Shown: one piece after another, positions 1 through 64,000 of the stretch
Layout of the letters: each line of letters starts with the position of its first letter
How positions within the stretch are numbered: the first letter of the stretch is position 1
From: Pontiella desulfatans
GTDB lineage: Bacteria; Verrucomicrobiota; Kiritimatiellia; Kiritimatiellales; Pontiellaceae
Direction: 5' to 3'
DNA: 64,000 nt
NCBI RefSeq assembly: GCF_900890425.1
Contig: NZ_CAAHFG010000001.1
Span: 3,534,001-3,598,000, forward strand
Program-made: the position numbers and the translations under genes
The notes under the pieces: model-generated
Told to the model about the DNA's origin: nothing
The model's database searches: none
Seen by the model: the letters and a program-made list of their open reading frames with translations, nothing else

Positions 1-1205
1 TGCAGCGCATGTCCTACGTCCAGCCCGCAGAGATCCTTTAGTGTCGGAAAAAGGTCAACCAGCTCTACGAGTGCCTGGGAGGTAGCCCCGTTCCCCGGCA
101 TTCCCGGCGCACGAATCATCAACGGAGTATTCGCGGAGGGTTCAAACAGCGTCGCCTTACCCCACAAAAAATGTTCTCCCAGCTGATAGCCGTGATCAGA
201 AGTGACTATGATGATGGTGTCCTCAAACCGGCCCAGCTCCCTCATCCGCTGAAGCAACAGCCCGATTTGAGCATCTGCAAACGAAATGCAGGCATGATAG
301 GCCTGAACATATTCAGCGGCGAGCAAATCGTTCGGCCGGGCAGGTTTAAACCCGTATGCAACGTACCGATTGTAGAGCGCAACTTCCGGAATATCGTCCC
401 AGTCGTTGAGGGGATTCTGCATAATCGGAACCTCATTGAGCGGATACATATCAAAATAGCGTTTAGGCGCCCAGAACGGGACATGCGGTTTGTGAATGCC
501 ACAAGCCATAAAAAAGGGTTTGTCTCCGTAGGGCTTCTCTTCCAGCCACTGGATGATCTGCCGGACGTTTTTGCCATCTTTCAGCTTTTCGTCATCCACA
601 TCGACCCACCCCTTTGATTTCGGGTTTTGATTATGGATTTTATTCTTCTTAAACCAGGCTTCAAATTTTTCGCGATCCGCATCGTTTTTGATTTCACCAT
701 GTTTTTTCACATAGTCACGGCACCGAATCTCTTTCCCCACATTGATCTCATTGTTGAACAGCTCAAACTGATGCCACGATCCTTCGGGAGCGGGTTTCCA
801 CGGAGCATGCGTTATCTTCCCCACGCCAGCCGTCCAATAGCCCTTATCCTGAAACACCTGCGGCAGGATTTTAACCCCGGGCCGCGTATCTTGAAGCTTG
901 GTCTCATTATCCAAAATGCGCGTGCTTTCCGGATAGAGCCCGCTCAAAAAAGAAGAGCGTGACGGCCCGCACACGGGATACTGCGCATAGGCCCGCTGAA
1001 AGTTAACCGACTCCGTCGCAAAGCGATCCATACAGGGGGTTTTGACCCCTTGAAACCCGTTGGCCTCCACGCGATTGCACAGGTCGTCGCAGACAATCAA
1101 CAATACATTGGGAGGCGTGGATTCCGAAGCGCCCGCTCGGACCCCTTGCAACACCAAAAATGCAACCCAACCCAACAAACCCACTTTATTTGCGAAAAAT
1201 CTCAT
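1..1205 (-). CDS. Sulfatase, iduronate-2-sulfatase-like (C-terminus cut by window edge)
   Basis: Exported S1-type sulfatase, expected to hydrolyse a sulfate ester on a glycan. My translation of the minus strand from the ATG at 1205 starts with a hydrophobic leader (about residues 1-25), then a metal-binding IVCDD segment near residue 37. The formylglycine site is C-G-P-S-R with the cysteine at residue 79. Downstream are GVGKITH, a CGIHKPHVPFWAPKRYF segment and DHGYQLGEHFLWGK. These follow the order and wording of the iduronate-2-sulfatase/BetC-like branch, not the usual GKWHLG arylsulfatases. About 401 codons are present and the frame is still open at base 1. It starts 16 bp after the stop of the 1222-3210 sulfatase, so the two are probably cotranscribed. 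The exact substrate cannot be read from sequence. Confidence 0.9.
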   Translation of the reverse strand, partial: MRFFANKVGLLGWVAFLVLQGVRAGASESTPPNVLLIVCDDLCNRVEANGFQGVKTPCMDRFATESVNFQRAYAQYPVCGPSRSSFLSGLYPESTRILDNETKLQDTRPGVKILPQVFQDKGYWTAGVGKITHAPWKPAPEGSWHQFELFNNEINVGKEIRCRDYVKKHGEIKNDADREKFEAWFKKNKIHNQNPKSKGWVDVDDEKLKDGKNVRQIIQWLEEKPYGDKPFFMACGIHKPHVPFWAPKRYFDMYPLNEVPIMQNPLNDWDDIPEVALYNRYVAYGFKPARPNDLLAAEYVQAYHACISFADAQIGLLLQRMRELGRFEDTIIIVTSDHGYQLGEHFLWGKATLFEPSANTPLMIRAPGMPGNGATSQALVELVDLFPTLKDLCGLDVGHAL

Positions 1206-1221
1206 CACCTCTCCACGGCAG

Positions 1222-3210
1222 TTATTCATTTATCTGGGAAACAGCAATCCGCTTGATCTCGCCTTTGATCCCTTTCTGAAGCGAAATGGGTTTCGGGGAA
1301 GTGCTCCGCGGCTTACCGAGCGTGAGGGGCGGCGGCACTTTACCCAACGGTTTGTAGTGATTCACAAACCACCCCGACTTTTCGGGGCGGCCATTCACTG
1401 ACAGCGAAAACGAGGAAGAGGCGTTATCAAACTGAACCACCACATGTGCCCGTTTCCCAAGCACAGAAAGATCGTCTCGGGCAATGTATGAAAATTTCCG
1501 GTTGTGATAACAGAAGTTCACCTTTCCATCCTGAACATAAAGCCATATTCCGTTGCTATCCCGGGTCTGGTTCAGCACCACCCCATCGGATTCCGCCTCA
1601 AAATCGAGTTCAAACCGAACGATGCCATAGCTCAGGTCCACATTTTTATTTTGGGGGAGCACCACCTGCTTTTCCGGGGTAAACGTGACCGAACCGGGCG
1701 TGTGCGTGAACTCCTTCTCCTGCTCCACCTCCCAGCGGCCCGGACGCGGATCAGGCACATCGAGCGTGAAGCCGAGTTTTTTCTTTTCCTTCTCCAGATC
1801 CCTCAACAGTGCTTTGCGCCGCTCGCTATATTCGGGATGGTTGATCAGGTTGTTTTTTTCCAGCGGATCGGTCCGTAAATCATATAACTCATCCAAATCT
1901 TTACGAAGAGGCGTCGTTGAAAGAAGAAAGTCGGGCGTACGCCACGCCACAATGGTCGGGAGCAATGGTTGCAGATCCCGGTTGTAGTTATAGAGAAACC
2001 CTTCGCGCCACCCGGCCCTGTTTCCGGCAAAGAGCGGCAGCATTGAGCTTCCCTGAATCGACGGAGGAATCTTCGCACCTGCGAGTTCCAGCAACGTCGG
2101 GGCGAGATCGATATTCAACACCATCTCGTCAATCGTTGCTCCGGGCGCAATCCGTTCTGGGTAACGAATCACCATCGGGATGCGAATCGAATCGTCATAC
2201 GCCACGCGTTTGTCGCTGCGCCCATGCTCGCCCAAAAGGTAGCCGTTATCACCGGCATAGACGATAAAGGTGTTATCCAGTTCGCCACGTTTTTCGAGCA
2301 GGTCAAGAATTTCGCCGATGCCTTCATCGACCGCTGCAACACACTGCAGATATTTTTTGCTGCGGCCGATGAATCCCGTCTTTTCATCCCAACCGAGCAG
2401 CTTCGTATTCGGTTCTGCAGATTCGAACTGCCCATTCACCATCACGGTCGGCCCCCAGGAAATCATTCCCTGCCACGCCGGCTTGCTTTCGCGGTTTTCC
2501 CTCAGCGTTTCCGGCGCGGGGAAATAGGCATCGGGGTACAGCTCTTTATGCCGCGTAGGCGGGTCGAACGGCTGGTGCACCGCCTTGTGCGACAGGTAGA
2601 GCATGAACGGCGCATCGCCGCGATCCATCTGAATGAACTCTTTCGCGTAGCGGTTCAGCACATCGGTCACATAGCCCGGCTCGCGAACCGGTGCTCCATT
2701 CACATTCAGGTTGTTGCCGACATACTTGCCCTGCCCCGAAAACATCGCCCAGAAATCAAATCCCGGGCGCGGATCATTGCCCTGCCCCATATGCCACTTG
2801 CCGATATATCCCGTATAATAGCCCGCATCGTGCAGATACTGCCCGAACGACGGAGTCTTCATCCAATCGCACTCGCGATGACTCTCGTTGTTCGAGACGC
2901 CATGCTTATGTGGATACATGCCAGTCAGAAACGATGCGCGCGAAGGCGCGCACATCGACAACGTCGTAAATGCGTTTTTAATATGCGCACCCTCATGACG
3001 CAGCCGATCCATATTCGGGGTTTTCAGAAAGGGATAAACCCCGGTAAACCCCATCGCATCCCAACGGTGGTCGTCCGTCAGGATAAACAAAATGTTCGGC
3101 CTGTCCTGAGCTTGTCGAAGCGGACGTTTCTCGCCGCCGCGCGCCGCGACCGAAGCAATCAGGAGCAGCCCGACAACAAGAAAACTTAACTTACTCAGAA
3201 GACGATTCAT
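1222..3210 (-). CDS. Secreted sulfatase with C-terminal LamG-like domain
   Basis: Exported S1 sulfatase of 662 residues. The start chosen is the ATG at 3210, eight codons inside the longest frame, because a classic signal peptide (NRLLSKLSFLVVGLLLIASVAA) begins there and GGGGTGG lies just upstream. The order is metal site LTDDHRWD (about residue 45), nucleophile motif C-A-P-S-R (Cys87), GYIGKWHMG and the late metal/Lys segment AGDNGYLLGEHG. The last ~150 residues resemble a concanavalin-like/LamG beta-sandwich (VRFELDFEAESDGVV...GIWLYVQDGKV), probably for carbohydrate binding. Residues 31-38 (LRQAQDRP, bases 3097-3120) look like an in-frame palindromic repeat inserted between signal peptide and catalytic domain; see findings. 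A truncated paralogue lies at 5251-5700. Confidence 0.93.
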   Translation of the reverse strand: MNRLLSKLSFLVVGLLLIASVAARGGEKRPLRQAQDRPNILFILTDDHRWDAMGFTGVYPFLKTPNMDRLRHEGAHIKNAFTTLSMCAPSRASFLTGMYPHKHGVSNNESHRECDWMKTPSFGQYLHDAGYYTGYIGKWHMGQGNDPRPGFDFWAMFSGQGKYVGNNLNVNGAPVREPGYVTDVLNRYAKEFIQMDRGDAPFMLYLSHKAVHQPFDPPTRHKELYPDAYFPAPETLRENRESKPAWQGMISWGPTVMVNGQFESAEPNTKLLGWDEKTGFIGRSKKYLQCVAAVDEGIGEILDLLEKRGELDNTFIVYAGDNGYLLGEHGRSDKRVAYDDSIRIPMVIRYPERIAPGATIDEMVLNIDLAPTLLELAGAKIPPSIQGSSMLPLFAGNRAGWREGFLYNYNRDLQPLLPTIVAWRTPDFLLSTTPLRKDLDELYDLRTDPLEKNNLINHPEYSERRKALLRDLEKEKKKLGFTLDVPDPRPGRWEVEQEKEFTHTPGSVTFTPEKQVVLPQNKNVDLSYGIVRFELDFEAESDGVVLNQTRDSNGIWLYVQDGKVNFCYHNRKFSYIARDDLSVLGKRAHVVVQFDNASSSFSLSVNGRPEKSGWFVNHYKPLGKVPPPLTLGKPRSTSPKPISLQKGIKGEIKRIAVSQINE
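3097..3120. repeat. 24-bp palindromic insert in sulfatase coding sequence
   Basis: The core TCCTGAGCTTGTCGAAG is a near-palindrome of the TTCGACAAGCTCAGGA type that occurs dispersed in many bacterial genomes. Here it is in frame. Removing it leaves GGEKRPNILFILTDD, the normal sulfatase N-terminus, and the residues RP appear on both sides as if duplicated. Confidence 0.75.
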
Positions 3211-3251
3211 ACCCACCCCGTTCCACTTCAACAACTGATATCTTCACATAC

Positions 3252-3292
3252 AAAACCCCGCTTGTGCCCGAACATCCAGGCACAAACAGGGG
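3252..3292 (-). terminator. Rho-independent terminator after the double-LamG gene
   Basis: Read on the minus strand, CCCC.TTGTGCC and GGCACAA.GGGG arms pair around a short loop and are followed by TTTT. It lies 24 bp past the stop of the 3316-5184 gene and upstream of the next sulfatase, so it should separate the two transcription units. Confidence 0.7.
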
Positions 3293-3315
3293 CAATCCAA
3301 GTGAGACAACGATTC

Positions 3316-5184
3316 TTATTCTACCAGCAGTTTAATGAACAGTTCGTCGTCCGCGGTTCCAACCGCATTGGTGTAGCTGCCCAGCTCTCCGCTCTCGTCG
3401 GTGATCGCAACGGGCCCGGTATTGGTTCCCCAACTGCCCCCGGCCAGATTGCTGGTTGTGAGCACATAATACTGCAGGGCGTTGTCGCCAACTATCGAGA
3501 ACAGGTAGTCCCCGGAATCAAACGAAGGCTGCGTTCCGATATCCCCCGAATTGGTCGGATTTCCGCCAAAGATATATTCGCCCCAGTCGGTGAGTTCATC
3601 GTTGTCCGCATTGGCGGATGGGTCGCCGGAAAGATCGTACTTATCGACAAACTTATCAAACCCGCTCGGGTCGACCACGACCGCGGAATAAACCAGCAAC
3701 TCGGACTCACCCAGGGCCCGGGTGACCAGGCGAACCTCATCCATGTAGCGGACCGCCTGAGTGCTTGAAGGACCATTCAATAAAAAAGCATTCGTTGTAT
3801 TCTGAATAGAGTTTACCCCGGCAATGGTTTTCTCAGCGCTCAACAGATCCCCACCATCGGTCAGGTTCTGGTAATAGAGCGTCACCGCCGTGTTGCTCAC
3901 ACCCGGTGTCACGACGGCTCCAATGTAATAATCAACCGACCCCGTAAAGGAGTTCGTTCCATCCAGCTTGGCCTTCCCGGTCGCCCAATTGGTGATGGCT
4001 GTATCCCATATCCCAAAGATAAGGTCACCCGTTCCTTCATGAAGCGTTACACGCCACTCTTCAGCCTTTGAAGCAACCACCTGAAAACCATTCCCTGTCG
4101 TTGGCGTTACAAACGCTTCGAACGAAAAGGCGTTAGATCCGAAATCGAACAGGTTCGTATCGTCAACGGACCAGTGATTCCCCTTGGCATTAAAAAAAGA
4201 AACCCCGGCGTTCGTCACCCCGCTCTGAGGGATGGTCGGCAAATACACGCCGTCGCCGGTGGAAGGACGAGCCACTCCCTTTGGATAGTCGGCACCGCCA
4301 GTAGGAGCCCCCGCAATCAGCTGCGTCAGGTCCAATCCGTTTCCGCTGGAATCATTCGTAACGGCGCCCGGTTCGAAACGCCAATAGCCGAGTTCGGGCA
4401 CTGTCGCAAGCAACTCGGACCGGCTCAGCGCCCCGGAGCTCAGGCGCACCTCATCCATGTAGCGGACAGCCTTGTTGTTTGCAGGACCATTCAGCAAGAA
4501 AGAATTCGTTGTGTTCTGAATGGCAGTCACCCCGGCGATGGTTCTCTCAGCGCTCAACAGATCCCCGCCATCGGTCAGGTTCTGGTAATAGAGCGTTACC
4601 GCAGTATTGCTCACACCCGGTGTCACGACGGCTCCAATATAATAATCAACCGATCCCGTAAAAGAGGTCGTCCCATCCAGCCTGGCCTGCGCAGTCGCCC
4701 AGTTGCTGATGGCTGTATCCCATACCCACAGGATAAGATCGCCAGTTAGTTCATTAACCGTTACGCGCCACTCTTCTCCCTTTGAAGCAACAATTTGAAA
4801 CCCACTCCCTGTCGTTGGCGTCATAAACGCTTCGAATGAAAAGGCGTTGGTTCCGAAATCAAACAGGTTTGTATCGGCAACGGCCCAATGGTTCCCCTTG
4901 GCACTGAAAAAAGAAACCCCGGCGTTCGTCACGCCGCTCTGAGGGATAGTCGGCAGATACGAGCCTTCTCCGGACTCATTACGATCCACCCCTTTTGGGA
5001 AGTCGATACCGGCTCCGCCAGAGGCACCCACAATCAGCTGCGTCACATCCAACCCGTTCCCGCTGGAATCATTCGTAACAGCACCCGGCTCGAAACGCCA
5101 GAATCCCACCGTCCCTGCACTCAACTGAGCTGCCGCACAACCAACCAGCCCGAACAAGGCTGCTTTTCTGAATAACGATCTCAT
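3316..5184 (-). CDS. Secreted protein with two tandem LamG-like domains
   Basis: Exported protein of 622 residues with no recognised catalytic motif. The start at 5184 (17 codons inside the longest frame) is set by AAGGAG five bases upstream and by a signal peptide ending near LSAG. Two LamG-type beta-sandwich units of about 238 residues follow, both opening with GxWRFEPGAVTNDSSGNGLD and containing NLFDFGxNAFSFEAFxTPTTG. The DNA repeat unit is 714 bp (about 3700-4413 and 4414-5100), so this is a recent internal duplication. The C-terminal ~110 residues (DLSGDPSANADNDELTDWGEYIFGG...) are a dockerin-like/calcium-binding-style tail common in secreted PVC proteins. Its likely job is carbohydrate binding or surface attachment. 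Promoter module A lies 67 bp upstream. The leader GGAGAATGAGATGA is shared with two other genes in the window. Confidence 0.88.
   Translation of the reverse strand: MRSLFRKAALFGLVGCAAAQLSAGTVGFWRFEPGAVTNDSSGNGLDVTQLIVGASGGAGIDFPKGVDRNESGEGSYLPTIPQSGVTNAGVSFFSAKGNHWAVADTNLFDFGTNAFSFEAFMTPTTGSGFQIVASKGEEWRVTVNELTGDLILWVWDTAISNWATAQARLDGTTSFTGSVDYYIGAVVTPGVSNTAVTLYYQNLTDGGDLLSAERTIAGVTAIQNTTNSFLLNGPANNKAVRYMDEVRLSSGALSRSELLATVPELGYWRFEPGAVTNDSSGNGLDLTQLIAGAPTGGADYPKGVARPSTGDGVYLPTIPQSGVTNAGVSFFNAKGNHWSVDDTNLFDFGSNAFSFEAFVTPTTGNGFQVVASKAEEWRVTLHEGTGDLIFGIWDTAITNWATGKAKLDGTNSFTGSVDYYIGAVVTPGVSNTAVTLYYQNLTDGGDLLSAEKTIAGVNSIQNTTNAFLLNGPSSTQAVRYMDEVRLVTRALGESELLVYSAVVVDPSGFDKFVDKYDLSGDPSANADNDELTDWGEYIFGGNPTNSGDIGTQPSFDSGDYLFSIVGDNALQYYVLTTSNLAGGSWGTNTGPVAITDESGELGSYTNAVGTADDELFIKLLVE
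3700..5100 (-). repeat. 714-bp tandem duplication inside the double-LamG gene
   Basis: Two units of 714 bp (238 codons, in frame) lie head to tail, for example the CGGCGTTCGTCAC segment at 4206 and again at 4920. Encoded residues are mostly identical between units, which suggests recent duplication. Unit boundaries are approximate. Confidence 0.85.
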
Positions 5185-5250
5185 CTCATTCTCCTTTTGC
5201 TTATGTTTTTGCAACACGCTCCGATGGCGCTGCACCTATCATTCGAGCGT

Positions 5251-5320
5251 TTAAGATAACAATGGAATGGGGCCGAAAACAGGAACGTTATGTTGAATGC
5301 GGGTGTTGATATGTTTATTC
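5251..5320 (-). promoter_or_regulatory. Promoter module copy A
   Basis: One of six copies of a shared element. On the minus strand it opens with TGAATAAACATATCAACACC and ATTCAACATAACG. Hexamer TTCCTG follows, then 17 bp, then TTGTTA (bases 5257-5262). It points at the double-LamG gene, whose ATG is at 5184, giving an expected leader of about 65 bases. Its outer edge lies directly against the break point of the sulfatase remnant. Confidence 0.65.
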
Positions 5321-5586
5321 AGCGACAATTTTCGGAACGCTGGGGTTTTCATCCAGTCACATTCGCGGTGGCTCTCGTTGTTCGAGACGCCATGCTTGTG
5401 CGGATACATCCCGGTCAGAAACGAGGCCCGCGAGGGCGCGCACATCGAGAGCGTCACATACGCGTTTTTCATATACGCGCCCTCGGCGCGCAGCCGATCC
5501 ATATTCGGGGTTTTCAGAAAGGGATAAACCCCGGTAAACCCCATCGCATCCCAACGGTGATCATCCGTCAGGATAAACAGGATATT

Positions 5587-5610
5587 CGGCCTGTCCTGAG
5601 CTTGTCGAAG
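5587..5610. repeat. 24-bp palindromic insert, copy in sulfatase remnant
   Basis: Same 24 bases as at 3097-3120 (core TCCTGAGCTTGTCGAAG), in frame and encoding LRQAQDRP. It was inherited by duplication, since flanking codons are shared too. Confidence 0.8.
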
Positions 5611-5767
5611 CGGACGTTTCTCTCCGCCCCGCGCGGCGACCGAAGTCATCAGGACAAACCCGATAACAAGAAAACTTAATTTACTCAAAAAACGATTCAT
5701 ATCCACTCCATTCAACTTCAACAAATGACCAAATATCCCCTTATTAAACAGTAGCCAGTCGAAGCTG

Positions 5768-5812
5768 TTTTTTGACCGCAAAGACGCGAAGATTCAAAGG
5801 GATAGAGCCTGC
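5768..5812. repeat. GACCGC/GACGCGA-type interspersed repeat, copy 1
   Basis: The stretch TTTTGACCGCAAAGACGCGA followed by CAAAG and TAGAGCCTG recurs almost unchanged at 19321-19362. In both places it lies on the outer side of a promoter module (A and B). It resembles the low-complexity CGCAAAGACGC repeats seen between genes in PVC genomes. No function is assigned. Confidence 0.6.
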
Positions 5813-5826
5813 ATTCCCCCTAAACC

Positions 5827-7344
5827 TTACAGAGAGGCTTTGCGCTCGGATTCGGTTGCCCGGATGCTCTGGAATTGCGCCTTCAGCTGCTCAACCACTT
5901 CGGGGAACTGGTCGATCACGTTGTTGCTCTCCATCGGATCTTTATCAAGCTGATAGAGACCGGGTGCCAATTCTTTTTTGTTTGAACGCTTGATCAGAAG
6001 CTCCGACATTTCATCATTTCGTCCTTCAATGTATTTCCAGTTGTCCATACACAGCGCCTTAACCCCATGCACGTTATTCAACACGGCATGCTTACGCATC
6101 GGGCCGGCGTGGTTGCAACGCGAAATTTCATCGGCAAAGCTGAAGCTGTCGGGCGCATCGTCGAACCCGCTGACCGGCTTGCCGGTCACGATATGCTGGA
6201 GCGTGGAATAGATATCCGCCAAGCTGACGAGGCGGTCCGACACCTGCCCCGCTTGCACCTGCCCCGGCCAGCGTACGATAAACGGAACCCGCACGCCGCC
6301 TTCCCAGATGGTATGTTTATCGCCCCTGCGCTCGCCATTGATCTTCAACCCGGCATCGATCGCGAACCGCTCCGGCCGGCCCTTACCGCCGGTATCGCTA
6401 CCGTTGTCGGCCGAAAAGATAAACAGCGTATTATCCAGCTCGCCGGCATAAGCCAGCGCATCCATCACTTCGCCGACGGAGTGATCCAGCTCCTGAATAA
6501 AGTCGCCATAAGCACCGACCGGACTGGTGCCGCGGAACTGGGCAGACGGCTCAATCGGATGATGCACTGCAGCGGCGGCAAAATAGAGAAACATCGGCTG
6601 ATCAGGATATTCCTCAATAGAGGATCGTATCCATTTGCGGGCGCGGGCGTTGAGATCCTGCGTCACCTTTTCCCGCTGTCGCTGCGGCGCATCGTAGCCG
6701 GCATACTGGCTGCCGTAAAAACTCTTGGAATACGGATTCACCCGGCGCGAACGCAATCCATAAATCCCGTCGTTTTCCATGTAGATGCGCGTTTGGTCGT
6801 CCAAGTTGTTAGGCAGTCCAAAATGATAGTGAAAGCCGATATCGTTCGGTCCCGGCGAAACATGTTCAAGCGCGGCATAATTACGCGTCTTAACCTCACG
6901 AGTGTAGCCCAGATGCCACTTACCAATGTGCGCCGTACGGTAGCCCTGCTCCTGAAGCATCATCGCCACCGTGCGCCGTCCCTCTTCGATCAGCAGCGGA
7001 TCGCCGGGGTTCACCACGCCGGACTTGAGCCGCCCACGCCAGGCATAGCGCCCGGTCAACATCGCATAGCGCGTCGGCGAACAGACCGAACCCGGCGCAT
7101 AGGCCTCGGTGAAGAGCATGCCGTCCTTCGCCAGCTGATTGAGGCGTGGCGTCCGCACCAACTGCTCATCTGCGCCGTAGGCGTTGATGCACCCCGTCCC
7201 GAAGTCGTCAGCCAGAAATACGACAATATTCGGCTTATCGGTACGCTTTTTGCCAGAGGCCGGAATCCTGTTTTCACCCGGCACCACCTGCCCTGTTGAA
7301 ATCAGAGCCGGAAACACCAACAAACCCAATAGTACGCATTTCAT
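5827..7344 (-). CDS. Secreted arylsulfatase-type sulfatase
   Basis: Exported S1 sulfatase of 505 residues. The ATG at 7344 is preferred over the two earlier ones because GAGGA sits five bases before it and the signal peptide (KCVLLGLLVFPALISTG) then starts cleanly. Motifs in order are FLADDFGTG (about residue 45), C-S-P-T-R with Cys88, HIGKWHLGY, and SADNGSDTGGKGRPE, followed by a WEGGVRVPFIVRWPG segment. It is a close relative of the sulfatase at 11649-13178 (both have PTRYxxLTGRYxWR and RxGVVN). It is the last gene of the 19.2->5.8 kb run, 27 bp after the stop of its upstream neighbour. The sulfate position attacked is unknown. Confidence 0.93.
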   Translation of the reverse strand: MKCVLLGLLVFPALISTGQVVPGENRIPASGKKRTDKPNIVVFLADDFGTGCINAYGADEQLVRTPRLNQLAKDGMLFTEAYAPGSVCSPTRYAMLTGRYAWRGRLKSGVVNPGDPLLIEEGRRTVAMMLQEQGYRTAHIGKWHLGYTREVKTRNYAALEHVSPGPNDIGFHYHFGLPNNLDDQTRIYMENDGIYGLRSRRVNPYSKSFYGSQYAGYDAPQRQREKVTQDLNARARKWIRSSIEEYPDQPMFLYFAAAAVHHPIEPSAQFRGTSPVGAYGDFIQELDHSVGEVMDALAYAGELDNTLFIFSADNGSDTGGKGRPERFAIDAGLKINGERRGDKHTIWEGGVRVPFIVRWPGQVQAGQVSDRLVSLADIYSTLQHIVTGKPVSGFDDAPDSFSFADEISRCNHAGPMRKHAVLNNVHGVKALCMDNWKYIEGRNDEMSELLIKRSNKKELAPGLYQLDKDPMESNNVIDQFPEVVEQLKAQFQSIRATESERKASL

Positions 7345-7371
7345 ATTCCTCGGTTTCATCATCTCAACCCC

Positions 7372-8724
7372 TCATTTCTTCGCTTTTTTATTTTTCTTAT
7401 TTTTCCCCGCAACCCACTGTTTTGATCCTTCGGAGGGATCGCCCATTTCCGCGAACCAGGCATGGTATAGGTTCTGCAGTTCCTGCAGCTTCTCGGGATG
7501 CGCATCCTTGAGATTATTGGCCTCGGCAATATCGTTCGATAGATCGTAGAGACCAACCTTTCCGAGGGTGAATACAAGTTTCCAGTCCCCCTTCCTGACC
7601 GCCCACTTGCCATCACTGCCGCCGCACCAGTAAAGCGCATCGTGGATCTTTTTGCTTTTCCCGGTCAGTGCCGGAAGGATGTTTTTTCCATCGAAAGGTT
7701 TGGAGCCGGGCAGTGCCTCCAGCCCCGCAGCAACCAGCGAGGTTGGCAGAATATCCGTCGACCAAACCGGCACATCGCACGTGGTTCCCGCCTGTAACCT
7801 GCCTGGCCACGAAACAATGAAGGGAACGCGGATACCGCCTTCACGGACCTGATGTTTAGCGCCGCTCAGCGGAGCGTTACTGGCTTTCATCCCGTAGTCA
7901 CCCCCGTTGTCGCTCAGGTAAAAAATGAGTGTGTTTTCATACACGCCGGCCTCTTTCAGCGCCTTGACGATTTCGCCAACGCCGAGGTCGAGATGGTAAA
8001 GCATCGCCATAAGAATATCTCGCTTCTCATCGCCCGTGTTATACCGTGCGATATCCTCCGCCGGTGCTTGCGCGGGCGAATGCACTGCGTTGTAGGCCAC
8101 GTAGGCAAAGAACGGCCCGTCGCTTTCGCGCTTGATAAAATTGACGGCCTCCCGGGTGATGAGAGTCGTCAGATAGCCCTCCTCATTCTCCGCAGCATCC
8201 AGGTTCCGATAGATTGGGTGCACCCGTCCTTTATCCGTCTTCGGTTTCAGATGAAAGTAGTCATGCGCCCCGCGTTCCATAAAACCGTAGAAATAGTCGA
8301 ACCCACGATTGAGCGCGTGATAGTCCATCGTCAGACCAAGGTGCCATTTCCCGAACGCACCGCTGCGGTAGCCCCCCTGCTTCAAGTGCATCGGGAACCA
8401 GGTTTCATCGAGCGGCATGCCCGATCCGCCCTGCCGGGCGGTATAAATTCCGAATCGTTGCTGATAGCGGCCGGTGATCAGCCCGGCGCGCGTCGGCGAG
8501 CAGACGTAGCCCGAGGCATAGCCCGCCGAGCAGACGACGCCCGATTTTGCCAGCTGATCAATGTTCGGCGTCTGGACCTCCTTTGGAGAGTGAGGATTAT
8601 AGCTCACATCGGCATAGCCCTGATCGTCCGAAACAATCACAACAATATTCGGTCTGGAATCCCCAGCCCCTGCTGATAACGAAACCAACACGCCTGCGAT
8701 GAATAAATAAATTACTTTTTTCAT
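7372..8724 (-). CDS. Secreted sulfatase, translationally coupled
   Basis: Exported S1 sulfatase of 450 residues. The longest frame runs 62 codons further upstream into the preceding gene. The real start is the ATG at 8724, which follows AAGGAGTGG and begins a signal peptide (KKVIYLFIAGVLVSLSAGA). That ATG overlaps the stop of the upstream sulfatase as ATGA, so translation of the two is probably coupled. Motifs are VSDDQGYAD (about residue 32), C-S-P-T-R with Cys75, AFGKWHLGL, and LSDNGGDYGMKASNAPLSGAKH with REGGIRVPFIVSWPG. The tail KNKKNKKAKK is strongly basic. No extra domain follows the sulfatase fold. Confidence 0.93.
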   Translation of the reverse strand: MKKVIYLFIAGVLVSLSAGAGDSRPNIVVIVSDDQGYADVSYNPHSPKEVQTPNIDQLAKSGVVCSAGYASGYVCSPTRAGLITGRYQQRFGIYTARQGGSGMPLDETWFPMHLKQGGYRSGAFGKWHLGLTMDYHALNRGFDYFYGFMERGAHDYFHLKPKTDKGRVHPIYRNLDAAENEEGYLTTLITREAVNFIKRESDGPFFAYVAYNAVHSPAQAPAEDIARYNTGDEKRDILMAMLYHLDLGVGEIVKALKEAGVYENTLIFYLSDNGGDYGMKASNAPLSGAKHQVREGGIRVPFIVSWPGRLQAGTTCDVPVWSTDILPTSLVAAGLEALPGSKPFDGKNILPALTGKSKKIHDALYWCGGSDGKWAVRKGDWKLVFTLGKVGLYDLSNDIAEANNLKDAHPEKLQELQNLYHAWFAEMGDPSEGSKQWVAGKNKKNKKAKK

Positions 8725-10142
8725 AAACCACTCCTTTGCGGATAGATCGAGGCCTTCCATTGCCTGAGCGTTTTTAAATATTTCTCGGCGACCTCCGGAT
8801 AAGTGCCGGCCAGATCGTTCGACTCCGAGAGATCTTCGTCCAAGTTGTAGAGGCGAACCGTATCCCCCTGAAGGTGCGCCTTCCACTGCCGGTCGCGCAA
8901 TGCGAGCCATTTGCGATTATCGCTCCACAAGAGCGTTTTCTCCCGGGTTTGCGGGGTGCCAAGCCATGCCTCGCTAAGATCTTCGCCATCGATCCCTTTC
9001 GGAGCAGCCGCGCCGACCAGCTCGGCAAGCGTGGGCATTAAATCAACGCCGCAAAACAGCGTATCACGGTCAATGCCGGGTTTAATTTTCGCAGGCCAAC
9101 GTATGAAAAACGGAACGTGAATGCCCCCGTCATGCAATGCAAATTTTCGATCCCGATAGGGTCCGGCGGAGCCGACACAGTTCATCAGGGCCGGATCTTT
9201 CTTAAACCGCGGAACGATCTTGTCCCAATCCCCAATTTTCAAGACCGGCGCCGGACCGTTGTCGCTTGTGAAAATCACGATCGTATTTTCCTCAAGCCCG
9301 AGTTCAGCGAGGCTGTCGAGCAGACGGCCAATCTCTTTATCGACGGCGGTCACATCCGCACAATAAGCGCGCATGGCCTTCTGCACATTTCCATGCTTGG
9401 CAATAAACTCCAGAAATTCGCGCTGCAGCGGAAATTCGAAATCATCAATCGACACCTCCAGATCCTTATAAACCGCCTTTTGTTCGGGGGTGGGCTTCAA
9501 TACGGCGTGGGTGTTATGCACCCAGAGGTTGATAAAAAAGGGCTGATCCTTTTTTCGCGTCATAAAATCGATGGAAAGATCCACATAGCGGGCCGCCGTC
9601 CTTTCGCGGTGATGCTTTTGCTTCATCTCCTTATCCGTCCATACCGCCCCGGTGCTCTGCGTGCCAAAATTCTCGTCGATACCATAGTCGGCGGGCGGCG
9701 GCGCACCCTTTTTGTGACCCATATGCCACTTTCCGAAGTGGGCGATGGCATAGCCCGCCTCTTTCAACATGCTCGTCAGCGTGGGCCGATCCGCAGAAAG
9801 AATCCATTTGTTCGCGTTAAATTCCTTGGCCGGATAGACCCCGCTCATAAACGCCGCCCGACTGGGCGAGCACCAGGATGCAGCGGCATACGCCTGTTCG
9901 AGCTGGAGCCCTTCGTTCGCCAACCGGTCGATGTTGGGTGACTGAACATAGGGATGACCCGTCACCGCCAAATCCCCGTAGCCCAGATCATCCGTCAGAA
10001 TAAAAATAATATTCGGCTTGTTCGGGGATGCCCCTTGTCCAGCCGCCTCAGCGGCAGGCACGGAAGAAGCCGCGATGCCCGCCCCGCAAAGCAGAGCAAC
10101 GCCCATTAATAACTGTGCGCATTTCAACCTGTTTTTCTTCAT
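8721..10142 (-). CDS. Secreted sulfatase, tandem paralogue 1
   Basis: Exported S1 sulfatase of 473 residues with a long Ala-rich signal region (to about residue 38). Motifs are ILTDDLGYGDLA (about residue 48), C-S-P-S-R with Cys91, HFGKWHMGHKKG, FTSDNGPAP, and HDGGIHVPFFIRWPAKIKPG. Most residues are identical to the neighbouring sulfatase at 10156-11562 and to the N-terminal half of the fusion at 15681-19202, so all three arose by local duplication. GAGGGATG precedes the ATG. It sits 13 bp after the upstream gene and overlaps the next one by 4 bp, which is firm operon structure. Confidence 0.94.
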   Translation of the reverse strand: MKKNRLKCAQLLMGVALLCGAGIAASSVPAAEAAGQGASPNKPNIIFILTDDLGYGDLAVTGHPYVQSPNIDRLANEGLQLEQAYAAASWCSPSRAAFMSGVYPAKEFNANKWILSADRPTLTSMLKEAGYAIAHFGKWHMGHKKGAPPPADYGIDENFGTQSTGAVWTDKEMKQKHHRERTAARYVDLSIDFMTRKKDQPFFINLWVHNTHAVLKPTPEQKAVYKDLEVSIDDFEFPLQREFLEFIAKHGNVQKAMRAYCADVTAVDKEIGRLLDSLAELGLEENTIVIFTSDNGPAPVLKIGDWDKIVPRFKKDPALMNCVGSAGPYRDRKFALHDGGIHVPFFIRWPAKIKPGIDRDTLFCGVDLMPTLAELVGAAAPKGIDGEDLSEAWLGTPQTREKTLLWSDNRKWLALRDRQWKAHLQGDTVRLYNLDEDLSESNDLAGTYPEVAEKYLKTLRQWKASIYPQRSGL

Positions 10143-10155
10143 AACATCCCTCTGT

Positions 10156-11562
10156 TTACTGTTTTAAATTTTTCTTTTTCTTGCCGCCTGCTTTGGGTCT
10201 CGATGCCCCTTTCGGATAGATCGTGGCCCTCCATTGATTGAGCGTTTTAAAATATTTCGCGGCAATCTCCGGATACGCGCCAGCCAGGTCGTTGGACTCC
10301 GAGAGATCTTCGTCCAGGTTGTAGAGGCGAATCGTATCCCCCTGAAGATGCGCCTTCCACTGCCGGTCACGCAATGCGAGCCATGCGGAAGTATCGCTCC
10401 ACAAGAGCGCTTTCTCCCGGGCTTGCGGAGCGCCAAGCCACGCCGCGCTGAGATCTTCGCCATCCATCCCCTCCGGAGCGGACGCACCGACCAGTCCGGC
10501 AAGCGTGGGCATCAAATCAACGCCGCAAAACACCGTATTGCGGTCGATACCGGGTTTAATTTTCGCAGGCCAGCGTATGAAAAACGGGACGTGAATCCCC
10601 CCGTCATGCAATGCGATTTTTCGATCCCGATAGGGTCCGGCGGAGCCGAGACTGTTCATCAAGTTCGGATCTTTCTTATACCGCGGGACAATCTGATCCC
10701 ATTCCCCAACCTTCAACAACGGAGCCGGGCCATTATCGCTCGAAAAAACCACGATCGTATTTTCCTCAAGCCCAAGTTCAGCGAGGCTGTCGAGCAGACG
10801 ACCAATCTCTTTGTCGACGGCGGTCACATCCGCACAAAAAGCACGCATGGCCTTCTGCACATTTCCATGCTTAGCAACAAACTCCATAAATTCGCGCTGC
10901 AGCGGATATTCGAAATCATCGATCGACACCTCAAGATCCTTGTAAACCGCCAATTGTTCCGGGGTCGGTTTCAGGACGGCATGGGGGTTATGCACCCAGA
11001 GGTTGATAAAAAAGGGCTGATCCTTTTTCCGCGTCATAAAATCAATAGAGAGATCCACATAGCGGGCCGCCGTTTTTTCGCGGTGATGCTTTTGCTTCAT
11101 CTCCTTGTCCGTCCATACCGCTCCGGTGCTCTGCTTGCCGAAATTCTCGTCGATACCATAGTCGGTGGGCGGCGGCGCCCCCTTTTTGTGACCCATATGC
11201 CACTTTCCGAAGTGAGCGGTGGCATAGCCCGCCTCTTTCAGCATGCTCGTCAGCGTGGGCCGATCCGCGGAAAGCACTCTGGTCTTATTAAACTCCCGTG
11301 CCGGATAGACCCCGTTCATGAACGCCGCCCGACTGGGCGAGCACCAGGCCGCAGCGGTATACGCCTGTTCCAGCTGGAGACCTTCGTTCGCCAACCGGTC
11401 GATGTTGGGTGACTGAACATAGGGATGCCCCATCACCGCCAGGTCGCCATAACCCAAATCATCCGTCAGAACGAAAATGATATTCGGTTTTTCCGCAAAT
11501 GCACCGCAAACAAATGCATATGCTCCCAGCGCTATAAGGCTTTGCAACCAACGTTTTCTCAT
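10156..11562 (-). CDS. Secreted sulfatase, tandem paralogue 2
   Basis: Exported S1 sulfatase of 468 residues. The start at 11562 has GGGAGAAAGC directly upstream and opens the signal peptide RKRWLQSLIALGAYAFVCGAFA. This leader is nearly identical to that of the fusion protein at 15681-19202. Motifs are VLTDDLGYGDLA, C-S-P-S-R with Cys74, HFGKWHMGHKKG, FSSDNGPAPLLK and HDGGIHVPFFIRWPAKIKPG. The C-terminus ends in a basic tail (PKAGGKKKKNLKQ). It is a tandem duplicate of 8721-10142. Different copies may serve different sulfate positions on one polymer, but that is inference. Confidence 0.94.
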   Translation of the reverse strand: MRKRWLQSLIALGAYAFVCGAFAEKPNIIFVLTDDLGYGDLAVMGHPYVQSPNIDRLANEGLQLEQAYTAAAWCSPSRAAFMNGVYPAREFNKTRVLSADRPTLTSMLKEAGYATAHFGKWHMGHKKGAPPPTDYGIDENFGKQSTGAVWTDKEMKQKHHREKTAARYVDLSIDFMTRKKDQPFFINLWVHNPHAVLKPTPEQLAVYKDLEVSIDDFEYPLQREFMEFVAKHGNVQKAMRAFCADVTAVDKEIGRLLDSLAELGLEENTIVVFSSDNGPAPLLKVGEWDQIVPRYKKDPNLMNSLGSAGPYRDRKIALHDGGIHVPFFIRWPAKIKPGIDRNTVFCGVDLMPTLAGLVGASAPEGMDGEDLSAAWLGAPQAREKALLWSDTSAWLALRDRQWKAHLQGDTIRLYNLDEDLSESNDLAGAYPEIAAKYFKTLNQWRATIYPKGASRPKAGGKKKKNLKQ

Positions 11563-11648
11563 GCTTTCTCCCATTTTTTTATTTTAGATTTGGGTGCTTC
11601 GAATTTAGGATTTCCTGCCGTTCGAACCTATCCGGTGAGCACTGCAGA

Positions 11649-13178
11649 TTAGTGCTTGCGTGAAAAGGAGCGCGTTCTTGTTTGATCCAGCAGTGCCTGC
11701 ATTTTCTTTGCGACTTCGGGATTTGCCTCAATCAGATTATTGTCCTCGTGCGGATCTTTTTCCAAATCATACAGAGCTCTGGTGTTCTGGCAGGTTGTAC
11801 CGGGAGGATCCATTTTTTTGCCTTTTATCGGCACCTCTGCCCCTTCGATGTATTTCCAATTCCCGAGCGTAAGAGCAAAGGTTCCGGCTCCGCTGTGCGT
11901 AATGCAGGTTGCGAGCGCATCGCGATCAACGGGCTTGCCGTAAAAGGTATCCAGCACGCTCACACTGTCCTCTGCGCCAAGCTCTTTGGCGGGGGTTTCA
12001 ATATGCAGCAGCTCGGCCAGTGTGGCGGTCATATCCACCAGGCTTATTTTGTCGTCATTCACCGTACCCGCTTTAACATGCCCCGGCCAGGAGACGATGA
12101 AAGGCACGCGGGTTCCTCCCTCAAGCGGATCCTGCTTCCCGCCTCGATAAATACCATTCACTTCCGCGCCAGCCTGCCGCATCTGGGTCACCTGGCTTTT
12201 CAGCTTCCAAACACCTGGGACCTCGCGCGTCCACTCCTTGATTTCGTCTCCGTAAACACCCCCGTTATCACTCGAGAAGATGAACAGGGTGTTCTCGAGC
12301 CGACCGCTCTTTTCAAAGGCCTTTACCACCTCGCCGAGACTCCAGTCCAGATCCTGAATAAACTCTGCAAACGGCCCGGCCGCCAACGTGCCCTTAAAGC
12401 GCTTGGACGGGGTGACCGGAGCATGTACCGCCGGTGCGGCAAAATACAAAAACACGGGCTGATCGTCCGGCTGCTGATTGAGCCACTCGGCCGCCTTTTC
12501 CGTCAGGACATCCATGACCTCGTCATCGACCCGCTGCGGAGCATCCACGCCCATCCAAGCTTTTCCGTATGGCGACTTGCCTTCAATTTCAATTTTATCG
12601 AAGGACCTGCGCCCGTACACTTCATGGTTCTCCATATAGATCCCGGTGTAATCTCCATGGTTTTGCGGAAGGCCGAAGAAGTAGTCGAAGCCGATCGAAA
12701 GCGGCCCTTTCGTAATCGGTTTAAAATACCTTTCCGGATCGGCACGTTTCCCCTCTTGCTTACCAAAGCCCAGATGCCACTTCCCGATTACAGCGGTGCG
12801 GTAGCCATCATCCTTCAGCATCTGCGGGAGCGTAAATCGCCCCTCATCAATAAGCAGCCGGTCACAGACGTTGACGACCCCGCGCCTCATCCCGGTTCGC
12901 CAGCAATACCGCCCCGTAAGCAGGCCGTAGCGGGTCGGGGTGCACACCGCAGCCGGTGCATACGCCTGCGTGAATCGCATGCCCTTTTCTGCCAACCTAT
13001 TCATATGGGGCGTTTTAAGCACTGATTCGGGAGTTCCATAACAGTTGGAGCTGCCGTAGCCATAATCGTCTGCCAGAAAAATAACGATGTTGGGTTTCTT
13101 CTGCGCGGCGACCGCTGCCACCGCAGCCAGTGCGCCCGCGGCGATTATTGTCCGTATTCCTTTTGTGGTTCTACTCAT
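11649..13178 (-). CDS. Secreted arylsulfatase-type sulfatase
   Basis: Exported S1 sulfatase of 509 residues. The leader RTIIAAGALAAVAAVAAQ is followed by FLADDYGYGSSNCYG (about residue 34), C-T-P-T-R with Cys79, [25 protein letters not shown] and LEGGTRVPFIVSWPG. Its closest relative here is 5827-7344. The translation start lies in GGGAGAATGAGATGA, a leader also found before the genes starting at 5184 and 31070. It belongs to the 19.2->5.8 kb run, 73 bp after the GH92 gene. Confidence 0.93.
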   Translation of the reverse strand: MSRTTKGIRTIIAAGALAAVAAVAAQKKPNIVIFLADDYGYGSSNCYGTPESVLKTPHMNRLAEKGMRFTQAYAPAAVCTPTRYGLLTGRYCWRTGMRRGVVNVCDRLLIDEGRFTLPQMLKDDGYRTAVIGKWHLGFGKQEGKRADPERYFKPITKGPLSIGFDYFFGLPQNHGDYTGIYMENHEVYGRRSFDKIEIEGKSPYGKAWMGVDAPQRVDDEVMDVLTEKAAEWLNQQPDDQPVFLYFAAPAVHAPVTPSKRFKGTLAAGPFAEFIQDLDWSLGEVVKAFEKSGRLENTLFIFSSDNGGVYGDEIKEWTREVPGVWKLKSQVTQMRQAGAEVNGIYRGGKQDPLEGGTRVPFIVSWPGHVKAGTVNDDKISLVDMTATLAELLHIETPAKELGAEDSVSVLDTFYGKPVDRDALATCITHSGAGTFALTLGNWKYIEGAEVPIKGKKMDPPGTTCQNTRALYDLEKDPHEDNNLIEANPEVAKKMQALLDQTRTRSFSRKH

Positions 13179-13251
13179 CTCATTCTCCCTTTAAGTTGCG
13201 TTATTTTTTCTGCTTAAATTCCCTGTGTCTTCACGGTCAACGATCCGATAT

Positions 13252-15579
13252 TTAATCCCTGACGGAGTACAATGCATCCTCATAAGCAAAAAACGTCCGA
13301 TTGGGCTTTTCACCCATCGTGAATTCCAGCCGCCCACCGCTGACAACGTCCCGATGCGAAATAAATGGCTCTTTCAGCGGTTCGCCGTTCAACTGCACCG
13401 ACTGGATGTATTTATTTTCGGGGGAATTATTCGTGGCCACAACCTCGAAGGTCTTCCCGCCGGGCAGCGCGATGGATACCGCGTCAAAGATCGGCCGACC
13501 CAGCGAGTAAACCGGATCGCCCGGGCAGAAGGAATAGAATCCGATCGCATTTAGAATATACCAGGCCGACATCTGCCCGCAGTCCTCGTTTCCGGCGACC
13601 CCGTTGGGGTCATTAAAATAGAGGGTTGAAAGAACCTGATCCACCAGTTCCTGCGTTTTCCACGACTGCCCGACAAAGTTATACAGATGCGCAATATGAT
13701 GACTCGGTTCATTGCCGTGCGCGTATTGGCCGATCAGCCCGCTGATATCACTGGAGACATGATCGCCGGTCAGCCTGGAGTCCGTGCTGAACAGCTCATC
13801 AAGTTTAGCCGTGAACGCATCCGTGCCGCCCATCAGTTCGACCAGGCCGTTCACATCATGGGGAACAAACCAGGTCCACTGCCAAGCATTGCCCTCACAG
13901 TATTCATCTCTCCGATGCTTGGAAAACCTGGGATCAAACGGCGTCTTCCACGAACCGTCCCGGTTTTTTCCGCGCATGAAACCGGTTCCGGCATCAAAAT
14001 AGGTTTTGTAGCGCCCCGCCCGCTCTTGGTAGAGGGCAATGTCCTCCGTCTTGCCCAGCGCGGTCGCCATCTGCAACATGCACCAGTCGTTGTAGGCATA
14101 TTCCAGCGCCTTGGATACCGACTCGTTTTCCAGATCGCAGGGGATAAAACCAAGCGTATCGTTATAGAACTTCGCGCGCGGATTGAGCTTTTCCCTTTTT
14201 CTCTCCGACGCATAAAGAAAATCGTCGTTTTCACGATAGTGAATCGAGGCCTTCATCGCCTCATAGGCTTTTTCCACATCAAAATCGCGGCACCCTTTCA
14301 TATATGCATCCACAATCACACTGATCGCATGCGATCCGATCATGGTGCCGGTCAGGTTGGCGTTGAGTTCCCACTTCGGCAGGATGCCGGCCTGATCATA
14401 TTTATCCAGCAGGGAGCGGATGAACGCCGCGTTCGTATCCGGCTCCGTGATGGTGAGTAGCGGATGAAACGCACGGAACGTATCCCACAAGGAAAAGATC
14501 GTATAGATCGGCTCGTCCTCCGACTGATAAATGCGCTGATCCGTTCCGCGGTAGCGACCATCCGCATCCGTAAAAATGTACGGACTGAGCGCCGTGTGAT
14601 AGAGGGCGCTATAAAACATGGCACGTTGGTCCGCGCTTCCACCCTGAACCGCGATGCGGTTCAGTTGCTGTTCCCAACGCTTTTTTGCAGCCGCGCGAAC
14701 GGCATCGAAATCCCACCCGGCAATCTCCGACTCAACATTGTTGCGGGCGCCCGCATAGTCGACGCTCGAAACACCGACCTTCACTTTCAGCAGATGATCG
14801 GCGAGTCCGGGGAACCGGAGAACCGCTTTCACATCCTGGCCGGCCGTCGCCCACTTCCCATTAAACGGCTTCCCGTTTTTATAAAGCGTGGCTTTAAAGG
14901 GCTGGCTGAATTTTGCGTGAAAATAGAGATGTGAATTTTCAGCCCAGCCCCGCTTGCGGCGGTAGCCCTCCACTTCGCGATCATTGATCACGCGAAGTTC
15001 TACAAATTCATACCGCCAATAATCCTCTTGGAGACAATGGCTCATATCAACGAGCAGACCGGCCTCTTTATCGCCTTCAAATGAATACCGATGAAAGCCG
15101 GCCCGAGTAGACGCGGTCAGCTCGGCATCCACCTCATAGTCGTCCAGATGCACCCGGTAATAGCCGGGCTCCGCCTTTTCACGATCGTGACTGAAGCGCG
15201 AGCGATAGCCCGCGTCTGGATCCTCGGGCGTTCCTTTGTCGAGTTTCACCTCACCGGCAAACGGCATAAACAGAAAATCGCCCATATCGGCGATCCCGGT
15301 TCCGCTCAGATGGGTATGGGTAAACCCAAGGATCGATTCATCGGAATCATGATAACCGGCACAAGCATCCCAGCCAAACACTCGCGTATCCGGGCTAAGC
15401 TGCACCATTCCATTGGGCGTGGTGGCCCCGGGAAAGGTATGGCCGTGCCCCCCGGTTCCGATAAACGGATTGACCTGTTCAAATGCGCTTTGCGCCCTCA
15501 AGCCAGAACTCAGGCAACAAATCGCACCGATCCCGTAAATCACTCTCCACCGTTTAAACCCCGAATACACTTTCTTCAT
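13252..15579 (-). CDS. GH92 exo-alpha-mannosidase (first of three)
   Basis: Glycoside hydrolase family 92, a calcium-dependent inverting exo-alpha-mannosidase family acting on alpha-mannans and N-glycan-type structures. The 775-residue protein has a signal peptide, then the family hallmark VNPFIGTGGHGHTFPGATTP (about residues 36-55) and THTHLSGTG. The conserved pair follows: HGNEPSHHIAHLYN, whose Glu is the likely acid, and GNEDCGQMSAWY, whose Asp is the likely base. The length is normal for the family. GGAGCG lies before the ATG. It sits between the fusion sulfatase and the 11649-13178 sulfatase in the same orientation, so desulfation and mannose release are probably co-expressed. Confidence 0.95.
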   Translation of the reverse strand: MKKVYSGFKRWRVIYGIGAICCLSSGLRAQSAFEQVNPFIGTGGHGHTFPGATTPNGMVQLSPDTRVFGWDACAGYHDSDESILGFTHTHLSGTGIADMGDFLFMPFAGEVKLDKGTPEDPDAGYRSRFSHDREKAEPGYYRVHLDDYEVDAELTASTRAGFHRYSFEGDKEAGLLVDMSHCLQEDYWRYEFVELRVINDREVEGYRRKRGWAENSHLYFHAKFSQPFKATLYKNGKPFNGKWATAGQDVKAVLRFPGLADHLLKVKVGVSSVDYAGARNNVESEIAGWDFDAVRAAAKKRWEQQLNRIAVQGGSADQRAMFYSALYHTALSPYIFTDADGRYRGTDQRIYQSEDEPIYTIFSLWDTFRAFHPLLTITEPDTNAAFIRSLLDKYDQAGILPKWELNANLTGTMIGSHAISVIVDAYMKGCRDFDVEKAYEAMKASIHYRENDDFLYASERKREKLNPRAKFYNDTLGFIPCDLENESVSKALEYAYNDWCMLQMATALGKTEDIALYQERAGRYKTYFDAGTGFMRGKNRDGSWKTPFDPRFSKHRRDEYCEGNAWQWTWFVPHDVNGLVELMGGTDAFTAKLDELFSTDSRLTGDHVSSDISGLIGQYAHGNEPSHHIAHLYNFVGQSWKTQELVDQVLSTLYFNDPNGVAGNEDCGQMSAWYILNAIGFYSFCPGDPVYSLGRPIFDAVSIALPGGKTFEVVATNNSPENKYIQSVQLNGEPLKEPFISHRDVVSGGRLEFTMGEKPNRTFFAYEDALYSVRD

Positions 15580-15680
15580 AACACGCTCCGATTAACTCCC
15601 GCAATGGGATGACATTCTGTAAAAAAGCCCCCCCTTCATGTGCAACACCAGCCGGAACGCACGAAAGGATCGGCCAGCCC

Positions 15681-18600
15681 TTATTGGAGGCCGTTGATTA
15701 CCGCGTTCGCAACGTTCGAAACGCCGTATCCCTCATTCAGAATTTCCTGATGCAGCCAAATAAAGCCCCCTCCGCAATGATCCTTCCATTCAGAAAGCTG
15801 CGTCTCGACCTCTGCGGGGGTTTTCCAACCCGCATCACTCGGACTAATTGACAGCCCCGGGATCACCTTGAGGTCGCCGGTAAATTTTGTATTCCAGTTC
15901 TCAGGGTAATTCGCCGCGCCCCCGGCATAACACTGCACATAAATCCGATCCACCAGCCCCGGCTGATAGGCTTCGAGCTGTTCGTATACAGGATTCCAAA
16001 CGCCCTCCGGCCTCATGTACGGACAAAGCGTCACTTTATACCCCAAGACACTGAGCATTTTGCTGAACTCAACCATGGAATCCACGTCATAGTGCTCCTC
16101 GTCATCAAAGTTGATGGCATCGGCGCCCAGCACATCGCGCAACACCTTGAAAGACTGATAGAGCCGGCTGTCTTCGCCGGTTCCCTCGGCTTCGATCAAT
16201 GCATCGATATTCGCAAAACTGGCATCCCCCCACGCACTCACCGAAAACTCGATCCGCTTGACGGTTGAGGGCGCCGTTTTCAGATCCACCAGCTGCTCGA
16301 TCCAATCCTTTTCGCCAACATACCATCCGTGCTCCGCGAGCGGGTTTTCGGTCAAATTGTAGTTGATCTTCCCCTCGGAATTCACCTTTGCACTCCAAAG
16401 CAAAAGGGTGTCGAATCCGGACGACTTCACCTCTGCAGCATTATTACCGTAACTGCCATACATGCTGCCACCGGCAAAAAGCCCCACCGGCGTTTCGGGT
16501 CCATCCGGGGTTTCGCGAATCTCCAGCACGGAGTCATAGACCGACTCTTTGGACATCAAAACCAGCTCACTCGGGTCAACGGTCGTAATTGCAACCGAAT
16601 AGGTTCCCGTTGTAGTGATGTGGCCGAAAAAGTCGAAGGTATTCCAACCCTTGGATAAAGAAGCCTTTTTCGTGATCACGTCCCCCGACCCCGGACGATT
16701 CTTCCATGTGATGGTGCTTTCATCCCACGCATTATCAGCAACCGCACGAAACGTGACCTCATTGGAAACGGCTTGCGCGGCATACACCTTCAGCCAAACC
16801 TCCGAAATCGAGGAGGGCACCGCATCGACGTCAAACTTCAAATAGGAGACAAGTTTCTGTCCCGTCCCGCCGACACGAAGCGAAAGGTTGGTATTCGACC
16901 CATAGTTTGACGCGGTATTTGCCCCCGACACAAAGGAGTCGTCGACCGGTTTGAAAAGATATCCAAACCGGGGCACGGGATAGGTGTCGCTGCTTTGCAC
17001 ACGAAAAAACGACGACGCATTGGTCGTTTCGAGCGCCCACTCGGCCAGGCTGACTCCACTGGTGACCGCCACATCCGTCCACGCGCCGGAGGTCAGGCTC
17101 TCGCGCTGCTGAATCCTCAGATAGACATCGGCAGACAGATTCGTTGCTCCGACGAACATGTTCCCGGTGTCCAGGGAAATAGAGATCTTCGGCGCATTGA
17201 ATCCGACCGGCAAAATATCGAACGTCAGCTTCGCCAGCCGAATCTTTGTTGACCCTTCCATCAAGGCAATCTGGTCGCCATCACGAATCGGCATCGCATC
17301 CGAGAAGGAGCTGACATGGTTCGCGAGCAACCGCCCTGCACCGAGTTCGCCCGCCGGAACCTCCTGATTCCGCATCCAGAGATCGCCGCTGTATTCAGCG
17401 ACATCATTAAACAAACCAATTGCTGACAGCACAAGCGTCTGATCCGCCCCCAAGGAGAGTTCACTCAGGTCAAACGTCAAAATCAGCGCCTCGGAGTCCT
17501 GAATATCGCCATTCGTTTTTGTACTCGTCTGAACTCCCCATCCCTGGCTTGACATTGTGTGCACTACATTTCCCGTGCTTTGCCCGCCGCCGCTCCATGT
17601 AAATGGATTAAACCTCGAAGACCCGTCATCCACGGCCTGGAGATTCAGCTTGATGATTCCCGAAACGCCCTCGGAATCCAGAAATGAATCCTGCACGGAA
17701 TCGATGAGCGGCAGCGACGTAGTCGAGGACTCCAGCACAACGGAACCGGCCAGATTCGACCAGGTCAGATCAATCGAAGACGCATCCGTTCCCGCGACAA
17801 AGAAGTCCGTCACCACCCCGCCCTCTCCATTCGTCGCCGGCGTTTTCGCAGGCAAAGCGTCCTCCCATTCTTTGAGCGTGTCGAAATAGGTTCCGGCAAT
17901 CTCCGGATAGGCGTCGGCCACATTGACCGACTCCGAAAGATCTTCGTCCAGGTTGTAGAGACGAATCGTATCCCCCTGCAGATGCGCCTTCCACTTGCCG
18001 TCGCGCAGTGCCGACCAGCCCGGTTTATCGCACCAGAAAAGGGGAGTGGCCCGCTCTTGCGGGGAGCCCAGCCACGCCGCGCTCAGATCTTCGCCATCAA
18101 TATCCTCCGGCGCCGCCACGCCGTCGACCAGACCGGCCAGCGTAGGCAACAGGTCCACGCCGCAAAACACCGTACTCGAATCAATGCCCGACGGGATTTT
18201 ACCAGGCCACCGGACGAAGAATGGAACGTGGATCCCCCCGTCATGCAACGAACTCTTCCGATCCCGGTAGGGTCCGGCGGAGCCGACACTGTTCATCAAC
18301 TTCGGACTTTTCTCAAACCGCGGGATCAGCAGATCCCGCTCCCCAACTTTCAAGTACGGCGCCGGGCCGTTGTCGCTTGTAAAAACCACGATCGTATTAT
18401 CCTCAAGCCCAAGTGCCGCGAGGCTGCTGAGCAGACGGCCAATCTCTGTATCGACGGCGGTCACATCGGCACAAAATGCGCGCATGGCATTCGTCACATT
18501 TCCGTGTTCGGCAATAAACTCCAGAAAATCACGTTGCAGCGGGTCCTCAAAATCATCAATCGACACCTGTAGATCGTCATAAACCGCCAATTGTTCATCG

Positions 18601-19202
18601 GTTGGATTCACAATGGCGTGGGTGTTATGCACCCAAAGGTTGATAAAAAAAGGCTGATCCTTTTTGCGCGTCATAAAATCGATGGAGAGATCTACATAGC
18701 GGGCCGCCGTTCTTTCGCGATGATGCGATTCCGCCATCTCCTCGTCCGTCCATACCGGCCCGGTGCTCTGCGTGCCGAAATTCTCGTCAACTCCGTACTC
18801 GGCAGGCGGCGGCACCCCCTCGCTGTCCCCCATGTGCCACTTTCCGAAGTGGGCGGTGGCATAGCCCGCCTCTTTAAACATGCTCGTCAGCGTAGGCCGA
18901 TCCGCAGAAAGCTCCCAGTTGTTCACGTTAAACTCCCGTGCCGGATAGACCCCGTTCATTAACGCCGCCCGACTGGGCGAGCACCAAGCTCCAGCGGAAT
19001 ACGCCTGTTCCAGCAGGAGCCCTTCGTTCGCCAACCGGTCGATGTTGGGTGACTGAACATAGGGATGCCCCATCACCCCCAGGTCGCCATAACCCAAATC
19101 ATCCGTCAGAATAAAAATTATATTCGGCTGTTCCGCAAACACACCGCAAACAAATGCGCATGTTCCCAGCGCTACAAGACTGTGCAACCAACGTTTTCTC
19201 AT
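15681..19202 (-). CDS. Sulfatase - DNRLRE - GH18-like fusion protein
   Basis: Large exported protein of 1173 residues. Residues ~24-460 are a complete S1 sulfatase: LTDDLGYGDLG, C-S-P-S-R with Cys74, HFGKWHMGD, FTSDNGPAPYLK. It is close to the 10156-11562 paralogue but with many surface Lys changed to acidic or polar residues. Residues ~470-745 form beta-rich spacer modules. Residues ~748-900 look like a DNRLRE/CBM96-type domain (DDSFVSGANTASNYGS, LKFDVDAVPSSISEVWLKVY). Residues ~906-1173 resemble a GH18-type barrel. DAINFDDE at 1028-1035 fits the DxxDxDxE catalytic signature with Glu1035 as acid, and IEFSVSAWGD and RIYVQCYAGG match the flanking strands. It would couple ester removal with cleavage or binding of a GlcNAc-type linkage. 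It is the first gene after promoter module B. GH18 activity is inferred. Confidence 0.85.
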   Translation of the reverse strand: MRKRWLHSLVALGTCAFVCGVFAEQPNIIFILTDDLGYGDLGVMGHPYVQSPNIDRLANEGLLLEQAYSAGAWCSPSRAALMNGVYPAREFNVNNWELSADRPTLTSMFKEAGYATAHFGKWHMGDSEGVPPPAEYGVDENFGTQSTGPVWTDEEMAESHHRERTAARYVDLSIDFMTRKKDQPFFINLWVHNTHAIVNPTDEQLAVYDDLQVSIDDFEDPLQRDFLEFIAEHGNVTNAMRAFCADVTAVDTEIGRLLSSLAALGLEDNTIVVFTSDNGPAPYLKVGERDLLIPRFEKSPKLMNSVGSAGPYRDRKSSLHDGGIHVPFFVRWPGKIPSGIDSSTVFCGVDLLPTLAGLVDGVAAPEDIDGEDLSAAWLGSPQERATPLFWCDKPGWSALRDGKWKAHLQGDTIRLYNLDEDLSESVNVADAYPEIAGTYFDTLKEWEDALPAKTPATNGEGGVVTDFFVAGTDASSIDLTWSNLAGSVVLESSTTSLPLIDSVQDSFLDSEGVSGIIKLNLQAVDDGSSRFNPFTWSGGGQSTGNVVHTMSSQGWGVQTSTKTNGDIQDSEALILTFDLSELSLGADQTLVLSAIGLFNDVAEYSGDLWMRNQEVPAGELGAGRLLANHVSSFSDAMPIRDGDQIALMEGSTKIRLAKLTFDILPVGFNAPKISISLDTGNMFVGATNLSADVYLRIQQRESLTSGAWTDVAVTSGVSLAEWALETTNASSFFRVQSSDTYPVPRFGYLFKPVDDSFVSGANTASNYGSNTNLSLRVGGTGQKLVSYLKFDVDAVPSSISEVWLKVYAAQAVSNEVTFRAVADNAWDESTITWKNRPGSGDVITKKASLSKGWNTFDFFGHITTTGTYSVAITTVDPSELVLMSKESVYDSVLEIRETPDGPETPVGLFAGGSMYGSYGNNAAEVKSSGFDTLLLWSAKVNSEGKINYNLTENPLAEHGWYVGEKDWIEQLVDLKTAPSTVKRIEFSVSAWGDASFANIDALIEAEGTGEDSRLYQSFKVLRDVLGADAINFDDEEHYDVDSMVEFSKMLSVLGYKVTLCPYMRPEGVWNPVYEQLEAYQPGLVDRIYVQCYAGGAANYPENWNTKFTGDLKVIPGLSISPSDAGWKTPAEVETQLSEWKDHCGGGFIWLHQEILNEGYGVSNVANAVINGLQ

Positions 19203-19224
19203 ACCTTCAGCTCTCTTTATTTAC

Positions 19225-19303
19225 TTAAGTGGTCAAAGATAGCAATAGAATGCGGCCATAAACATCCGCGTTATGTTGAATAAGGGTGTTGATTTGTTTA
19301 TTC
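19225..19303 (-). promoter_or_regulatory. Promoter module copy B
   Basis: On the minus strand: CGAATAAACAAATCAACACC, then ATTCAACATAACG, hexamer CGGATG, 17 bp, hexamer TTGCTA (19240-19245). The fusion sulfatase ATG is at 19202, giving a leader of about 31 bases. It would drive the 19.2->5.8 kb run. Confidence 0.68.
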
Positions 19304-19320
19304 GGAGACGGTGCGGGGAG

Positions 19321-19362
19321 ATTTTGACCGCGACGACGCGACGACGCAAAGAGTAGAGCCTG
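19321..19362. repeat. GACCGC/GACGCGA-type interspersed repeat, copy 2
   Basis: TTTTGACCGCGACGACGCGA, then GACGCAAAG and TAGAGCCTG. It matches 5768-5812 at most positions and has the same placement relative to a promoter module. Confidence 0.6.
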
Positions 19363-19663
19363 AACTCAGCGGTATTCCGCGTGGGTCCGGCTTTCCGAAC
19401 CTTGGAAACCCAGAAGTCCCACGGATGAGGTCCCACGGATCGGTGCGGAGCAAGTTTTGACTCCTATTGCTCCGGCACTCAAATGTTAAGAGTTAAACGG
19501 AAAAATAGTTGGCCACAAGAAACACCAAAATTCACAAAAATGATGCATCCGAACGGCTCTCTCCTTGTGGGTTCTTGTACTACTATCCGCCGAAAACTTG
19601 TTTTCCTGGCAAGCTTTTCTCTGCAAATCCTTATTCAACAGCAACTAAACAGAGGCTATTTTT

Positions 19664-19743
19664 CCCCACGAATCCCCACGAATTTTCACGAATCAGGACA
19701 GTGCCTTTTTTCTTCATTCGTGTTCATTCGAGTGATTCGTGGG
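19664..19743. repeat. Inverted repeat built from CACGAAT units
   Basis: The left arm CCCACGAATC..CACGAATTTTCACGAAT pairs imperfectly with the right arm ATTCGTGTTCATTCG..GATTCGTGGG. It lies just after the stop of the 30.0->19.9 kb run, so it could stabilise or end that transcript. CACGAAT repeats of this kind are commonly dispersed in PVC genomes. Confidence 0.55.
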
Positions 19744-19864
19744 CAATTCCCTTTTCATGCGTTTGATGGGTTTCGTGGTTTCAATTTGGTTGCGGTTGGG
19801 CCGCGCTAGGTATTCCGTGGTGAGAAAATTGATCCGCACCGAAAGCGGCGCGGAGCTGTTCGTT

Positions 19865-20626
19865 CTATGAGCCGAAGCTGCTGAGAAAACGAATGCCTTC
19901 GGCCAGCTCATCGAATGGATCCGAGGTGTAGAGTTCCTGCTCAATGATCAGCTGTTTGCCGTCGAAGTGGTCGACTAATTCCGCCCAGGAGAGATTGCCT
20001 TTTCCGACGGCACACGAACACGGCTGTCCGTCTGCGCCGATGGCATAGTCCTTCACGTGCAGCTGCGGTAGGCGGCCCTCCAGATTTTTGCACCACTGCA
20101 CCGGATTACCGCCACCGAGCTGAACCCAGTACAGATCCAGCTGAAACTGAACGGTTCGGGGATCGGTTTCGGTCACCAGCCGATCCAGCACCAGTGCACC
20201 GTCGGCACGCGCGAACTCGACCTGATGATTGTGATAGGTCAGCGTGACGCCGTTTTCGTAAAGAACCCGCCCCGCTTCGTTCAGCTCCTCAACCAACGTC
20301 GATACCTGATCCGGATCGGAGAGATCTCGCCCCTGTGGATAGGGAAAGGAGACAAAGCCGCTGCCGACCGTCTTGGCCGCTTGCAGCGAAGCCACCGGAT
20401 TTTCCAGCACCGTCATGTCATGCAGGCCGCAGACCGCCAGACCATACCGGTCGCACAGGCGCTTCATGGTCTGCGCATCCGGCATTTCCGAAATCAGACA
20501 GAGCTCAACTGCCGAACAACCTGCTTCCGCCAGACGGCGCAACGATTCGTCGGCTTCCTCGATCGTCGTTAGGTGCTCTTTAATGCTCCAGAGATTGATG
20601 CCGATGTTCTTTTGCTGATTCACCAT
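19865..20626 (-). CDS. Sugar isomerase/epimerase-like TIM barrel
   Basis: Cytoplasmic protein of 253 residues with no signal peptide, of the xylose-isomerase-like/AP endonuclease 2 superfamily. Evidence is the N-terminal GINLWSIKEHL strand, the AGCSAVELC strand, GLAVCGLHD, the segment GVTLTYHNHQVEF with metal-type His/Glu, FQLDLYWVQLGGGNPVQW with its Asp ligand, and LPQLHVKDYAIG. The conserved E/D/H positions of the barrel fit a divalent-metal sugar isomerase or epimerase. The reaction is not specified by sequence. It is the last gene of the 30.0->19.9 kb run, 40 bp after the beta-mannosidase, so a role in converting the released sugar is likely. GGGGGCTG precedes the ATG. Confidence 0.82.
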   Translation of the reverse strand: MVNQQKNIGINLWSIKEHLTTIEEADESLRRLAEAGCSAVELCLISEMPDAQTMKRLCDRYGLAVCGLHDMTVLENPVASLQAAKTVGSGFVSFPYPQGRDLSDPDQVSTLVEELNEAGRVLYENGVTLTYHNHQVEFARADGALVLDRLVTETDPRTVQFQLDLYWVQLGGGNPVQWCKNLEGRLPQLHVKDYAIGADGQPCSCAVGKGNLSWAELVDHFDGKQLIIEQELYTSDPFDELAEGIRFLSSFGS

Positions 20627-20666
20627 TCACAGCCCCCGTTTTTCACTGGCTGACCGCCGTTCACGT

Positions 20667-23273
20667 TTAAAATGTATCTGCGATAGTGCTGCACCGAAGG
20701 ACTTGTTTCAGGGTGCCGGCGCTGATGTCTGTTTTGAGGAGAACGGAAACGTCGGTTCCGGGCAGCAAATCAAAATAGTTATCGCTGAAGAATCCGTCTT
20801 CGTCGCCAATGGTCAGATAAACATTCTTCGCCAGCTGATCCGTTTTCAAGGTGATTTCAAATCCGTCCGAGACCGGTTTTATTTTGTGCGTCACCGTCGC
20901 TTCGGGAAGCTCCAGATCTTTGACGCGGCGGAAGTAGTAGAGCGCGTCAGCCTGCACGGTGCCCTCTTCGACCCATTCGGCAAGAAGCACGGCCCGGGTG
21001 TCGTCAATGCCTTCCAGAATCTCCTCACGCGGAATGGAATATATGACGGTTGATGTGTTCGCGGGGACGGTGCCGTCGAGGGTTTTTGTCCAAAGCAATT
21101 TTCCATTGAAGTCCATCACCTTTAGGCAAAGAGTTCCGGGGAGCGGTTGGAGTTTGTCGGAGACGATGTGAAGATCGAGAACCCCCTCTTTTTCAAACGG
21201 GGAAATCAACATGGATTCGAAGGCCTTTTTCATAAAATACTGCTGCGCTTTCCAGCGCAGGGAAGAGTCCATTGAACTCCAGGACGCGACCGGCCAGCAG
21301 TCGTTGAGCTGCCAGTAGAGCGTTCCCATGCAGAACGGCATAGCCCGGCGATGCGCCTCGGCGGCATATTTAATCAGCTCCGCCTGCAAAACCTGACCGA
21401 CGTGGAGGAAGGAGTCGAAGTCTTTGGTTTTGCGATAGCTTTGAAGCAGATAGTGGTCAATGGCTTCGTTGCCCACAGGCGATCGCTGGTGATGCTTCAT
21501 GACCTCGGTCAACAGTCCGTAGTCCTCCGGGAGTGCGAATTCTTTGATGGTGCGCAGCTCCGGGAACGACTGAAATCCATACTCGCTCATAAAACGGGCG
21601 ATGTGGGTGGAATAGGTTTCATACGGCTTCTTCTGATGCCAGACACCCCAGTAATGTTCGTCGCCATGTTCCAAACCAACCTTCCGCGCGTTAACTCCCG
21701 GTCCGGCGGAGGGGCTGGACGACCAATAAAAACGTCCGGGGTCTTCCGCTTCAATGACGGACGGAAGGACGTCGTGAAAGATACGTTCATATCCATTGGA
21801 AACGGCAGCCCACGCGCCTTCGGGATCCGAACCGCCCAGGCCTTGTTCTATGAGTTGCCATTCAGCCCACCCCAATGCCGTTAACATTTCGTTATTGCCG
21901 CACCAGATGGAAACCGATGGGTGGTTGCGCAGCCGTTTTACGTTTTGAATGGCTTCCTGACGCACGCTTTCGAGAAACTCTTCATCTGAAGGGAACATGG
22001 CGCAGGCGAACATAAAGTCCTGCCAAACCAGAATACCGTTTTCATCGCAGAGGTCGTAGAAGATGTCGTTTTCATAGAAGCCGCCGCCCCAAACCCGCAA
22101 CATGTTAAAGTTGGAGTCGACGGCCGTCTGAATGACCTTGCGGTATTTGGCGTCCGATACGCGGGTCGGCAAAATGTCGTTTGGAATATAGTTCGCACCT
22201 TTCATAAAGACGGGGATGCCGTTGACTTCGAAGAAGAACGAGGTGCCCATGTCGTCTTTTTCACGCACGAGTTTGACGGTTCGAATGCCCGTCCGGTGGG
22301 ATGTGCGGTCGACTCGTTGCCCTTGTGCAAGGGTTCCGGCAATGTCATAGAGGTGGGGTTCCCCCAGCCCGGCGCACCACCAGAGTTCCGGGTTCTGAAT
22401 TTCAAAGTCGAGACGACAGGTGTTAATGCCGGCGTTGAGTTGCACCGATTTTTCAGCCACTTGACCGTCATCCACGCGGATGGCCAGATCGGCTTCGCCT
22501 GCGGTTTCGGCTTCAATTTCAAACACGGCGGTTAGCTGCGCGCGTTCTTCGGACTGACTGTTTTGAATGATGCGCAGGTCTTTGATTCGTGATTGATTCC
22601 ACGCTTTAAGTTTTACCGGGCGCCAAATGCCGCTGGAGACGAGGCGCGGCCCCCAGTCCCATCCAAAGTGATAGAGCGCTTTTCGATTGTAGACAGATAC
22701 TTTCTTTCCACCTGGCACCTGTCCGAGCTCGGCCCGATCGTTTTTGGAAACTGGAATGATATAGTCTAACTCGTCGTGTTTTTTAATTCCCTCGACAACG
22801 GGCGATCGGAACAGAATGTAGAGTTCATTTGCTCCGGGTTTGAGATGGTTTTTTACATCCACCTGCCAGTTGCGGAACATATTATCGGCGGATAGAATAT
22901 TTGTTCCGTTCAAGGAGACGTCGGCATACGTGTCCAGCCCCGCAAAGTCGAGCTCTACACGGTCGTGATTCAGGAGCGACGGTTCTACGGAGAAGGTGGT
23001 TTTATATTCCCAGTCCAGCTTGTCGACCCATTGAAGGTCGGCTTCGTTGAGTCGCCAGAAGGGATCGTTGATGATGCCGTTGTCCAGCAGGTCGGTATAG
23101 TTGCATCCGGGAACGGTTGCCGAATACCACTTTGCGGTTCCGAGGTGACGGAAGCTCCAGTTTTCGTGCAGCTCTTCTTCAACCGATCCGGCTTGTGCGC
23201 ACCCCGTCCCCGCGAGAGCCATTTGGCAAAGGATAAAGAGTTTGATCAGGTTATTTTTAGGATGTTTTTTCAT
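20667..23273 (-). CDS. GH2 beta-mannosidase, exported
   Basis: Exo-acting retaining beta-mannosidase of 868 residues, which would trim non-reducing beta-mannose. The N-terminal export signal contains GTGC, a poor lipobox, so soluble export is likelier. The sugar-binding domain opens with LHENWSFRHLGTAKWYSATVPG and NDPFWRLNEADLQWV, typical of beta-mannosidases as opposed to beta-galactosidases. The barrel has RVWGGGFYENDIFYDLCDE. The acid/base Glu462 is in SIWCGNNE and the nucleophile Glu564 is in FMSEYGFQSFPE. Length is normal for the family. It sits between a sulfatase (34 bp upstream) and the sugar isomerase-like gene. Confidence 0.94.
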   Translation of the reverse strand: MKKHPKNNLIKLFILCQMALAGTGCAQAGSVEEELHENWSFRHLGTAKWYSATVPGCNYTDLLDNGIINDPFWRLNEADLQWVDKLDWEYKTTFSVEPSLLNHDRVELDFAGLDTYADVSLNGTNILSADNMFRNWQVDVKNHLKPGANELYILFRSPVVEGIKKHDELDYIIPVSKNDRAELGQVPGGKKVSVYNRKALYHFGWDWGPRLVSSGIWRPVKLKAWNQSRIKDLRIIQNSQSEERAQLTAVFEIEAETAGEADLAIRVDDGQVAEKSVQLNAGINTCRLDFEIQNPELWWCAGLGEPHLYDIAGTLAQGQRVDRTSHRTGIRTVKLVREKDDMGTSFFFEVNGIPVFMKGANYIPNDILPTRVSDAKYRKVIQTAVDSNFNMLRVWGGGFYENDIFYDLCDENGILVWQDFMFACAMFPSDEEFLESVRQEAIQNVKRLRNHPSVSIWCGNNEMLTALGWAEWQLIEQGLGGSDPEGAWAAVSNGYERIFHDVLPSVIEAEDPGRFYWSSSPSAGPGVNARKVGLEHGDEHYWGVWHQKKPYETYSTHIARFMSEYGFQSFPELRTIKEFALPEDYGLLTEVMKHHQRSPVGNEAIDHYLLQSYRKTKDFDSFLHVGQVLQAELIKYAAEAHRRAMPFCMGTLYWQLNDCWPVASWSSMDSSLRWKAQQYFMKKAFESMLISPFEKEGVLDLHIVSDKLQPLPGTLCLKVMDFNGKLLWTKTLDGTVPANTSTVIYSIPREEILEGIDDTRAVLLAEWVEEGTVQADALYYFRRVKDLELPEATVTHKIKPVSDGFEITLKTDQLAKNVYLTIGDEDGFFSDNYFDLLPGTDVSVLLKTDISAGTLKQVLRCSTIADTF

Positions 23274-23307
23274 GAGGTCCCTTTTTTGCGGGTGGTTTTA
23301 AATTCGA

Positions 23308-24834
23308 TTATTCTGTTGCCTGATAGACTGCTCGAAGTTCAGTCAGCTGCTGTTTCAGTTCATCCACTTTTCCAGCATATTCCGGGTTGGCGTATTGACT
23401 GGTCATTTCCTGCGGGTCTTTTTCCAGGTCATAGAACTCCCACTCGTCGAGTGTATTAAAATAGATTAATTTATAGCGGCCCGTTCGAATTCCATAGTGA
23501 GGATAAACGTGATGAACGGTGTTTACGTCCTGATGGTATTGATAATAGATCGATTCACGCCAATCCGCAGGATTCTTTCCGTTGAGCAGCGGCACCAGGC
23601 TGCGCCCCTGCATATCGCCCGGAAAGGGAACGCCGGCGATCTCCAGAAAAGTCTGCGCCATATCAATGTTCTGCACCATCAGCTCCGTTTCTGCCCCCGG
23701 GGTGCCATGATTTGGCCAATAGGCAATCAAAGGCGTGCGAAGCGATTCTTCATACATAAACCGTTTGTCAAACCAACCATGTTCGCCGAGATAGAACGAC
23801 TGGTCGGAGGAATACATGACGACCGTATTTTCAGCGAGTCCGCTCTCCTCCAGATAATCCAGCACGCGCCCGATATTTTCATCCACCGCACGTATGCAAC
23901 GCAGATAATCCTTGATGTAGCGTTGATATTTCCAGCGCACCAAATCCTTCTCCGAGAGGTTGGCCTCCATCATCTTTTTATTTTTTGGAGAATACGCCGC
24001 CCACCAGTCTTCGGTCTGCGTTTCCGTCATCCGATCCATACGGTTTTTCGTCACTCGAGAGGTCCAATGCGTCTTATCTTCGAAATCAACCACGTCGTTA
24101 ATCTTCAGGTCGCCCGGATGCATCGTCCTGGCAATGGTCATGTCCTGCGTTTTTGCTGCAGTGCCGCGCCCTTTGTAGTCATCAAACAGGGTCGGCGGTT
24201 CCGGGAAGGTCACATCGTCAAACAGCTGCAGGTGGCGCTTGGCCGGCGACCATTCACGATGGGGAGCTTTGTGCTGCAGCATCAGCATAAACGGCCGCTC
24301 CGGATCCCGCTCTTTCATCCAGCTCAACGATTTGTCTGTAATCAGATCCGTTACATAGCCCGGTTCGCGGTGGGTCCCTTTTGCGGTGATGAAGTCCGGA
24401 TTATAATAGTGCCCCTGCCCCGGCAGGATTTCCCAATGGTCAAAACCGACCGGATCCGTGCCCAGATGCCACTTGCCGATCACCGCCGTCTGATACCCGG
24501 CCTTTTGCAACAGCCGCGGGAAGGTCTGCTGGTGACCGTCAAACCGGTCACCATTCGAACGGAACCCATTTGCATGGCTGTGCTTGCCGGTCATGATTGC
24601 GGCCCGGCTGGGGCCGCAAATGGAATTGCATACAAAGCTGTTGCGGAACAGCATGCCCTGCTCTGCTATACGATCAATATTGGGCGTCGGCGCCAAATCG
24701 GTCAGATGGCTTCCGTAGGCGCTGATCGCGTTATGCGAATGGTCATCGGTAAAGATCCAGAGAATGTTGGGCGGCTTTGCGTGAACGCTCTGAAGAAGGC
24801 CGGCAAGTATTAAAAAAAGATGTATTCGACTCAT
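23308..24834 (-). CDS. Secreted sulfatase, CGPSR type
   Basis: Exported S1 sulfatase of 508 residues: short leader ([17 protein letters not shown]), [15 protein letters not shown] (about residue 28), C-G-P-S-R with Cys73, [40 protein letters not shown] and [27 protein letters not shown]. It is a clear paralogue of 34138-35799, sharing GKHSHxNGF and the [12 protein letters not shown] stretch. This type is often annotated as mucin-desulfating or GlcNAc/heparan-like sulfatase, but the substrate cannot be fixed. AGGGACG precedes the ATG. It is the fourth gene of the 30.0->19.9 kb run. Confidence 0.93.
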
Positions 24835-24884
24835 ATTACGTCCCTGTAATTTCCCTGATTAAACGCTGAATTTCCCATGCCGCA

Positions 24885-26198
24885 CTACGACTTTTCCACC
24901 TTCTGGATCCATCCGTAAAACGCGATGTACAGATAACATAAAACCGGCAGGAAGAATGCGATCGTGAAGCTGCTCACATCAACGGCCAGCCCGAACAGCG
25001 GCGGAATAACGGCTCCGCCGACAATCGCCGCACACAAAACCCCGGATCCCTGCGAACGACTATGTGGCAGACTGTTGATCGCCAGGCTGAAAATCGTCGG
25101 GAACATGATCGAATTAAACAGCCCGACGGCGAGCAGGCTCCAAACCGCCACAAACCCCGACCCGAACCCGGCGGCCAGACATAATGCGACCGCAATTACA
25201 GCGTAGATGGCCAGAAGGCGGGAGGCCGCTATCAATCGGGATAATAAAGAACCGATAAACCGGCCGACCATGGCTCCCGTCCAATAGAAGGTGACAAACG
25301 TTCCAGCAATCCGCGACGGGTTCATCTCCTCAATCTTCATGCCGCCCAGGTTTTCAACCCAGCCGGCAACCAGAGCATTCGACTGAATGAGTTCAGGAAT
25401 CTCAAGACGCAGGAGATAGTTCACAATGTAACTGCCAATGGTCACCTCGGCACCGACATAAACAAAGATGCCCAGCGCACCCAGCATGAGCCCTCGATGC
25501 CTCAATGCAAATCCATAGCCTTCATCGGCATGCTTTTCCAATTCCTTAACGGCCGGCAGATGAAAAAACCGAAAAATGAAAGCAACGACCGCCAAGGCCA
25601 TAGCCAGGGCAACAAAAGGAACCCGAACAGCGGAAGCCTCAGCAATCCGGTAGGCATCAAGTTCTCCGGCCGACAGCGCCTGTTGCGCTTCAGGAGAAAG
25701 CACTTCTGAGCCAAGAATAAAAGACGCCGCAACCAAAGGAGCGATGGCCGTCCCCAGCGAGTTAAGGGCCTGCGCAAGCGTCAACCGGCTCGATGCGGTC
25801 TTTTCAGGCCCCAACGCAACGACATATGGATTTGCCGCCACTTGAAGAAGCGTCATCCCCCCCGCTAAGACAAAGAGCGCCAGCAGGAATAGAGGGAATA
25901 CCCGAATCGATGATGCCGGCAAAAACAGAAAGCACCCCAGCGCCATCACAGAGAGTCCGAGAATAATCCCTTTTTTGTATCCAATCTTCGAGACAATCGT
26001 CCCCCCGGGAAGCGACACCAGAAAATAGGCGCCGAAAAAAGCCACCTGAACCAGACCGGCTTCAAAATAGCTGAGGGTGAAAACATCGCGTAATCTCGGA
26101 ATCAGCGCATCCACCAACACCGTAATAAACCCCCAGATAAAAAAGAGGCTGGTTACAATCGCGAAGGGAACCAAATATTTTCTCTGTGCTTCCGTCAT
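24885..26198 (-). CDS. MFS sugar permease, FHS (fucose permease-like) family
   Basis: Inner-membrane proton-coupled sugar importer of 437 residues. The ATG at 26198 is chosen because GGAG lies seven bases upstream; the longest frame has 20 extra hydrophilic codons. About 12 hydrophobic segments are visible. The N-terminus VPFAIVTSLFFIWGFITVLVD and the motif LVQVAFFGAYFLVSLPGG match the FucP/glucose-mannose:H+ FHS branch, as does MTLLQVAANPYVVALGP. The substrate could be fucose, mannose or glucose; beside GH92 and beta-mannosidase genes, mannose is the favoured guess. It lies 11 bp after the GH92 stop. Confidence 0.88.
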   Translation of the reverse strand: MTEAQRKYLVPFAIVTSLFFIWGFITVLVDALIPRLRDVFTLSYFEAGLVQVAFFGAYFLVSLPGGTIVSKIGYKKGIILGLSVMALGCFLFLPASSIRVFPLFLLALFVLAGGMTLLQVAANPYVVALGPEKTASSRLTLAQALNSLGTAIAPLVAASFILGSEVLSPEAQQALSAGELDAYRIAEASAVRVPFVALAMALAVVAFIFRFFHLPAVKELEKHADEGYGFALRHRGLMLGALGIFVYVGAEVTIGSYIVNYLLRLEIPELIQSNALVAGWVENLGGMKIEEMNPSRIAGTFVTFYWTGAMVGRFIGSLLSRLIAASRLLAIYAVIAVALCLAAGFGSGFVAVWSLLAVGLFNSIMFPTIFSLAINSLPHSRSQGSGVLCAAIVGGAVIPPLFGLAVDVSSFTIAFFLPVLCYLYIAFYGWIQKVEKS

Positions 26199-26209
26199 AG
26201 TTACTCCAA

Positions 26210-28510
26210 TTATTTTTGACCGTCTGCAAATGGAACGGGCTTTGAATTCGCCCCCCACGTGCCGGGACGGGATCCCATCTCAAACTCCAACGCACCGCCC
26301 TGCATGATATCCGCATGGGTGATCCACACATTATTCAGCGGCCGACCGTTCAATTTAACCGACTGAATATAAATATTTTCCTCCGACAATCCCTGAGCCG
26401 TCATACGAAAGGATTTCCCGTTTTCAAGATGGATCGTGCAGCCGGAAAGCAAAGGGGATCCAATCACATAAATGCCTCCGCAGGGATTGACCGGATAGAA
26501 TCCCATCGCACTCATGACATACCACGCTGACATCTGCCCGGCATCCTCATTGCCGATGTAGCCGGCAGGCGCGGCAGGGTAAAATTCCCGCGCAATTTGG
26601 TGGATCAGCTCCTGGGTTTTCCACGGTTGCCCGGCATAGTTGTAAAGATATGCAACATGATGGCACGGCTCGTTTCCGTGTGCATAGTCCCCGATCAACC
26701 CGGAGACATCGCCGACCGCCGGCCCATCTTTTTGGGGCGGCAATGTGAACAGGGTATCAAGGCGCCCGGCAAACTGCGCCTTGCCACCCATCAAATCAAT
26801 CAGGCCGTAGACATCATGCGGTGCAAAAAACAGATACTGCCACGCGTTGCCCTCTGTAAACTCGCGATCCTTGAAATCCTCGCGATGGTATGCGCGCGGT
26901 GCAAACGTTGGGTGCCAGGAGCCGTCTCCCATCCTGGCACGGAAGAAGCCTTTTTCAACATCCCAGACCTTGCGGTAATTCTGCCCGCGTGCCTGATACT
27001 CGCCGGCGATCTTTTTGTTCCCCATCTTTTCAGCCATCAGAGCGACGGTCCAGTCGTCATACGCATGCTCCAAGGTCAACGACGTCCCCGAGCGGACAAG
27101 CTCATCCGGGAAATAACCGCGCTTCAAATAGTGCTGCTGCCCGTACCACTGAGGATACTGCTCATACTTCATTTTATGAGCCCCCGGCTGCGTCGCTGTT
27201 GCAATGACCGCATCCAGAATTTTTTCCGCAGGCTCATCAGTCAGCCCCTTGATCCATGCATCAATCACAACCGGCAAGGCATGCACACCAATCATGCAGA
27301 AATTATCGTTATGGTGCATCGACCAGCAGGGCAGCATGTTGTGCGCGCTCTGTTCCTGATAGGCGAGCATCGACTTCACATAGTCCGCCGTCCGCTCCGG
27401 CTGAGTAATGGTATGCAGGGGGTGCAACGCCCGGAACGTATCCCAGAGAGAGAAGACCGTATAGTTCGTAAAACCGTCGGCGGAGTGAACCTCTTTATCA
27501 ACCCCGCGGTACTCACCATTGACATCCTGATGCACGTCGGGATGAATCATGGTGCGATAGAGCGCAGAGTAAAAGACCTCCAGCGCCTTGTCCGAACCCT
27601 CCGCAGAAATCTTACCCAACTCACGAGCCCACTTCGCTTCCGCAGCACTGCGGACCTTTTCAAAATTCCAATGCGGAACTTCGGTCTCCAGATTTTCCAA
27701 CGCGTTGCGCATGGACACCGGCGAGATCGCAATCTTAGCCATCAACTCCCTACCGGGTTCAAAACGGAACGAGGCAATCAATTTCGACGAAGCCAACTCC
27801 GGAATATTGTCATAATCAAGCTGCCGCACACGATCATGGATCATATGCTCCGTCATCGACTCCGAAAACTTCATCGCAAAATAGAGGAACCGACTGGAAG
27901 CCCAGCGCGACCCCGTAATGCGGTATCCGGTCACGGTTTGGGCATCGTGAATGCGCATGTAGGAATGGATTGTGGTGTTGCGCTGAATGGCATGCTCCAG
28001 ATCCATGAGGATCCGGCGGGGCTCGCCCTCCGGAAACGTGTACCGATGAACGCCTACCCGTTCGGTTGCCGTCAGCTCCACATTAATATCATAATCCTGC
28101 AGGCGCACCTGATAATACCCGGCCTCGGCCGACTCGTCATCGTGGGAAAAGCGCGAGCGATAGCCCTTTTCCGGCTCGGCTTCAGTCCCCGGAACCAACG
28201 GCACCGAACCTACCACCGGCATCAGGAGGAAATCCCCCCAATCGGTCAGTCCGGTTCCGCTGAGATGGGTCTGACTGAACCCCATAATGGTCGGTTTGTC
28301 ATAATGATAGCCAGCCGCCGCATGCCACTCCCGCACCGAGCAATCCGGCCCCGGAACGACCGCACCAAACGGCACCGTTGCCGACGGAAAGGTGTGTCCG
28401 TTATACCCCGTGCCAATAAAAAGATTCAGATGATCCACCGGACGTTCGGAATAACCGAGGGACGCCACAAAAAGGCCCGCAAAAAAAATGGATCGATAAT
28501 GTCCTGTCAT
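26210..28510 (-). CDS. GH92 exo-alpha-mannosidase (second of three)
   Basis: Exported GH92 enzyme of 766 residues. The start at 28510 has AAAGGAAA upstream and begins the signal peptide TGHYRSIFFAGLFVASLG; the longest frame has eight more codons. The hallmark LNLFIGTGYNGHTFPSATVP is at about residues 26-45, then FSQTHLSGTG. The catalytic pair segments are HGNEPCHHVAYLYN and GNEDAGQMSAWYVMSAMGFYPVNP. It differs enough from the other two copies to suggest a distinct linkage preference, but specificity cannot be assigned from what I can see. It is second in the 30.0->19.9 kb run. Confidence 0.95.
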   Translation of the reverse strand: MTGHYRSIFFAGLFVASLGYSERPVDHLNLFIGTGYNGHTFPSATVPFGAVVPGPDCSVREWHAAAGYHYDKPTIMGFSQTHLSGTGLTDWGDFLLMPVVGSVPLVPGTEAEPEKGYRSRFSHDDESAEAGYYQVRLQDYDINVELTATERVGVHRYTFPEGEPRRILMDLEHAIQRNTTIHSYMRIHDAQTVTGYRITGSRWASSRFLYFAMKFSESMTEHMIHDRVRQLDYDNIPELASSKLIASFRFEPGRELMAKIAISPVSMRNALENLETEVPHWNFEKVRSAAEAKWARELGKISAEGSDKALEVFYSALYRTMIHPDVHQDVNGEYRGVDKEVHSADGFTNYTVFSLWDTFRALHPLHTITQPERTADYVKSMLAYQEQSAHNMLPCWSMHHNDNFCMIGVHALPVVIDAWIKGLTDEPAEKILDAVIATATQPGAHKMKYEQYPQWYGQQHYLKRGYFPDELVRSGTSLTLEHAYDDWTVALMAEKMGNKKIAGEYQARGQNYRKVWDVEKGFFRARMGDGSWHPTFAPRAYHREDFKDREFTEGNAWQYLFFAPHDVYGLIDLMGGKAQFAGRLDTLFTLPPQKDGPAVGDVSGLIGDYAHGNEPCHHVAYLYNYAGQPWKTQELIHQIAREFYPAAPAGYIGNEDAGQMSAWYVMSAMGFYPVNPCGGIYVIGSPLLSGCTIHLENGKSFRMTAQGLSEENIYIQSVKLNGRPLNNVWITHADIMQGGALEFEMGSRPGTWGANSKPVPFADGQK

Positions 28511-28554
28511 AAATTTCCTTTGGCTTCGATGCACCCAGTCTGCCCGACCTGGAT

Positions 28555-30012
28555 CTACTCCACGGCTTCCATCTCTTGCTGAAACCGAACGGCCATGCCA
28601 CGCAGTTTGGCCTTCACCTTCCAGGCCTCAACCTTTGCAATGTCCTCCGGAGCCGTCGAAGCCAACAGTTCATCGCTCGGCCAGCGGGCGATCACCTCAA
28701 CGCGTTCGCCGGGATCCGCTTCCAGGTCATACAACCTTAGAGCCGGTGTTAGCGCCAATTTCCACTTTCCTGCGCGTACCGCTGAAAGCATCCCTTCACT
28801 GCCGTGATAGAAGAATGCATTCAAATACTCTTCCTGCGTAAACAGTCCCTGCCATTCACTGTCGAGCTGATACGGACGGCGCAACGGCACCGCAGCATTC
28901 AAAGAAACCGCCTCATCAAAAGCCGGAATTTCATCCGTCTCCGCGGTCAACAGGGCACTGAGGTCGCGGCCATCCAGAATGGCGTCATCAGGAACCTTAA
29001 TCCCTGCCAAAGAGGCCAGCGTCGGAAACCAGTCCATGGACCAGGTTAGTGCCGACGTCACCTCTCCTTCTGGAATACGCAGTCCGGGACCATACACCAC
29101 ACAGGGAACACGCAGCCCACCTTCATAGGTCGTCAGCTTGGTGCCTCGAATGGGCTGTTGCGGGGTTCGCCCCCCCAGCCGACCATTATCGGAGGTATAA
29201 ATTACGAGCGTATTGTCCGCCACACCGAACTGCTCCAGCGCATCCACCAGCTTGCCGGTATAAAAATCCATTTCCTGAACAGCATCGCCATAGAGCCCCC
29301 AATCCGACGATCCCTTAAACGCATCGGTCACGCCGAGCGGCTCATGGAGCATGGTATGGGGCAGATAGAGGAAAAAGGGGCGATTGTTATCCACCTGTGC
29401 ACCAATCCAGCGGATGGCCTCTTCGGTATAGAGCTTCACCAGCTCGCCCGGCGGCGTATTGCGGCGCAACACCGTATCATTGCGCAACAGCGGCATGCCG
29501 CCTTCGGCCTCGAACTGTCCAACCTCACAGGAGTCGAGGTTATGCAGGACTCCGTAGTAATGATCAAATCCTTTGCTTTTCGGGAGGAACTGCTCCTGAA
29601 AACCAACATGCCATTTGCCGATACAACAGGTGGCATACCCGGCCGTCTTAAAGAGCTCACCGAGCGTCAACCGGTCCGACGGGATCCCATGCTCTGAATC
29701 AGGGCGGTGCACCCAGATATGATTCCCTGAACGCCGCGGATAACACCCCGTCAGCAATCCGGCACGCGACGGACTGCAAATCGGTGCCGCCGAATAGTGA
29801 TCCGTGAACCGCAATCCCTTCGCCGCCAACGCATCAATCCGTGGTGTTTCAACCTCCGTTGCGCCATAGCAGCCGAGGTCGTAATACCCCTGATCATCGA
29901 CGAAAATGAAGAGGACGTTCGGTTGTTTTGCAATCGCCGAAGGAGTCGCAAGCGAGAGAAAACACACATAAAATAGAATCAGACCGAGACACCTGGATAT
30001 TGCTACATTCAT
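28555..30012 (-). CDS. Secreted sulfatase, first gene of its run
   Basis: Exported S1 sulfatase of 485 residues. The start is the ATG at 30012, ten bases after AAGGAG; the TTG three codons earlier is too close to that site. The leader is CLGLILFYVCFLSLATPSAIA. Motifs are IFVDDQGYYDLGCYG (about residue 37), C-S-P-S-R with Cys79, CIGKWHVGFQ, YTSDNGRLGGRTPQQPIRGTK and YEGGLRVPCVVYGPG. It is led by promoter module C and starts the series sulfatase, GH92, permease, sulfatase, beta-mannosidase, isomerase, with gaps of 11-50 bp throughout. Confidence 0.93.
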   Translation of the reverse strand: MNVAISRCLGLILFYVCFLSLATPSAIAKQPNVLFIFVDDQGYYDLGCYGATEVETPRIDALAAKGLRFTDHYSAAPICSPSRAGLLTGCYPRRSGNHIWVHRPDSEHGIPSDRLTLGELFKTAGYATCCIGKWHVGFQEQFLPKSKGFDHYYGVLHNLDSCEVGQFEAEGGMPLLRNDTVLRRNTPPGELVKLYTEEAIRWIGAQVDNNRPFFLYLPHTMLHEPLGVTDAFKGSSDWGLYGDAVQEMDFYTGKLVDALEQFGVADNTLVIYTSDNGRLGGRTPQQPIRGTKLTTYEGGLRVPCVVYGPGLRIPEGEVTSALTWSMDWFPTLASLAGIKVPDDAILDGRDLSALLTAETDEIPAFDEAVSLNAAVPLRRPYQLDSEWQGLFTQEEYLNAFFYHGSEGMLSAVRAGKWKLALTPALRLYDLEADPGERVEVIARWPSDELLASTAPEDIAKVEAWKVKAKLRGMAVRFQQEMEAVE

Positions 30013-30041
30013 TAAATTCAAACTCCTTAAAATTATCTCAG

Positions 30042-30120
30042 CTTAAAGTGGAGAAATGTAACAATAAAATTGAGCCGCAAACAGCAACGTTATGTTGAAT
30101 ATGTGTGTTGATTTGTTTAC
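30042..30120 (-). promoter_or_regulatory. Promoter module copy C
   Basis: On the minus strand: AAACAAATCAACACACATAT, TTCAACATAACG, hexamer TTGCTG, 17 bp, hexamer TTGTTA (30059-30064). The ATG at 30012 gives a leader of about 40 bases. It would drive the six-gene 30.0->19.9 kb run. Confidence 0.7.
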
Positions 30121-30190
30121 ACACTCAGTTTTGGCTCGGCACCTCCCGATGCTCGTTGGCGCCCAGTTCACTATTGAATGGATCGAGCGA

Positions 30191-30226
30191 TAAAAAAAAC
30201 CTCCGAACACTTAATGCCGGAGGTTT
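30191..30226 (-). terminator. Rho-independent terminator after PEP-CTERM gene
   Basis: On the minus strand AAACCTCCG pairs with CGGAGGTTT around a 12-base loop and is followed by eight T in a row. It lies 23 bp past the stop of the gene at 30249-31070 and ends that single-gene unit. Confidence 0.88.
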
Positions 30227-30248
30227 CTCAACACAAATACGCTACGGC

Positions 30249-31070
30249 CTATAAAGCCAGACGCCGGCGAATAAAGAGCAAGGTGCCACTCACCATCGAA
30301 AGCAGCCCCAACGTCGTCGGTTCCGGAATAACCGTCAGACTGAAGTTGTCAACCGTACTTCCAAGGCCTTCAACTGGATCGAGGTTGCCATTCCCGTTCG
30401 AAAACCCGAAACCCACATGCGTAATATCTGTTGGATTAACCGTATATGTATGACTACTAAACTCTACGAACTCGCCGGTCGACTGACTCTGCCACGAGGC
30501 AGTAATCGCCCACTGTGCAGCTGTCGTATCAAGCACCATTTGCATCGTCCCATTCCCAATTGTAGTGTCCACGTTGACGGCGGTATCTCCTTCCAGCTTC
30601 GAATTCAACTTAAAGTCGCCGGTGGCAGTAGTATAGATCCGCGCGCTCGTTCCACCACCAAAATTGTTGGATACGGAAGCAGATGTAAACCCAAGCCTGA
30701 CAGAATCGTACAGACCCGTAAAATTATTATCCAGATCCGCAGTGAGAGCATACACTTTCCCTGCCTCCGGAGCGAACGCGAGCAATCCGTTGGAGGTCTT
30801 TCCGTCGGTGGGATTCTGAAAGTATTCCACGACATCGTCTGTCGCGTCCACCTGTGTCGTGTACGGATTATCGGCTTCGCGCGCAAGCCATGTATTTGCT
30901 GATGCTCCCGCACCGGAACCCAGCGTTCCGCCCGGAGTCCGACCGAGGAGGTTCGCATCCGTAGCGGCTGTAAAGTCATCAGTATAGAGTGTGACCACTC
31001 CCGCCTGCAATTGACCCGCCGCACACGCGATAAGCCCCAACAAGACAATCTTCATACATTTTGATTTCAT
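30249..31070 (-). CDS. PEP-CTERM-anchored surface protein
   Basis: Exported protein of 273 residues with a signal peptide (KIVLLGLIACAAGQLQA) and a C-terminal PEP-CTERM sorting tail. The tail reads VIPEPTTLGLLSMVSGTLLF then RRR, that is PEP, one hydrophobic helix and a basic end. The proteins are thought to be processed by exosortase and linked to exopolysaccharide export. The body is beta-rich and has no catalytic motif. It resembles the protein at 53646-54404 (LxxRPxPxGTL, AGKxYALSADLxN, DITHVGFGFSxG). AAGGAGAATGAG precedes the ATG. It is a single-gene unit divergent from the LacI-type regulator, with two candidate operators between them. Confidence 0.87.
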   Translation of the reverse strand: MKSKCMKIVLLGLIACAAGQLQAGVVTLYTDDFTAATDANLLGRTPGGTLGSGAGASANTWLAREADNPYTTQVDATDDVVEYFQNPTDGKTSNGLLAFAPEAGKVYALTADLDNNFTGLYDSVRLGFTSASVSNNFGGGTSARIYTTATGDFKLNSKLEGDTAVNVDTTIGNGTMQMVLDTTAAQWAITASWQSQSTGEFVEFSSHTYTVNPTDITHVGFGFSNGNGNLDPVEGLGSTVDNFSLTVIPEPTTLGLLSMVSGTLLFIRRRLAL

Positions 31071-31176
31071 CTCATTCTCCTTTCATTAGGTTGTTCGCAG
31101 TCCCGTCGTGGCCGCTTTTCTAATTTCAACGAATAGCCATTTATTCAAATGCGATGTCATTCCGCAACCCAAACCT

Positions 31177-31193
31177 AGCGCACCCGTTGCGCC
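31177..31193. promoter_or_regulatory. Candidate LacI-type operator 1
   Basis: AGCGCACCCGTTGCGCC is an inverted repeat (GCGCA...TGCGC) that matches the element at 31330 at 14 of 17 bases. It lies 107 bp from the PEP-CTERM start codon. Confidence 0.6.
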
Positions 31194-31329
31194 GGGATTT
31201 TAGTTCAGAGCCATAAGAGAGCCCGGCGTTGATCAAGCAAGACCCTTCATTCTATTCTCCATTTTCCCCTACAGCCACCGACGGGATCTCCGCTCATAAA
31301 ACAGCTCTTAAATGTCAGCACCCGCCCCG

Positions 31330-31346
31330 AACGCACCTGGTGCGCC
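31330..31346. promoter_or_regulatory. Candidate LacI-type operator 2
   Basis: AACGCACCTGGTGCGCC contains the perfect 13-bp palindrome CGCACC-T-GGTGCG. It is 153 bp from operator 1 and about 100 bp before the regulator's start codon, a spacing compatible with looping and autoregulation. Confidence 0.6.
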
Positions 31347-31448
31347 ATCTTTGCGGAAATATCCCTTGAGCGGGAATCAATTCTGTTCTATTCCTCAAAT
31401 GAATCAGAACAGTTGACCACGACAGGATCGGATAAACAACGATACACC

Positions 31449-32471
31449 ATGACTGAAAAACGCATCACTCAAAAAGACCTTGCGCAACATCTGGGCGTCA
31501 ACCGGTCCACGATTACACGGGCGCTGAAGAATGATCCTCAAATCAGCCCGGTCATGCGCCAAAAAGTGAAACGCCTGGCCAAAAAACTGGGCTATCATCT
31601 GGATCCCAACCTTTCGCAGCTCATGGCGCAGATCCAAACCAAGGATCCCTCTAAACAGATCCGCACGCTCGCGGTGTGGAATCCCATGGAACATCCGATA
31701 TCCGAATCCGATACCCGCCTCAATTATGACTTCCGGGAAGTTTTCGCCGGCGCGAAGGAGCAGGCTTTGACCCTCGGCTATCAGCTCGAAGAATTCTGGC
31801 AGGGAACCTATACCCCGAAACGGCTGGCCAGCATCCTGCGCCATCGCAACGCGCAGGGTCTCCTCATGCTTCCATCGTATAAGACATACGAATTCGACTG
31901 CAACCTTCAGCGCCTTTCGGTGGTCTCTCTCGACTATTTCACAACGCACGCATTCCCGGTGCACCGCATCCTGCACGACACGCAATATGCGCTGGAGTTC
32001 ACACTGCACAAAGCGCACGAACTCGGATTCAAAAACCCGGCACTCATTTGCCCGGCCACACCCTCCAAGCCCACGGCCGAAATCATACGAGGCACCTTCG
32101 AAAGCATATACACCCACTATAATTCACTCACCCGAAACCAAAAGTTCCCATACTTCATTGTCGATCCCGACGACTCAAGGCAGATAAAGAGAATGGTGCG
32201 TTCCATCGAAAAAATAAGACCGGACCACATCATCACCTACCACTGCCATACCTTGGAAAAAATGTTCGACAACCAACTGCCGGAGAATACGCCGGTCTTC
32301 GATTTTTCACTAAAAGAACCCCAAGATAAAGGTCCCGGCATTCGCCCCCCCTCTCGTGCCATCGGCGCCTGTGCCATTCGAAAAATCATCTCCATGATCC
32401 ATACCGGCGAACGTGGCATCCCTGAATTCCCGGAAACAACCTACATTCGCGGAACGTGGGAAACGCCGTAG
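31449..32471 (+). CDS. LacI-family transcriptional regulator
   Basis: DNA-binding regulator of 340 residues. The ATG at 31449 places the helix-turn-helix (ITQKDLAQHLGVNRSTITRALKND) at residues 5-28, as usual for LacI proteins; a TTG at 31413 would add twelve residues. The linker region reads KVKRLAKKLGYHLDPNLSQLM. The rest is a periplasmic-binding-protein-like effector domain (LAVWNPMEHPI, VFAGAKEQALTLGYQLEEFW, GLLMLPSYK). The sugar effector is unknown. Two sulfatases follow on the same strand and two palindromes lie upstream, so autoregulation and control of both directions are plausible. The Shine-Dalgarno match is weak. Confidence 0.88.
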   Translation: MTEKRITQKDLAQHLGVNRSTITRALKNDPQISPVMRQKVKRLAKKLGYHLDPNLSQLMAQIQTKDPSKQIRTLAVWNPMEHPISESDTRLNYDFREVFAGAKEQALTLGYQLEEFWQGTYTPKRLASILRHRNAQGLLMLPSYKTYEFDCNLQRLSVVSLDYFTTHAFPVHRILHDTQYALEFTLHKAHELGFKNPALICPATPSKPTAEIIRGTFESIYTHYNSLTRNQKFPYFIVDPDDSRQIKRMVRSIEKIRPDHIITYHCHTLEKMFDNQLPENTPVFDFSLKEPQDKGPGIRPPSRAIGACAIRKIISMIHTGERGIPEFPETTYIRGTWETP

Positions 32472-32566
32472 ACAACCACCTTGAGTGTTGTCCCTTCCAA
32501 CCCACAGTGAACGCTTGCAAACCTAAACACCACATCCCCGGCACAAAACAGTTAAAGGAAATCTCG

Positions 32567-34063
32567 ATGAGAAAAATGAAAAATATAATAGTGCTGGCGG
32601 CGTTGGCGCTCTCCCTTATACCGGTTGGGTTGCAGGCAACCCAGCAACCGAACATTATCCTGTTTCTGGTCGATGATTGCAGTACGCATGAGCTGGGCTG
32701 TTATGGAAATACGATGATATCGACGCCGAATATCGATGCGTTGGCCGAGGGCGGTATTAAATTCAAGACCGCCTGGGCGACGCCGTTGTGTGTGAGCAGC
32801 CGTGCGGCCATCATGAGTGGTCAGTATGGTTTCCGCAACGGCGCCTACGGCAACTCATATATTGAAACCGAAACGTACGATGCCATGCCTCGGGAAAAAA
32901 CGACTCTTTTCCGGGCGATGAAGGAATCCGGATATGCAACGTTTCACGGAGGCAAATGGCATCTGCCTACCTCTCCGGCGGATCCGGACTGGGGCGTGGA
33001 TGAATATTTTCTGTACGGCTCACTGATCGGCGGTGATGGATTGAAGAAGGAATGGATCCAGGAATATTCCGGCCCATGGTGGTATTGGTGGAACTCAAAC
33101 AAATTTTCGCCGACCCATAAAAAACTGCACAGTCCATCAGCAACCTGGCATCCGATGGTGATTGAAAACAACCGTCTGCGATCGACGGAGGCCGATGATT
33201 TCGGCCCGGAAATGCTCGGGGATGCTGTCCTTGATTTTGCACAACGGAGTAACAACGCCGAAAAGCCGTTTTTTATCTATTATTCTGCCCACCTGACCCA
33301 TTTTCCCTGGACGGAGATGAAAGCGCCGGGCAACCATGAGGTCGCGAAAACGGAGCCGGGCATGGTGTCCAATGTACGATATCTTGATACGGCAGTGGGC
33401 AGGCTGGTGAACGCGCTCAAAGCGATGGGTGAATACGAAAATACGGTCATCTTTTTCCTGGCAGATAATCCAACCTATGGAATCGGGAAAGGCGCCGCTT
33501 CGGAGATCGGTGCGCACGTACCTTTTATTGTAGCCGGGGGATCAAACTGGGTTAAATGGAATGGCGAGACCGGAAGTTTGACCGATTGCGTAGATCTGTA
33601 TCCGACCTTGCTGGAGTTGGCCGGCCATCGGGCCTTGCCATCGCAAGTGCTGGATGGACAAAGTCTGGTTCCGTTGCTGGAGGGCGATCGTGCGCATAGC
33701 CGTGAGTGGATCTTCAGTTATGTATTGGGTTTTCATCGGATGATTCGTAATCGGGACTATTCGCTGGATGCCCAGGGACAGCTTTGGCGCTGCAATCCAT
33801 CGGGGAACCCTTTCACGTTCGAAAAAATTGAGACGGCCGATGAGGCCAGCCGAAACGCCCGGATGATATTGGAATCCCGGTTGGAGCATCTGCCGATTCC
33901 CGATGAAGACCGGCTGAAAAAGAAGCCGAACGTGTATAAGCAGTATGTCGAAGCCAAGGATGGTCAGTTAACCTGGCGCCAGAAACAGGCGGATGAACTT
34001 TACCAAATCGGACTTCAACACCTTTTAAATCGGCCGGGACGACTGAAGTATGACCTTAAATAA
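32567..34063 (+). CDS. Secreted sulfatase with atypical C-V-S-S-R site
   Basis: Exported S1 sulfatase of 498 residues. The ATG at 32567 follows AAAGGAA and starts the signal peptide (KNIIVLAALALSLIPVGLQA); the longest frame begins at a GTG inside the preceding gene. The metal site FLVDDCSTHELGCYG is normal. The nucleophile motif, however, reads C-V-S-S-R (Cys75) where C-x-P-S/T-R is expected, so the conserved Pro is a Ser. The late metal segment is FLADNPTYGIGKG in place of SDNG. GGKWHLP and the VPFIVAGG stretch are recognisable. The enzyme may be poorly matured, or need a tolerant formylglycine-generating system. It is second in the LacI-sulfatase-sulfatase unit. Confidence 0.88.
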   Translation: MRKMKNIIVLAALALSLIPVGLQATQQPNIILFLVDDCSTHELGCYGNTMISTPNIDALAEGGIKFKTAWATPLCVSSRAAIMSGQYGFRNGAYGNSYIETETYDAMPREKTTLFRAMKESGYATFHGGKWHLPTSPADPDWGVDEYFLYGSLIGGDGLKKEWIQEYSGPWWYWWNSNKFSPTHKKLHSPSATWHPMVIENNRLRSTEADDFGPEMLGDAVLDFAQRSNNAEKPFFIYYSAHLTHFPWTEMKAPGNHEVAKTEPGMVSNVRYLDTAVGRLVNALKAMGEYENTVIFFLADNPTYGIGKGAASEIGAHVPFIVAGGSNWVKWNGETGSLTDCVDLYPTLLELAGHRALPSQVLDGQSLVPLLEGDRAHSREWIFSYVLGFHRMIRNRDYSLDAQGQLWRCNPSGNPFTFEKIETADEASRNARMILESRLEHLPIPDEDRLKKKPNVYKQYVEAKDGQLTWRQKQADELYQIGLQHLLNRPGRLKYDLK

Positions 34064-34137
34064 AATGACGAACAGCAGGCAGAGAGAGAATGTCGTGTGA
34101 AATTGAGAGAACCCACACAGAAAAGAAGGGACACAAA

Positions 34138-35799
34138 ATGAAGAATGCAATTTTAAAACCGACGATCCATCGAGCAGGTTCTGCAACCTTCGCCCTCCTC
34201 TCCCTCGCCTTTGCCGCCACGGCAAATATAAAACAGCCCAACATCGTCTTCGTCTTTTCCGACGATCACGCCACGCAGGCCGTCAGCGCCTACGGAGGGC
34301 GGCTGGCAGCCGTCGCCCCCACTCCCAACCTGGACCGAATCGCGGCCAACGGCATGCGCTTTAACCGGTGCATGGTCGGCAACTCCATCTGCGGTCCCAG
34401 CCGCGCCACCATCCTGACCGGGAAACACAGCCACATGAACGGATTCATGCGCAACGAAGCCTCGACCTTCGATGGTTCGCAGCAGACCTTTCCCAAACTG
34501 CTCCGCAGCGCCGGATATCAAACCGCCATCATCGGCAAATGGCACCTTGATAGCGAACCGACCGGTTTCGACCACTGGGAAATCCTGCCCGGACAGGGAG
34601 TCTACTACAAACCCGAGTTCCAGACCGCGACCGGAACCTACGAGGAACAGGGCTACGTGACCGACGTCATCACCGACAAAGCCATTCAATGGCTGGACCA
34701 GACGCGCGACCCCGACAAACCGTTTATCCTGATGGTGCAACACAAGGCCCCCCATCGCGAATGGTCGCCTTCCCTGAAATACCTCACCGAATTTGATGAC
34801 GTTGAGATCCCGGAACCCGATACGTTATTCGACACCCTCGAAGGGCGCGGCAAGGCCGCCAAAGAACAGGACCAATCCCTCGACATCGCCATGCAGCTGG
34901 GGAAAGACCTTAAAATCTGGGAACACGATGTTTTCAATGAACTGGAGAAGCGGATTAAACGCCGACTGACTCCCGAACAGCTTGCAAAGTGGGACGCCGC
35001 TTACGGCCCGAAAAACAAAAAATTCATGGAAGCCAACCTGAAAGGCAAAGATCTGATCCGCTGGAAATACCAACGCTATTTGAAAGATTATCTGCGCTGC
35101 ATTAAATCGGTTGATGATTCCGTCGGGCAGATTCAGCATCACCTGGAAAAAAGCGGTCTGCTCGAAAACACCGTCTTCATCTATTCATCCGACCAGGGCT
35201 TCTATCTGGGTGAACATGGCTGGTTCGACAAACGCTTCATGTACGATGAATCGTTCCGCACCCCCCTGCTCATCAGCTGGCCCGGAACAACCCGTCCCGG
35301 CAGCGTCAACTCCGACCTCGTGTCCAACCTCGACTTTGCCGAAACCTTCCTCGAAATCGCCGGCGTTAACATTCCGTCCGACATGCAGGGGCTGAGTCTC
35401 GTTCCGATCCTCAAAGGCCGCACGCCCAAAGACTGGCGCAACTCCGTCTATTACCACTACTACGAATATCCGGGCTGGCACATGGTGCATCGCCACGAAG
35501 GCGCATACGACGGGCGCTACAAACTGCTCAACTTCTACGACCTCGGCGAATGGGAGCTCTACGATCTGAAAACCGATCCCAACGAAATGACCAACGTCTA
35601 CCAACGCCCCGAATATGCCGAAGTCGCCAAACAGATGCACCGCGAACTCGAAAAGCTGCGCGAACAATACAACGTGCCGGAAAATATTCCGCAGGATCTC
35701 ACCAAAACAACACGCCGCTATTACACCGAAGATATGACAAAAAAAGCACAGGCCATCCGCGACGCCGACGGAGCCGTCCCGCTGGATGGCAAAAAATAA
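34138..35799 (+). CDS. Secreted sulfatase, CGPSR type, paralogue of 23308-24834
   Basis: Exported S1 sulfatase of 553 residues. The ATG at 34138 follows AAGAAGGGACAC and opens the signal peptide (to about FAATA, residue 29). Motifs are [15 protein letters not shown] (about residue 40), C-G-P-S-R with Cys85, [36 protein letters not shown], and [27 protein letters not shown]. It is about 45 residues longer than its paralogue, with an extra C-terminal stretch ([18 protein letters not shown]). It is third in the LacI-led unit, 74 bp after the previous stop. Confidence 0.93.
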
Positions 35800-35835
35800 A
35801 AACGAATCTTCCAAACCTTGGAAAAAACCAACAGC

Positions 35836-35863
35836 TCATCGCACGTAGAGTTGCGCCCAAAGA
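35836..35863. repeat. 28-bp interspersed repeat, copy 1
   Basis: TCATCGCACGTAGAGTTGCG continuing to CCCAAAGA. It matches 42025-42052 at 27 of 28 bases. It lies between convergent genes, followed by ACCTCCGAGGTCTTAAG, a second piece that also recurs near 42243. On the minus strand the combined stretch would read LKTSEVKAYLWAQLYVR-stop. Confidence 0.75.
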
Positions 35864-35884
35864 TACGCCTTCACCTCCGAGGTC

Positions 35885-37258
35885 TTAAGCGAATCCGCCC
35901 CAAAAGGTGTATTCCGGTTGATCATCCACGTTTCTCTGTAGATAAAGCGCCAGCTCACGCACATGGTAATCGCCCCACATACAGGCTTCACCATAGGCAA
36001 TTTTGCTACCTTCGGGCTTATAGTCCCATCCGTTCGGCGCATGGTAGATGGAGTGCAGCAACAGGCCCTGATGTTCCGGATCACGACTGATGTACGGATC
36101 ACCCAGCATGGTTTTGGACGCGGTCAGACCGGCCTGCCAATAGCGCTTACCGTCTTCGGTATCGAGGCCCAGATATTTACCCAGGCGCAGCAGTCCCTGT
36201 GCACCGATCGCGGCCGCCGAGCTGTCGACCGGCTCGTAGTCGTTGAACGGATCGGACGGACGGTTGAGGTAGTCGCCCAGCTTATGCAGCTTCGGCGCAC
36301 CGCCGTCCCAATACGGAATCCCGTCGGTCGGCGTGTTTTCGATGAACCAGTCGCAAGTTGCTTTGGCCGCCTTCAGGAAAATGGCTTCCAATTCCTCGCG
36401 CCCGCCATAGGGTTCCAGCACGGAATCATCCAATGTAGCCAGAAACTCCAGCTCTTCCGGAAAACCAACCATCGCCCAAGCCAGACCGCGGGTCCACGTC
36501 GTAAATCCGCTGAAGCCCTGCTGCGAATTCGGGCAACGGAAATTACCGTCGTTCACATTAAAGACACTCTCATGCGCCGTGCGGCCCCACTCATCATAGG
36601 CATCGCGCCCTTCCCCATAGAAAACCGCATACTTTGCGGTCGCCTTCATGTGATCGAGTGCACGGCCCAGCAGGCTGATCTTCGCGTCGTTTTCGCCCAT
36701 CAGTGAGTGACCGAGCTGATGCGCCACCATCAGAATGCGGCAGCTGCGGATGGTATCAACAAACAAAGAGTGCGGACCGTTAAAGCTGTAGATATAGCCG
36801 CCGTCGGGCAGGTCGGTCCAGCGACTGGCCTGAACCGCGCCGGACACCTTCAACGCCAGCTGGTAAAATTCACGTTCAAAGGCATCCTCGGGAATGCGGC
36901 CCTCGTTCATCAGACGCAGCAGGTTGCCGTAGGTGGAGAGATTATTGAAGCCGTGGTCATGCACCCCAACGTGACTGATGTGCGGTGCCATCTGTTCCAC
37001 GGTCTGTTTTTTACCCAGCGCCAGAAACGATTCATCGCCGGTGGCGTCATACTGCAGGATGGAGGAGCCAAACTGAAAGCCCTGCGTCCAGTCGGTCCAG
37101 CCCTTCGGAATATATTTACCCTTCCAGGTAAAGACCGGAGCCCCCTGCGTGGTGCTGAACTCTTTTTCAATCAAACGAATCTTCTGACCGGACAGCTCCC
37201 AGAAGGTCGCCAGATCCGCATTCAGATCGTTTACCGTAATCTCTTTATTAATAATCAT
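35885..37258 (-). CDS. GH88-like unsaturated glucuronyl hydrolase
   Basis: Predicted cytoplasmic (alpha/alpha)6-barrel hydrolase of 457 residues without signal peptide. GH88 enzymes hydrate and release 4,5-unsaturated uronic acids left by polysaccharide lyases. Support: KGWTDWTQGFQFG, then VHDHGFNNLSTYGN with Asp101 and HSLFVDTIRSC with Asp168, which fit the GH88 Asp pair. WTRGLAWAMVGFPE and a late CDWFIEN...PYWDGGAP segment also fit. Its start overlaps the CoA transferase stop as ATGA, so it is the last gene of a tightly coupled operon. No polysaccharide lyase is visible in this window. A related family such as GH105 remains possible. Confidence 0.72.
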   Translation of the reverse strand: MIINKEITVNDLNADLATFWELSGQKIRLIEKEFSTTQGAPVFTWKGKYIPKGWTDWTQGFQFGSSILQYDATGDESFLALGKKQTVEQMAPHISHVGVHDHGFNNLSTYGNLLRLMNEGRIPEDAFEREFYQLALKVSGAVQASRWTDLPDGGYIYSFNGPHSLFVDTIRSCRILMVAHQLGHSLMGENDAKISLLGRALDHMKATAKYAVFYGEGRDAYDEWGRTAHESVFNVNDGNFRCPNSQQGFSGFTTWTRGLAWAMVGFPEELEFLATLDDSVLEPYGGREELEAIFLKAAKATCDWFIENTPTDGIPYWDGGAPKLHKLGDYLNRPSDPFNDYEPVDSSAAAIGAQGLLRLGKYLGLDTEDGKRYWQAGLTASKTMLGDPYISRDPEHQGLLLHSIYHAPNGWDYKPEGSKIAYGEACMWGDYHVRELALYLQRNVDDQPEYTFWGGFA

Positions 37259-38451
37259 CCTAAAATTCCTTCTTCAGTCATGCGGGCCACCTCTTCTTGG
37301 GTGTACCCGATCTCCAGGGCCACGGCCTGGCTGTGCTCACCCAGGCGTGGCGGAAATGTCTTCAGCTGCGGCGGGGTCCCTTTCAGACGGATCGGGTTAC
37401 CGAGCAGGCGCAGTTCGCCCACCTCTTCATCCTCCATCGAGACCACCATGTTGTTGTGCGCAATCTGCGGATCAGCGGCCGCATCTTCAAAGCTGTTGAT
37501 CCGCGCACACAGCACGCCATTGGCTTCCAGTTCCACCATCCATTCCCCGGTGGTCTTCTCCACAAAGGATTTCGCGAGAATCGCGTTCAGCTCCCCGGTA
37601 TTTTCAATCTGTAGCTCTTCCGTGCAGAACTGCGATTTTTCTGAGAGATCGCCCAATCCGAGCGCCGTCGAAATATCACGCAACGCGTTCTTTGAAAAGA
37701 CCGGCGAGATTTCAATAAATCCGTCCTGCGTCCGGAAGGCTTTATTAATCGCCGCTTCCGTTCCACCAACAGCAGCCGGACGATCAATCTTGTCTGCATT
37801 GAGTCGCGCCGCCGCATCCCAGGCATGCGCATGAAACGCCACACTCAACAGATCCGTGGAGACATACTGCCCTTCGCCGCTTCTAAGGCGATGCACCAAT
37901 GCGGTCAGGATACCGATCATCAGATTCAGCCCGGCCGGGTAGTCGATGCTGATACCGCCGGGAATCGGCGGTTTTTCTTCATCATAAAAAGTAAACCAGC
38001 CGCCCTCGGCGCGCGCCATCATGTCATGGCCGGCCCGGCCGCGTTCAGCATACGGTCCTGTATCGCCCCATCCGTTGGAGGTCGCATAAACCAGTCCGGG
38101 ATTGATCGCCTTCAGGTCGTCATAGCCGAAGCCAAGCTTCTCCATCACGCCCTGGCGGAAGTTGTGCACGACCACGTCGGATGCCGCGACCAGCTTGCGG
38201 ATCATCTCTTTGCCCGCTTCAGATTTCATATCTACGGTAATCGAGCGTTTATTGCGGTTCAGATTGGCAAACGGCAGCGAAACCTCTTTGATGAACGGGC
38301 CCCAGGAGCGGCTCCAGTCGCCGCTGCCCGGACGTTCCACCTTGATGACATCTGCGCCATAGTCCGCTAACAGCTGGGTGCCCACCGGCCCCTGATACAC
38401 ATGACTGAAATCAAGGATACGGATCCCCTCCAATGCGTTTTTTGCAATCAT
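37255..38451 (-). CDS. Class III (CaiB/BaiF) CoA transferase
   Basis: Cytoplasmic CoA transferase of 398 residues that would move CoA between carboxylic acids. The N-terminus GIRILDFSHVYQGPVGTQLLADYGADVIKVERPG is diagnostic of the family, as are NLNRNKRSITVD and VVVHNFRQGVMEKLG. GRAGHDMMARAEG supplies the catalytic Asp143 (equivalent to Asp169 of formyl-CoA transferase). Length is normal. It overlaps the crotonase upstream and the GH88-like gene downstream by 4 bp each. The acid substrate is unknown. The neighbours suggest an acyl-CoA made from an aldehyde-derived acid, not carnitine, but this is inference. Confidence 0.9.
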   Translation of the reverse strand: MIAKNALEGIRILDFSHVYQGPVGTQLLADYGADVIKVERPGSGDWSRSWGPFIKEVSLPFANLNRNKRSITVDMKSEAGKEMIRKLVAASDVVVHNFRQGVMEKLGFGYDDLKAINPGLVYATSNGWGDTGPYAERGRAGHDMMARAEGGWFTFYDEEKPPIPGGISIDYPAGLNLMIGILTALVHRLRSGEGQYVSTDLLSVAFHAHAWDAAARLNADKIDRPAAVGGTEAAINKAFRTQDGFIEISPVFSKNALRDISTALGLGDLSEKSQFCTEELQIENTGELNAILAKSFVEKTTGEWMVELEANGVLCARINSFEDAAADPQIAHNNMVVSMEDEEVGELRLLGNPIRLKGTPPQLKTFPPRLGEHSQAVALEIGYTQEEVARMTEEGILG

Positions 38452-39227
38452 ACCTTTTTTCCTTTTTTCGTAAGAAAGTCATGCAGGCGCTGCTTTGTAT
38501 CAGGGTCCTGCAGACAACTGATGGAACGAAAGGCTTCCACTGCGGCATTTTCATCACGCGCCGCCCGTTCCTGCTGATTTAATATCGTTTTAAACTGGGT
38601 GAGCGAGTTGCTGTTATTCGCCGCAACCGCCGTCGAAAAGCGGCCCCGTTCTGCCTCGATCTCCTCTTTGCTTCCGACAAAGTCAACCAAGCCGATTTCG
38701 GCCGCCTTCGGCGCGTCAATCATGGCCCCGCTGTAATAGTAGTATTTAGCTTTGGCCACCCCGATGCGTCCGGCCAGGCGGCGCGTGCCACCCCAGCCGG
38801 GAATGAATCCAAGACCGGCTTCCGACTGCGCCAGTTTTGCCCCGTCCGCAGCAAAGATCAGGTCGCAGGCCATCGCCAGCTCCAGACCGCCGCCCATGGC
38901 ATAGCCTTCTACCACCGCCACCACCGGCATCGACAGATCTTCCAGCATATTGAGCACACGATGTCCCTGCATCACCCACGGAACAATCGTCTCTTCATTG
39001 GTGTTCTGCAGCACATTCAGATTGGCGCCCACGCAGAAAAAACGTTCAGACATGCTGCGGACCCATACCATACGCGGTGCTTCCGCAGCCAGGCCCGCAA
39101 TGGCCTGCTCCAGCTCGACCATCACCTCGCCGTCCAGTGTCAGCGGCTTGCCTTCCGGCGGCACCAGCAGCAGGGTGCCGATGCCGTTCTCAACTTCATA
39201 CGTTACCTGTGTCTTATTCATTGACAT
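38448..39227 (-). CDS. Enoyl-CoA hydratase/isomerase (crotonase) family protein
   Basis: Cytoplasmic crotonase-fold protein of 259 residues. GMGGGLELAMACD-type wording is present (YAMGGGLELAMACDLIFAAD, oxyanion hole), followed by QSEAGLGFIPGWGGTRRLAGRIG with the usual acidic residue and RRL turn. It would hydrate, dehydrate or isomerise an acyl-CoA thioester. GAGGAAG precedes the ATG at 39227. The start overlaps the sugar transporter's end by 14 bp, and the stop overlaps the CoA transferase start by 4 bp. Placed between a sugar transporter and a CoA transferase, it suggests CoA-linked breakdown of a sugar-derived acid. Confidence 0.9.
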   Translation of the reverse strand: MSMNKTQVTYEVENGIGTLLLVPPEGKPLTLDGEVMVELEQAIAGLAAEAPRMVWVRSMSERFFCVGANLNVLQNTNEETIVPWVMQGHRVLNMLEDLSMPVVAVVEGYAMGGGLELAMACDLIFAADGAKLAQSEAGLGFIPGWGGTRRLAGRIGVAKAKYYYYSGAMIDAPKAAEIGLVDFVGSKEEIEAERGRFSTAVAANNSNSLTQFKTILNQQERAARDENAAVEAFRSISCLQDPDTKQRLHDFLTKKGKKV

Positions 39228-40194
39228 GCTGCACTTCCTCTACGGCCGGTTTTTCCTGGCCCATAATGCGGTCCAGGCTGCCGAAGTTACCCAGCACGGT
39301 ACCGGCCAGCGTTGCAATTAGCACGCCCGTCAGGGTCAGATTGCCGGCCTTCGTTTTCGGGGCTGGATCTTTAAAGTAAAAAACGCCCCACAGTGCATTC
39401 ACGGCCACGCACAGGGAAGCCAGCGTATAGCCCGGTCCCGGTCCAATCGCGGCCACCATCAGCAGCATCCCGAAGAAACCGGCGCACCACAGTCCGCCGG
39501 AGCTCATCGCCCGTACGGTTGAGAGGGTATTTTCCAGTTTCGGCGACGTACGCGTCAGCGCCACCATGATGGAGGTACCGATCAGCATCCCGACGGCCAG
39601 CGGCAGGGCCGAGGCCCACGGAGAAATCTGCGCCAGCTCGCTGCTGGTCTCGGAAACATAGGCGGCCGGAATATAGAAGGTGCCCCACAGAATCCCGGCG
39701 CCCACCGCACCGAGCAAACCTTTGACTGCAGACTTGCCCTCTTCCTTCTCGCCGGCACCGCCGGCAAAAATAATCATGAAGATGCCGCCGATCATCACGA
39801 TCAGCGAAACCAGTCCAACCCCCCACGTCAGCACCGAACAATCACGGAACTGCCCGAACAGCGTCAGACTCCAGATGAAGGATACCATGATATTCAGCGG
39901 CGCCCAGATCCCGAAAGCCTTGGCAATACCGATGTGATTGCAGCCGACAAACGCACAATAGGCACTCACCGCCCAGATCAGCCCGCCGATCACCGGCACC
40001 CAGGCAATGCCCGATGCCAGCTGCCCCATCTCACCGCGCAGCGCCACCACAATGGTTGCGATGATTGATGTCGCCAGCGCCACATAAAAGGTTTTCGCCT
40101 GCTCATTTGGAAACTTCACCTTCTCCGACGGCACCAGCCACGATCCCCAGGCCAACACACAAACCACAGCATAAACAAATCCTAATCCACCCAT
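39214..40194 (-). CDS. GRP-type sugar transporter (DMT superfamily)
   Basis: Inner-membrane transporter of 326 residues with about ten hydrophobic helices. The N-terminus LGFVYAVVCVLAWGSWLVPSEK and the segment YCAFVGCNHIGIAKAFGIWAPLNIMVSFIW are characteristic of the glucose/ribose porter family, which also contains rhamnose and other monosaccharide porters. AAAGGAG lies before the ATG. It is the first of four overlapping genes (transporter, crotonase, CoA transferase, GH88-like). A 12-bp palindrome lies about 45 bp upstream. Confidence 0.85.
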   Translation of the reverse strand: MGGLGFVYAVVCVLAWGSWLVPSEKVKFPNEQAKTFYVALATSIIATIVVALRGEMGQLASGIAWVPVIGGLIWAVSAYCAFVGCNHIGIAKAFGIWAPLNIMVSFIWSLTLFGQFRDCSVLTWGVGLVSLIVMIGGIFMIIFAGGAGEKEEGKSAVKGLLGAVGAGILWGTFYIPAAYVSETSSELAQISPWASALPLAVGMLIGTSIMVALTRTSPKLENTLSTVRAMSSGGLWCAGFFGMLLMVAAIGPGPGYTLASLCVAVNALWGVFYFKDPAPKTKAGNLTLTGVLIATLAGTVLGNFGSLDRIMGQEKPAVEEVQHVNE

Positions 40195-40237
40195 ATCGTA
40201 CTCTCCTTTGTTCCAGTTTCACAACCCGCACATGTAC

Positions 40238-40249
40238 ATTGTCAACAAT
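40238..40249. promoter_or_regulatory. Palindrome upstream of the GRP transporter operon
   Basis: ATTGTCAACAAT is a 12-bp inverted repeat 44 bp before the transporter ATG and overlaps TTGACA on the minus strand, a possible -35 box. TTGT..ACAA-type sites are usual for GntR-type repressors, but no such regulator is seen here. Confidence 0.4.
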
Positions 40250-40306
40250 CCAAAATTCTGAAAAAACACCGCTTTACGCAGTGAACATCAATAAATCAGC
40301 ACGGCA

Positions 40307-40355
40307 TTAACCTTTGTCTTCCCCTTCGCAACACGCGCGGTTCAACAAAGGTCAA
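40307..40355 (-). terminator. Long-arm hairpin after aldehyde dehydrogenase gene
   Basis: TTAACCTTTGT and ACAAAGGTCAA pair at 10 of 11 positions around a 27-base loop. It lies just past the dehydrogenase stop and may end or attenuate that transcript. There is no T run, so the call is tentative. Confidence 0.35.
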
Positions 40356-40370
40356 CGCTATCTCGCTGAT

Positions 40371-41846
40371 TTACCACCAGGGCTGTCTTTTGCCGAGGCT
40401 GAACAGGACGCTCTTCTCTTCGGTATATTCCTCGACCGCGCGGCTGCCCAGTTCGCGTCCCAGACCGCTTTGTTTGTACCCACCAAACGACAGTTCCGGA
40501 TGGCCTTCCAGCCAGGTGTTGACCCAGACCGTGCCGGCACGCAGCTCACGGGCCGCCTTCATCGACTGATTGTAATCATTCGTAAAGATCCCCGCCGACA
40601 GGCCGAAATCCGTTCCGTTGGCAATCGCAATCGCCTCATCCAGCGTTTTAAAGCGTACAATCGACAGCACCGGCCCGAAGACCTCTTCCGTCGCTACCGG
40701 AGAATCGGCCAGTACCTTGTCCAGAATGGTCACCTCAATAAAGCGTCCCTTTTCGGTCTCCACTTTATTACCGCCCATACATACGGTCGCCCCGGCTTCG
40801 CGGCCGGCCTGTACATACCCGAGGATCTTTGCTTCCTGCGCCTCGTTAATGATCGCGCCCAGCTTGGATGCGTCATTCAGCGGATCCGACACATCCAGCC
40901 CTTTCGCAAACTCGGTCAGCTTTTCAACAAAAGTGTCTGCAATGCCGTCCTGAACCAGGATACGGCTGCTGGCATTACAGCACTCGCCCATGTTAAAGAA
41001 GGCTCCCAGACGGGCCGCATCCACTACGGATTCGAGATCTGCGTCATCCATCACAATCATCGGGTTCTTACCCCCCAGCTCCAGGCAGACTTTTTTCAGG
41101 TTGCAGGCCGCGGTCGCCGCGATGGCCTTACCGACATTTGTAGAGCCAGTGAACGAAATCATCTCAATATCTTTATGCTCGCACAGGGTCTGCCCAACCG
41201 GGGCGCCGTAACCGGTCACCACGTTGAACACGCCATCTGGCACGCCGCACTCTTTCAGCACCTCTGCCAGCAGCAGCGTGGTTGCCGAGGTCAGTTCCGA
41301 CGGTTTAATCACGGCGGAACAGCCGGCCGCCAGCGCATACGGCGCTTTCTGGCTGGCAATCAGCAGCGGGAAGTTCCACGGCGTAATCAGGCCGACCACA
41401 CCGATCGGCTCACGCAGGGTCATCGATACCGTGCCCGCGCCCAACGTATTGCAGCTCTCACCATAGAGGTGACGGCAGAGGGCCGCGGCATGCTTCCAAA
41501 GGCCCGCCGCCCATTCCACTTCAAAACCGGCCTGGGTCAGCGGCTTGCCGCTTTCCAGCGTTTCCAGCATCGCGAGTTCTTCTTTACGTTCAACCAGCCG
41601 ATCCGCTACGGCATACAATACGGCCGAACGTTCCGCCCCGGAAATACGGGACCAGACGCCAGATTCAAATGAAGCCTTTGCGGACTCTACCGCCCGGTTG
41701 ACATCCCCGGCCGTTCCCTCCGGCACCCGTGTCACTTCACATTCATGCGCCGGACTGGTGCGGGTAATATAACGACCGCCCTCTGAAGCAACATATGCAC
41801 CATCAATCCACAAATCAAATTGTCTTGCCTGTTCCGGAATACTCAT
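40371..41846 (-). CDS. NAD(P)-dependent aldehyde dehydrogenase
   Basis: Cytoplasmic aldehyde dehydrogenase of 491 residues, oxidising an aldehyde to its acid. The ATG at 41846 follows AAGGAGTTAGAG. The signature items are all present: TPWNFPLLIASQKAPYALAAG, SFTGSTNVGKAIA for the cofactor, LELGGKNPMIVMDDADL with the general-base Glu, NMGECCNASSRILVQ with the catalytic Cys, EEVFGPVLSIVRF, and SFGGYKQSGLGRELG near the C-terminus. It is closest in style to betaine-aldehyde/gamma-aminobutyraldehyde-type enzymes, but substrate assignment is not safe. It lies 176 bp upstream of the GRP transporter in the same direction. Confidence 0.93.
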   Translation of the reverse strand: MSIPEQARQFDLWIDGAYVASEGGRYITRTSPAHECEVTRVPEGTAGDVNRAVESAKASFESGVWSRISGAERSAVLYAVADRLVERKEELAMLETLESGKPLTQAGFEVEWAAGLWKHAAALCRHLYGESCNTLGAGTVSMTLREPIGVVGLITPWNFPLLIASQKAPYALAAGCSAVIKPSELTSATTLLLAEVLKECGVPDGVFNVVTGYGAPVGQTLCEHKDIEMISFTGSTNVGKAIAATAACNLKKVCLELGGKNPMIVMDDADLESVVDAARLGAFFNMGECCNASSRILVQDGIADTFVEKLTEFAKGLDVSDPLNDASKLGAIINEAQEAKILGYVQAGREAGATVCMGGNKVETEKGRFIEVTILDKVLADSPVATEEVFGPVLSIVRFKTLDEAIAIANGTDFGLSAGIFTNDYNQSMKAARELRAGTVWVNTWLEGHPELSFGGYKQSGLGRELGSRAVEEYTEEKSVLFSLGKRQPWW

Positions 41847-42024
41847 CTCTAACTCCTTCCTGTCCATTATTGACCCTTACCTATTAAAAACAACATTCGG
41901 AGGTTGTTGCGCACAAATGAAAGCCGCAACACAACAAACAGCCGACAAAAGCCAGGCCGCACACCCCCGTTTACTCAAAAAATTCTTTCGATTCCACATC
42001 TCCGATATCCTTTCCATTAATTCA

Positions 42025-42052
42025 TCATCGCACGTAGAGCTGCGCCCAAAGA
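42025..42052. repeat. 28-bp interspersed repeat, copy 2
   Basis: It matches 35836-35863 at 27 of 28 bases and here forms the last nine codons and the stop of the beta-helix gene. Confidence 0.75.
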
Positions 42053-43569
42053 CAGGCATGAAGTCTCCGGGCCGACGGCCACTTCTCAGGTGTACCATCC
42101 GACAACTTCTCAATGCCCTCAATAATCCTCGTCAGCCAACGCCGCCCCCGCCAGGCGTGCAGGCTGTCCGGAGAAACCCGCCCAAAACGTTGAACAAATT
42201 CCGGCGAAACCATCAGCTGCACGCGCAAAAAATCCGCATTCACCTCCGAGGTCTTCAGCCAGTCCGACCAGTGCGTCAATTCACCCTGCAGCGGATCCCG
42301 TCCGAGCATTTCCAGAAAAGCGGCCCGAATCACGGCCTCGAGTTCCGCATCGCCATAGCCCACCGACCGAAAGCCGCGCATATTTCTCGGTTCCCATGCA
42401 TTACGCGGTATACCGACCAGGTCCGATCCGGCAGGTTTAAATTCGGACTGAAGGACACTTGTACCCGCGGCGGACGGGGTATAAAGAAATGCGGCAGGCG
42501 GTACCGGCTTACGCCCATTAAATCCGTCGCCCAGCCCGGAGAAAACCGCCTCGCTACGATTGCTCACCACCGTAAACCGATCCACCCCATTCACAACATA
42601 GCCGTAGCCCATCGCGTTACCAGACAGACCATTTCCACGGACGGTTGCCCCGACCAGCGTCTTGCCAAGAAGACGTCCGTTCCAAGCCGCAGGTCCCATG
42701 GGAATCGCAACATGAATCCGCCCGCCGAACGCATCAATTAGATTGCGTTCAACCACGACGCCCGAATAATCATAGCGTTCAGCCTCAGGCGGACTCATCC
42801 GGTAATCGGAAAAAGGTTCATACAGCGCAATGCCCGCCAGCATCTCCCGCGAAACAGCGGCCACCACATTACTCTGAATCAGTGTTCCGGGAGCGCCTTG
42901 AATCATAATGCCCTGATCGGTCGCATCAATAATCAGATTATTGCGGATCAGGCTGTCCGGAGACGCCATTGAGATCCCGTCGCCCCAGCCATACGGCAGC
43001 TCATGCGGAGCGGTTCCATTCCCGCGCAGATCCGGACCGGAGCCGACAACGACATTGTCTGTGACTTGAATATCCCGTCCGCCTTCACGAACATGAATGG
43101 CACCCCACCCACCGGAACAGCGCGTATTCAACAAAATGCATCGACTCACGGTCTGCGCGACCGCACCAGGTCCACCCAAATCCACAAACGGTTTAGCCGG
43201 CAGCGTGCCTTTCTTCCGGTCAAATTGATCGCGATTCCCATCAAGTACCAACTTGCGAATCGAAATCTCCGACACCCCTTCGCCGGAAATGATGGTTCCC
43301 GCCAAACCGGGAGCCAGACGAAGACGTGCGTACTGCGACGGCAGCACATCGCCTGCGGTTTCAATCCGCTGCCCGGGCACCCGGAACCGCAGCGGAGCCG
43401 AGACTTCCCACTCGCTTCCGGGTTGCAGCAACAAATCCTCTCCGATATCAAGCCGGGCCTGCAGATCCGCCAACGGCACACCGGCCATAGCCACCGCCGC
43501 TCCCGCCAATAAAACACAGTAAGCCTGTCGAACCCGCTTCATCACTCGAAAATACGCTGCATGACTCAT
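42025..43569 (-). CDS. Secreted right-handed beta-helix protein with DUF4214-like tail
   Basis: Exported protein of 514 residues. GAGGG ten bases before the ATG supports 43569, though the ATG at 43542 would give a more compact signal peptide (KRVRQAYCVLLAGAAVAMA). Residues ~80-340 carry beta-helix repeats of the pectate-lyase/polysaccharide-processing type (ISIRKLVLDGNRDQF, DIQVTDNVVVGSG, LIRNNLIIDATDQGIMIQG). Residues ~410-460 (IRAAFLEMLGRDPLQGELTHWSDWL...VSPEFVQRF) look like a DUF4214 module. The last residues (ACLWAQLYVR) are written by an interspersed repeat that supplies the stop codon. It is the last gene of the 52.5->42 kb run. The substrate is unknown. Confidence 0.83.
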   Translation of the reverse strand: MSHAAYFRVMKRVRQAYCVLLAGAAVAMAGVPLADLQARLDIGEDLLLQPGSEWEVSAPLRFRVPGQRIETAGDVLPSQYARLRLAPGLAGTIISGEGVSEISIRKLVLDGNRDQFDRKKGTLPAKPFVDLGGPGAVAQTVSRCILLNTRCSGGWGAIHVREGGRDIQVTDNVVVGSGPDLRGNGTAPHELPYGWGDGISMASPDSLIRNNLIIDATDQGIMIQGAPGTLIQSNVVAAVSREMLAGIALYEPFSDYRMSPPEAERYDYSGVVVERNLIDAFGGRIHVAIPMGPAAWNGRLLGKTLVGATVRGNGLSGNAMGYGYVVNGVDRFTVVSNRSEAVFSGLGDGFNGRKPVPPAAFLYTPSAAGTSVLQSEFKPAGSDLVGIPRNAWEPRNMRGFRSVGYGDAELEAVIRAAFLEMLGRDPLQGELTHWSDWLKTSEVNADFLRVQLMVSPEFVQRFGRVSPDSLHAWRGRRWLTRIIEGIEKLSDGTPEKWPSARRLHACLWAQLYVR

Positions 43570-43621
43570 AATTTGACAACCCTCAGGTCCTGATGGTCAA
43601 TCGCCATCATCGAAAAGCCTT

Positions 43622-45259
43622 CTATTTCGATTTGACGTCCATGGCCTCATTCTCAAGCCGCACGCCATCTTCTCCCAATCGCTCCAGATAGTCAGGGAGC
43701 AGCGAATCACCCGATTCGGTCATCCACTCCAGCAACCCCTTTCGAGCCGCCATCACCTGCTTCTGAACCTCCGGATGATCGATCAGGTTGTGATGCGCTC
43801 CGGGATCCCGTTCCCAGTCATAAAACTCCTCCAGAGAACGAATGAGAAAAGATTCATAACGAGCCTTCACTGCGGTATTGGTCTCCGCGGCAGCCTGCAT
43901 CACAAGCATCGAAGGATCGCCGCCGGGCACCCCGGCGCCATAACGGCTTTTTTTAAGCCCATCCGGATCATACCAACCATTATAAATGTACCCGAAACGG
44001 CCATCAAAATAAGAGCGGGTCTGTTTCGAACGCGTATAGGTTCCCGGCACCTCGTGATCTGGACGCTGCACAAACCCGGCTTGATCCAGATACTCCAGAA
44101 AATCCGGTTGTTCCCGCAGCATACGCTTAACGTATCCGCCATAATTGATATCTTCATTTCGCAGCGACACAATGCCTTGGCGCCACTCATCCGGCGTCTC
44201 CCCGTTCATCAGCTGGACAAGTGAATACCCATCTGTTTTGGGAAATGAGGGCAAACCTGCCAGCTCCAGAATGGTCGGGGTTAAATCAATTAACGAGACC
44301 ATATGCTCCGCATCGATTCCGGGACAAATCACCTCCGGCCAGCGCATCAAAAACGGAATCCGGTTGCTGCCGAGGAAGCAGTCGAATTTGGCATACGGCA
44401 GCGGCATCCCATTATCGGACACAAAAATAACCAGTGTGGAGCGCTCCAGGCCCGTCTCTTTCAGCACATTCAAGCACGCTCCCACCGTGTCATCCAACCG
44501 ACGAAGCGATGATGCATACTTTGCCAGGTCCTCCCGGATCCCAGGCAGATCCGGCAGCGCCGACGGAACTATCACCTCTTCCGGCGCATAGATTCGCGAC
44601 GGCTCCGGGATGTCGACCGGGATTCCCCCCCAGATATGCCCCGCCCATGGAATGGCGTCTCCGTGAAACGGACGGTGCGTATCGGCCGAATTGGCCACCA
44701 TTAAGAATGACTTGTTCTGCCGGTCAGCCTCCTCAATCAGTCGGCGCAAGCCTTTAGCAAACGCCGCGGGATCCCGGCCAACCACCCCATCGGGATCGGT
44801 CAGCCCCAATTCCTCATTGGTATAGGTCCATCCGAAAGACTCCATCGGCTGCATATGGTGCACCTTATGAATATTGGCGGTCAGATACCCGTTCTCCGCC
44901 AGCGCCGCTGTAAGCGTTGGAACCCCCTCGGCGATCGGATAAAAACCACCGGATCCGTAATTCTGCGGATAGACCCCGGTCAGCATCGACTGCCGGGCCG
45001 GCTGACAAACCGATACCGGCGTAAAGCCCCGCTTAAAGGAAAGGCCCTCCTGAGCCAGCCGATCCAGATTGGGGGTCACATCCGGTGCCACACCGCCGGC
45101 GAATCCCGGGCTGTCATAGTTCACATCATCCGCAACAATCAGCAAGATGTTCGGCCGCAACGATGTCGTCCGCTTCACTTCCTGATTATCCTGGGACACA
45201 CAGCCCGCAACGGCCAACAAACCGCATCCGGCCAGCAGTTGAAGTATTTTCTTTTTCAT
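43622..45259 (-). CDS. Sulfatase lipoprotein, C-Q-P-A-R site
   Basis: S1 sulfatase of 545 residues, membrane-anchored through a lipobox (VAGC, Cys20) after the leader KKKILQLLAGCGLLA. The start at 45259 follows AGAGGA; the longer frame overlaps the upstream gene. Motifs are IVADDVNYDSPGF (about residue 42), nucleophile C-Q-P-A-R with Cys85, NIHKVHHMQ in place of the usual GKWHLG, FVSDNGMPLPYAKFD, and LGSNRIPFLMRWPE. It is a distinct sulfatase branch compared with the others here. It is cotranscribed with a GH92 lipoprotein 55 bp upstream, so both may act together at a membrane surface. Confidence 0.92.
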   Translation of the reverse strand: MKKKILQLLAGCGLLAVAGCVSQDNQEVKRTTSLRPNILLIVADDVNYDSPGFAGGVAPDVTPNLDRLAQEGLSFKRGFTPVSVCQPARQSMLTGVYPQNYGSGGFYPIAEGVPTLTAALAENGYLTANIHKVHHMQPMESFGWTYTNEELGLTDPDGVVGRDPAAFAKGLRRLIEEADRQNKSFLMVANSADTHRPFHGDAIPWAGHIWGGIPVDIPEPSRIYAPEEVIVPSALPDLPGIREDLAKYASSLRRLDDTVGACLNVLKETGLERSTLVIFVSDNGMPLPYAKFDCFLGSNRIPFLMRWPEVICPGIDAEHMVSLIDLTPTILELAGLPSFPKTDGYSLVQLMNGETPDEWRQGIVSLRNEDINYGGYVKRMLREQPDFLEYLDQAGFVQRPDHEVPGTYTRSKQTRSYFDGRFGYIYNGWYDPDGLKKSRYGAGVPGGDPSMLVMQAAAETNTAVKARYESFLIRSLEEFYDWERDPGAHHNLIDHPEVQKQVMAARKGLLEWMTESGDSLLPDYLERLGEDGVRLENEAMDVKSK

Positions 45260-45314
45260 CACAATCCTCTGTTTTAACAGAACCCCTCGGCTCACTTCCA
45301 ATGATGCATCATCC

Positions 45315-47582
45315 CTATTCACCGACTGAAAAAAGTGCTTTATTCGGAGACGGGCCCATGACAAAGGTCAACACACCACCCTCCATGATCTCCCAATGCT
45401 TGATGTGCGAACGCGTCAGATCCATTCCATTCAACATCACCTTTTGCACATACACATTGTGATCGCTGTTATTGATGGCCTTCACCGTAAAGGTTTTTCC
45501 ATTCGGTAGTGCAAGCGACACCTCATCAAAAGCCGGACTTCCGAATTCATACTCCCCCGAAATCGGGTTCATTGGATAAAAGCCCATGGCGCTGAAGATA
45601 TACCAGGCACTCATTTGTCCGCAGTCTTCATTCCCGCACACCCCGTCGGGGGCCGCCGTATAGAGCTCTTTCATAATCTGGCGCGCCAGTTTCTGTCCCC
45701 GCCAGGGTAATCCGGCGGCATTGTAGAGATAGGCCATGTGATGAGACGGCTCATTGCCGTGCGCATACTGCCCAATCACTCCGGACACGTCCGGAATGGT
45801 TCGTCCCTCTTCAAGCTCCACCTCCGTTGAAAAAACCAGATCCAAACGTTCCGCCAGTTTTTCGCCCGAGCCGTGAAGCGCAATCAACCCCTGCGGATCG
45901 TGTGGAACAAAATAGCTGTGCTGATACGCATTGCCCTCCGTGTAATCAGCCACGGCGCGGTCCCAGGTAGAAAAAAACGGGTCGAACGGCTCCCGAAAGT
46001 GGGAATTATCCGAGGAGCGCCCGCGCATGAACCCCGTCTCTTCATCGTAAAGCTTCCGATAGGCCTTGGAGTGGGCCCGATACGACTCCGCCAGTTCCGT
46101 TTTCCCGAGGTGCTCCGCCAGCTTGGCTACGCAATAATCATTGAAGGCAAGTTCCAGCGTCCGGGTCACACTCTCATGACCGATATCATACGGAACGTAG
46201 CCGTACTTGCGATATTCCACCAGACTGCGTCGAGAGTTGTTGACGGTTTGGTTCATCGACTTCACCACCGCGTCGAGTAGCTCTTCTCCATCAATCGCAT
46301 GATATCCCTTCAGGTAGCTGTCCACCAGAATCGGAACCGAGTGCACACCGGTCATGCACCAGTTTTCAAGTCCCCAAAGCGTCCAAACCGGCAGCATTCC
46401 GGTCACCCGATAATGTTCCAGCATCGTTTTCTGCAGATCTTCCGTCAGCTGCGGTTCAATGATCGTATAAAGCGGGGTCGTCGCCCGAAACGTATCCCAG
46501 TTTGACAGGGTGGTGTAGTAGTTGAAATCCTTCTTCGTCACCTGGAGATCCGCGCCCCGATACTCTCCGTTCACATCCGAATGAAGCGTCGGTGCCATCA
46601 TGGTGTGATACAGTGCGGTATAAAAAACCGTTTTATCTTCCTCGGTCTCCGCTTTTACAGAGAATACGGAAAGTTTTTTCCGCCACTTTTCCTCCGCAGC
46701 CTTCACAATCCCGTCAAAATCAAACTCGGGATTTTCAGCCTCCAGATTCAACATCGCGTTTTCAACGCTGACAGACGAGAGTCCAAATGCCACGTGAAGC
46801 GGCTCATCTCCCGAGTCAAAATCGAACTGCGCACGAACGGACACCGCCTCCACCGTGTCGCCCGCGGTTTCTGTACGCTCGCCGTAATCATAATAGCGGT
46901 GTCTCTTGACCGGCTCCGAGAATTTCATCACAAAAAACAGCCGCTGATCTGCAACCCATTTGCCGCTGAAACGGTAGCCAACGAACGTCGAATCATCGAG
47001 CTGCTCAATTCTCGTTTTCACTGGCACGTCGTGACGGATATGAAACTGCGTGTCGAGCAACAACTTGCGTTCCGCCGCATCCGGATAGGAAATACGATAA
47101 AGGGATGTGCGCTCGGTCGCCGCAATCTCCACCCGGGTAGCAGGATCCTTCAACTCCACCGCATAATAGCCGGGGCGCGCCGTTTCATCCGCATGTGAAA
47201 AATGGTTGAGCCACGGGCATGCCTCGGGTTTTTTGTCACATTGCGCACCGAGATCATAATCCTCGGTCACCGGCATGATGCATAGATCCAACAGGTCGCC
47301 CATGCCTGTTCCGGAAAGATGAGTTTGAGCGAACCCAATCATGAAATCATCCTGATAATGGTATCCAGAACACCAATCCCACTCATCGGTACCATTAACC
47401 GGCCCTGCCATGGCCATTCCATAGGGGACAGACGCCCCCAGAAACACGTGGCCGTGACCGCTGGTCCCAATCACCGGATCAACGCAGGAAAGCACATCCC
47501 GGCTCCCGCGGCAGCCCGTGGTCAACAAGACCGCACTCAAGGCGGCAGCGCTTAAAAGTCGTACGCACCGAAATATTTTCAT
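45315..47582 (-). CDS. GH92 exo-alpha-mannosidase lipoprotein (third of three)
   Basis: GH92 enzyme of 755 residues, probably lipid-anchored (LLTTGC after KIFRCVRLLSAAALSAV). The ATG at 47582 follows AAGGTG; the longer frame starts at a GTG three codons earlier. The hallmark is VDPVIGTSGHGHVFLGASVP, then FAQTHLSGTGMGD. The catalytic segments are HGNEPSHHMAYLYN (Glu) and GNEDCGQMSAWYIFSAMGFYPMNP (Asp). It sits between the LamG protein and the sulfatase lipoprotein in a five-gene run. A membrane anchor distinguishes it from the two soluble GH92 copies and suggests action after import to the periplasm. Confidence 0.95.
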   Translation of the reverse strand: MKIFRCVRLLSAAALSAVLLTTGCRGSRDVLSCVDPVIGTSGHGHVFLGASVPYGMAMAGPVNGTDEWDWCSGYHYQDDFMIGFAQTHLSGTGMGDLLDLCIMPVTEDYDLGAQCDKKPEACPWLNHFSHADETARPGYYAVELKDPATRVEIAATERTSLYRISYPDAAERKLLLDTQFHIRHDVPVKTRIEQLDDSTFVGYRFSGKWVADQRLFFVMKFSEPVKRHRYYDYGERTETAGDTVEAVSVRAQFDFDSGDEPLHVAFGLSSVSVENAMLNLEAENPEFDFDGIVKAAEEKWRKKLSVFSVKAETEEDKTVFYTALYHTMMAPTLHSDVNGEYRGADLQVTKKDFNYYTTLSNWDTFRATTPLYTIIEPQLTEDLQKTMLEHYRVTGMLPVWTLWGLENWCMTGVHSVPILVDSYLKGYHAIDGEELLDAVVKSMNQTVNNSRRSLVEYRKYGYVPYDIGHESVTRTLELAFNDYCVAKLAEHLGKTELAESYRAHSKAYRKLYDEETGFMRGRSSDNSHFREPFDPFFSTWDRAVADYTEGNAYQHSYFVPHDPQGLIALHGSGEKLAERLDLVFSTEVELEEGRTIPDVSGVIGQYAHGNEPSHHMAYLYNAAGLPWRGQKLARQIMKELYTAAPDGVCGNEDCGQMSAWYIFSAMGFYPMNPISGEYEFGSPAFDEVSLALPNGKTFTVKAINNSDHNVYVQKVMLNGMDLTRSHIKHWEIMEGGVLTFVMGPSPNKALFSVGE

Positions 47583-47644
47583 CAGAATCACCTTTTATTA
47601 ATTTAAGCGAAACACCATCGCTTCTTTTCTGTCCCTTAAACTCA

Positions 47645-47698
47645 GTTCATCTTATCGATAATGCCGGGCGTCGGAAGCCCGGCATCCAAGATGAACAG
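47645..47698 (-). terminator. Large hairpin between LamG gene and GH92 gene
   Basis: The inner stem ATGCCGGGC / GCCCGGCAT and outer stem GTTCATCTT / AAGATGAAC form one long hairpin. It lies 20 bp after the LamG gene stop and 63 bp before the GH92 start. There is no T run, so it may be an internal processing or stabilising hairpin, not a full stop. Confidence 0.55.
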
Positions 47699-47718
47699 TT
47701 CGGCTCAATAACGCGCAC

Positions 47719-49833
47719 CTAATGCCCGGCACCAACGTTGATAACCTTCTTCACATTCAGCGTCTGATAGATTTTCATCTGCTCAGCACTCAGCAAATCA
47801 GCCATAAACCGGTCCACTTTTTTCGGGGTCAGGTTGTCCTGCTGCATAAACTTCAGATAAGCCAGCACCTGCTCATCATTCAGATCCAGTGTGGTCAGAA
47901 TTGGAAGGCGTTCCCGCTTCCGGTCGAGGTAGCTCTTGAGCTTCTCGGCCTCATACTCAGCCCCCATATCGGTCCCATAATCTTTATCCGGGGAAATGGA
48001 CGGGACGGTGATCGGCTCGCGGTTATACCCGAACTCCACCTCGCCCCAGAGCTGCTTCACGAACTCCTCTTGATCATACCCCTTAAATTCATTCGCCTGA
48101 TTCGGCGTATTCATATAGTAGGGTCCCGGATCGCCGGGACGAACCAGCGCCGCCGGCATCATGGCCGAACAGAACGGATCGAGCTCTTTCACCCGATAGG
48201 TCATATACCGCAGCCAGGCATTGCGTTCCTCTTTCGTGAGCGTATTGGAAAACCAGCGGATTTCCGTCAGGCCCCATGGGAACCAGCTGTCGAGATGCGG
48301 CACTCCGATTTCCATGTTCGGAACGCGCGTTGTATCCAGATGGGCCACCCACGGAAGATGTGGACTATCCCAGCCGCCCGGATGAAACCCGGCAGCCATC
48401 CGACCGAAGCCGGCATGAGAATGCCCTTTCACATACTCGCACTGCCACTTGGAGTCCGGAACCTCTCTCGGGGTACTGGCAAACCAGGCGAAATCACAAA
48501 CCAGCTTGCCGTCAGAGACCGCCCCATTCATTCCATTACGATTCACACAATTGCCGGATGAAATCAGGATTTTTCCTTTGCGGGAAATCGGGTCGCAGTA
48601 CGCCCGAATCCGCCGAACGGTATCCGCCAGAGCCCTTTTACCTTTATCTTTCTTGGTGGAACCGGACAGAATCCCGATATGAATCATATCCGCCCCGGCT
48701 TTGATCTGCTCACAAGAGGCGTAAAACAGCCACAACTGCGCCTCCTTTTTGCTCATATCGGGCAGGCCAAGATCATTGCGTGCATTATCCACCAGCACCG
48801 CTTCGGAAAAATTAAAGGTCCGTGGTTCCGCCGGAATCGGCAGGTCAAAGGCTTCAAACACATAATCCGGAATCGTGATCGTGGGGAGCACCCTGCGCGA
48901 AACCGTATCCAGAAAAGTCGCCCCGCCAACCAGCGTATCTGGATTAATCTCATTCATCCGGTCGCAGAACTGACGCACCTTCTGCAGGTACGCCTCGTCA
49001 AACTGGTCGACGTGGCCCCACATACCGACGGCCGCCAGTAGCATCCGCGGCTGTACATTGCCGAACATGCGGAAAATATCATCTTGAAACGGGCGCATAT
49101 AAATCGCCTGACAAAACAGCGCCCGGTCTAAATGACTTTGCAACGCAAACCGACTGTACTCGTCGCCAAAAATGTCATAGCGCTCCTGTTCATAGACCTC
49201 CGCCAGCACAGGCGCACCGATCGCGCGATTATAGAGTCGCAACTCATCAAAAGAAATCGCGGCCGCACCGGCTGCGCCAAACTGAATCCGCGACGACCGA
49301 GCGACCGCATCCAGCGAGCCTCTCAATCTGCTATTCACATAAAGATCGGCCTGCGTTCCGGATAAAACAATCGCCACATGCGACCACTTCCCCGCCGTTA
49401 AGAAATAATCCGCATTCAGACGCGTCTTCGCGCTCCCCTTCTGCGCCTCCAGAACGAGGCCTTCATTGGAGTGTTGCAGCGCCCACGCGCCCTTGGAATC
49501 CGAGCAGATCACGACCTCGCCGGCGAGGTCATCTGTCTTCACCCAGAACGCGAACGACAGCGGCCCGGATTGCGCCGCATCGCCTACGGTGATCGGCGCA
49601 CTCATTTTGGAAAAAGAGATACTCTGCCCCGCCACACTGTCAAAAAGCCCTTTCAGCTCCCCATCGCGAGGAACGGACAGCTTGCTGCCGCTCATCGCAC
49701 TGGGGGTTTTCCCTCCAGCAAGAGACTCAAACCCGTAATGCGAAATAAGATGCTGTTCACTGCCCGCCAGAGCGGTCAGCCCCGCCGCAGATGCGACCAG
49801 ACACAACGTAAATTTTCTTCCAAGATCTCTCAT
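47719..49833 (-). CDS. Secreted LamG-domain protein with barrel-like unknown domain
   Basis: Exported protein of 704 residues. The ATG at 49833 follows AAAGGAAAA and starts a signal peptide (RKFTLCLVASAAGLTALA); the longer frame lies in the upstream gene. Residues ~25-210 are LamG-like (LISHYGFESLAGG, FAFWVKTDDLAGEVVI, ISFDELRLYNRAI). Residues ~230-560 are not recognised. They contain alternating strands and helices such as QPRMLLAAVGMWGHVDQ, INPDTLVGGATF and AGADMIHIGIL that look like a TIM barrel, possibly a hydrolase. The final ~100 residues are helical and charged. It lies 38 bp after the beta-propeller gene. Confidence 0.8.
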   Translation of the reverse strand: MRDLGRKFTLCLVASAAGLTALAGSEQHLISHYGFESLAGGKTPSAMSGSKLSVPRDGELKGLFDSVAGQSISFSKMSAPITVGDAAQSGPLSFAFWVKTDDLAGEVVICSDSKGAWALQHSNEGLVLEAQKGSAKTRLNADYFLTAGKWSHVAIVLSGTQADLYVNSRLRGSLDAVARSSRIQFGAAGAAAISFDELRLYNRAIGAPVLAEVYEQERYDIFGDEYSRFALQSHLDRALFCQAIYMRPFQDDIFRMFGNVQPRMLLAAVGMWGHVDQFDEAYLQKVRQFCDRMNEINPDTLVGGATFLDTVSRRVLPTITIPDYVFEAFDLPIPAEPRTFNFSEAVLVDNARNDLGLPDMSKKEAQLWLFYASCEQIKAGADMIHIGILSGSTKKDKGKRALADTVRRIRAYCDPISRKGKILISSGNCVNRNGMNGAVSDGKLVCDFAWFASTPREVPDSKWQCEYVKGHSHAGFGRMAAGFHPGGWDSPHLPWVAHLDTTRVPNMEIGVPHLDSWFPWGLTEIRWFSNTLTKEERNAWLRYMTYRVKELDPFCSAMMPAALVRPGDPGPYYMNTPNQANEFKGYDQEEFVKQLWGEVEFGYNREPITVPSISPDKDYGTDMGAEYEAEKLKSYLDRKRERLPILTTLDLNDEQVLAYLKFMQQDNLTPKKVDRFMADLLSAEQMKIYQTLNVKKVINVGAGH

Positions 49834-49871
49834 CGTTTTTCCTTTATGATATTTAAAAATCAGACATTCAC

Positions 49872-52502
49872 TTACTGAAAGGCATACAGATAGCCGTCCG
49901 TGCACAACACATACGCCCGGCGACCTGAGATGGCCGGAATCGACTCCTGAAAAATCCCGCCAACCTTCGTGCGCCACAGAATTCGAGGACTCCCATCCGG
50001 ATTGGGTTCCAGCGCCAGACAGGTCACAAAATGATCCGTCGAAGATCCGCAAATCACCGTCTCAGGCGTGCAGACCGAACCGGTCCAGCCGCCTGCACCG
50101 TCATAGTGCCAAAGCTCTTTACCGGTATGCGTATCCAAACAAAACAGCCGGGCGCCCATGGCGACCCCATCGTGATCAATCGTTGTGGAAGCAAATGTAT
50201 AATCGCCCGAATGCGACGGGGTGGAATTCATGCGGGTGTGCCCGGTTTTCGTGCGCGGATCGACAAAGTTCCAGATCTTTTTTCCGGTGTTCGGATCAAT
50301 CGCTGTCAGCGACTTTTGGGTTCGGGCAATAAAGCGACCCTTCCAGAGCGTTCCGGCGGCCGAATCGGGATACGGGCAGGAAAACACCCACTCCAGCGCG
50401 CCGGAAAATTTATTCAGTGCATAGTACCCGCCATCCCAGGATCCGGTATACACCTTATCCGCATCCACTGCGGGCGACGGATAGACCCCGCCATTGGTTT
50501 TATGCTCCCACAGTTCCTGACCGTTTCCGGCATCCAGCGCAATAATCCGGCCATCCACTGTTCCAGCAAACACACGGCCCTCATCCGGCATACTGGAGAC
50601 CCAAACCCAGCCCGGGTGGCTCGTCCAAATCGGATCGCCGGTCCTGGCATCCACACAGAACATTTCGTCATTGCCGCCCTGCTGGCCGAAATAAACGCGC
50701 CCATCCTGCACCCCAGGTGCGCCGGAAACCTGCCCAGAGGTCTCAAAACGCCAAATCTCCTCCCCGCTGGCCGCATCCACGGCAAACACGAAGCGCGAGG
50801 GTGTCCCTGCATACACGATTCCGTCGCACACCGTAGGCGGACTCTGGAAATCGCCGCCGCCAGCCACCACGTCGGCCACCATCCGCTCCCCGTCTTCATA
50901 CGAACACTCCAGCAGGCTGTGTTTCCACTGTAGTTGTCCGTTCTGCGGATTCAGCGAATAGAGAAACAGTTCGGACGAACTCACCAGGACGCCGCGCTCG
51001 CTGCCGCTCAAATCCGCGAAAATCTGATGCTCCCCGGCCGGCACGGACCACAGCGTCTGAACGGATGAGTCGTTGTATTGCATACAGTGGACCTGCCCGC
51101 TCAGCGTAGCCGCATAAACCTTGTCTTTCAGGACAAACGGCCTGGCTCGCACCCAGTCATCCGTCTCCGCCTTCCAGCACAGACGGCCGCTCTGCAGGTC
51201 CACGCAATAGAGCTCTTTTGTGGCCGAACCAATAAAGATTTTACCCTGCTCAATCATCGGGCTGGAAAACAGGTGAAATGCGCGCGGATTCCCCCGATTC
51301 AGGCGGGTGCTCCAGCGCAGTGCACCGCTCTCACGGTCAATTCCCAGCAGCATCCCGGTCTCTGTGGCAGCAATCAGCAGGTCTTCCGCCGCCGCAGGCG
51401 TGCAGCGAATCGGGCCGTTGGCCTGATACACCCATTTTACGCGCTGCTGACCATTCAGGTTCAGGGCATACAGCTTTCCCTCATCCGTCCCGGCAACCGC
51501 AAGGTCGCCATCGAGCAGAATATCACCGAACAGCTCGCCGACCCGCATCTCCCATCCGGTTCCGTCCGCCGTGTTTTTCACACAAACGGTATCCAGCATG
51601 CCGACCGTTGCCGGGCGCTTCGTTAAATCCAGGCGACTGCGGGGAAACGCAATCCACTCCTCATTGCCCGAAACCGGTGCGTAGCCCCGACGGTAATCAA
51701 TGCGGTTGGCATCGGTCTGTTCCACCACCTCACCGCTGGCTTTATCGACATGGAAAATGTGCTTTGCCCGATCTGTAAAGACGATCTGACCGTCCGCCTG
51801 TTTCTCATATTCCCAGCTGCCGCTTGTCGCGCGGATCACCACTCGATCGTCCTGAATCACAGGTCGGGAGGCCGCTTTGGGCGTGGAATAAATCTGCAAT
51901 CCGTCCTGCTCGGTCGTCCAGACCGGCTGCCCCGTCTGTTCATCCAGACAGTACAGCAGGGTGCGCAGCCCCGGCGATGCCACATACACGCGGCCGTCCT
52001 CCACAGCAGCAGCGGCGTACCACGCCAGACCGGCGGAAAACTTCCAGGCCACCTCGCCGATTACCGGCCCGGCATCCGGAGAAAATCCAGACTGGCTCCG
52101 CCCTCCGCCAAAAACAGGCCAATCCGTCTCAGATACATTCTCACTGAACGAATTCGGATCGCCCCTTACTTCGGAAATAAAATTCGGATGCTCCAGCAGC
52201 TCCTCCATTTGGGCATAGGCTTCATCAAGAACCGGGTAGTGCTCCGGCTTCACCGGCCCCCATTGAGACAGAATCAATCCCGCCTCATGAAGCGAACTCA
52301 GATCCATCCCGCGATGAATCATATGTCGAAACCAGGAAAACAGCACCGACTGGCGATGCATCGAATTCTCATCATTCGTCGGCACCCTCCGCATCTCCTG
52401 CCGAACCTGATCAATCGCATCAACCCCGGTGCTCAACTGTGCAAGCGAATGCGTATGCAAAAAAAGACTGCCCGCCAGAAAAATGAACCCGAATTTACTC
52501 AT
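49872..52502 (-). CDS. Exported PQQ-type beta-propeller protein
   Basis: Exported protein of 876 residues; the ATG at 52502 follows GGAGGAAG. After a signal peptide (about residues 1-22) and a helical stretch it carries many PQQ_2/quinoprotein-like blades: LYCLDEQTGQPVWTTE, LYALNLNGQQRVKWVY, LLGIDRESGALRWSTR, YCVDLQSGRLCWKAE, FAVDAASGEEIWRFE, IALDAGNGQELWEHK and more. I see no Cys-Cys or ligand set that would prove PQQ-dehydrogenase activity, so it may be a structural or assembly scaffold. It is the first gene of the 52.5->42 kb run, led by promoter module E and divergent from the AraC regulator. Confidence 0.85.
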   Translation of the reverse strand: MSKFGFIFLAGSLFLHTHSLAQLSTGVDAIDQVRQEMRRVPTNDENSMHRQSVLFSWFRHMIHRGMDLSSLHEAGLILSQWGPVKPEHYPVLDEAYAQMEELLEHPNFISEVRGDPNSFSENVSETDWPVFGGGRSQSGFSPDAGPVIGEVAWKFSAGLAWYAAAAVEDGRVYVASPGLRTLLYCLDEQTGQPVWTTEQDGLQIYSTPKAASRPVIQDDRVVIRATSGSWEYEKQADGQIVFTDRAKHIFHVDKASGEVVEQTDANRIDYRRGYAPVSGNEEWIAFPRSRLDLTKRPATVGMLDTVCVKNTADGTGWEMRVGELFGDILLDGDLAVAGTDEGKLYALNLNGQQRVKWVYQANGPIRCTPAAAEDLLIAATETGMLLGIDRESGALRWSTRLNRGNPRAFHLFSSPMIEQGKIFIGSATKELYCVDLQSGRLCWKAETDDWVRARPFVLKDKVYAATLSGQVHCMQYNDSSVQTLWSVPAGEHQIFADLSGSERGVLVSSSELFLYSLNPQNGQLQWKHSLLECSYEDGERMVADVVAGGGDFQSPPTVCDGIVYAGTPSRFVFAVDAASGEEIWRFETSGQVSGAPGVQDGRVYFGQQGGNDEMFCVDARTGDPIWTSHPGWVWVSSMPDEGRVFAGTVDGRIIALDAGNGQELWEHKTNGGVYPSPAVDADKVYTGSWDGGYYALNKFSGALEWVFSCPYPDSAAGTLWKGRFIARTQKSLTAIDPNTGKKIWNFVDPRTKTGHTRMNSTPSHSGDYTFASTTIDHDGVAMGARLFCLDTHTGKELWHYDGAGGWTGSVCTPETVICGSSTDHFVTCLALEPNPDGSPRILWRTKVGGIFQESIPAISGRRAYVLCTDGYLYAFQ

Positions 52503-52584
52503 CAATCACTTCCTCCATACTATACGCAACTACCCTGCCACACATCTATTCGGCGGGCGCACACTTCGATAATCTGTTTAAAAC

Positions 52585-52649
52585 TAACATCCACCGTCAC
52601 CGACAAACAGCTTGATTCCGTTGAAATACAAGTGTAAATTTGTTGAATG
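52585..52649 (-). promoter_or_regulatory. Promoter module copy E (diverged), overlapping the AraC start
   Basis: On the minus strand: AACAAATTTACACTTGTATT, TCAACGGAATCA, hexamer AAGCTG (52608-52613), 17 bp, hexamer ATGTTA (52585-52590). The first bases overlap the ATG of the AraC gene. It points at the beta-propeller gene (ATG 52502). It is less similar to A-D than they are to each other but has identical spacing. Confidence 0.5.
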
Positions 52650-53513
52650 AAGCCGATGGATGAAATCTTTTACTGGCCGACCCATGAGCTGTCACAACTG
52701 GCCGCCGTCTGGCCCGAAGCGATCGGTCGAAAAAACTGCGGCGACACCCTGCTATCCAACCGCAACGGCGGATATGTCAGCTTCAACTATCTTCACCGCG
52801 GCACTCTGCGGCACCAGCTCGGTCGCAACCCGAAGAGCCGGATCAAAGCCGGCAGCGCATTCGCCATTCTGCCCGGGCAGCACTATTCCTACATCGCCGA
52901 TGAAGCCGACGAAAACGACCCCCTCATGCTGTGGGTCCGTCTGGCTGGCCCCGGCGCAAAGCAACTGATTAAGACCATGGGAATGGAACCCCGAACCCAG
53001 CGCATACAGATACAGCAGCCGGCCCAGCTCATGACCCTCTGGAAGGAACTCTTTACCCTGCAGGAAAGGCATTGCGGAGTGGTCTCTGACGCCGCCGCCA
53101 TTGCACTGCTCTACCAAATGATCCCACTGTGCTCCCCCGACTCCAACCACACCGGCATGGATGAAACCCCCGGCTCCCTGGCCCAGCGCATTCGAAACTT
53201 TATGTATGACGAACTGGAGCGCGGTTATAATGTCAGCCAGATTGCCCAGTTTTTCAAACTCTCCCGCTCCAGCCTCTTTCTGCACTTCAAACGGGAATTC
53301 GACCAATCCCCAATTGCTGTCCTCAAACAGGCGCGTCTATCCAAAGCCCGGCATCTACTGACCGAAACCGATCTGCCAATGGAAGCCATCGCCCGAGCCT
53401 GCGGATACACCAGCACCAACCACTTTTTCCATCAATTCAAAAGCGAACTGGGCACCACGCCGCTGGCCTACAAAGAACTCCCGAAGGAACTGAACCCAAA
53501 CCGCCCCGAATAA
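52647..53513 (+). CDS. AraC-family transcriptional regulator
   Basis: Cytoplasmic activator-type regulator of 288 residues. Residues ~10-140 look like a cupin-like sensor (GGYVSFNYLHRGTLRHQLG, AILPGQHYSYIADEAD). Residues ~180-280 are the double helix-turn-helix DNA-binding domain: GYNVSQIAQFFKLSRSSLFLHFKREF for the first, and MEAIARACGYTSTNHFFHQFKSELGTTPLAYKE for the second, the most conserved AraC signature. No strong Shine-Dalgarno is seen. Its own start codon lies within promoter module E and module D begins exactly at its stop, so it is the best candidate for the regulator that reads these modules. The inducer is probably a sugar, unknown. Confidence 0.92.
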   Translation: MKPMDEIFYWPTHELSQLAAVWPEAIGRKNCGDTLLSNRNGGYVSFNYLHRGTLRHQLGRNPKSRIKAGSAFAILPGQHYSYIADEADENDPLMLWVRLAGPGAKQLIKTMGMEPRTQRIQIQQPAQLMTLWKELFTLQERHCGVVSDAAAIALLYQMIPLCSPDSNHTGMDETPGSLAQRIRNFMYDELERGYNVSQIAQFFKLSRSSLFLHFKREFDQSPIAVLKQARLSKARHLLTETDLPMEAIARACGYTSTNHFFHQFKSELGTTPLAYKELPKELNPNRPE

Positions 53514-53585
53514 ACATTTCAACACCCGTATTCAACATAATGTTGCTGTTTACGGCCTCTTCCCATTGTTACCTTTAGACACTTA
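53509..53585 (+). promoter_or_regulatory. Promoter module copy D
   Basis: CGAATAAACATTTCAACACC, ATTCAACATAATG, hexamer TTGCTG (53543-53548), 17 bp, hexamer TTGTTA (53566-53571). It begins within the AraC stop codon and faces the PEP-CTERM gene whose ATG is at 53646. Confidence 0.7.
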
Positions 53586-53645
53586 ACTGAAATAAGTGTA
53601 ACGCCAACGGAGCGTGCTGCAAACGCAGTGAAACAAAAGGCGACA

Positions 53646-54404
53646 ATGATGAAACAGAAACAAAAGTACCTTCTGCCCCTTATAACCCCCCTGCTGATCG
53701 GCGCAGCGGTTCAGGCCGGCGTCATCACCAACTATTATGATGGCTTCGAAGGAACCGGAAACGGCGCCAACCTCAATACGCGCCCCGCCCCGGAGGGAAC
53801 CCTGACCGCCAACTGGTTTTCGAGGGCAGCCATCAAAACAACAGGGTCCGCGGTCACAATTACGGACGGCGCCGGCGATAATCCCTCCAACGCATCGCTT
53901 GGTTTCACGGCGGAAGCGGGAAAAATCTACGCCCTCTCCGCAGACCTGAATAACATCAGCACCGCATCTTTCGACTCAGTCTGGCTGGGCTTCCGGGATG
54001 ACAGATCTGGCACTGCGGCCTTTACGACCAACAATGCCACCGCCGCACGAGTCTTCCGCAGGGCCGATGGCGACTATACGATTCGAACCGAAGATGGCAC
54101 TGGCAGCCTTGTTGAGACCTCAGGATCCGGCACCATGAAACTGGTGCTCGACACCACCGAATCCGCATGGACGATCACGACGTACTGGAACGACGAACTC
54201 GCCGGCGCCACCTACACATACACTGAAAATCCGGACATTACCCACGTAGGGTTCGGCTTTTCAGGAGGAGGCGTAGAAGAACCCACTCAATTCGACAACA
54301 CGGTGAACAACTTCAGCCTGACGGTCATTCCGGAACCGTCAACCCTCGGCCTTCTCACGGCCTCCTCAGCCGGCCTCCTGCTTCTGCGACGTCTCCTCAT
54401 CTAG
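53646..54404 (+). CDS. PEP-CTERM-anchored surface protein, second copy
   Basis: Exported protein of 252 residues: signal peptide (about residues 1-25, ending VQAG), a beta-rich body, and the PEP-CTERM tail VIPEPSTLGLLTASSAGLLLL followed by RR. The ATG at 53646 follows AAAAGGCG. It resembles 30249-31070 over its length, so the two are paralogues under different control: this one by module D, the other by the LacI region. A surface or exopolysaccharide-associated binding role is likely. No catalytic residues are recognised. Confidence 0.86.
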   Translation: MMKQKQKYLLPLITPLLIGAAVQAGVITNYYDGFEGTGNGANLNTRPAPEGTLTANWFSRAAIKTTGSAVTITDGAGDNPSNASLGFTAEAGKIYALSADLNNISTASFDSVWLGFRDDRSGTAAFTTNNATAARVFRRADGDYTIRTEDGTGSLVETSGSGTMKLVLDTTESAWTITTYWNDELAGATYTYTENPDITHVGFGFSGGGVEEPTQFDNTVNNFSLTVIPEPSTLGLLTASSAGLLLLRRLLI

Positions 54405-54424
54405 GAATCCCGGAATTCATAGAT

Positions 54425-54442
54425 GCTCTGCTCCGGCAGAGC
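54425..54442 (+). terminator. Hairpin after the second PEP-CTERM gene
   Basis: GCTCTGC-TCCG-GCAGAGC is followed by GTTTGC. It is a compact strong stem with a short T run, 20 bp past the stop. It probably ends the module D transcript before module F. Confidence 0.55.
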
Positions 54443-54470
54443 GTTTGCTGTATACAGCCCGTATCAGATC

Positions 54471-54529
54471 AACATTTTCACACCTCAATTAAACTGAATC
54501 AACCTGTTTAACAACACAGGGCGATGCTA
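54471..54529 (+). promoter_or_regulatory. Promoter module copy F (diverged)
   Basis: AACATTTTCACACCTCAATT, AAACTGAATCA, hexamer AACCTG (54501-54506), 17 bp, hexamer ATGCTA (54524-54529). It matches copy E at 30 of 40 bases without gaps. The -10-like hexamer coincides with the first in-frame ATG of the transporter, so translation must begin further down. Confidence 0.5.
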
Positions 54530-54562
54530 GCTTTAAAGATATCAATTAACAACAACAGGCTT

Positions 54563-55951
54563 ATGAAACACAAACAAAACACGCAACGCTCCCCCTCGGC
54601 ATCCGCCCTTTCTTTCCGAGAAAAAATCGGATACGGAACCGGCGACCTGGCCATGAGTATTTTCTGGCAATTGTTCGGAATGTTCCTGATGTATTTTTAC
54701 ACCGATGTATTCGGCCTTTCCGCGGCGGCGGTGGGAACCATGTTTCTGGTGACCCGGGTCTGGGACACGGCCAACGATGTGATTGCCGGGGTCATCTGCG
54801 ACCGAACGAAAAGCCGGTGGGGAAAATTTCGGCCCTGGCTGCTGTGGGCGGCGCTGCCGCTGGTGATCACAGGGTATTTGACCTTCAGCACCCCGGATCT
54901 CGGTGCAACACAGAAACTGATCTATGCCTACATTACCTACACGCTGGTGGGGATGGCCTATACCATGATCAATGTGCCCTACGGCGCACTGCTGGGAGTG
55001 ATGAGCCCCAATCCCGACGACCGTGTCAGCCTGGCCTCCTACAAATTCGTGCTGGCCTTCGTCGGCTGCCTGGTGGTGCAGGCCCTGACGCTTCCGCTGG
55101 TCGCGAAGCTCGGTGGCGGGAACGAAGCGCTTGGCTTTAAACTGGTGCTGATTATTTACGGTGTTGTGGCCATTGCGCTTTTCTATGTGACCTTTGCCTC
55201 CACTCGGGAACGGGTTGAGCCGCCCAAAGAGCAGGACAACAACTTCAGGCGCGATATAAAGAACCTGCTGAGCAACGGCCCCTGGCTGGCTACGCTGGGC
55301 GTGGGAATGGCGGTTCTTTTATGTGTCTCCATCCGCAATGGGTCGATCATCTACTATTTTAAATATTATGTCGGCAAGGAGTCGCTCGCGACCTCGTTTA
55401 TGGTGGCCGGCTCGCTAGCGGCCATTGTCGGCACCATGCTGGTGAAGCCTGTCGCGGTACGGTTGGGCAAACGAAATACCTTTATCGGCATGATGGTGCT
55501 GAGCGCGGTGCTGATGGGGATGACCTATCTTATGAAGCCGGATGCTCTCGTTGAGCTCTTTGTCCTTCAGGTGGTCATCAATCTGATTTCCCAGCCGGCG
55601 TTTGCCCTGCTTTGGTCGATGCTTTCCGATGTGGCCGACTACGGGGAGTGGAAAGACGGACGGCGCGCAACCGGCCTCGTCTTTTCTGCGGGCAGTATGG
55701 CGCTCAAAATGGGCTGGACGATCGGCGGGGCCATCACCGGCTGGGTACTGGCGGGCTACGGATTCGAGGCCAATGTGGAGCAGACCGAGCGCGGCCTGGA
55801 AGGAATCCGGCTGTTGCTCAGCCTGCTGCCCATGGGCGGAGCAATCCTCACAGCCATTGCCCTCTGGTTCTATCCGTTGACGGAAAAACGAATGAGAGAA
55901 ATCGAAGCAGATTTGACTGCGCGTAGAAAAGGAAATAACAATGAATTTTAA
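54563..55951 (+). CDS. GPH-family sugar:cation symporter
   Basis: Inner-membrane glycoside-pentoside-hexuronide:cation symporter (MelB-like) of 462 residues with about 12 hydrophobic helices. Signature parts are LSFREKIGYGTGDLAMSIFWQL, FLVTRVWDTANDVIAGVICDRTKSRWGKFRPWLLW (the conserved cation/sugar loop), and SDVADYGEWKDGRRATGLVFS. The ATG at 54563 is chosen because the earlier in-frame ATG at 54524 is inside the -10-like box of promoter module F; the Shine-Dalgarno is weak at both. Its end overlaps the glycyl radical enzyme start by 11 bp. It probably imports the oligosaccharide or acid sugar used by the following enzymes. Confidence 0.9.
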   Translation: MKHKQNTQRSPSASALSFREKIGYGTGDLAMSIFWQLFGMFLMYFYTDVFGLSAAAVGTMFLVTRVWDTANDVIAGVICDRTKSRWGKFRPWLLWAALPLVITGYLTFSTPDLGATQKLIYAYITYTLVGMAYTMINVPYGALLGVMSPNPDDRVSLASYKFVLAFVGCLVVQALTLPLVAKLGGGNEALGFKLVLIIYGVVAIALFYVTFASTRERVEPPKEQDNNFRRDIKNLLSNGPWLATLGVGMAVLLCVSIRNGSIIYYFKYYVGKESLATSFMVAGSLAAIVGTMLVKPVAVRLGKRNTFIGMMVLSAVLMGMTYLMKPDALVELFVLQVVINLISQPAFALLWSMLSDVADYGEWKDGRRATGLVFSAGSMALKMGWTIGGAITGWVLAGYGFEANVEQTERGLEGIRLLLSLLPMGGAILTAIALWFYPLTEKRMREIEADLTARRKGNNNEF

Positions 55952-58364
55952 GAATGTAAATGTCGAAGGTTTTCGCGTCCCGACGGGGCAGCATACGGCG
56001 GCCGGGCAGGAAGAGTTTGATCATGAGGCGCTGCGCACAAAGCTGCAGGTTGCCTGGCGTTTCACCCAGACCTACAAGCAGTATCAGAACGCTCCCGTTG
56101 CGATTCGCGAGGCGCATTGCCTGTCCGAACAGTATCCCGCCACGTGTCAGACCGTTCGGGATCATGATCTGATAGCAGGGCGACTTCTCTATATGCCTTT
56201 GGTCGGATTCCAGCTGGAGAATGTGGTCAACTCCGATATCGAAGTGCTGCAGACCGATCGCCGACCGGAATCCGCATTGACGACGGAAGAGAAGCAGGTG
56301 CGTGACACCTTGGCTACAGCTCAGAGCGGCTATCTGTCGGATTATTCTTCGCTGCGCCAGTTGCTCTCGCTTACGGATGATGAGGCCGAGCAGCGTGCGA
56401 TTCAGGAGATGATGGATTTCTGGATGAAGGAGGCTTCCTCCCAAAAATATATGCAGGCATTGCCGCAGGATATTAAAGATGGCTTTGGGCGCGTGACGAT
56501 GGAGTGCCAGTATGCGTCGACCTTCTTCCGCGTCTGCTGCACGTCCGTGGATTACGACAAACTGCTTCAGCACGGCATTCCCGGCATGCGCGCGCTCATC
56601 GGCAGCAAAAAAGAGGCGGCCGCCCTCAACGGCGACTCAACCGATCTGTACGAAGGGATGCTGCTGGGACTCGATGTGCTGGTCAGTGTCTGCGATTTTT
56701 ACCGGAAGCAGTGCCTCGACCTGTTCGAGGAAGCAACCGATGCCGCCCGCAAACGCGAACTGCAGAAGATGGCCGCGGCGCTGGACGCCGTAACGAAGCG
56801 CAAACCGGAAACCCTGAGCGAAGCGATGCAGCTGTTCTGGGCCTATGACATGATTATCGACACCGTTAACTACGGCCGTATGGACGTCTACTTCGGCGAT
56901 TTTTATGCGCATGACCTCGACAACGGAATCGAAACAGAGGCAAGTGCCTTTGAGCTGATCATGTCGTTATGGCACCTGATCTCCGAGCAGGCCGATGACG
57001 GCTTCGGCAGCTACCGCTTTAATGCCCGCATCATTGTCGGCGGAAAAGGTCGCCGCAATGAGGCCAACGCCGACCGGTTTGCAGTTGCAGCCCTTGAGGC
57101 AACACGGCAGCTCAAACGGACCGAACCGACGACGACGCTGCGTTTCTACAAGGGGCAGAATCCTGAACTGATGGATAAGGCCATGGAATGCCTCAAAGAA
57201 GGCTGCGTCCACCCGACGCTTTATAACGACGAACGCCATATTCCCATGACGCAACAGGCCTTCGACGTAACCGCCGAAGAAGCCGAACAGTACCTGCCAC
57301 AGGGTTGCGGTGAGATGACGGTCGATCATATCAGCATCGGGTCACCCAACAATATCATCAACTTTGTCACAGCGCTCGATCTCGTGCTGCACAATGGGTT
57401 CAGCACCGAGACGCAGGAAGTGCGCGGACTGCAGCCGGGCAAACTTGAGACCTTCGATACCTTTGAAAAACTGGTCGATGCCCTTAAGGCTCAGGTGGAC
57501 TACACGAATGGTCTGTTCGCCCGACGCCATATGGTGGAATATCAGGTGGCCCGCGAAACAGCCGCCTACCTGTTCATCAGCATGCTGACTGACGACTGCA
57601 TTGAGCGCAACCAGGCCTGCTTCGACGGCGGAACCCGCTACCTCGGCGCCACCATCGAAACCTTTGGCCTGACCAACGTCTGCGACAGCCTGATCGCCAT
57701 CAAAGACCTGGTCTACGACAAAAAACTGCTGACGCTGGAACAGATCGTCGAGGCATGCGACGCGAACTTCCAGGGCTACGGTAAGATTCAGAAGATGCTG
57801 CTCGCCGCGCCGAAATACGGCAACGACCTGGATGTGATCGATACCTTCCATAAAGAGCTCAGCGCCTGGCTCTGCGCAAATGCCAACGAGAAAGCCAAAC
57901 CGGCCGGACTGCACTACCTGCTTAATTGCAACCTGAACCCGGACGGCATCCGTTATGCGGTCAACACCAAAGCCTCCCCGGACGGACGGGTGTACGGCGA
58001 AGCGTTTGCCGTCGGCTGCGCGCCGACCGCCGGCCGCGACCAAAACGGCATCACCGCCGTTCTCAACTCCATGTCGAAGCACGATGAACTGCACTCCGGC
58101 TACGTTCACAACCTGAAGGTGGGCCACAGCCTGTTTGCTCCGGAAAACATCAAGGCATTCCGAGCACTGATCGACACCTACTTCGAAAAGGGCGGCTGGC
58201 AGCTGATGGTTACCGTGCTCAACCCCGACGACCTTCAGAAGGCCATGGAGGAGCCGAAAAACTATTCGCATATCATGGTGCGTGTCGGCGGTTGGACGGC
58301 GCGGTTTGTGGACCTCCCGCCGGAACACCAGACTGAAATCCTGCACCGGACACTGTACTGCTGA
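55941..58364 (+). CDS. Glycyl radical enzyme of unassigned substrate (PFL/diol dehydratase superfamily)
   Basis: Oxygen-sensitive radical enzyme of 807 residues in the cytoplasm. The thiyl site is PQGCGEMT (Cys456, Glu458), the Cys-x-Glu arrangement of dehydratase/lyase-type glycyl radical enzymes and not the CC pair of pyruvate formate-lyase. The radical loop is RVGGWTARF with Gly784; family members usually have Tyr or Phe where Trp785 is. ASPDGRVYGEAFAVGCAPTAGRDQNG matches the conserved pre-loop region. AAAAGGAAATAACA precedes the ATG, and the stop overlaps the activase start (TGATG). There are no microcompartment genes nearby. Position among mannan-salvage genes suggests a sugar- or polyol-derived substrate. 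Confidence 0.93.
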   Translation: MNFKNVNVEGFRVPTGQHTAAGQEEFDHEALRTKLQVAWRFTQTYKQYQNAPVAIREAHCLSEQYPATCQTVRDHDLIAGRLLYMPLVGFQLENVVNSDIEVLQTDRRPESALTTEEKQVRDTLATAQSGYLSDYSSLRQLLSLTDDEAEQRAIQEMMDFWMKEASSQKYMQALPQDIKDGFGRVTMECQYASTFFRVCCTSVDYDKLLQHGIPGMRALIGSKKEAAALNGDSTDLYEGMLLGLDVLVSVCDFYRKQCLDLFEEATDAARKRELQKMAAALDAVTKRKPETLSEAMQLFWAYDMIIDTVNYGRMDVYFGDFYAHDLDNGIETEASAFELIMSLWHLISEQADDGFGSYRFNARIIVGGKGRRNEANADRFAVAALEATRQLKRTEPTTTLRFYKGQNPELMDKAMECLKEGCVHPTLYNDERHIPMTQQAFDVTAEEAEQYLPQGCGEMTVDHISIGSPNNIINFVTALDLVLHNGFSTETQEVRGLQPGKLETFDTFEKLVDALKAQVDYTNGLFARRHMVEYQVARETAAYLFISMLTDDCIERNQACFDGGTRYLGATIETFGLTNVCDSLIAIKDLVYDKKLLTLEQIVEACDANFQGYGKIQKMLLAAPKYGNDLDVIDTFHKELSAWLCANANEKAKPAGLHYLLNCNLNPDGIRYAVNTKASPDGRVYGEAFAVGCAPTAGRDQNGITAVLNSMSKHDELHSGYVHNLKVGHSLFAPENIKAFRALIDTYFEKGGWQLMVTVLNPDDLQKAMEEPKNYSHIMVRVGGWTARFVDLPPEHQTEILHRTLYC

Positions 58365-59281
58365 TGGGCGACAACCCACAAAGTGCCGGTACCGTCTTCG
58401 ATGTTCAGCGGTTTTCGCTGCACGACGGGCCGGGCATTCGCACAACGGTCTTCCTGAAAGGCTGCCCGCTGCGTTGCCTCTGGTGCCACAATCCGGAGTC
58501 GATCGATTTTCGCCCCGAGATCGGTTGGCGCCCGGAGCACTGCACCGGCTGCGGCGCCTGCATTGAAGCCTGCCCGGAGGGATGCCATCAGCTCAGCCAA
58601 GAGGACTCGCATCATCGGTTCGACCGCGCCGACTGCACCCGTTGCGGACGGTGCGCCGAAGCCTGCGCGTTCGGTGCCCTGACACGCATCGGCAAGCGCA
58701 TGGGCGTAGACGAGGTGATGACGGAAGTCCTTAAAGACCGCGCGTACTATAAAACCTCGGGCGGCGGCCTGACCCTCTCCGGTGGCGAGCCGCTGGCTCA
58801 GCCTGAATTTGCTGAAGCCCTGCTCTCTGCGGCCCGGTCCGAGGGCATCCATACGGCCGTGGAAACCTCCGGGCAGGTGCGTTTCCAAACATTGGAAAAC
58901 ATGGTGGAACTCACCGATCTGTTTCTGTTTGACCTCAAAGAAACCGATCCGGCGCGACACGAAACATATTCCGGCATGGACGGTCAATTGATTCGCGAAA
59001 ACCTCCAGCGACTCAACGCGCTGGGTGCGGACATCATCCTTCGCTGCCCGATCATCCCGACCCTCAATGACCGCCCCGGCCATTTTGCACAAATCTCGGA
59101 TCTGGTAAACTCGCTGAGCCATATCCGGGAAGTACATGTGATGCCCTACCACCCCTTCGCATCACATAAATATTCGGAACTCGGCAAGTCGGCCCCGCTA
59201 GGCAGAATTGAAGCCCCTGATGAACCCCAAAAGAAGCAGTGGGTGCATGCGCTGAAGGTCTCATGCCCGGTTCACATCTAA
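58364..59281 (+). CDS. Glycyl radical enzyme activase (radical SAM)
   Basis: Radical SAM protein of 305 residues that installs the glycyl radical on its neighbour. The 4Fe-4S/SAM site is C-x3-C-x2-C at Cys34, Cys38, Cys41 (KGCPLRCLWCHNPES). Two inserted ferredoxin-type clusters follow: Cys60/63/66/70 (CTGCGACIEAC) and Cys91/94/97/101 (CTRCGRCAEAC). The SAM-binding GGEP segment is LTLSGGEPLAQPEF. Two extra clusters are typical of activases for dehydratase-type glycyl radical enzymes. Its ATG overlaps the enzyme's stop by one base, so the pair is certain. Confidence 0.95.
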   Translation: MGDNPQSAGTVFDVQRFSLHDGPGIRTTVFLKGCPLRCLWCHNPESIDFRPEIGWRPEHCTGCGACIEACPEGCHQLSQEDSHHRFDRADCTRCGRCAEACAFGALTRIGKRMGVDEVMTEVLKDRAYYKTSGGGLTLSGGEPLAQPEFAEALLSAARSEGIHTAVETSGQVRFQTLENMVELTDLFLFDLKETDPARHETYSGMDGQLIRENLQRLNALGADIILRCPIIPTLNDRPGHFAQISDLVNSLSHIREVHVMPYHPFASHKYSELGKSAPLGRIEAPDEPQKKQWVHALKVSCPVHI

Positions 59282-59296
59282 CCTGGAGCTCTAACC

Positions 59297-60487
59297 ATGA
59301 TTGAAGATATCGAAATTTTTCAAGATCGCGCTGAGTACGTCATGCGCGGACAGGCCTCCGGTGCACATCTGTTTTCCTCACCGGATGCCGGACGGGTCAT
59401 TCAGCGAGCCATCGATTCGTTCAACGGCGAAGGCGGGGAGGTGCTGCTTCACCGCGGAACCTATGAACTGAACGCCCCCATTCAACTGGACAGCCGCTGC
59501 GTACTCCGCGGAAAAGGCGTCGCCACCTGCCTAAAACTCACTGCGGCGAATGAACAGGGAATCGGCATTCTCTGCGAGGATAAAGATTACGCTTCCGTCT
59601 GCAACTTGAGTCTCCGCCCTGCGGCCCGCGGAACCGGCGTGGCGGGAATCCTCCTTCACAGCAGCGGGTGCTGCCAGATTCGCGAGGTTCGCTGCAAGGG
59701 CTTCGCCTCGTACGGCATATGGATGCGTGAAAACAGTTTTCTATGCGAAATATCACGCTGTCAGCTGGCCGATAATCAAAAATCCAACCTGTTCATGCAA
59801 AATCTGCGAGATGGAGGCCGCGGCGGCGATTTTCTGCCCGGACTGGTGACCGGGCTGACCATCTACGGCGGCGGCAACGGCATCGAATGCGAACACGCGC
59901 TGGTGCTGAACATCACCTCCTGCCTGATTCTTCATCCCGGTAAAAACGGCATTCACATTCACTCCGAAAGCAACAGCGTTCTGGTCTCCGGCTGCCGCAC
60001 ACTGCAGGTGGAGAAAGACTGTGTTGTGGTGCAGGATTCCCATGAAATCAACCTGTCGAGCAACATCTTCTGCTGGCACCGCGATCACGGAATTATTCTG
60101 GATAATGTGAAGTGGGGAACAGTTTCCGCGAACAACATCATCGATACCGGTGTGCGGGCACATGATAAAACGCTGCGCAACGGCATTATCCTGCGCAATG
60201 GCACCTCCAGTGTTCAGATAACCGGCAATGCGTTGTTTAACTGGGGTGACCAAATGCCGATGCAAACCGGAATCGATGAGGATGCCTCCTGCCGCGGCAA
60301 TCTGATGGCCAACAACAATGTGAATTACTACACCGAACAGGATGTCATCTCCCGAGGAGCGCAGAGTCAGGCCATCGGCAATCTCGGCATCGGCCCCGAA
60401 GCGTGGATCGGCATGAATCGGGAGCCCTACCCGGATTTCACCCTGGATGGCCTGAACGCTTTTCTTGACGACAACTTTGAACGATAA
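59297..60487 (+). CDS. Cytoplasmic right-handed beta-helix protein
   Basis: Protein of 396 residues without a signal peptide. The N-terminal segment SSPDAGRVIQRAIDSFNGEGGEVLLHRGTYELNAPI is the usual entry to a pectate-lyase-type beta-helix. Repeated rungs follow (GIWMRENSFLCEISRCQLADNQKSN, GIECEHALVLNITSCLILHPGKNGIHIHSESN, INLSSNIFCWHRDHGIILDN). Such folds include lyases, epimerases and hydrolases on polysaccharides. A cytoplasmic one, between an activase and an epimerase, more likely acts on imported oligosaccharides. No catalytic set was identified. TGGAG precedes the ATG, 15 bp after the activase. Confidence 0.8.
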   Translation: MIEDIEIFQDRAEYVMRGQASGAHLFSSPDAGRVIQRAIDSFNGEGGEVLLHRGTYELNAPIQLDSRCVLRGKGVATCLKLTAANEQGIGILCEDKDYASVCNLSLRPAARGTGVAGILLHSSGCCQIREVRCKGFASYGIWMRENSFLCEISRCQLADNQKSNLFMQNLRDGGRGGDFLPGLVTGLTIYGGGNGIECEHALVLNITSCLILHPGKNGIHIHSESNSVLVSGCRTLQVEKDCVVVQDSHEINLSSNIFCWHRDHGIILDNVKWGTVSANNIIDTGVRAHDKTLRNGIILRNGTSSVQITGNALFNWGDQMPMQTGIDEDASCRGNLMANNNVNYYTEQDVISRGAQSQAIGNLGIGPEAWIGMNREPYPDFTLDGLNAFLDDNFER

Positions 60488-60508
60488 CCTTTCTGAGAGC
60501 TTACATAC

Positions 60509-61717
60509 ATGGAGACAACAACTGAACACGACCGGATCTGCCGGATCCTCGCCAAAGAAACGCTGGAGGACCTGCAGACCAATATCCTGCCGTTCTGGCT
60601 GAAGATGATCGATCGGAACAACGGCGGATTCTACGGCCAGATAGACTTCAACGGCACACTGAACCGGGAGGCCTCAAAGGGCGGAATTTATATCAGCCGC
60701 ATTCTGTGGACCTTCGCCCGGGCCTACCGTCTGCTCGGCAATCCTGACTATCTGGCCGCCGCGCAGGCCGCCTGTGATTTTCTAACCACCAAGCTGTGGG
60801 ACGACTCGTTCGGCGGTATTTTCTGGAGTGTGGATACGCAGGGCAATCCGCTCGACACCAAGAAGATGTTTTACGTGCAGGCCTTCGCCATCTATGGACT
60901 GTCCGAGCTGCACCGGGCAACCGGGTCGGACAAGCCCCTGGCGAAAGCGCGCGAACTCTACGACCTGATCGAAACGCACGCATACGACCCGAAGCACAAA
61001 GGCTATTTTGAAGGGGCTTCCAGAGACTGGAAAACCGTCGAGCCTATGATTCTCGGCGAAGATGAGGAGCCGACCCATAAGTCGATGAATACGCACCTGC
61101 ACATCCAGGAGGCGTACTCCAACCTGTTGCTGGCCTGGGACGATACCGGCCTGCGCGCCAAACAGCGCGAATTGGTTCAGGTGATGTGCGAAAAAATCGT
61201 CGATCCTCAGACCCACCACTTCAAGCTCTATTTCGATGCGCAGTGGACGGCCAGCAACGAGCACATTTCCTACGGCCACGATATTGAAGGCAGCTGGCTG
61301 CTCGAAGAAGCCGCCACCATTCTCGGTGATTCAGATCTGATCGATCAAGTCACCCCGATTGCCCTGAAGATGGGAACAACCATCTACAACGAAGGTATTG
61401 ATGAAGCGGATATTGTTCAGTGGGAAGGCGACGCCACCGGCGTGGTTGACACCAAAAAATACTGGTGGGCGCTCGCCGAGCAGGTGGTCGGATTCTTCAA
61501 TCTGTATCAGATGACCGGCGAAAAACAGTATCTGGATGTCACCTGCAATGCGTGGGCCTATATCCGCGAGCAGCTGATCGACCGCGAAGGCGGCGAATGG
61601 ATCTGGGGACGGTTTGAGGACGGAAGTCCGATCCCCAAAGACAAGGCCGGAATCTGGAAAGGCCCTTACCATAACGGCCGCATGGCGCTGGAATTATTTG
61701 AACGAGTTAAGCGATAG
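60509..61717 (+). CDS. AGE-family epimerase, probable mannobiose/cellobiose 2-epimerase
   Basis: Cytoplasmic (alpha/alpha)6-barrel epimerase of 402 residues. Support: [98 protein letters not shown] and [21 protein letters not shown]. These follow the cellobiose/mannobiose 2-epimerase branch, not GlcNAc 2-epimerase. Known members convert beta-1,4-mannobiose to mannosyl-glucose. The next gene, 16 bp downstream, encodes the enzyme that phosphorolyses exactly that product, which makes mannobiose the favoured substrate. Confidence 0.87.
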
Positions 61718-61733
61718 AAAAGGAAAACGAACA

Positions 61734-62909
61734 ATGAGCAATCTGTTTGATGAACGTATGGCCGCGCTGACGGCGGAGCACGAAGGCCTGATTCAGGCAA
61801 AAAATGAACCGGTTCTTCCCGGAAACGGCATTTATACGAAATGGACCAATCCGGTGGTCACCGCTGCGCACGCGCCGCTGCACTGGCGCTACGACCTGAA
61901 CCCGGAAACCAACCCCTTCCTGATGGAACGAATCGGAGTGAATGCGGCACTCAATCCCGGAGCCATTGAGTTCAACGGAAAAATCTGCCTGATGGTGCGC
62001 ACCGAAGGGTCGGATCGCAAAAGCTTCTTCGCTGTGGCGGAGAGTGATAACGGCGCAGACAACTTCCGTTTTTGGGACAAGCCGGTCGTCATGCCGGAAA
62101 CAGACCGACCCGACACGAATGTATATGATATGCGCCTGATCAAGCACGAAGACGGCTGGATCTACGGCCTGTTCTGCACCGAACGAAAAGATCCCTCTGC
62201 ACCGGAACACGACACCTCCATCGCTGAAGCGCAGAACGCCATTGCCCGTACCAAAGATCTCGTCAACTGGGAACGCCTCGACGACCTGAAAACCCCGTCG
62301 CCCCAGCAGCGAAACTGCGTCCTGCACCCCGAATTTGTGGACGGGAAATATGCCTTCTACACCCGCCCGCAGGACGGCTTTATCGACTGCGGATCCGGCG
62401 GCGGAATCGGCTGGGGGCTGGCCGATGATATTGAACACGCCGTGATCCCCGAAGAGACCATCATTGATGAAAAAGTGTATCACACCATCAAAGAGGTCAA
62501 GAACGGCGCCGGCTGTGTGCCGATTAAAACCGACGAAGGCTGGCTGCATATCGTCCATGGCGTGCGCGGCTGCGCGGCCGGCCTGCGCTATATCATTTAT
62601 GCCTTTATGACCGAGCTGGAACGCCCTTGGGTTCCCAAATATACACCGGGCGGAGCCCTGATTGTACCGGAGGGAGAAGAGCGCGTCGGCGATGTATCCA
62701 ACGTGGTCTTCACCAACGGCGCGGTCGTGCGCGGCGACGAGGTCTTCATCTACTATGCGTCCAGCGACACCCGCTGTCACGTGGCCACCAGCACCCTTGC
62801 CCAGTTGGTCGACTACTGCAAAAACGCACCCGTCGACCCCCTCCGCAGTGCTGCCTGCGTGCAGCAACGCATGGAACTAATTGATCGCAATCTTAAACTC
62901 ATGAAGTAA
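61734..62909 (+). CDS. GH130 4-O-beta-D-mannosyl-D-glucose phosphorylase
   Basis: Cytoplasmic GH130 phosphorylase of 391 residues: mannosyl-glucose + phosphate -> mannose-1-phosphate + glucose. The ATG at 61734 follows AAAAGGAAAAC; the longer frame lies in the epimerase gene. [50 protein letters not shown] (catalytic Asp132) and [24 protein letters not shown] match the wording I know from Bacteroides fragilis-type MGP, as do GSGGGIGW and [17 protein letters not shown]. The level of resemblance makes subfamily 1 likely. It works with the epimerase just upstream. Confidence 0.92.
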
Positions 62910-62917
62910 ACTGGAAA

Positions 62918-62945
62918 GCCCGGTCGCCGGTGCAGGCGGCCGGGC
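62918..62945 (+). terminator. GC-rich hairpin between GH130 gene and sulfatase
   Basis: GCCCGG.CGCC pairs with GGCG.CCGGGC eight bases past the GH130 stop. There is no T run. It may terminate the operon partly or tune expression of the downstream sulfatase. Confidence 0.45.
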
Positions 62946-62987
62946 CATTCGCATCAGATGTTGATAACACAAAGAAGGATCATCGAA

Positions 62988-64000
62988 ATGAAATCTAAAA
63001 CCACCACTCTTTTCGCCGCGCTCTTCTGTTTCACGATGGCTGCTGCCAGTGGCCGGGCCGCAGAACAACCCAACATCCTCTATCTGGTCGTCGACGATCT
63101 GGACCGGGCCGATCTGGGCTGTTACGGCGGAAGCATTCCGACTCCTCATATCGACCAGCTCGCCCGCGAAGGCGTCCGCTTTACCTCCTGCTATGCCACC
63201 TCGGCCGTCTGCACCCCCTCTCGCTACAACCTCCTCACCGGTCAGTATGCCTCCCGCTCGAAATGGTTGCGCGAAAACGAATGTCCCGACACGACGAACG
63301 CGTTCATCCGCTGGAACACCAATCTGGAGCCGGGCGACGAAACGCTGGCTACTTTCCTCAACGACTACCACACCGGGTATGTCGGCAAATGGCATAACGG
63401 CCTGCCGATTCTTCGCCACATCCCGGCCGTCTCCGAACCCCAGGATCCGGAAATGGCAGCTCACTACATCGAAAACCAGAAAACCGCCTGCCGGTTCATT
63501 GAAAAAACAGCCGGATTCGACGAGGCCCGCGCCGTGTACCTGACCAACATCTTCTGGCTTCCGCTTTCACAGCGACTGATGACCCATCATCAGCACTGGC
63601 TGACCCATCAGGCCGTTTCCTATCTCAAAAGCACACCCCCCGCCAAACCGTTCCTGCTCTACATGGCCACGACCCTGCCGCATGTCCCCAGTGCCATGGG
63701 GGCCCTCAACGGTGATCCGCGCGCCTCCCTTCTGGGCTATCGCGATGAACATCTCAACATCCAGCCCTCTTACGCCAACCTCAAAGAACGGGTCGCCCAG
63801 GCCGGACCGTTTCAGGACGAAGAAGCCGAAGGCATCTATGCGGCAACCATCTGGCTGGACGATGCCGTAGGCCGGATCCTTCAGGAACTGGAGGAAAACG
63901 GACAGGCCGACAACACAATCGTTGTGCTGGTCAGCGATCATGAGCGACATGAAAAAATGACCTGTAACATGGGAAAAACCACGCTGATCATCCGGGCTCC
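62988..64000 (+). CDS. Secreted sulfatase (C-terminus cut by window edge)
   Basis: Exported S1 sulfatase; 337 codons are visible from the ATG at 62988, which follows AAGGATCATC, and the frame is open at the right edge. The signal peptide ends near AASGRAA (residue 25). Motifs in my translation: LVVDDLDRADLGCYG (about residue 33), C-T-P-S-R with Cys75, YVGKWHNG, LPHVPSA, and LVSDHERHEKMTCNMGKTT near the edge, where SDH replaces the more usual SDNG as in choline/iduronate-type sulfatases. It lies 78 bp after the GH130 gene with a hairpin between. Confidence 0.9.
   Translation, partial: MKSKTTTLFAALFCFTMAAASGRAAEQPNILYLVVDDLDRADLGCYGGSIPTPHIDQLAREGVRFTSCYATSAVCTPSRYNLLTGQYASRSKWLRENECPDTTNAFIRWNTNLEPGDETLATFLNDYHTGYVGKWHNGLPILRHIPAVSEPQDPEMAAHYIENQKTACRFIEKTAGFDEARAVYLTNIFWLPLSQRLMTHHQHWLTHQAVSYLKSTPPAKPFLLYMATTLPHVPSAMGALNGDPRASLLGYRDEHLNIQPSYANLKERVAQAGPFQDEEAEGIYAATIWLDDAVGRILQELEENGQADNTIVVLVSDHERHEKMTCNMGKTTLIIRA

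Follow-up and report, generated by a model that had tools for sequence, protein, structure and literature searches.

The locus examined here raises the question of why a gene for an AraC-family regulator in Pontiella desulfatans lies between two copies of a repeated sequence module, and whether its product reads these modules and limits its own synthesis through them. The gene is part of a window of 64,000 nucleotides (C1:3534001-3598000) from the 8.66 Mb genome of this marine bacterium, which degrades sugar sulfates. The source bacterium's strain F1 and Pontiella sulfatireligans F21, both cultured, carry 521 and 480 sulfatases, respectively, and were reported to be the richest in sulfatases of any organism then known (PMC6388578). 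Sites were searched for genome-wide with patterns and with covariance models using sequence only. Computed results are the sites themselves, how many there are and how they cluster, their architecture and conservation, and their co-occurrence with the regulator; from these we infer binding, activation, ligand and autorepression.

The regulator is encoded on the forward strand at 52647..53513 by an open reading frame of 288 aa, whose assignment rests on a match to HTH_18 and on a homologue with 89% identity. The protein belongs to the AraC/XylS family by its C-terminal double helix-turn-helix (HTH) of about 100 residues. In Pfam this region (residues 199-276) matches HTH_18 at 4.4e-20 (72.2 bits, cut-off 33.6) and HTH_AraC at 41.8 bits (cut-off 26.6). 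Over the HTH it also matches the solved relatives AraC, XylR and Rns, the best being XylR at 6e-12, and the NCBIfam AraC model is matched at 1.5e-13 over residues 119-281, under that model's cut-off. An N-terminal domain resembling AraC_binding (residues 45-157) is weakly matched in Pfam, at 1.2e-3 and 19.0 bits, just under the cut-off of 21.1, and the homologue scores 21.1 bits, exactly at the cut-off. The AlphaFold model, built from two sequences, is reliable for the HTH alone, with pLDDT below 50 at the N-terminus. The only close homologue found is that of P. sulfatireligans, which was the sole match in a scan of 85,000 species genomes that finds close relatives only.

The two modules meet the ends of this gene almost exactly. 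Module E (52605..52647, forward strand; core AAACAGCTTGATTCCGTTGAAATACAAGTGTAAATTTGTTGAA) is predicted to be the operator between the regulator gene and a gene for a PQQ-like protein. The module closes with the box GTTGAA (52642-52647), the final base of which is also the A of the regulator's ATG, so the overlap with the start codon claimed in the sequence-only reading amounts to one base; the conserved tail of the module runs on into TGA. Module D (53508..53571, reverse strand) joins an operator containing the regulator's TAA to the -35-like element TTGTTA of a PEP-CTERM gene. Its core extends on the reverse strand from 53551 down to about 53508, and the TTGTTA occupies 53566-53571 on the forward strand. 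The last box of D, TGTTTA, reads TAAACA on the forward strand (53511-53516) and holds the entire stop codon (53511-53513), in agreement with the earlier observation that D begins within the TAA. As that reading stated, the gene is bracketed by one module facing each way, E on the forward and D on the reverse strand. This bracketing is well above chance, and the probability of a double bracket by chance, given the clustering of the sites, is roughly estimated at 1-2% (9 modules in about 75 intergenic spaces), which is not negligible.

Both sites score highly in the genome. Module D is the top genome match of model R1 (86.5 bits) and module E that of model R2 (70.4 bits), each model having been trained on a set that included the site in question. 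With a position weight matrix (PWM) built from class 1 sites without D, D scored 64 bits and the next site in the window, E, 23 bits; with one built from class 2 sites without any E-type site, E scored 50 bits, second only to F. Module E is a variant rather than an exact copy, in that its central spacer is longer by one base, and it groups with F and a third site. The resulting 22-bp spacing is exclusive to the E type among the site types.

The sequence-only reading described six modules in the window, A to F. All six are real, and three further copies lie outside the window. Together, two profile models and a gapped pattern identified nine modules in the 8.66 Mb, all of them at C1:3454635-3588509, a span of 134 kb that corresponds to one sulfatase/GH92 cluster. 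The gapped pattern alone found 8 sites in the genome and its reversed control none. A covariance model of A-D returned six strong sites, namely A, B, C, D, X and Y; the pattern recovered these plus E and F, and G was added by the second model, that of the class 2 sites. The remaining matches of the profile models were noise (E-values of 0.3 or worse). A generic repeat finder did not pick up the modules, and its list was filled with short two-copy chance repeats. Outside the window are X (C1:3454635, class 1), G (C1:3522389, class 2) and Y (C1:3532695, class 1, 1.3 kb left of the window). The six class 1 sites, A, B, C, D, X and Y, follow the pattern CAACGTTATGTTGAAT..GTGTTGATATGTTTAT, and the three class 2 sites, E, F and G, follow TTGATTnCGTTGAAT..TGTGAATTTGTTGAA. 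When the window was scored with the class 2 PWM, class 1 sites ranked directly behind E and F, which indicates one recognition pattern common to both classes; plausibly, then, a single protein could read both. In module Y a class 1 left half is followed by the right half of G together with its flank (common stretch AATCAAGATGTGAATTTGT.GAAGGGAACCGG), so that it looks like a recombinant operator.

The internal structure of the modules is that expected for the family. AraC-type proteins have a pair of HTH motifs in each subunit, and two such subunits bound to the same face of the DNA would read a direct repeat of 21 bp together with one of 10 bp. The modules contain such a tandem direct repeat at about two helical turns. 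In class 2 the repeat falls at exactly 21 bp, with none of 3000 column shuffles reaching it at that spacing and p=0.005 over any spacing from 10 to 26, the E-type sites (22 bp) having been trimmed by hand by one base for register. When both classes were pooled, p was 0.001 at spacing 21 and 0.013 over any spacing; class 1 sites alone show a weak 21-bp repeat (p=0.013 at 21, 0.23 over all spacings). Class 2 also possesses a weaker 10-bp repeat (p=0.04).

Additionally, an alignment of A-F revealed an invariant TAnCA block at a constant distance from the operator in both classes, which on the complementary strand reads as a -35-like TTGTTA or ATGTTA. In class 1, about 14 bp separate the end of the operator from the -35-like element, a -10-like element follows about 17 bp beyond the latter, and then comes the gene start. 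The gene towards which a module points is therefore the one on its AAAC side. Thus, module A (5250..5320, forward strand) would drive the leftward ORF 3316-5235(-), which has no Pfam match, B (19233..19303, forward strand) the leftward sulfatase-CBM96 gene 15681-19202(-), and C (30052..30122, forward strand) the leftward sulfatase gene 28555-30021(-). Module E also points left, and D and F point right. It is improbable that the regulator works at the modules chiefly by repression that its ligand lifts, instead of by activation. AraC itself is a repressor when its ligand is missing (PMC7499043) and the direction of control is not readable from sequence, but the operators stand upstream of the -35-like element, where an activator would bind.

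Duplication has contributed to the spread of the modules, which raises the alternative that, instead of being operators, they are promoter segments that were duplicated, or passive repeats, carried along as cluster genes multiplied. Some modules do share longer flanks of about 110-200 bp, modules coincide with rearrangement breakpoints, and the set clearly grew in part through duplication. Nevertheless, this explanation is very improbable, given that the operator columns are conserved above the flanks, that F, E and G have a common operator but little common flank, and that the sites show direct-repeat periodicity and a fixed distance to the -35-like element. A mobile element was ruled out as well; no termini were seen, and the flanks of E, F and G are unrelated.

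Since the -35-like elements of E and D lie on the far side from the regulator, E is predicted to serve the divergent propeller gene and D the PEP-CTERM gene. The predicted target of E (49872..52505, reverse strand; 877-aa ORF) encodes a PQQ-like/BamB-like beta-propeller protein (PF13570, PF13360). The ORF has a TTG start, and the likely start is an ATG near 52502 with the Shine-Dalgarno-like GGAGG ahead of it. Its -35-like element, ATGTTA (52585..52590, reverse strand), is part of the invariant block and is spaced from the operator as in A-D. The predicted target of D (53646..54404, forward strand; ORF from 53628, likely ATG at 53646) matches PEP-CTERM weakly, at 20.0 bits against a cut-off of 20.7, and its ortholog lies behind module g2382 in P. 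sulfatireligans. Module F (54469..54536, reverse strand; 21-bp repeat) precedes a putative target operon (54524..59281, forward strand) for a GPH:cation symporter, a PFL-like glycyl-radical enzyme and its activase. Against the enzyme and activase (55941-59281), the models for HypD, sulfopropanediol dehydratase and CutC all scored far under cut-off. Based on these elements, the regulator gene appears to be flanked by two outward-pointing predicted promoters, with E and D primarily the predicted operators of the two neighbouring genes.

In the window, the cluster (1222-63000) encodes about 11 sulfatases, three GH92 proteins, a GH2 mannosidase-like protein, a GH130 and a GlcNAc-epimerase-like protein, a content which points to a sulfated alpha-mannan, or a glycan related to it, as the substrate. 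Elsewhere in the region, an ORF at C1:3523722-3526769 encodes a protein in which, unusually, a hydrazine-synthase-alpha-like domain is fused to an FGE-sulfatase domain.

The AraC-family protein is very probably the dedicated regulator of this surrounding sulfatase/alpha-mannosidase (GH92) cluster. Its position exactly between two modules, with all nine inside its likely target cluster, makes it probably the master switch of the cluster. Although the genome encodes 55 HTH_18 proteins, it is the only one within the module span, and likewise only one of the 44 in P. sulfatireligans lies within the span there. The gene has three modules within 1 kb, and regulator and sites have been inherited together. 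Among 288 genomes of the class, multiple sites were found only in the two with a close homologue of the regulator (8 and 10 by pattern); three others had one isolated pattern match each, and two matched the reversed control once. As the genomes with multiple sites belong to sister species, this co-occurrence counts as one evolutionary event. The bracket is also present in P. sulfatireligans, the one relative with the gene in which the synteny of regulator and modules could be compared; its E-type site ends on the ATG and its D-type site holds the TAA. Overall, the proposal that this protein is the cognate regulator is strongly supported by the clustering of the sites, its status as the sole AraC-type gene in the span, the co-occurrence, the 21-bp repeat and the conserved bracket.

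The modules might instead be bound by another regulator, with the AraC-family protein as a bystander. Candidates would be a distant AraC paralogue or one of two LacI-type regulators in the cluster, at 31413-32468 in the window and at C1:3499037-3500056 (outer-cluster proteins were scanned in part); the stretch around the former is about 93% identical between the two species. This possibility is quite improbable, as the sites are asymmetric 21-bp direct repeats, unlike the short palindromes of LacI proteins, and as the nearest paralogue is encoded on another contig and shares 40% identity over the HTH only. The proximity of three modules to the gene and the co-occurrence also speak against it. 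A LacI operator was ruled out, there being no short palindrome conserved across all copies.

As the cognate regulator, the protein would act as a dimer on the 21-bp direct repeat, with a half-site of about TTGAtTnnGTTGAA, upstream of the -35-like element. Its ligand would probably be an oligosaccharide derived from the cluster's own breakdown of a sulfated, mannose-containing polysaccharide, and in its presence the protein would activate the nine promoters within 134 kb, E driving the propeller gene leftward and D the PEP-CTERM gene rightward. As with the araBAD-araC system of E. coli (araI1-araI2), an AraC-family HTH is paired with a tandem direct-repeat site upstream of the -35 element, target and regulator are divergent, and a site lies near the regulator's own start. 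In contrast to E. coli, multiple dispersed operons (9 sites, 134 kb) are involved here, operators lie on both sides of the regulator, and no looping site was identified for the Pontiella protein. RhaS and XylR of E. coli belong to the same family and share the role in sugar catabolism, but the similarity is clear in the DNA-binding domain alone; the XylR sensor is LacI-like, whereas that of the Pontiella protein is weakly of the AraC_binding type. The polysaccharide utilization loci of Bacteroidetes, with their hybrid two-component or SusR regulators, similarly combine one local regulator with a polysaccharide cluster containing many sulfatases and GH92 enzymes, whereas here a one-component AraC protein is combined with many short operator-promoter modules. 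A literature search found no paper on this regulator or on AraC control in Pontiella; the term AraC was absent from the main text of the Pontiella papers searched, one of which mentions only two-component systems near sulfatases. A local AraC regulon is an ordinary kind of system, and this particular regulon is newly described. With its nine sites and likely regulator, it offers a direct way to find out which of the sulfatases, GH92 mannosidases and transporters act together on one substrate.

Whether the regulator also represses itself through E is a secondary matter. No initiation region of the gene is visible other than the one under module E, so that binding there would probably limit the regulator's synthesis, and the overlap is present in both species. 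From the sequence, no Shine-Dalgarno-like element is apparent upstream of the ATG. A possible weak leaderless promoter inside E (52612..52640, forward strand) reads TTGATT-17-TAAATT, ends 6 nt before the ATG, has 8 of 12 consensus matches and is TTGATT-17-TAGATT in the homologue. Its TTGATT also simply belongs to the class 2 boxes, and a consensus promoter and terminator scan of 52480-53700 reported nothing, this candidate included. Autorepression by the regulator bound at E is geometrically possible and plausible, with the balance tilted only slightly in its favour. The competing explanation, which falls somewhat short of an even chance, is that E and D are merely operators of the neighbours, between which the gene came to lie by history, and that it is not autoregulated through them, although its product may still be cognate. 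The outward direction of both sets of promoter elements fits this explanation, as does a locus in P. sulfatireligans where E is kept before a propeller gene (PQQ1) and the adjacent regulator gene is cut to its first codons. On the other hand, in both species the intact gene has its ATG at the very end of E and lacks any other apparent initiation region, and autoregulation is frequent among local AraC-family regulators.

The locus just mentioned is part of a larger difference between the two species. P. sulfatireligans possesses 15 modules (ten by pattern, two more from model R1 and three from R2), of which 14 surround its regulator gene at C1:2195718-2383224 and the remaining one is located on C5, a small contig. 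Between the two species the operators are conserved better than any other segment, at 91% identity against 73-77% in the flanks. The propeller gene and E, to the left of the regulator in P. desulfatans, are about 96% identical to a second place in P. sulfatireligans, C1:2365660-2368439, and beside it, at C1:2368439, just the first codons of the regulator gene are left. The right neighbourhood (PEP-CTERM, MFS and glycyl-radical enzyme genes) matches from C1:2382227 onward, with a degraded 3' end of the regulator gene at C1:2382070-2382237 ahead of the module. These remnants are the 5' and 3' parts of a second copy of the gene. They flank about 14 kb containing another propeller gene, E', the intact regulator gene, D' and further modules, which places both breakpoints at modules E and D; the regulator locus has been rearranged, with breakpoints at its operators. 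The retention of E at a propeller gene without the regulator gene indicates that E is independent of an adjacent regulator and fits a role as the operator of the propeller gene. A bolder and rather unlikely extension is that the operators serve as homology seams and the regulator with its flanking operators as a shuffling cassette, so that recombination at operators would rewire the regulon between sister species, the 22-bp E type being an autoregulatory derivative, weakened relative to the 21-bp target sites. In P. sulfatireligans the gene behind D' (C1:2378230 onward) appears to begin with ATG-TAA, so that the PEP-CTERM target beside the intact regulator copy looks broken, and an intact relative is present at 2382273.
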